A DNA stretch of 23,107 bases from a virus. Within the stretch, counting starts at the first letter, position 1. The number at the start of each line of letters is the position of its first letter. The stretch lies in IMG/VR virus record IMGVR_UViG_3300034374_012237, positions 1 through 23,107 of that record; one strand, 5' to 3'. Below are positions 1 to 23,107 of this stretch, one piece after another. The notes under the pieces are model-generated. The model was not told the origin of the DNA, did no database searches, and saw only the letters and a program-made list of their open reading frames with translations. The position numbers and the translations under genes are program-made.

Positions 1-2
1 AA

Positions 3-980
3 ATGTCTGAAGGTGAAGAAGAAGATTTAATGGAAGCTGAAGACGAAGAAGAAGGCGAAGAAACTGAAGAAACTGAAGAAGAAATCGACCTTGAAAACAT
101 GTCTGAAGACGACCTTAAAAAATTCATCGAAGATGTAATCGCTGACATGGTTGAAGCTGGCGAATTAGAAGCTGGTGAAGGTATGGAAAGCGAAGAAGAA
201 GATGAAGAAGAAGAAGGTGAAGAAGAAGTAGAAATTAACGAACGTAAAAAGTACGGTGGTAACAAAGGTGATGTTCCTGCCTCTAAACGTGGTGACAAAA
301 AAGACACTGCTGAAGAAGAGGGTGTTGAAGACTACAAAAAGAAAATGAAAGAAAACAAAGAACCAGTAAATGAAGTAGTAATGAGTACTGCTCTTCTTAT
401 GGCTGCAGGAATTATCTCAGGCCTTGTAGGTGCCGGTGTGATAACTACTAGTGTAAGCAAAAGGATGGATATCAAGAAAAAGACAGCAGAACTTATTGCA
501 AACGGTATGCCTCCAGAAGAAGCAGCTAAAGAAGCTATTAAATTTGTTAAAGCTGACTACGATAAACCAGCTTATGGTACTGGTACTAGAGGAGGATTTA
601 ACCCTGGATCTAATCTTGAAGAAGATGAAAAAGAGTTAAATGAAGCTTACAACACTATTAAAACCATTAAAAAAGAATTAGCTGAAGTTAACTTATTCAA
701 CGCAAAACTTCTTTACACTAACAAAATCTTCAAATCTAAAAACTTGACTGAAAGTCAAAAGGTTAAAGTATTAGCTGCTTTTGATAAAGCTGCTAGTGTT
801 GAGGAAGCTAAATTAGTATTTGAAACTTTATCTGAAGGATTCACTACTAAGAGAGCTCCTATGAATGAGTCATTAATCCGTGGTGGTGCCTCTAAAGCTG
901 CTGGTGTAGCTACTAAGAAGCCAATTATGGAAGCTAATGACCAGGTTGCTAGATGGCAAAAATTAGCCGGTATTAAATAA
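3..980 (+). CDS. 22: Prohead core scaffold protein, gp22-like (5' end possibly missing)
   Basis: This is probably the internal scaffold around which the T4-like prohead shell assembles; such proteins are degraded by the phage prohead protease. The first 80 or so residues are extremely acidic (runs of Glu and Asp), followed by a basic Lys-rich stretch. Residues about 125-149 form an unusual hydrophobic, Gly/Ala-rich segment (VVMSTALLMAAGIISGLVG). The C-terminal part carries the gp22-like signature LFNAKLLYTNKIF followed by LTESQKVKVLAAFDKA and VEEAKLVFETLSE, and ends in RWQKLAGIK. The position directly upstream of the capsid gene matches T4 gene 22 order. The Met at position 3 is only two bases from the window edge, so the true start may lie outside. 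At 325 residues it is already longer than T4 gp22 (about 270). The assignment is by recognised motifs and gene order. Confidence 0.8.
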   Translation: MSEGEEEDLMEAEDEEEGEETEETEEEIDLENMSEDDLKKFIEDVIADMVEAGELEAGEGMESEEEDEEEEGEEEVEINERKKYGGNKGDVPASKRGDKKDTAEEEGVEDYKKKMKENKEPVNEVVMSTALLMAAGIISGLVGAGVITTSVSKRMDIKKKTAELIANGMPPEEAAKEAIKFVKADYDKPAYGTGTRGGFNPGSNLEEDEKELNEAYNTIKTIKKELAEVNLFNAKLLYTNKIFKSKNLTESQKVKVLAAFDKAASVEEAKLVFETLSEGFTTKRAPMNESLIRGGASKAAGVATKKPIMEANDQVARWQKLAGIK

Positions 981-1006
981 AAAACAAAAAATAAAAAACA
1001 AAAACA
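981..1006 (+). promoter_or_regulatory. A-tract leader of the capsid gene, no Shine-Dalgarno
   Basis: The 26 bases between the scaffold stop and the capsid ATG are 22 A, 3 C and 1 T. There is no purine-rich GGAG-type ribosome site. Such A-rich, unstructured leaders are known as efficient initiation regions in Bacteroidota, and this one precedes what should be the most highly expressed gene of the phage. Its use as a translation signal is inferred from position and composition. Confidence 0.55.
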
Positions 1007-2677
1007 ATGTCACAAGTACAACAATTATTAGAGAGCGCTGCAGGTTCTTGGAAGAATTTGCAAAGCGACGCAGCCAAATTGGCTGGTAAGTGGACTAAGA
1101 CTGGTTTGTTGGAAGGTTTAGGCGAGATTGAGAAAAATAACATGTCAGTCTTGTTGGAAAACCAAGCCAAGCAATTAGTAACTGAAACACAAAACATCAT
1201 TTCTACTAACTCATATTTCACTTCTGGTACTCAGGGTGAGAACTGGGCTGGTATTGCTTTACCATTAGTACGTAAGGTATTCGGAACTATCGTAGCTAAA
1301 GAATTTGTTAGTGTTCAACCAATGAACATGCCTTCAGGTCTTGTGTTCTTCTTGGATTTCCAATATGGAGATACTAAGAACCCATTCACTGCTGGTGATT
1401 CTTTATATGGTACTAGAAACGCTTCTGGTCAGTTCCCATTCCAAACTACTGAAACTGCTGGTGGTTTGTATGGTACAGGTAGGTTTACTTACTCAACTAA
1501 CCAAACTTCATCTGTAGTAACTGTAACTTCAGCTTCAAACTTCAGTTCAGCTTCTTTCCAAGATGTGAACTTTGATACTGATTACTCAGCTTCTGTAGCT
1601 AGAGGTGAGATCAAGAAAATTGCTATCTCTGCTTCAACTACTAACTTAGCTGACTTCGATCCAGATGCTGTACGTGGTTTCATTATCACTTCAGGTTCAG
1701 AAATCGTTGCTGCTGATAACTTACAACAGTTCGCTACTTACGATTACACTAACAACACTATTAACTTCTTTGTAACTGCTTCAGTTGCTGAATTGAATCC
1801 ACCAGCCGGTGTTGGTGCTATGACAATCTTCTACAACAAGAAAACTGAAGATCGTTACAGAGGTGATTTTGAAGATTCAAGCTCATACGCTGTTCCAAAC
1901 GCTGCTTCTGCAACTACTATCTCTATCCCACAGATTAACGTTAAGATGCAGTCACAAGCTATCACTGCTAAAACTAAGAAGTTGAAGGCTGTATGGACTC
2001 CTGAGTTTGCTCAAGACTTAGCTGCTTACCAGAACATCGATGCTGAAGCTGAATTGACTAACATCATGAGTGAGTACATTTCAATGGAAATTGATTTGGA
2101 AATCTTAGATATGTTGATCGAAGATGCTGCTGCTGGAACTGAGTACTGGTCAGCTGTAAACAACACTGTAATTTCTGGTTCATTGCCAACTACTTTATCT
2201 TCAGGTTTCTACAACACTCAAGGTCAGTGGTTTGCTACTTTAGGAACTAAGTTACAGAAATTGTCTAACAAGATTCACCAGTTGACTTTGAGAGGCGGAG
2301 CTAACTTCTTAGTTACTTCTCCAACTGTAGCTACTATCTTGGAATCAATCCCAGGATTTGCTGCTAACTCAAACGGTGATGCCGCTCAAATGGAATACGC
2401 TTTCGGTGTACAGAAAGTTGGTGCCTTGAATAACAGATACACTGTTTACAAGAACCCATACATGACTGAAAACTTGATCTTGATGGGCTACAAAGGTTCA
2501 CAATTCTTGGAAACTGGTGCTGTATTTGCTCCATACATTCCATTGATCATGACTCCATTAGTGTACGATCCTGATACCTTCACTCCACGTAAAGGTTTAT
2601 TGACTCGTTACGCTAAGAAGATGTTACGTCCTGAATTCTACGCTAAGGTGTATGTTCACGGATTAAACACTATCTAA
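1007..2677 (+). CDS. 23: Major capsid protein, gp23-like
   Basis: This is the main shell subunit of a T4-like head (HK97-fold family). The 556-residue length is close to T4 gp23 (521). Diagnostic segments are WAGIALPLVRKVF near residue 80, SVQPMNMPSGLVFFLDFQYG from about residue 102, the AVWTPEFAQDL region near 330, and the C-terminal LLTRYAKKMLRPEFYAKVYV. The N-terminal 60 or so residues (LLE at 7-9, 34-36 and 49-51) probably form the propeptide removed by the prohead protease, whose T4 consensus is Leu/Ile-x-Glu; which site is cut cannot be told. The codon choice is noticeably more uniform than in the neighbours (many ACT, GCT, TTG, TCA), as expected for a very highly expressed gene. The gene ends with tandem stops (TAATAA) and is followed by a strong terminator. 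Confidence 0.97.
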   Translation: MSQVQQLLESAAGSWKNLQSDAAKLAGKWTKTGLLEGLGEIEKNNMSVLLENQAKQLVTETQNIISTNSYFTSGTQGENWAGIALPLVRKVFGTIVAKEFVSVQPMNMPSGLVFFLDFQYGDTKNPFTAGDSLYGTRNASGQFPFQTTETAGGLYGTGRFTYSTNQTSSVVTVTSASNFSSASFQDVNFDTDYSASVARGEIKKIAISASTTNLADFDPDAVRGFIITSGSEIVAADNLQQFATYDYTNNTINFFVTASVAELNPPAGVGAMTIFYNKKTEDRYRGDFEDSSSYAVPNAASATTISIPQINVKMQSQAITAKTKKLKAVWTPEFAQDLAAYQNIDAEAELTNIMSEYISMEIDLEILDMLIEDAAAGTEYWSAVNNTVISGSLPTTLSSGFYNTQGQWFATLGTKLQKLSNKIHQLTLRGGANFLVTSPTVATILESIPGFAANSNGDAAQMEYAFGVQKVGALNNRYTVYKNPYMTENLILMGYKGSQFLETGAVFAPYIPLIMTPLVYDPDTFTPRKGLLTRYAKKMLRPEFYAKVYVHGLNTI

Positions 2678-2701
2678 TAATTAGATTAGAGTCTATAAAG
2701 A

Positions 2702-2733
2702 AAGGCCTAGGTTTTCCTAGGCCTTCTTTGTTT
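2702..2733 (+). terminator. Intrinsic terminator after capsid gene
   Basis: A perfect 10-bp inverted repeat (AAGGCCTAGG at 2702-2711 and CCTAGGCCTT at 2716-2725) with a TTTT loop is followed by CTTTGTTT. It lies 25 bases after the capsid stop, and the next gene starts 53 bases beyond it. It probably ends the scaffold-capsid message. Confidence 0.85.
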
Positions 2734-2743
2734 CTAGGTACCT

Positions 2744-2759
2744 ACTATATATTTATAGT
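2744..2759 (+). promoter_or_regulatory. AT-rich box, possible promoter of the accessory operon
   Basis: An imperfect palindrome, ACTATA-TATT-TATAGT, containing ATATTTATA. It sits just after the capsid terminator and 27 bases before the next ATG. It resembles the boxes before the genes at 5168, 6964, 9608 and 21434. Its reverse complement contains the T4 late octamer TATAAATA, but the forward strand does not, so its direction is uncertain. Confidence 0.35.
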
Positions 2760-2785
2760 AAACACAAGTTATAAGTAATAGTCTT

Positions 2786-3700
2786 ATGAAAGAAACACCA
2801 AGCCAGTTACCTCTGCAAAGTTATGTAATGAATTTTCCGTTCTCGCTTTCAACAGCGGATCCCAACAACATCTGGATGCAAGAGCTAACAGATGAAGAAT
2901 TAACAATTAACAGACCTAAAGCATACAAGCAGTTTATGGATTTGTATAACTTTATGGCTGGTCAATCACTTGTTCATTTATTACCTGCTGAAGGAAATTA
3001 TCAAGACCAAGTATATGTAGCTAATTTAGGACTACAATTACCTCATATTAAGGATGAAAATCATATTTTATTATCTAACTTTACTTCAGACCCTCGTAAG
3101 GGAGAAGAGCTTGTTGGTGAAAAATTCTTTAACCAAATGGGTTACAAAACTCATATCTCTCCTTTTAAATGGGAAGGTGAAGCTGATATCAAGTATTTAT
3201 ATGACAATGTATATATTGGGGGTTATGGTATTCGTTCCAATATTAAGACTTATGAGTGGATGGAAAAAAACTTTGATATGGAAGTTATCAAAGTAGCAAT
3301 GACTGATGAATATTTATATCATTTAGACTGTTCAATCTTTCCATTAAATCAAGACAAAACTTTGATTTGTACTGAACTGTTCGATCCTCAAGAGGTAGCG
3401 CAAATAGAACAGTATACTGAAATTATAGACGTAAATATTGATGATGCCTTGGGCGGAATGACAAACTCTGTACGCTTAGGAAACATGATTTTATGCGCGT
3501 CAAACATTGCTGAACTTAAAAAGTCTCATGAATATTATGAGGCTGAAAAACATAAAATTGAATCATTAGAAAAAATTTGTTCTGATGAAGGTATGGAACC
3601 AGTAATTTTCAACCTTTCAGAATATATGAAATCAGGTGCTATGTTATCATGTATGGTAATGCATTTGAATAGAGTTGACCATAATAAAACGTTATTATAA
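2786..3700 (+). CDS. Amidinotransferase/dimethylarginine dimethylaminohydrolase-family protein
   Basis: This is a member of the guanidino-group-modifying superfamily (DDAH, arginine deiminase, amidinotransferases), whose members act on arginine or arginine derivatives through a covalent thiouronium intermediate. The family pattern is present in order: QVYVANLGL near residue 73, HILLSNFTSDPRKGEE, WEGEAD at 129-134, YIGGYGIRS, YHLDCSIFPL with the catalytic-type His179, and SGAMLSCMVMHLNR near the C terminus with candidate nucleophile Cys289. The 304-residue length fits a complete single-domain enzyme. The exact substrate cannot be read from the sequence; it may be a hydrolase or a transferase. 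It begins a three-gene overlapping unit with the decarboxylase and PhoH genes and has no role in T4 morphogenesis, so it is probably an auxiliary metabolic gene. I chose the Met at 2786 because the box and terminator lie just upstream. Confidence 0.85.
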   Translation: MKETPSQLPLQSYVMNFPFSLSTADPNNIWMQELTDEELTINRPKAYKQFMDLYNFMAGQSLVHLLPAEGNYQDQVYVANLGLQLPHIKDENHILLSNFTSDPRKGEELVGEKFFNQMGYKTHISPFKWEGEADIKYLYDNVYIGGYGIRSNIKTYEWMEKNFDMEVIKVAMTDEYLYHLDCSIFPLNQDKTLICTELFDPQEVAQIEQYTEIIDVNIDDALGGMTNSVRLGNMILCASNIAELKKSHEYYEAEKHKIESLEKICSDEGMEPVIFNLSEYMKSGAMLSCMVMHLNRVDHNKTLL

Positions 3701-4449
3701 TGGCACAAACATTAGAAGATTGGTTAAACGGTGAGGTTAAAGAACTCTCTAAACTGCCTGTAGGTGAGCTAAGTAACACATTTTTCTTTAGAGATCCTAT
3801 CCGTCCAAATTACATTGACCATGAACATTTCTATAGTCCAGCTGATGGAACCATCTTGTACCAAAAAGTTGTCCAACCAGATGAAGCAGTTGTAGAAATT
3901 AAAGGTATGAATTATACCTTAAAAGACGTAATGGGAGATGATGAATATGATAAACCATCCTTAGTGATTGGTATTTTTATGTCATTCTATGATGTTCATA
4001 TTAATAGAATTCCTTATGGAGGAATATTAACCTATGAACATTTAGAGCCTATTGAATCTACAAACTTACCCATGTTGGCGGTTGAGAAGGACATTTTAAA
4101 TCAGGTAGTTAACCCGAACAACATGGAGTATTTAAAGTACAATGAACGTATGTTTAACCAAATATATGTTCCTTCTTTAAACTACACATATTATTTAATA
4201 CAAATAGCCGATGAAGACGTAAACGTAATTGCTCCATTTAAGAAGCAATTAGATCTTTGTGCTCAGAATGAAAGATTTAGCCTAATTAGATGGGGCTCTC
4301 AAGTAGATCTAGTATTACCACTAGATGGGAGGTTTGAATTCGAGACAGTGTTAGACAATGCTATGCATGTTAATGCTGGACTTGATAAATTAGTAAAAAT
4401 CAATATTAACAACAATGCCATCAAAACCACACACCGACGAGGTGCATAG
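3700..4449 (+). CDS. psd: Phosphatidylserine decarboxylase-family proenzyme
   Basis: Enzymes of this family remove CO2 from phosphatidylserine to make phosphatidylethanolamine at the cytoplasmic membrane, using a pyruvoyl group made by self-cleavage. The sequence shows FFRDPIRP (28-36), SPADGTI with Asp49, FYDVHINRIPYGG with His100, and IRWGSQVDLVLP, where cleavage would fall between Gly199 and Ser200. Asp, His and Ser are the three residues needed for autoprocessing, so the enzyme looks active. The 249 residues match the compact bacterial form. The last base of the previous stop is the first base of this ATG (TAATG-type overlap), suggesting translational coupling. The 3' end overlaps the PhoH gene by 35 bases. 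No phosphatidylserine synthase is visible in the window, so the substrate would come from the host. An archaetidylserine or related decarboxylase activity cannot be excluded. Confidence 0.9.
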   Translation: MAQTLEDWLNGEVKELSKLPVGELSNTFFFRDPIRPNYIDHEHFYSPADGTILYQKVVQPDEAVVEIKGMNYTLKDVMGDDEYDKPSLVIGIFMSFYDVHINRIPYGGILTYEHLEPIESTNLPMLAVEKDILNQVVNPNNMEYLKYNERMFNQIYVPSLNYTYYLIQIADEDVNVIAPFKKQLDLCAQNERFSLIRWGSQVDLVLPLDGRFEFETVLDNAMHVNAGLDKLVKININNNAIKTTHRRGA

Positions 4450-5149
4450 ACAACAACGAGTGATAAAAAATCCTATTAAATTCAAAATACAACTTAACGA
4501 AGAGCAAAAATTAGCTAAAGAAGAAATACTAAATAATACTTTAACCTTACTAGCAGGTTCAGCTGGTTCAGGTAAAACATTATTAGCAGTTCAAGTAGCT
4601 TTAGATGGTCTTATAAGAAGACATTACGAAAAAATTATTATAACTAGACCAACAGTGTCTAAAGAAGAAATAGGATTTCTACCAGGAGACTTAAGAGAAA
4701 AAATGGATCCTTGGATACAACCTATCTACCAAAACATGTATGCTCTTTATGATAAAGAAAAAGTAGAAAAACTTATTGAAGACGGAAAAATTGAAATTGT
4801 ACCTTTAGCCTTTATGAGAGGTAGAACATTTTTAGATTCTTGCATTATTGTAGATGAAGCACAAAACGTAACTCACGAACAGATGGAAATGATTGCTACT
4901 CGTATTGGTTTACGAAGCAAAATGATTGTTTGTGGAGATGACCATCAGGTAGACTTAAAAGCAAAACGTGATTCTGGCTTTAGATTTTTATACACAGCAG
5001 CTCGTAAAGTTAAAAATATGGCTGCTATTACTTTAAAACAAAATCATAGAGACCCGATTGTAGAAGATTTAATAAATATTTATGAAGAGGCAGCAGAACG
5101 AGGTCTTAATTTAGGAACCTCAGGAACTAATGGAACTTCAAAGAGATAA
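4415..5149 (+). CDS. phoH: PhoH-like P-loop ATPase
   Basis: A PhoH-family nucleotide-binding protein, common in marine T4-like phages; its role is unsettled, with RNA metabolism and phosphate stress proposed. Walker A is GSAGSGKT at residues 48-55, and Walker B is CIIVDEAQN at 143-151. The family segments ITRPTVSKEEIGFLPGD, PLAFMRGRTF, CGDDHQVDLK and LKQNHRDPIVEDL are all present, so the 244-residue protein is complete. The start overlaps the decarboxylase gene by 35 bases in another frame. An odd detail is the C-terminal tail, which ends in GTSGTNGTS-KR (residues 234-242). These are three Gly-X-Y triplets of the same kind that make up the giant fibre gene 4.5 kb downstream, and I know of no such tail in the family. 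Confidence 0.95.
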   Translation: MPSKPHTDEVHRQQRVIKNPIKFKIQLNEEQKLAKEEILNNTLTLLAGSAGSGKTLLAVQVALDGLIRRHYEKIIITRPTVSKEEIGFLPGDLREKMDPWIQPIYQNMYALYDKEKVEKLIEDGKIEIVPLAFMRGRTFLDSCIIVDEAQNVTHEQMEMIATRIGLRSKMIVCGDDHQVDLKAKRDSGFRFLYTAARKVKNMAAITLKQNHRDPIVEDLINIYEEAAERGLNLGTSGTNGTSKR

Positions 5150-5161
5150 TATTTATAAATA
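5148..5161 (+). promoter_or_regulatory. T4-late-like promoter box
   Basis: AATATTTATAAATA overlaps the PhoH stop codon. It contains TATAAATA (5154-5161), identical to the T4 late promoter octamer, within the perfect palindrome TATTTATAAATA. The next ATG is six bases beyond the octamer. With T4 spacing, transcription would start at about 5167, one base before the start codon. Confidence 0.5.
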
Positions 5162-5167
5162 AATACA

Positions 5168-5569
5168 ATGTCAGCAGGTAAATATTCTTTTGTAATTGAA
5201 CAAGGGGCAACATTTGAATTAGAACTTCAGTATACTGATCCTGAAGGAAATGCTATTAATCTTAATGGATATAATGGTAGAATGCAAGCTCGTCCAAGTA
5301 ACACCTCTGATACTGTTTATTTTACTCTTTCTAGTAGTTTAGATGCTTGTGGTACAGGATTAAATTTTAGTGGCTCATCAGGAGATAAAGATCCTTCCTC
5401 TGGATCAATTGGAATTTACATTTCTGCAGCTTCATCTTCAGCTTTTGACTTTACTCAAGGAGTGTACGATTTAACCATCTATTCAGGTAGTGGTGATTGT
5501 ACATATGTTTTAAGATTGTTAGAAGGAAATGTTAAATTATCAAACGATGTAACTAGACCCTCATATTAA
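5168..5569 (+). CDS. Small probable virion structural protein
   Basis: A 133-residue protein that I cannot assign to a named T4 gene. It starts YSFVIEQGATFELELQYTD, continues with a GNAINLNGYNGRMQARP segment, and ends in a beta-rich YDLTIYSGSGDCTYVLRLLEG. It has no signal peptide or membrane segment. The alternation of short beta-strand-like stretches suggests an Ig-like or beta-sandwich fold, and similar small proteins sit beside fibre genes in marine T4-like phages. Two Cys (in DACGTG and GDCTY) could pair. It lies six bases upstream of the 440-residue fibre gene and probably shares its message, so a role as fibre attachment or base-domain partner is an inference from context. Confidence 0.5.
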   Translation: MSAGKYSFVIEQGATFELELQYTDPEGNAINLNGYNGRMQARPSNTSDTVYFTLSSSLDACGTGLNFSGSSGDKDPSSGSIGIYISAASSSAFDFTQGVYDLTIYSGSGDCTYVLRLLEGNVKLSNDVTRPSY

Positions 5570-5575
5570 AATAAA

Positions 5576-6898
5576 ATGGCAGCAAATATAGTTAAAGTAT
5601 ACTCAGTAGGTTTACAAGGCCCAACAGGACCTTCAGGTTCATTAGCCCCAGATAACTCAGGTAGTTTCAACATCACAGGATCTTTAAATATCACAGGATC
5701 AGTTACTAGTTCCTTTTTTACAGGTTCATTTTATGGTGATGGATCTAATTTAACAGGAACAACAACAGATACAGGTTCATTAGCGACTACAGGTTCTAAT
5801 ACTTTTATTGGAGATCAAGTATTTTCCGGATCTCTTACAATAACAGGTAGCTCAGCTAAAATGGTTAGTGGCTTAATTGAGATAGATGGTAAAGGAACAG
5901 GTGAATCAGAATTAGGAATATTACAAGAAGGTCTTCGAATTTTTAGAGGATCCTCAGCTACAGATAGAAATCAAAATATAACTATTAATTACCAAGGAGG
6001 AGCGGGTAATATTGTGGCGTATGAAAGTAACGCTAATGTTCCTCAACTTAGAATATTCTTATCCTCTTCAACTACAAGTTACACACCAGCAAAATTCCAA
6101 ATAGGTGTAACCTCAATGTCAGGATCATTTAATGTTACTGGTTCAACAACATTATCAGGCTCATTATATGTTTCTGGAGGAACTACAGGATCCTTTACAG
6201 GATCATTTACAGGTAATGGAGCAGGTTTAACTGGATTAGTTTCATCTTCTTATGCTATTACAGCATCTCATGCCTTAAACGCTGGTGGAGATGCTTTTCC
6301 ATATACAGGTTCAGCTGAAATCTCAGGCTCATTAACTGTAATAGGAAAAGTAAATGCTGGTAGTGATAACACCGTTGGAGGTCAATTTGCTTTTGCTCAA
6401 GGTTTGTTAAGTGAAGCTAATGGTAATTATTCACACGCCGAAGGTTATTTTACTATTGCTGATGGTAATTGGTCTCATACTGAAGGTAGAGAAACAACAA
6501 CATTAGATAGATATGCTCACGCTGAAGGATATGGAACTACAGCTTCCGCTGAATATTCACACGCTGAAGGTAGATTTACTCAAGCAACAGGTCTATATTC
6601 ACATGCTGAAGGATGGGGTACTATAGCTAGTGGCAATAATCAACATGTTGAAGGTGTGTTTAATATAGCTGATTCTAATGCTTTATGGATTGTAGGTGAT
6701 GGTAGTAATGTAAGTAATAGAAAAAATTTAATAGCTGCTTATACTAATACCCTCACAATAAGCGGTTCAGTTTATATCTCAGGAAGTGGAGTATTTATTT
6801 CTGTAGATTCTTTACCAACTTCAGAACCAGCTACTTCAGGTCAATTATGGTTATCTGGTTCAGCAGGTAACTCAAAATATTTAATGGTTAGAGATTAA
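5576..6898 (+). CDS. Fibre protein with YadA-head-like 14-residue repeats
   Basis: A 440-residue probable receptor-binding or decoration fibre. It opens with a tiny collagen-like stretch (GLQGPTGPSG, about residues 13-22). This is followed by repeated NITGSL/FTGSF beta elements and GDGSNLTG-type turns that are typical of phage fibres. Around residues 285-360 a strict 14-residue repeat is visible, with His at 287, 301, 315, 329, 343 and 357, each in a H-(A/T/V)-E-G motif (SHAEG, SHTEG, AHAEG, QHVEG). Such 14-residue repeats are characteristic of the left-handed beta-roll heads of trimeric adhesins (YadA/Hia type). The C terminus (LPTSEPATSGQLWLSGS, ending YLMVRD) resembles endings of other phage fibres. 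The gene follows the 133-residue gene by six bases and is closed by a terminator. Trimerisation and receptor binding are inferred. Confidence 0.75.
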   Translation: MAANIVKVYSVGLQGPTGPSGSLAPDNSGSFNITGSLNITGSVTSSFFTGSFYGDGSNLTGTTTDTGSLATTGSNTFIGDQVFSGSLTITGSSAKMVSGLIEIDGKGTGESELGILQEGLRIFRGSSATDRNQNITINYQGGAGNIVAYESNANVPQLRIFLSSSTTSYTPAKFQIGVTSMSGSFNVTGSTTLSGSLYVSGGTTGSFTGSFTGNGAGLTGLVSSSYAITASHALNAGGDAFPYTGSAEISGSLTVIGKVNAGSDNTVGGQFAFAQGLLSEANGNYSHAEGYFTIADGNWSHTEGRETTTLDRYAHAEGYGTTASAEYSHAEGRFTQATGLYSHAEGWGTIASGNNQHVEGVFNIADSNALWIVGDGSNVSNRKNLIAAYTNTLTISGSVYISGSGVFISVDSLPTSEPATSGQLWLSGSAGNSKYLMVRD

Positions 6899-6923
6899 TT
6901 TTAAAAAATAAATAAATATGTGT

Positions 6924-6950
6924 GGGCTCCAAATTGGAGCCCTCTTTTTT
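6924..6950 (+). terminator. Intrinsic terminator after the 440-residue fibre gene
   Basis: Stem GGGCTCC (6924-6930) and GGAGCCC (6936-6942), loop AAATT, followed by TCTTTTTT. It lies 25 bases after the fibre stop. The open frame of the next gene technically extends back into this hairpin, which argues for the later ATG at 6964 as its start. Confidence 0.9.
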
Positions 6951-6963
6951 AATATTTATAATC
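6951..6963 (+). promoter_or_regulatory. AT-rich box before the neck-gene cluster
   Basis: AATATTTATAATC lies directly between the terminator U-tract and the ATG at 6964. The forward strand has TATAATCA, a partial match to TATAAATA, and the reverse strand has a perfect TATAAATATT. The location immediately after a terminator suggests that a new transcript starts here. The distance to the ATG leaves almost no leader. Confidence 0.4.
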
Positions 6964-8112
6964 ATGGCAAACATTCCTATTTGGCCCGGCTCATCTTCAT
7001 TTTTCCCAGGAGAAACACCTTTTGGGTTTTATGATAATGACCCTGATTTTCAAACAGACGCTGATAAAGTAGCAAAATTTTGTGGTTTGCGTTTAGGTTA
7101 CCCTATTGAAAACGTAGAATTACAAGATGTTAATTTTTATACTGCTTTTGAACAAGCTGTCACAGTATACGGTAATGAACTATATGCTTTTAATGTTAGA
7201 GATAATTATTTATCTTTAGAAGGAGCATCAACTGGGTCCAATTTAAATAAATCCCTTATTACACCTAATTTAGAAGGTGTTATACGCATGTCCCAACAAT
7301 ATGCCTCCGAAGCAGGTACCGGAGGAAATTACAATTGGTATAGCGGTTCAGTTACATTAACAGGAAGTATTCAAGATTATGATTTAGGAGCTTGGGCCAC
7401 TGATAATAATATTTCAGGCGGTTTAGAAATTAAAAAAATATGGTATGAAGATGTACCTGCTGTTTCTGAACTATATAGTCCGTGGGCCGGTATATTACCG
7501 GGTGCTGCTAGCGCTGTAGGTTTAGTAGGTATTGCCGGATATGGTCCTTCAACTAACTTCTTATTAATGCCTTTAAGTTATGATTTACAAAACATTCAGG
7601 CTATTGAAATGTCAAATCAAGTTAGATTATCTAACTACACATTCCAATTAATTAATAATAAATTAAGAATATTCCCTATACCAGGTACAGGAGATGAAGG
7701 AACTAATTTGTGGTTTCAATATTCTATTATAGATGAAAAATATGATGCTTCTATAACACCTACATCTAAAGTAAATAATGTATCAAATGTTCCTTATGGG
7801 AATCCAACATATGAACAAATAAATTCTGTAGGTAGAAGTTGGATTTTTGAATATACATTAGCCTTAGCTAAAGAAATGTTAGGGTATGTTAGAGGTAAAT
7901 ATGGAACTATACCTATTCCTGGAGCTGAAGTAACATTAAACCAAAGTGATTTAATAGCTGCGGCAACTTCTGAAAAAGAAGCTTTAATCACTAGATTAAG
8001 AGATTACTTTGATTCAACTTCTCGTCAAGCATTACTTGAAAGAAGGGCAGCAGAATCAGCAGCTCGCGTTAATGAAATTAATCAGGTTCCAATGACAATT
8101 TTTATAGGATAA
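6964..8112 (+). CDS. 13: Neck protein, gp13-like
   Basis: This is probably the head-completion/neck protein that joins the filled head to the tail. The segment AKFCGLRLGYPIENVELQDVNFY and the following FEQAVTVYGNELYAFN match the N-terminal pattern of T4 gp13 (a LRRLGAPIINVELTPDQIY-like region followed by ALELYGEYHF). The 382-residue length is greater than T4 gp13 (309). A longer frame starts at 6922, but it begins inside the terminator hairpin and would add a hydrophobic artefact, so I use MANIPIW at 6964. The C-terminal third is helical and charged. The stop is one base from the next ATG, and the next two genes are gp14- and gp15-like, reproducing T4 order. Confidence 0.78.
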   Translation: MANIPIWPGSSSFFPGETPFGFYDNDPDFQTDADKVAKFCGLRLGYPIENVELQDVNFYTAFEQAVTVYGNELYAFNVRDNYLSLEGASTGSNLNKSLITPNLEGVIRMSQQYASEAGTGGNYNWYSGSVTLTGSIQDYDLGAWATDNNISGGLEIKKIWYEDVPAVSELYSPWAGILPGAASAVGLVGIAGYGPSTNFLLMPLSYDLQNIQAIEMSNQVRLSNYTFQLINNKLRIFPIPGTGDEGTNLWFQYSIIDEKYDASITPTSKVNNVSNVPYGNPTYEQINSVGRSWIFEYTLALAKEMLGYVRGKYGTIPIPGAEVTLNQSDLIAAATSEKEALITRLRDYFDSTSRQALLERRAAESAARVNEINQVPMTIFIG

Positions 8113-8113
8113 T

Positions 8114-8635
8114 ATGGCATTATTTGGTGAAAGTAGAGATATAAGCATGTTCAGACACATTAACCGTGAGTTAATGCAAAACATTATCTCTGAACAAGTA
8201 GTATTCTATAAATATAACTTAACTAAAACCAATGTTAATATGTATGGTGAGGCAAGTGAAGGAAGATATTTCCAAGATCCTGTTTTACTATATGCTTTAG
8301 TTGAAAGATCCCCCCAATCAAATCCAGTAGATGAATTTGGTGTTCAGTTTGATTATGCTTTAATCTTTAGATTTTTAGTTGATGACTTAACTGATTTAAG
8401 TATATTCCCTGATGTTGGAGATGTGGTTATGTATTATGAAGGATATTGGGAAATAGATAGTATAAACTCTACACAGTTCTTTGTAGGTAAAAACCCAGCT
8501 TATCCTTATAATGACTCAACAGGAACAAACCCATTAGAAACTGACTTAGGTTCTTTTGGTTATAATGTATCATCAATATGTTCAGCGCACTACGTACCAG
8601 CTGATCGCTTGAACATTGTTAAACAACGTTTATAA
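8114..8635 (+). CDS. 14: Neck protein, gp14-like
   Basis: A probable second neck/head-completion protein of 173 residues, shorter than T4 gp14 (256). The N terminus (SMFRHINRELMQNIISEQVVFYK) has the pattern seen in gp14 relatives of marine phages. The core FGVQFDYALIFRFLVDDL, then FPDVGDVVMYYEGYWEIDSI and FFVGKNP, parallels the T4 gp14 series of FGMQ, EGDLIYFP, FEINWV and QLGQN. It starts one base after the gp13 stop and its own stop shares an A with the gp15 ATG, so the three genes are almost certainly translated together. A weak AGGA four bases before the ATG is the only candidate Shine-Dalgarno in this part of the window. Confidence 0.8.
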   Translation: MALFGESRDISMFRHINRELMQNIISEQVVFYKYNLTKTNVNMYGEASEGRYFQDPVLLYALVERSPQSNPVDEFGVQFDYALIFRFLVDDLTDLSIFPDVGDVVMYYEGYWEIDSINSTQFFVGKNPAYPYNDSTGTNPLETDLGSFGYNVSSICSAHYVPADRLNIVKQRL

Positions 8636-9585
8636 TGGCTGTAAAAGGAAGAAAACCAATACCAAAGACCCAAAGAGAAATAAGTAATTCTCTTATAACT
8701 CCTTATGATAAGGAAAATGGAAATCCTAATTTAGCCAATCCTAATTTGGATAATGAAGTTAATAGATCACAACAGATTTCATTTAAAGGAGATACAACAA
8801 AACCATTTTCTGTTAGTATTCAAGACATAGATGAAGCTGTATTCTATTATCTTAGAGAAGTTATTAAACCTTTTGTTATACAAAACGGTGTTAGAATTCC
8901 TGTTCCTGTGATTTATGGTGCCCCTGAGAAATGGAAATCATTTCAAAAAGACGGTTATTATAGAGACTTAAATGGAGAAATTATGGCTCCATTAATCATG
9001 TTTAAACGTACAGGAATTAATAAAAATAGAAGTATAGCTAATAAATTAGATGCTAACTTACCTTATAATTATGGTGTGTTTACTAAAGGTTACAATTCAA
9101 AAAATGCTTATGATAACTTTAATGTTTTAAATAATAGAACACCTAACAAAGTTTATTATTCAGTTGTAGTTCCTGATTATGTAACAGTAAGCTATCAATT
9201 TGCTGTGTTTACATATTATGTAGAACAACAAAATAAAATAGTTGAAGCCATTGAATACGCTTCAGACTCATATTGGGGTGACCCAGAACGCTTTAAATTT
9301 AAAGCTATGATAGATTCTTTTGGTTTCCAAACAGAATTATCAGATAGTAATGAAAGAGTAGTACGTAGTACTTTCGATTTAAGCCTAAATGGCTATATTA
9401 TACCAGACGTTATACAAAAAGACATGAACGCGCAAAAGAAATCATACGAAGCTTCTAAAATTATATTTTCAGTTGAAGCGACAAATAATGAAGGAATATT
9501 CCTTGGAGTAGAACAAGATGGACGTTTAGTCACACCTACTGTTGGGGAAAAAGAAACTCAAAACAGATCTACATCCATCGGGTAA
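8635..9585 (+). CDS. 15: Tail sheath stabiliser/completion protein, gp15-like
   Basis: This is probably the cap at the head-proximal end of the contractile tail, which in T4 is a gp15 hexamer that stabilises the sheath and contacts gp13/gp14. Matches to the T4 pattern run in order: IPVPVIYGAPEKWKSF (T4 has RVPITYASKEHF); SYQFAVFTYYVEQQNKIVEAI (T4 has ELSIFTRYEDDMFQIVEQI); and VVRSTFDLSLNGYIIPDV (T4 has RIEWSLTFEVNGWMYPPV). The length is 316 residues against 272 in T4, with an added Pro/Asn-rich N-terminal 60 residues. It overlaps the previous stop by one base. The gene is followed within about 20 bases by the start of the giant fibre gene. Confidence 0.82.
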   Translation: MAVKGRKPIPKTQREISNSLITPYDKENGNPNLANPNLDNEVNRSQQISFKGDTTKPFSVSIQDIDEAVFYYLREVIKPFVIQNGVRIPVPVIYGAPEKWKSFQKDGYYRDLNGEIMAPLIMFKRTGINKNRSIANKLDANLPYNYGVFTKGYNSKNAYDNFNVLNNRTPNKVYYSVVVPDYVTVSYQFAVFTYYVEQQNKIVEAIEYASDSYWGDPERFKFKAMIDSFGFQTELSDSNERVVRSTFDLSLNGYIIPDVIQKDMNAQKKSYEASKIIFSVEATNNEGIFLGVEQDGRLVTPTVGEKETQNRSTSIG

Positions 9586-9589
9586 GGCT

Positions 9590-9606
9590 AATATTTATTA
9601 TAAATA
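9590..9606 (+). promoter_or_regulatory. T4-late-like promoter box before the giant fibre gene
   Basis: AATATTTATTATAAATA includes a perfect TATAAATA at 9599-9606, two bases before the ATG at 9608. Canonical T4 spacing would place the transcript start near 9612, inside the gene. Either initiation spacing differs in this phage or the box works otherwise. It is nearly identical to the box at 21420, before the second collagen-like gene. Confidence 0.5.
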
Positions 9607-9607
9607 A

Positions 9608-12600
9608 ATGGCTAAAGTTAGATATCTTGATCAGGTACCCGTTGGTGTTTACAATACAGCTGGCTCCGGCGGTACTGGTGCTATTGATATATATTATACT
9701 GGCTCCTTAATAAAAGCTAGTGCTCCTTTTATCAATTTTACCGGCTCAGCTGAAGCTTTCACAGAAGTAATATCTGGGACTGAAGGAGTAACAGTTTATA
9801 TATCAGGTTCAGGAGTTGGATTTCCATTCTCAGGATCAGCAGTAATTACAGGTTCATTAGTAATTTCAGGTTCAGCAGAACCTATTATAATTCAAACATT
9901 ACCATATGAAGCTAGTCCTTCATATGTTGTAACATATGTTCCTGCCTCAGGAGTATTAGAATATTCTGATATGCCATCAGATGGTACTTCAGGTTCAAGC
10001 GGCTCTTCAGGAACAAGCGGTAGCTCAGGTTCATCCGGCACTTCAGGAAGTTCTGGTTCTAGTGGAACAAGTGGTTCTTCAGGAACATCAGGTTCTAGTG
10101 GAACATCTGGCTCAAGTGGTTCTAGTGGTACATCAGGTTCATCAGGCTCATCTGGTTCAAGTGGTACTAGCGGCTCATCAGGTTCATCTGGCACTTCAGG
10201 TAGTTCAGGTTCAAGTGGTTCAAGTGGAACAAGTGGTTCATCTGGCTCTTCAGGTACTTCTGGTTCTTCAGGAACATCAGGTTCATCTGGCACTTCAGGC
10301 AGCTCAGGTTCAAGTGGTTCATCAGGAACAAGTGGCTCTTCAGGTTCATCTGGCACTTCTGGTTCCTCAGGTACATCAGGCTCAAGTGGCACTTCAGGTT
10401 CATCTGGAACCTCAGGTTCTTCAGGTTCATCAGGTACTAGTGGCTCTTCAGGTTCATCAGGTTCATCAGGTTCTAGTGGTTCAAGTGGAACTTCTGGTTC
10501 ATCTGGATCTAGTGGAACCTCAGGAAGCTCAGGCTCATCTGGCTCATCAGGCTCAAGTGGAACTAGTGGTAGTTCAGGCTCATCAGGAACCTCAGGTTCT
10601 TCAGGGTCTAGTGGAACATCAGGAGTTAGTGGTATATCAAGTGGATTAGTTTATTATTATGACGGACCAACAGCATCACAAACAGTTCCTATAACATCTT
10701 TAATTACCGATGATTTAATTTTATTCCCTAATACAGGATCACAAACAACTATTTCAACAACAAGTTTTGATCCTGCGGATGGAGACACTGAAATAGTTCA
10801 ATATGTTACTCCATCAGCATCTTTAGCTACAACAGTAATAGTTCCTGGGTTATGGGTAAATAATTTATTTGCACAAAGAACAGCTGGAACAGGTACTCTT
10901 GTTTATTGGATTGTTATTGATGAAATGCAATCTAATGGAACAACTCTTATTGCTAATATTGCATCAGGAAATGCTGGTTCGGGTACTCCTATTACTAATA
11001 CCCAAAACAATTATATTTATTCTTTATATGTTCCTTCATATGTTTTAGCATCAGTTAACTCAAGAATTAGAGTTAGTGTTTACGCAAACACAACAGGTAA
11101 TAATACTGCGTTTGATATTGAAATGAGAGATAATACTCTCTCAAACATAGTAACAACATTAGCTGCTAATATAGCTGGAACTTCAGGAACAAGCGGTAGC
11201 TCAGGTTCATCTGGCACTTCAGGAAGTTCTGGTTCTAGTGGAACAAGCGGTTCTTCAGGTTCATCTGGTACTTCTGGGTCATCAGGATCTAGTGGTACTA
11301 GTGGCAGTTCAGGTTCTAGCGGAACAAGCGGTTCTTCTGGCTCTTCAGGAACTTCAGGTATAGATGGAACAAGCGGCTCATCAGGATCTAGTGGTACATC
11401 AGGTAGTTCAGGTTCTTCTGGAACTAGTGGCTCATCTGGTACTTCTGGTTCATCAGGTTCAAGCGGAACTTCAGGTTCATCTGGAAGTTCAGGTACTTCT
11501 GGCTCATCAGGTAGTTCAGGTACTTCAGGCTCATCAGGCACTTCAGGCTCATCAGGCACTTCAGGCTCATCTGGAAGTTCAGGTACATCTGGTTCATCAG
11601 GTTCATCAGGAACAAGCGGCTCATCAGGTAGTTCAGGTACTTCTGGCTCATCAGGTAGTTCAGGTACCTCTGGTTCATCAGGTACCTCTGGCTCATCAGG
11701 TAGTTCAGGTACTTCAGGTTCATCAGGTAGCTCTGGTTCTTCAGGTACCTCTGGTTCATCTGGTTCTAGTGGAACAAGCGGTTCATCTGGTACTAGTGGT
11801 AGTTCAGGTACTTCAGGTTCATCCGGTACTTCAGGTAGTTCTGGTTCTAGTGGAACTAGCGGTTCATCAGGCACTTCAGGTAGCTCTGGTTCTTCAGGCA
11901 CTTCAGGCTCATCAGGTTCATCAGGTACAAGTGGCTCAAGTGGCAGCTCAGGTACTTCAGGTATAAGTGGTGTTAATGGAACTTCAGGTTCTAGCGGCAC
12001 TTCAGGTTCTTCAGGAACCTCAGGCTCATCAGGCAGTTCAGGAACTAGTGGTTCTAGTGGTACTTCTGGTTCATCTGGATCAAGTGGCACCTCAGGTTCA
12101 TCTGGAACTTCAGGTAGTTCAGGTTCATCAGGAACAAGTGGTTCAAGTGGTTCAAGTGGTTCTTCAGGAACTAGTGGCTCATCAGGCTCATCAGGTACAA
12201 GTGGCTCATCAGGCAGCTCAGGTACTTCAGGTATAAGTGGTGTAAATGGTACTAGCGGTTCTTCAGGAACCTCAGGTTCAAGTGGTACTTCAGGCAGCTC
12301 AGGTTCATCAGGAACATCAGGTGTTGACGGTACTTCTGGATCAAGTGGCACCTCAGGTTCATCTGGAAGTTCAGGAACTTCAGGTTCATCAGGAACAAGT
12401 GGTTCTTCAGGAACTTCAGGTTCAAGTGGTTCAAGCGGAACAAGTGGCTCAAGTGGTTCTTCTGGGACAAGTGGTTCATCAGGTACTTCAGGTTCATCAG
12501 GTACCTCAGGCTCATCAGGCAGCAGTGGTACATCAGGTATAAGTGGAGTAAACGGAACTAGCGGCTCATCAGGATCAAGTGGAACATCAGGTTCTTCCGG

Positions 12601-15600
12601 TTCATCAGGAACATCTGGTTCTTCTGGAACATCTGGCTCAAGCGGAACTAGTGGTTCATCAGGTTCATCTGGCACTTCAGGTTCATCAGGTTCTAGTGGA
12701 ACTTCAGGTTCATCAGGTAGTTCAGGAACTAGTGGCTCAAGTGGAACAAGTGGTTCCTCAGGAACTAGCGGCTCATCAGGTTCATCAGGTACAAGCGGCT
12801 CAAGTGGCAGCTCAGGTACTTCAGGTATATCAGGTGTAAACGGTACATCTGGCTCAAGCGGAACAAGCGGTTCTTCAGGAACTAGCGGTTCATCAGGTTC
12901 TAGTGGTACTTCAGGAAGCTCTGGTTCTTCAGGAACTAGTGGTTCATCAGGTACTTCAGGCTCTTCAGGTTCATCAGGAACTAGTGGATCTAGTGGGACA
13001 TCTGGTTCTTCAGGAACAAGTGGATCTTCTGGTTCATCAGGAACTAGCGGTAGTTCAGGTTCATCAGGAACTAGTGGTTCATCAGGCTCGTCAGGAACTA
13101 GTGGAATTTCAGGTATAAATGGTACTAGTGGTTCATCAGGAACTAGCGGTAGTTCAGGAACATCAGGTTCATCAGGTTCATCTGGAACAAGCGGTTCAAG
13201 CGGAAGTTCAGGTACATCTGGTTCATCAGGTACTTCAGGAAGTTCAGGTTCAAGTGGTTCATCAGGAACTAGCGGTTCATCAGGTTCATCAGGTACTAGC
13301 GGTTCTAGTGGAACTAGTGGTTCTTCAGGAACATCAGGTAGTTCCGGTTCATCAGGTACTTCAGGTTCATCTGGTTCCTCAGGTTCAAGTGGATCTTCAG
13401 GTTCATCTGGTTCAAGTGGTACATCAGGTAGCTCAGGTACTAGTGGTTCTTCTGGTTCATCAGGCACTTCAGGCTCATCGGGTTCAAGTGGAACTAGTGG
13501 TTCTTCAGGTTCAAGTGGCACTTCAGGTATAAGTGGTATAAATGGTACCTCTGGTTCATCAGGAACTAGTGGCTCATCAGGAACTTCTGGCTCAAGTGGT
13601 TCATCAGGAACTAGCGGTAGTTCAGGTTCATCAGGAACTTCAGGAAGTTCAGGTACATCTGGTTCATCTGGTTCATCTGGTTCATCTGGTTCAAGCGGAA
13701 CAAGCGGTTCTAGCGGTACTTCAGGATCAAGTGGTTCAAGCGGAACTTCAGGTTCATCTGGTTCTTCTGGTACAAGCGGAAGTAGTGGTACAAGTGGCTC
13801 GTCAGGAACAAGTGGAAGCTCAGGCTCATCAGGAAGTTCAGGTTCAAGCGGTTCATCAGGAACTTCAGGCTCGTCAGGAACAAGTGGAAGCTCAGGTACT
13901 TCAGGATCAAGTGGCTCATCAGGTACTAGTGGTTCATCAGGAAGCAGTGGTACTTCAGGTATAAGTGGTGTAAACGGAACTAGTGGTAGTTCTGGTTCAT
14001 CAGGCACAAGCGGTAGTTCAGGTTCAAGTGGTTCAAGTGGAACAAGTGGTTCTTCTGGTTCTTCAGGTACTTCTGGTTCTTCAGGAACATCAGGTTCATC
14101 TGGCACTTCAGGCAGCTCAGGTTCAAGTGGTTCATCAGGAACAAGTGGCTCTTCAGGAAGCAGTGGTACTTCAGGGTCAAGTGGATCAAGCGGCACTTCA
14201 GGTAGTTCAGGTTCAAGTGGAACTAGCGGTTCATCAGGTAGTTCAGGCAGCTCAGGTAGTTCAGGTTCATCAGGAACAAGTGGTTCTTCTGGTTCATCAG
14301 GAACAAGTGGTTCTTCAGGTTCATCAGGAACATCTGGCTCAAGTGGTTCATCAGGTAGCTCAGGCACTTCAGGTATAAGCGGTGTAAACGGAACTTCAGG
14401 TTCAAGTGGTTCAAGTGGAACAAGTGGTTCATCTGGCTCTTCAGGAACAAGTGGCTCTTCAGGTTCATCAGGAACTAGTGGCTCATCAGGTAGTTCTGGC
14501 TCATCTGGTACTTCAGGTTCATCAGGTAGTTCAGGAACTAGTGGTTCATCTGGCACTAGTGGTTCATCAGGTTCTTCAGGAACTTCTGGCTCATCAGGCT
14601 CATCTGGTTCATCTGGTACTTCAGGATCATCAGGTTCATCAGGTACTTCTGGTTCAAGTGGCTCATCAGGAACAAGTGGTTCTTCAGGTTCATCAGGAAC
14701 TAGTGGTAGTTCAGGTTCAAGTGGTTCATCTGGCACATCTGGTAGTTCAGGGAGTTCAGGCACTTCAGGTTCAAGTGGCTCATCAGGAACTTCAGGTATA
14801 TCAGGTGTAAATGGAACTAGCGGATCTTCAGGTTCATCAGGAACAAGTGGCTCAAGTGGTTCTAGTGGAACTAGTGGTTCATCAGGATCTAGTGGAACAA
14901 GCGGTAGTTCAGGTTCATCAGGAACTAGCGGCTCATCAGGTTCATCAGGAACATCAGGTAGTTCAGGTTCATCCGGAACAAGTGGTTCTTCAGGCACGTC
15001 TGGTTCTTCAGGAACTAGCGGTTCATCTGGAACATCTGGCTCATCAGGTTCATCAGGTACATCTGGCTCATCAGGTAGTTCTGGCTCATCTGGTACTTCA
15101 GGTTCATCAGGAACAAGTGGTTCATCAGGATCAAGCGGTACCTCAGGATCAAGTGGTTCATCAGGAACTAGCGGTTCTAGTGGCTCATCAGGTACATCCG
15201 GAAGCTCAGGCTCATCCGGCACATCAGGTATAAGCGGTGTTAATGGAACATCAGGTAGCTCAGGAACATCAGGTTCATCTGGTACTTCAGGTTCAAGCGG
15301 AACTTCAGGTTCTTCAGGTTCATCTGGAACTAGTGGTAGCTCAGGTTCTTCAGGTACATCAGGTTCAAGTGGAACAAGTGGTTCAAGCGGAACAAGTGGT
15401 TCATCTGGAAGTTCTGGAACAAGCGGTTCTTCTGGTTCAAGTGGAACATCAGGAAGTTCAGGTACATCAGGTTCTTCTGGTTCAAGCGGAACTTCAGGTT
15501 CATCTGGCTCATCTGGAACTAGTGGTTCTTCTGGTTCAAGTGGTACTAGTGGTTCATCTGGAACAAGCGGTTCAAGTGGAACTTCAGGTTCAAGTGGTTC

Positions 15601-18600
15601 ATCAGGAACCAGTGGTAGTTCAGGTTCATCAGGAACTAGCGGCTCATCAGGTTCATCAGGAACATCAGGTAGTTCAGGTTCATCCGGAACAAGTGGTTCT
15701 TCAGGTTCATCAGGTACTAGTGGTTCATCTGGTTCATCTGGTTCAAGCGGAACTTCTGGTTCATCAGGTTCATCAGGTACTTCTGGTTCATCAGGAAGCA
15801 GTGGTACTTCAGGTATAAGCGGTGTTAATGGAACAAGTGGTTCAAGCGGTTCTTCAGGTTCATCAGGATCTTCAGGTACAAGCGGTTCATCAGGTTCAAG
15901 TGGCACAAGCGGTTCAAGTGGTAGTTCAGGTACAAGCGGTTCATCAGGTTCATCAGGGTCCTCAGGTACAAGTGGTTCATCCGGCTCATCAGGAACATCA
16001 GGTTCTTCAGGAACATCTGGTAGTTCAGGTTCTTCAGGAACTAGTGGTTCATCTGGCTCATCTGGCTCATCAGGTACTAGTGGCTCATCAGGCTCATCTG
16101 GTACTTCAGGTTCTTCAGGCACTAGTGGTTCAAGTGGTTCATCAGGTACATCAGGTAGTTCTGGCAGCTCAGGAACTTCTGGCTCATCAGGCTCATCTGG
16201 AACTTCTGGCTCATCAGGTAGCAGTGGTACTTCAGGTATAAGCGGTGTAAACGGAACTTCTGGTTCATCAGGTTCATCAGGAACTTCAGGTTCATCAGGG
16301 TCCTCAGGTACAAGTGGTTCATCTGGTTCTTCAGGCACCTCTGGTTCTTCTGGCTCATCTGGAACTTCTGGTTCATCAGGATCTAGTGGTACTAGCGGTT
16401 CAAGTGGTTCTTCAGGAACTAGTGGTTCATCTGGTTCATCTGGTTCAAGTGGTACATCAGGTTCTTCAGGTTCTTCAGGTACAAGTGGATCAAGTGGAAC
16501 CTCAGGCAGCTCAGGTTCATCAGGAACTTCAGGATCATCAGGCAGTTCAGGTTCAAGTGGAACAAGCGGAAGTTCAGGATCTTCAGGTACTTCAGGTTCA
16601 TCTGGCTCATCTGGATCAAGTGGAACTTCAGGTTCATCAGGATCTTCAGGTACAAGTGGCTCATCAGGAACTAGTGGAAGTTCAGGTTCATCAGGTACTT
16701 CTGGTTCTAGTGGTTCTAGCGGCTCAAGCGGAACAAGTGGTTCAAGCGGTAGTTCAGGTACCTCAGGCTCATCTGGTTCTTCAGGTACATCAGGTATAAG
16801 TGGTGTTAATGGAACTAGCGGTTCATCTGGATCAAGTGGAACATCAGGTTCAAGTGGTTCATCAGGAACAAGTGGTTCAAGTGGTTCTTCTGGGACAAGT
16901 GGTTCAAGCGGAACATCAGGTAGCTCAGGTTCTTCAGGTACAAGTGGATCAAGTGGAACCTCAGGCAGCTCAGGTTCATCAGGAACTTCAGGATCATCAG
17001 GCAGTTCAGGTTCAAGTGGAACATCAGGTTCAAGTGGTTCATCAGGAACAAGTGGTTCAAGTGGTTCTTCTGGGACAAGTGGTTCAAGCGGAACATCAGG
17101 TAGCTCAGGTACTTCAGGTTCAAGTGGAAGTTCAGGAACTTCAGGTTCATCAGGTTCATCAGGAACAAGTGGATCATCAGGTACTTCAGGCTCATCAGGC
17201 AGTTCAGGTACTTCAGGAAGTTCTGGTTCTTCAGGTACAAGCGGTTCATCTGGTACTTCAGGTTCAAGTGGAACTAGTGGTTCATCTGGTTCATCAGGAT
17301 CATCTGGTTCTTCAGGAACTTCTGGCTCTTCAGGAACTAGTGGTTCATCAGGAACATCAGGTTCAAGTGGTTCATCAGGTACATCAGGCAGCTCAGGTAG
17401 CTCAGGTACATCAGGCATATCAGGTGTAAATGGAACAAGCGGTTCATCAGGAACTTCAGGTTCTAGTGGTTCATCAGGAACAAGCGGTTCATCAGGAACT
17501 TCAGGTTCATCTGGAACAAGTGGTAGTTCAGGTTCAAGTGGAACATCAGGCAGCTCAGGTTCAAGCGGAACTAGTGGTTCAAGCGGTTCATCAGGCACTT
17601 CAGGTTCATCTGGATCTAGTGGAACAAGTGGTTCAAGTGGTACTTCAGGTTCATCAGGCACTTCAGGTTCATCTGGTTCATCAGGTACTAGTGGTTCAAG
17701 CGGTTCATCAGGAACAAGCGGTTCAAGCGGTACTTCAGGTAGTTCAGGTACTTCAGGATCATCTGGCTCAAGTGGTACTTCAGGTTCATCTGGTTCAAGC
17801 GGAACTAGTGGTTCATCAGGTTCATCAGGTACTTCAGGATCTTCAGGATCTTCAGGTACTTCAGGTATAAGTGGTGTTAATGGTACTTCTGGTTCCTCAG
17901 GAACTAGCGGTTCATCAGGCACTTCAGGTTCAAGTGGTTCATCAGGAACTAGTGGATCAAGTGGTTCTAGCGGGACAAGTGGTTCAAGCGGTTCATCTGG
18001 AACATCAGGTTCTTCTGGTTCCTCAGGAACTAGTGGCTCAAGCGGTACTAGTGGAAGCTCAGGCTCATCAGGAACATCTGGTAGTTCTGGTAGTTCAGGT
18101 ACTAGTGGTAGTTCTGGTACTTCAGGTTCAAGCGGAACTAGTGGTTCATCAGGTTCATCAGGAACTTCTGGCTCATCTGGTTCATCAGGAATATCAGGAA
18201 GTTCAGGAACATCTGGCTCAAGCGGCTCATCAGGAACTAGTGGTTCTTCAGGTTCAAGTGGAACTAGTGGTTCTAGTGGAACTTCAGGTTCTTCAGGAAC
18301 AAGTGGTTCTAGTGGCACTTCAGGTTCAAGTGGCTCATCAGGAACTTCTGGATCAAGCGGTTCATCAGGTACATCAGGCTCAAGTGGCTCAAGTGGTTCA
18401 AGTGGTACTTCAGGAAGCTCAGGTTCAAGCGGAACAAGCGGCTCATCAGGAACTAGTGGTTCATCTGGCTCAAGTGGAACATCAGGTTCATCAGGAACAA
18501 GCGGCTCATCAGGAACAAGTGGAAGCTCTGGAACATCAGGTTCTAGTGGCTCATCAGGTACAAGTGGCTCATCAGGTAGCTCAGGTACCTCAGGTATATC

Positions 18601-21421
18601 AGGTGTAAATGGTACTTCAGGTTCTTCAGGAACTAGCGGAAGTTCAGGAACATCTGGCTCATCAGGCTCATCTGGTACTTCAGGTTCAAGTGGTTCATCA
18701 GGAACTAGTGGAAGCTCAGGTACTTCAGGTTCTTCAGGTACATCAGGCTCTTCTGGAACATCAGGTTCTAGTGGAAGTAGTGGTACTAGTGGTTCTTCAG
18801 GTTCATCAGGTACTTCAGGATCATCAGGTACATCAGGCTCATCTGGAACTTCAGGTAGTAGTGGTTCATCTGGTACTTCAGGTTCAAGCGGTTCTTCAGG
18901 AACTAGTGGAAGTTCAGGTACTTCAGGTTCATCAGGAACTTCTGGTTCATCAGGTTCATCAGGAACTTCTGGTTCATCAGGTTCATCAGGAACTAGTGGA
19001 TCAAGTGGTTCATCTGGTACCTCTGGTTCAAGTGGAACAAGTGGTTCATCAGGTTCATCAGGTACAAGCGGCTCATCAGGTAGCAGTGGTACTTCAGGTA
19101 TAAGTGGAGTTAACGGAACTTCAGGTTCTAGTGGTACTTCAGGCTCATCAGGAACATCAGGTTCATCTGGATCAAGTGGCACTTCAGGTTCATCAGGTTC
19201 ATCTGGAACCTCAGGTTCTAGTGGTACTTCTGGCTCATCAGGAACCTCAGGTTCAAGTGGAAGTTCAGGAACATCTGGTTCATCTGGATCAAGTGGCACT
19301 TCAGGTAGCTCAGGTTCAAGTGGTTCTTCAGGTTCATCTGGAACTAGTGGCTCAAGTGGAACTAGTGGTTCATCAGGAACAAGTGGATCTTCAGGTTCAA
19401 GTGGGACAAGTGGCTCATCCGGTTCTTCAGGTACTTCTGGAAGTTCAGGAACATCTGGTTCAAGTGGTTCATCAGGTACTTCAGGTTCATCAGGTAGCTC
19501 AGGTTCATCTGGAACTTCAGGCTCATCAGGTACTTCAGGTTCTTCAGGAACTAGTGGTTCATCTGGTTCAAGTGGTACCTCAGGTAGCTCAGGTTCATCA
19601 GGAACCTCAGGTTCATCTGGAACAAGTGGTTCAAGTGGAACTTCAGGCTCATCAGGCTCATCAGGTACAAGCGGCTCAAGTGGTAGCTCAGGTACTTCAG
19701 GTATATCAGGTGTAAATGGAACAAGCGGTTCATCAGGAACTAGTGGAAGTTCAGGTACATCTGGTTCATCAGGTTCTTCAGGTACAAGTGGTTCATCAGG
19801 TTCATCAGGAACTAGTGGCTCATCTGGTACTTCAGGTTCATCAGGAACTAGCGGTAGTTCAGGAACATCAGGTTCTTCAGGTTCAAGTGGTACTTCAGGT
19901 AGCTCAGGCTCAAGCGGAACTAGTGGTTCCTCTGGTTCAAGTGGTACCTCAGGTTCTTCTGGATCTAGTGGAACTAGTGGTTCAAGTGGTTCATCAGGAA
20001 CAAGCGGTTCTTCAGGTTCTAGCGGCACATCAGGTTCAAGTGGTTCCTCTGGAACAAGCGGTTCATCAGGTTCAAGCGGAACCTCCGGCTCATCTGGAAC
20101 TTCAGGTTCATCAGGTACTTCTGGTTCAAGTGGTACTTCAGGCTCATCAGGCTCATCGGGTACTTCAGGTAGTTCAGGATCAAGTGGAACCAGTGGCTCT
20201 TCAGGAACTAGTGGTAGCTCAGGCTCTTCAGGAACTTCAGGTAGCTCAGGTTCATCTGGAACTTCAGGCTCATCTGGAACTTCAGGATCAAGTGGAACTT
20301 CAGGTTCATCTGGTTCATCAGGTACAAGTGGTTCAAGTGGTTCATCAGGAACGTCAGGTTCATCTGGTTCTTCTGGAACTTCTGGATCAAGCGGAACATC
20401 AGGCTCATCCGGTACAAGCGGCTCAAGTGGTAGCTCAGGTACTTCAGGTATAAGTGGAGTTAATGGAACATCAGGTTCTTCAGGAACTAGTGGTTCAAGT
20501 GGTACTTCAGGAAGCTCAGGTTCAAGCGGAACAAGCGGCTCATCAGGAACTAGTGGTTCATCTGGCTCAAGTGGAACAAGTGGTACAACTACTATAACTA
20601 ATAACATAGATGATCGTGTATTAACAGCTACAGGTACAGCTACTATTAATGGTGAATCTAATCTAACATTTGATGGTAGTACATTAGGAGTAATAGGCAC
20701 AGTCGGAATCGGTACAGATAGTCCACTGTATCAACTCCATGTATCAAGTAGTACTGCTGCTTTAGGAGTATATGAAAGAGCAGGAGGAGCTGCCTTATAT
20801 TTAGAAGGTCAGTTAACTCGAGGTGTATTAGGTACTGTAAGTACACATCCATTACTAATTGCATACAATAGTGTTGAAGTAGCAAGATTTACAGGAACAT
20901 CATTTGATGTAACTGGATCTTTAAATGTAGGAACTGGAACTGATATAAACTTAATTGGAGGAGGAAATTTAGAAACCAACGGAGGAAATGTAAATACAAC
21001 TGGAGGAAGTATTAACATCGGAGGAGGAGCTGTAAACGGTACAACCCCAGGATCTTCAGTCAATGTTGATGTTATTAATGCCAATATTAAAAACTTTGAT
21101 ATTACTCATCCATCTAAAGGCGAACCTCATAGATTAAGATACTCAGTACTTGAAGGTCCAGAAATTGGTGTATATGTTAGAGGTAGATTAACTAATAACA
21201 ATATAATTGAATTACCATATTATTGGGTTGACTTAGTACATGAAGATTCTATAACAGTAACTTTAACACCAATTGGTAAACATCAAAACCTATATGTAAT
21301 ATCTGCAAACCCAGAAAAAGTGGTAGTAGGAATTGAAGAAGGAACAATTGATTGTTACTATGTAATATATGGAGAAAGAAAAGATGTAGACAAATTAACA
21401 ATTGAATACATTAAAGAATAA
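9608..21421 (+). CDS. Giant fibre protein with 1118 Gly-Ser/Thr-Ser collagen-like triplets
   Basis: A single uninterrupted 3937-residue gene, more than half the window. The layout is: unique N-terminal domain, residues 1-125, with fibre-type ITGSL/VISGS strands; triplet tract I, 126-344 (73 triplets); a globular beta-rich domain, about 345-523 (LVYYYDGPTASQTVPI and onward); triplet tract II, 524-3658 (1045 triplets); and a C-terminal region, 3659-3937. That region contains VGIGTDSPLYQLHV, a Gly-rich stretch, and a final domain with FDITHPSKGEPHRLRYSVLEGPEIG-type sequence (about 3785-3810), a motif seen at the ends of phage fibres. In the tracts Gly is every third residue, position Y is Ser and position X is Ser or Thr; proline is absent. 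The GIS-G(V/I)N markers and other variants keep register. The role is probably a long side or tail fibre, or a virion filament that reaches the host surface. No S74 chaperone motif was seen. Folding as triple helix or polyglycine-II bundle is inference. Confidence 0.92.
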   Translation: MAKVRYLDQVPVGVYNTAGSGGTGAIDIYYTGSLIKASAPFINFTGSAEAFTEVISGTEGVTVYISGSGVGFPFSGSAVITGSLVISGSAEPIIIQTLPYEASPSYVVTYVPASGVLEYSDMPSDGTSGSSGSSGTSGSSGSSGTSGSSGSSGTSGSSGTSGSSGTSGSSGSSGTSGSSGSSGSSGTSGSSGSSGTSGSSGSSGSSGTSGSSGSSGTSGSSGTSGSSGTSGSSGSSGSSGTSGSSGSSGTSGSSGTSGSSGTSGSSGTSGSSGSSGTSGSSGSSGSSGSSGSSGTSGSSGSSGTSGSSGSSGSSGSSGTSGSSGSSGTSGSSGSSGTSGVSGISSGLVYYYDGPTASQTVPITSLITDDLILFPNTGSQTTISTTSFDPADGDTEIVQYVTPSASLATTVIVPGLWVNNLFAQRTAGTGTLVYWIVIDEMQSNGTTLIANIASGNAGSGTPITNTQNNYIYSLYVPSYVLASVNSRIRVSVYANTTGNNTAFDIEMRDNTLSNIVTTLAANIAGTSGTSGSSGSSGTSGSSGSSGTSGSSGSSGTSGSSGSSGTSGSSGSSGTSGSSGSSGTSGIDGTSGSSGSSGTSGSSGSSGTSGSSGTSGSSGSSGTSGSSGSSGTSGSSGSSGTSGSSGTSGSSGTSGSSGSSGTSGSSGSSGTSGSSGSSGTSGSSGSSGTSGSSGTSGSSGSSGTSGSSGSSGSSGTSGSSGSSGTSGSSGTSGSSGTSGSSGTSGSSGSSGTSGSSGTSGSSGSSGTSGSSGSSGTSGSSGSSGTSGISGVNGTSGSSGTSGSSGTSGSSGSSGTSGSSGTSGSSGSSGTSGSSGTSGSSGSSGTSGSSGSSGSSGTSGSSGSSGTSGSSGSSGTSGISGVNGTSGSSGTSGSSGTSGSSGSSGTSGVDGTSGSSGTSGSSGSSGTSGSSGTSGSSGTSGSSGSSGTSGSSGSSGTSGSSGTSGSSGTSGSSGSSGTSGISGVNGTSGSSGSSGTSGSSGSSGTSGSSGTSGSSGTSGSSGSSGTSGSSGSSGTSGSSGSSGTSGSSGTSGSSGTSGSSGSSGTSGSSGSSGTSGISGVNGTSGSSGTSGSSGTSGSSGSSGTSGSSGSSGTSGSSGTSGSSGSSGTSGSSGTSGSSGTSGSSGSSGTSGSSGSSGTSGSSGSSGTSGISGINGTSGSSGTSGSSGTSGSSGSSGTSGSSGSSGTSGSSGTSGSSGSSGSSGTSGSSGSSGTSGSSGTSGSSGTSGSSGSSGTSGSSGSSGSSGSSGSSGSSGTSGSSGTSGSSGSSGTSGSSGSSGTSGSSGSSGTSGISGINGTSGSSGTSGSSGTSGSSGSSGTSGSSGSSGTSGSSGTSGSSGSSGSSGSSGTSGSSGTSGSSGSSGTSGSSGSSGTSGSSGTSGSSGTSGSSGSSGSSGSSGSSGTSGSSGTSGSSGTSGSSGSSGTSGSSGSSGTSGISGVNGTSGSSGSSGTSGSSGSSGSSGTSGSSGSSGTSGSSGTSGSSGTSGSSGSSGSSGTSGSSGSSGTSGSSGSSGTSGSSGSSGTSGSSGSSGSSGSSGSSGTSGSSGSSGTSGSSGSSGTSGSSGSSGSSGTSGISGVNGTSGSSGSSGTSGSSGSSGTSGSSGSSGTSGSSGSSGSSGTSGSSGSSGTSGSSGTSGSSGSSGTSGSSGSSGSSGTSGSSGSSGTSGSSGSSGTSGSSGSSGTSGSSGSSGSSGTSGSSGSSGTSGSSGSSGTSGISGVNGTSGSSGSSGTSGSSGSSGTSGSSGSSGTSGSSGSSGTSGSSGSSGTSGSSGSSGTSGSSGTSGSSGTSGSSGTSGSSGSSGTSGSSGSSGSSGTSGSSGTSGSSGSSGTSGSSGSSGTSGSSGSSGTSGSSGSSGTSGISGVNGTSGSSGTSGSSGTSGSSGTSGSSGSSGTSGSSGSSGTSGSSGTSGSSGTSGSSGSSGTSGSSGSSGTSGSSGTSGSSGSSGTSGSSGSSGTSGSSGSSGTSGSSGTSGSSGTSGSSGSSGTSGSSGSSGTSGSSGSSGTSGSSGSSGTSGSSGSSGTSGSSGSSGSSGTSGSSGSSGTSGSSGSSGTSGISGVNGTSGSSGSSGSSGSSGTSGSSGSSGTSGSSGSSGTSGSSGSSGSSGTSGSSGSSGTSGSSGTSGSSGSSGTSGSSGSSGSSGTSGSSGSSGTSGSSGTSGSSGSSGTSGSSGSSGTSGSSGSSGTSGSSGSSGTSGISGVNGTSGSSGSSGTSGSSGSSGTSGSSGSSGTSGSSGSSGTSGSSGSSGTSGSSGSSGTSGSSGSSGSSGTSGSSGSSGTSGSSGTSGSSGSSGTSGSSGSSGSSGTSGSSGSSGTSGSSGSSGSSGTSGSSGSSGTSGSSGTSGSSGSSGTSGSSGSSGSSGTSGSSGSSGTSGSSGSSGTSGISGVNGTSGSSGSSGTSGSSGSSGTSGSSGSSGTSGSSGTSGSSGSSGTSGSSGTSGSSGSSGTSGSSGSSGSSGTSGSSGSSGTSGSSGSSGTSGSSGTSGSSGTSGSSGSSGTSGSSGSSGTSGSSGTSGSSGSSGTSGSSGSSGTSGSSGTSGSSGTSGSSGSSGSSGSSGTSGSSGTSGSSGTSGSSGSSGTSGSSGSSGTSGISGVNGTSGSSGTSGSSGSSGTSGSSGTSGSSGTSGSSGSSGTSGSSGSSGTSGSSGSSGTSGSSGSSGTSGSSGTSGSSGTSGSSGSSGTSGSSGSSGTSGSSGTSGSSGTSGSSGSSGTSGSSGSSGTSGSSGSSGTSGSSGSSGTSGISGVNGTSGSSGTSGSSGTSGSSGSSGTSGSSGSSGTSGSSGSSGTSGSSGSSGTSGSSGTSGSSGSSGTSGSSGSSGTSGSSGTSGSSGTSGSSGSSGTSGSSGSSGISGSSGTSGSSGSSGTSGSSGSSGTSGSSGTSGSSGTSGSSGTSGSSGSSGTSGSSGSSGTSGSSGSSGSSGTSGSSGSSGTSGSSGTSGSSGSSGTSGSSGTSGSSGTSGSSGTSGSSGSSGTSGSSGSSGTSGISGVNGTSGSSGTSGSSGTSGSSGSSGTSGSSGSSGTSGSSGTSGSSGTSGSSGTSGSSGSSGTSGSSGSSGTSGSSGTSGSSGTSGSSGSSGTSGSSGSSGTSGSSGTSGSSGTSGSSGSSGTSGSSGSSGTSGSSGSSGTSGSSGTSGSSGSSGTSGSSGSSGTSGISGVNGTSGSSGTSGSSGTSGSSGSSGTSGSSGSSGTSGSSGTSGSSGTSGSSGSSGTSGSSGSSGTSGSSGSSGSSGSSGTSGSSGTSGSSGTSGSSGSSGTSGSSGSSGTSGSSGTSGSSGSSGTSGSSGSSGSSGTSGSSGTSGSSGTSGSSGSSGTSGSSGSSGTSGSSGTSGSSGTSGSSGSSGTSGSSGSSGTSGISGVNGTSGSSGTSGSSGTSGSSGSSGTSGSSGSSGTSGSSGTSGSSGTSGSSGTSGSSGSSGTSGSSGSSGTSGSSGSSGTSGSSGSSGTSGSSGSSGTSGSSGSSGTSGSSGSSGTSGSSGSSGTSGSSGTSGSSGTSGSSGTSGSSGSSGTSGSSGSSGTSGSSGTSGSSGSSGTSGSSGSSGTSGSSGTSGSSGTSGSSGSSGTSGSSGSSGTSGSSGSSGTSGSSGTSGSSGTSGSSGSSGTSGISGVNGTSGSSGTSGSSGTSGSSGSSGTSGSSGTSGSSGSSGTSGTTTITNNIDDRVLTATGTATINGESNLTFDGSTLGVIGTVGIGTDSPLYQLHVSSSTAALGVYERAGGAALYLEGQLTRGVLGTVSTHPLLIAYNSVEVARFTGTSFDVTGSLNVGTGTDINLIGGGNLETNGGNVNTTGGSINIGGGAVNGTTPGSSVNVDVINANIKNFDITHPSKGEPHRLRYSVLEGPEIGVYVRGRLTNNNIIELPYYWVDLVHEDSITVTLTPIGKHQNLYVISANPEKVVVGIEEGTIDCYYVIYGERKDVDKLTIEYIKE
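9983..10639 (+). repeat. Gly-X-Y triplet tract I (73 triplets)
   Basis: 657 bases coding 219 residues, nearly all GSS or GTS, ending in GVS-GIS before the globular domain. Its first 79 bases (10005-10083) are almost identical to the start of tract II (11181-11259), with two mismatches. Positions 10199-10344 are almost identical to 14012-14157. Confidence 0.95.
10199..10344 (+). repeat. 146-base module copied from tract I to tract II
   Basis: This stretch matches 14012-14157 (offset 3813 bases) with only two differences (at 10240 and 10246), although synonymous codons elsewhere in the tracts are freely mixed. It shows copying at the DNA level between the two tracts across the globular domain. 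Confidence 0.85.
14903..14994 (+). repeat. 92-base exact direct repeat within tract II
   Basis: Positions 14903-14994 recur exactly at 15614-15705 (offset 711 bases), including a rare TCC-GGA codon pair. The offset is a multiple of nine, so triplet register is kept. Confidence 0.85.
16466..17110 (+). repeat. Overlapping 99-base exact duplications within tract II
   Basis: Two exact copy pairs are visible. Positions 16466-16564 recur at 16925-17023 (offset 459), and 16832-16930 recur at 17012-17110 (offset 180). Both offsets are multiples of nine. The pairs partly overlap, so at least two separate copying events are recorded here. Confidence 0.85.
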
Positions 21422-21433
21422 TATTTATTATAA
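21420..21433 (+). promoter_or_regulatory. AT-rich promoter-like box before the second collagen-like gene
   Basis: AATATTTATTATAA begins inside the giant gene's stop codon and abuts the ATG at 21434. Together with the start codon it reads TATAAATG, a one-base variant of the T4 late octamer. The first 14 bases are identical to the box at 9590. Confidence 0.45.
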
Positions 21434-23107
21434 ATGGCTAAAAACGTCCAAATAATACCAGCATCAGGAACTGTAGATTTTCAAGATGGAACTCAATCAG
21501 TTATCCTGACAATGAAAAAATCAGGAGCTGTAGCTACAGGTATTGATATTTCTGTAAATGGTAGTGCTCCTGTGAGTATTCAAGGTACTCAAGGCACTAC
21601 AGGTACTCAAGGTACTACTGGTCCTCAAGGTACAACAGGTACACAAGGAACAACAGGTACTCAAGGTATTCAAGGACGTCAAGGTGTAACAGGTCCACAA
21701 GGTACTACAGGTACCCAAGGTACTACAGGTACTCAAGGAGCAACCGGAACTCAAGGCACTACTGGTACTCAAGGCACTACTGGTACTCAAGGTACTACAG
21801 GCGCGCAAGGTATACAAGGTATAACAGGTAACACAGGTCCTACTGGTCCAACAGGCCCACAAGGTACAACAGGTGCTACAGGTTCACAAGGTACTACAGG
21901 CGCGCAAGGTATACAAGGTATAACAGGTAACACAGGTCCTACTGGTCCAACAGGCCCACAAGGTACAACAGGTACACAAGGTACTTTAGGTCCTGTAGGT
22001 CCACAAGGAGCAATAGGTGCTCAAGGTATTCAAGGTGTTATAGGTCCTGTAGGAGCAACAGGTCCACAAGGAACAACCGGGGGAACAGGTCCAACAGGTC
22101 CTCAAGGCACTACTGGTACTCAAGGAACTATAGGTGCTCAAGGTATCCAAGGACGTCAAGGTATAACAGGTAACACTGGAGGAACAGGTCCAACAGGTCC
22201 TCAAGGTACAACCGGGGGAACAGGTCCAACAGGTCCTCAAGGCACTACTGGTACTCAAGGAACTATAGGTGCTCAAGGTATACAAGGTAGACAAGGTATA
22301 ACAGGTAATACAGGCCCAATAGGACCAGATGGTCCTACAGGTCCTACAGGTTCACAAGGTACTACAGGCGCACAAGGTATACAAGGTATAACAGGTAACA
22401 CAGGCGGAACAGGCCCAACTGGTCCAACAGGTCCAACTGGTCCAACTGGTCCACAAGGTACAACAGGTGCTCAAGGTATACAAGGTAGACAAGGTATAAC
22501 AGGTAACACAGGCGGAACAGGTCCAACAGGTCCTCAAGGTACTTTAGGTCCTATAGGTCCTCAAGGAGCTATTGGTGCTCAAGGTATTCAAGGTATTATA
22601 GGTCCTGTAGGAGCTACTGGACCACAAGGAACAACAGGTGGAACAGGTCCAACAGGTCCTCAAGGCACTACTGGTACTCAAGGAACTACAGGTGCTCAAG
22701 GTATACAAGGACGTCAAGGTATAACAGGTAACACTGGAGGAACAGGTCCAACAGGTCCTCAAGGTACGACCGGGGGAACAGGTCCAACAGGTCCAACAGG
22801 TCCTCAAGGTACAACAGGTACCCAAGGAGCTATTGGTGCTCAAGGTATACAAGGTCGTCAAGGAATAACAGGTAATATAGGCCCAATAGGACCAGACGGT
22901 CCTACAGGCCCTACAGGCCCAACAGGCCCACAAGGAACAACTGGTGGAACAGGTGCTCAAGGTATACAAGGTAGACAAGGTATAACAGGTAACACTGGAG
23001 GAACAGGCCCAACAGGTCCTCAAGGAACAACTGGAGGTACTGGAGGAACAGGTCCAACAGGTGCTCAAGGTATACAAGGTATAACAGGTAACACTGGAGG
23101 AACAGGT
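21434..23107 (+). CDS. Collagen-like fibre protein (3' end outside the window)
   Basis: An open frame of 558 codons with no stop before the window edge. It starts [12 protein letters not shown], just 12 bases after the giant gene's stop. Residues 1-50 form a short unique N-terminal region with beta-strand character ([18 protein letters not shown]). From residue 51 onward every third residue is Gly. Unlike the giant gene, the triplets are rich in Gln, Thr, Pro and Ile: [25 protein letters not shown] recurring phrase GAQGIQG(R/I)(Q/T)G appears about every 100-140 bases. Such GPQ/GTT-rich tracts are classical bacterial and phage collagen-like sequences that form trimeric rods in fibres. It is probably a second tail-fibre or capsid-fibre subunit; its C-terminal domain is not visible. 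Confidence 0.9.
21584..23107 (+). repeat. Collagen-like Gly-X-Y tract with internal tandem copies
   Basis: 508 codons of unbroken triplets up to the window end. Positions 21788-21874 recur exactly at 21887-21973, giving a 99-base (11-triplet) tandem unit. Positions 22073-22146 recur at 22208-22281, a 135-base (15-triplet) offset. Later blocks (about 22640-22800) repeat the same phrases with scattered synonymous changes. Confidence 0.9.

Follow-up and report, generated by a model that had tools for sequence, protein, structure and literature searches.

A single open reading frame fills about half of the window, as the whole 23,107-nucleotide stretch analyzed here is called (IMG/VR record IMGVR_UViG_3300034374_012237), and most of its product has glycine at every third residue. 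The locus raises the question of what such a protein could be for a phage, and whether so long a repetitive tract is genuine. The features used below were as follows.

1007-2677, plus strand: T4-like major capsid protein gp23 (PF07068)
6922-8112, plus strand: neck/head-completion protein, T4 gp13-like (phrog_211, E 2.5e-10; T4 gp13, E 1.4e-5)
8635-9585, plus strand: conserved gene directly before the giant gene (top profile match T4 gp15, E 0.22, non-significant)
9599-9605, plus strand: heptamer TATAAAT directly 5' of the giant-ORF start codon (sequence motif)
9608-21421, plus strand: giant ORF of a putative collagen-like fiber protein (3,937 aa and 327 kDa per chain, occupying 51% of the window)
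9608-9982, plus strand: N-terminal domain, probable virion anchor (66-90% identity to 12 other aligned viral sequences)
9983-10639, plus strand: first Gly-X-Y tract, 73 triplets, in the same ORF as the main tract
10640-11176, plus strand: 179-aa inter-tract domain (low-confidence beta-sandwich model, mean pLDDT 57)
11177-20590, plus strand: main tract of 1,046 Gly-X-Y triplets in an unbroken run without proline, with 19 GIS-GVN/GIN pairs as punctuation
20591-21085, plus strand: spacer from shaft to tip, region of VGIGTDSPLYQLHVSSS (similar counterpart in L003)
21086-21418, plus strand: C-terminal knob domain, HPxxx..RLRYSVLEGPExGVYxRGR (beta model, mostly confident)
21434-23107, plus strand: second putative collagen-like fiber gene, with GPT/GPQ/GTT triplets (truncated at the end of the window)

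The giant protein, with a computed pI of 4.3, was thus ordered as N-terminal domain (residues 1-125), 73 triplets, 179-aa domain, 1,046 triplets, spacer, and knob.

Genomic setting of the giant gene

Upstream of the giant gene were gp23, a DDAH-like gene, a phosphatidylserine decarboxylase gene, PhoH, and then the gp13-like gene, which was followed by two genes, the giant gene, and the second fiber gene. The presence of gp23 and the gp13-like gene placed the giant gene in the structural region of a T4-like phage, beside neck genes. The gene at 8635-9585 matched no PHROG at E < 0.1; a homologue (56% identical) again preceded a giant Gly-X-Y protein on a 170-kb contig, which also carried two collagen-like genes and, judged by eye, glycosyltransferase-like and oxygenase-like ORFs. 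The second fiber gene was complete in L002, a record assigned to the same phage on the grounds that the 273-aa C-terminal part of the giant protein was identical; the product of the second fiber gene had 911 aa there and ended in Peptidase_S74 (PF13884).

The heptamer TATAAAT occurred 11 times in the window on both strands, against 3.98 expected, and the copy at 9599-9605 is presumably T4-late-promoter-like. An antisense ORF of 3,206 aa (11080-20700) was rejected as a gene: it stays open because a stop there needs a sense codon starting with TA or CA, of which the tract has none.

The nearest isolated relative by capsid was Flavobacterium phage immuto (57-61% identical), and therefore a flavobacterium is the likely host.

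As described in the available text of PMC7029224, marine T4-like phages have their host recognition cluster between VrlC and gp14, a neck gene; the glycosyltransferases of the cluster are related to the host surface, and triple collagen repeats occur in unidentified structural proteins taken as putative receptor-binding proteins. By analogy, the neighborhood of the giant gene resembles this cluster: the SAR11 and cyanobacterial phages share with it collagen repeats and a position beside a neck gene with glycosyltransferases. They differ in their hosts, which are SAR11 and cyanobacteria rather than probably a flavobacterium, and no comparable tract length is mentioned in the text available (PMC7029224).

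Terminal domains and relatives of the giant protein

The N-terminal and middle domains had no match among 50,697 phage records, a collection from which close kin of the window were possibly excluded. A profile of the N-terminal domain gave a single weak match in bacterial genomes (26%, Robiginitalea sediminis), which was taken as chance; its neighborhood looked, by eye, like a bacterial outer-membrane one. For the AlphaFold model of the inter-tract domain, the best structural rows (Z 7.9) were unrelated beta-sandwiches, and no fold was assigned. This domain was missing from relative L006.

The knob was modeled with AlphaFold2 (46 sequences). Residues 81-150 of the C-terminal piece had pLDDT block means of 94-98, the rest of 51-160 had 78-89, and those before 51 had 52-59. 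Foldseek found no match of the knob to the PDB at E 1e-3. When PDB rows were realigned, the first eight were all phage or pyocin fiber or tailspike tips, with Z values up to 8.0, which by the tool's warning can reflect a common arrangement. The tip of the cyanophage Pam1 tailspike stood first (Z 8.0, rmsd 2.1, 67 aligned), followed by the tips of the R2-pyocin fiber and AP22 gp53 (Z 6.4, 2.5, 72); H-type lectins had Z values near 5. This resemblance of the modeled knob to fiber and tailspike tips is suggestive only. Among predicted viral proteins, the knob model matched ones named 'Collagen triple helix repeat'. By sequence, the best PDB match of the C-terminal domain had E 0.83, and no Pfam family fell below E 0.03 in any of 7 members.

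Used as a single query, the C-terminal 273 aa found 10 loci; a knob profile found at least 594, of which the best 80 were used. The resulting 89 loci, which were not de-duplicated, contained 79 ORFs with the knob motif. Among the 65 of these complete at the 5' end, 60 had no run of six or more triplets and 5 had a run of at least 100, while 8 of the 14 open at the 5' end likewise lacked any run of at least six. Judged by these sequences, the knob occurs as an independent unit, mostly on proteins without a giant shaft. An isolated example is immuto gp52, annotated 'putative tail fiber-like', which has a homologous C-terminal knob (51% identity over 43% of the query) in the same genomic region; it differs in its length of 587 aa and in lacking any run of at least six Gly-X-Y triplets.

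The ends and the shaft were found in different combinations. In L004 the knob was 84% identical to that of the window, yet the shaft consisted of GIQ/GTQ triplets. The N-terminal domains of L350 and L351 were 58% and 82% identical to that of the window, and both proteins ended in Peptidase_S74 (PF13884, E 4.5e-17 and 7.6e-16) instead of the knob. Peptidase_S74 is a chaperone domain typical of trimeric phage fibers. Fibers with this intramolecular chaperone include L350, L351, and the product of the next gene, as complete in L002; the giant protein of the window differs from them in its knob end, and 20588-21418 gave no Pfam match, Peptidase_S74 included, up to E 1.

Several relatives had tracts of similar or greater length. 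L006 had 1,053 triplets and L350 had 1,406. L351 and L352 had 1,249 each, with identical count and marks in two contig records, and L354 had at least 1,219 with the same marks. L353 had 997+48. L309 had a run of at least 1,082 and, by eye, an S74-type ending like L351; its partial record L355 had no run above 200 triplets in the part covered. Shorter totals were found in L004 (782 perfect triplets of GIQ/GTQ/GSQ/GTI), L232 (742 over several runs), and L026 (713 in short runs). L005 was L006 minus one base, with 7 mismatches in the first 10.6 kb, and its tract was split into 584+469. The capsid protein was 78% identical to that of the window in the L006 record, 77% in those of L026, L352, and L354, 75% in that of L351 (residues 92-556), 71% in that of L232, 61% in that of L004, and 57% in that of L353; the L350 record had no capsid match to the window.

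Uninterrupted tracts of 1,037-1,406 triplets were thus present in at least four distinct phages (window, L006, L351, and L350), with L353 as a fifth at 997+48. In a set of 203 loci assembled before L350-L354 were added, the longest uninterrupted runs were those of L006 (1,053) and of the window's sister contig (1,037). The preliminary description had set the tract apart as far longer than known collagen-like phage proteins; these relatives do not support such singularity: the window protein is one member of a giant-fiber family, neither unique nor the longest.

The proline-free style, also presented there as an exception, proved to be widespread. At least 120 stretches in viral contigs fitted a 22-triplet GGN-WSN-WSN pattern (Gly followed mostly by Ser/Thr), and a scan for GIS-GVN-GTS punctuation yielded 46 stretches, of which several shared a contig. 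When 4.8 kb of tract DNA was compared with the annotated phage collection, 9 of 50,697 records matched. The best match was a 735-kb uncultured phage (LR756501), present in two records, with an unannotated 3,488-aa frame containing 835 mostly GTS/GSS triplets; its tract differs in being broken into runs of 307, 245, 223, and shorter. A term search did not find the word collagen in the main text of PMC7162821, the inferred source paper of LR756501.

Nature of the Gly-X-Y shaft

The main tract consisted of GSS (625), GTS (379), GIS (20), GVN (17), GIN (2), GID (1), GVD (1), and GTT (1). It had been described as about 1,045 proline-free Gly-(Ser/Thr)-Ser triplets without a register break. The run itself and its unbroken register stood, with Gly at all 1,046 triplets; the earlier end at 20581 omits the final triplet, GTT. 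The composition did not hold throughout: GSS and GTS made up 1,004 of the 1,046 triplets, and the other 42 were mainly GIS-GVN punctuation. The tract had no proline, no cysteine, no aromatic, and 2 charged residues, and Ser and Thr made up 2,030 of its 3,138 residues. The first two bases of the Gly codons were invariant, in a run that is itself defined by Gly, whereas the third base was mixed (GGT 589, GGA 292, GGC 154, GGG 11; 1.46 bits). The informative signs of more than chance are this variation at the third base and the repeated occurrence, in relatives, of tracts that reach or exceed about 1,000 triplets.

The collagen repeat PF01391 matched the first 608 aa of the main tract (E 2e-88, to be read with caution because of low complexity). 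Glycine at every third residue, which PF01391 calls for, was kept through 1,046 + 73 triplets without a break; the proline-rich X and Y positions usual for the family, though not needed for a Pfam match, were absent from the main tract. Membership of the protein among collagen-like phage fiber proteins is well supported at the level of sequence.

Two regularities were found within the shaft. Adjacent GTS-GTS triplets occurred once in the window, against a shuffle mean of 135 (never below 109 in 2,000 shuffles), and three times in L006, against 160 (never below 135). The deficit was only two- to threefold in L025 and L010, and L149 had 78 against a mean of 71, which ruled out this avoidance as a universal rule. 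The second regularity concerned the punctuation marks, whose spacing in triplets was 30-34, 46-50, 62-69, and 81-83, with one of 56, in the window; 33-36, 52, 68-71, and 88-89 in L006; and 18, 35, 52, 69-71, 88, and 97 in L351. The intervals lay near multiples of 17-18 triplets in 4 of 5 distinct phages tested. Against a null of +/-9-triplet jitter, a model that leaves shared ancestry and duplication aside, the observed periodicity was reached in 0 of 1,000 sets in the window, the sister contig, L006, L350, and L351. It was reached in 368 of 1,000 in L353, in which quantization as a universal feature fails. Collagen rises 0.286 nm per residue, at which 17.5 triplets would span 15 nm and both tracts together 960 nm.

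The explanation that we favor, and consider probable though far from secure, is a giant host-recognition fiber, taken as the main one, of a T4-like, immutovirus-related, probably flavobacterial phage, built from an anchor, a Gly-X-Y shaft, and a beta knob. The conserved N-terminal 125 residues would attach the chain to the virion; the probable site is the neck or tail, as suggested only by the position of the gene after a gp13-like gene. Three chains would combine into a proline-free shaft, about 1,100 triplets long, and at its end their beta knobs would make up a trimeric tip that binds the host surface. Gly would be retained at every third position because each one has to pack into the center of a helical bundle, which is most likely a collagen triple helix, and Ser and Thr would make the surface entirely hydrophilic and possibly glycosylated. 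Nested, in-frame duplication of roughly 17-triplet units may have lengthened the shaft, which would provide a long reach. What the sequences and the model show is the ORF, its glycine register, the recurrence in relatives, the exchanged domains, the gene neighborhood, and the modeled knob; a trimer, a triple helix, the place on the virion, receptor binding, growth by duplication, and a length of about 0.96 micrometer are what we infer. GSS and GTS are among the less stabilizing collagen triplets and proline is lacking, which could leave a canonical triple helix weak in the absence of modification.

Three other readings of the shaft were weighed. The first is a flexible, disordered tether, in which a Ser/Gly-rich single chain holds the tip on a long leash and the Gly period is a relic of collagen-like ancestry. 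The Gly-Ser-rich, proline-free, nearly uncharged tract would suit it, and engineered flexible linkers are of similar composition. For a leash, a strict period would be unnecessary; in the tract, however, 1,046 Gly were kept in register with mixed third bases, and the homologous shaft of L004, which is not linker-like, was equally perfect in register. Register kept while the chemistry was swapped points to a constraint imposed by packing, of the kind found in collagen or in a polyproline-II-type helix. Its retention despite either a swapped chemistry or an S74 tip argues, at the sequence level, for a helical shaft over a loose linker, and we regard the tether as unlikely.

The second reading, which we consider improbable, is a heavily modified filament, a brush for shielding or adhesion more than for reach, in which phage enzymes decorate Ser and Thr of this protein and Pro of its GPT/GPQ neighbor. 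Genes downstream of the second fiber gene in L002 included one for a 2OG-Fe(II) oxygenase (PF13640), one of the radical-SAM/SPASM type, and one weakly matching a glycosyltransferase (phrog_13126, E 0.0011). PF13640 was found in 5 of 9 records searched, and in four of them (L002, L006, L004, and L353) it lay about 4-8 kb 3' of a knob-type giant gene; in L232 a glycosyltransferase-like ORF, named by eye, was near the giant gene. The match to PF13640 in the L232 record was, on the other side, some 80 kb away, and the domain was absent from the records of immuto, L026, L350, and L351, the last three of which covered about 20-36 kb 3' of the giant gene. Such enzymes are also common in T4-like host recognition clusters, according to the available text of PMC7029224.

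A folded polyglycine-II bundle, the third reading, would have the chain double back, with GIS-GVN as turns or stacking nodes, into a compact rod. Adhesin tips of this kind exist in phages, as a helix bundle at the fiber tip of the S16 gp38 type. The small X and Y residues and the marks near multiples of 17-18 triplets fit a bundle. The segments of 30-90 triplets between marks, however, greatly exceed the helices of known bundles in length, the marks stay in Gly-X-Y register and are not obvious turns, and the giant tract of L353 lacks the quantized spacing. This reading appears more doubtful still.

Length of the tract and significance

The longest exact repeat in the 9,414-base tract was 99 nt, no 111-mer occurred twice, and the DNA is not a simple repeat because the Gly, Ser, and Thr codons are mixed. 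In 30 synonymous shuffles the longest repeat had a mean of 39.5 and a maximum of 47; the observed 99 nt therefore suggests recent copying on top of old, diversified repeats. No strong codon-level periodicity was found in the window (best lag 0.634, median identity 0.619).

The sister contig 3300025671_000670, the one contig of the same phage seen to span the main tract, covered the gene in full, and in the tracts it was free of substitutions and differed by in-frame gaps only. It lacked 63 bp at 10277-10339, which gives a first tract of 66 triplets, as well as 63 bp at 17022-17084 and 108 bp at 17093-17200, and it had 90 additional bases after 18715; its main tract had 1,037 triplets. L013 and L015 likewise lacked the 63 bp at 10277-10339, so three other contigs of the same phage, not necessarily independent samples, have 66 triplets and not 73. 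Given these indels, the triplet count of the window is good to about 20 triplets.

An artefact of assembly or sequencing that inflated a short repeat is very improbable and was rejected: the window's 63-bp piece is an exact copy of 14090 and 12 of 13 contigs with N-terminal identity of at least 76% end inside the tract, yet exact repeats are short, the sister contig spans the main tract with three in-frame indels there, and distinct relatives have tracts as long, in one case with an identical count in two records, although the exact count is still uncertain. The preliminary description had named an assembly artefact or frame breaks as what would overturn it, and the same evidence speaks against both. 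Its central proposal, a giant proline-free collagen-like phage protein, was upheld, on a literature scale of 322 residues in the available text of PMC3368898.

That scale comes from the collagen-like tail-fiber proteins EPclA-D of E. coli prophages, whose longest collagen domain has 322 residues. Recombinant EPclA, produced in E. coli, where prolines are not hydroxylated, assembled into a triple helix with a Tm of 42 C, and 111 residues were measured at about 30 nm (available text of PMC3368898). Like the giant protein, EPclA-D have a Gly-X-Y domain flanked by phage-fiber domains; they differ in having Pro in nearly half of the X positions and a preference for charged residues (PMC3368898), against 3,138 tract residues with no Pro and almost no charge here. 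EPclA is a precedent, by analogy, for a stable triple helix without prolyl hydroxylation. Collagen-like phage fibers are therefore already known, and what is new here is the extreme length, the absence of proline, and the quantized punctuation. Among open-access titles and abstract openings, with most subscription journals outside that scope, no report of a proline-free collagen-like phage protein of such size was found.

Tracts of this kind often terminate contigs, and such genes are easily missing from metagenome catalogues. A further proposal is offered tentatively: this could be a phage family with a thin fiber of about a micrometer or longer, several times the virion in size, in which a proline-free, near-uncharged triple helix of 1,045-1,406 triplets, in a single stretch or almost so, with GIS-GVN nodes every 17-18 triplets or so (about 15 nm) would serve as a modular reach device of evolvable length. 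We know of no measured phage fiber of this kind. Should the shaft prove to be an extended helix, such phages would have the longest virus fibers inferred to our knowledge, and they would show that a collagen-type helix can be made from almost only Gly, Ser, and Thr, which would bear on how collagen is stabilized and would offer a simple encodable material.

Genes beside the capsid and fibre genes

Three genes of the window and one of a relative gave the following profile matches:
window 2786–3700, DDAH-like gene (PF19420, E = 5.3e-7)
window 3700–4449, phosphatidylserine decarboxylase gene (PF02666, E = 8.6e-25)
window 5168–5569, small gene (phrog_1084, function unknown; strong match, E = 5.7e-19)
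L004 16712–18193, tryptophan halogenase gene (PF04820, E = 2e-111)

The DDAH-like and phosphatidylserine decarboxylase genes were phage-borne and were flanked by the capsid and PhoH genes; in the annotation of Flavobacterium phage immuto, the capsid-to-PhoH interval contained neither gene. The small gene had a second, weaker PHROG match to phrog_3304 (L-shaped tail fibre assembly, E = 6.3e-6), and its product is possibly a fibre chaperone. In L004, a relative with a GIQ/GTQ shaft, the halogenase gene was located downstream of the giant fibre gene.

Heptamers and leaders at gene starts

The heptamer TATAAAT occurred 11 times on both strands of the window, against 3.98 expected, and three of the six plus-strand copies lay near a gene start:
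window 5154–5160, plus strand
window 9599–9605, plus strand
window 21429–21435, plus strand

We take these heptamers at gene starts to resemble T4 late promoters. The gene leaders appeared A-rich and had no obvious Shine-Dalgarno sequence, as is also the case for Bacteroidota leaders.

Giant Gly-X-Y frames and their truncation

Two further long frames were recorded:
window 11080–20700, minus strand, antisense open frame of 3,206 aa over the tract
L201 (LR756501, 735-kb huge phage record) 15525–23858, minus strand, frame of 3,488 aa that carries no annotation and contains 835 triplets, most of them GTS or GSS

The antisense frame was rejected as a gene, being a by-product of the tract's codon set. 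Pro-rich collagen-like frames were found close to the 3,488-aa frame of LR756501. The viral loci L149 and L010 each had a pair of large Gly-X-Y proteins from adjoining genes, and the GTS-isolation rule was absent from L149.

Among the 13 contigs with N-terminal identity of at least 76%, 12 (loci L013 and L015–L025) ended within the tract; therefore, these genes are often truncated in assemblies. The tract was spanned in the contigs of the relatives L351 and L352.
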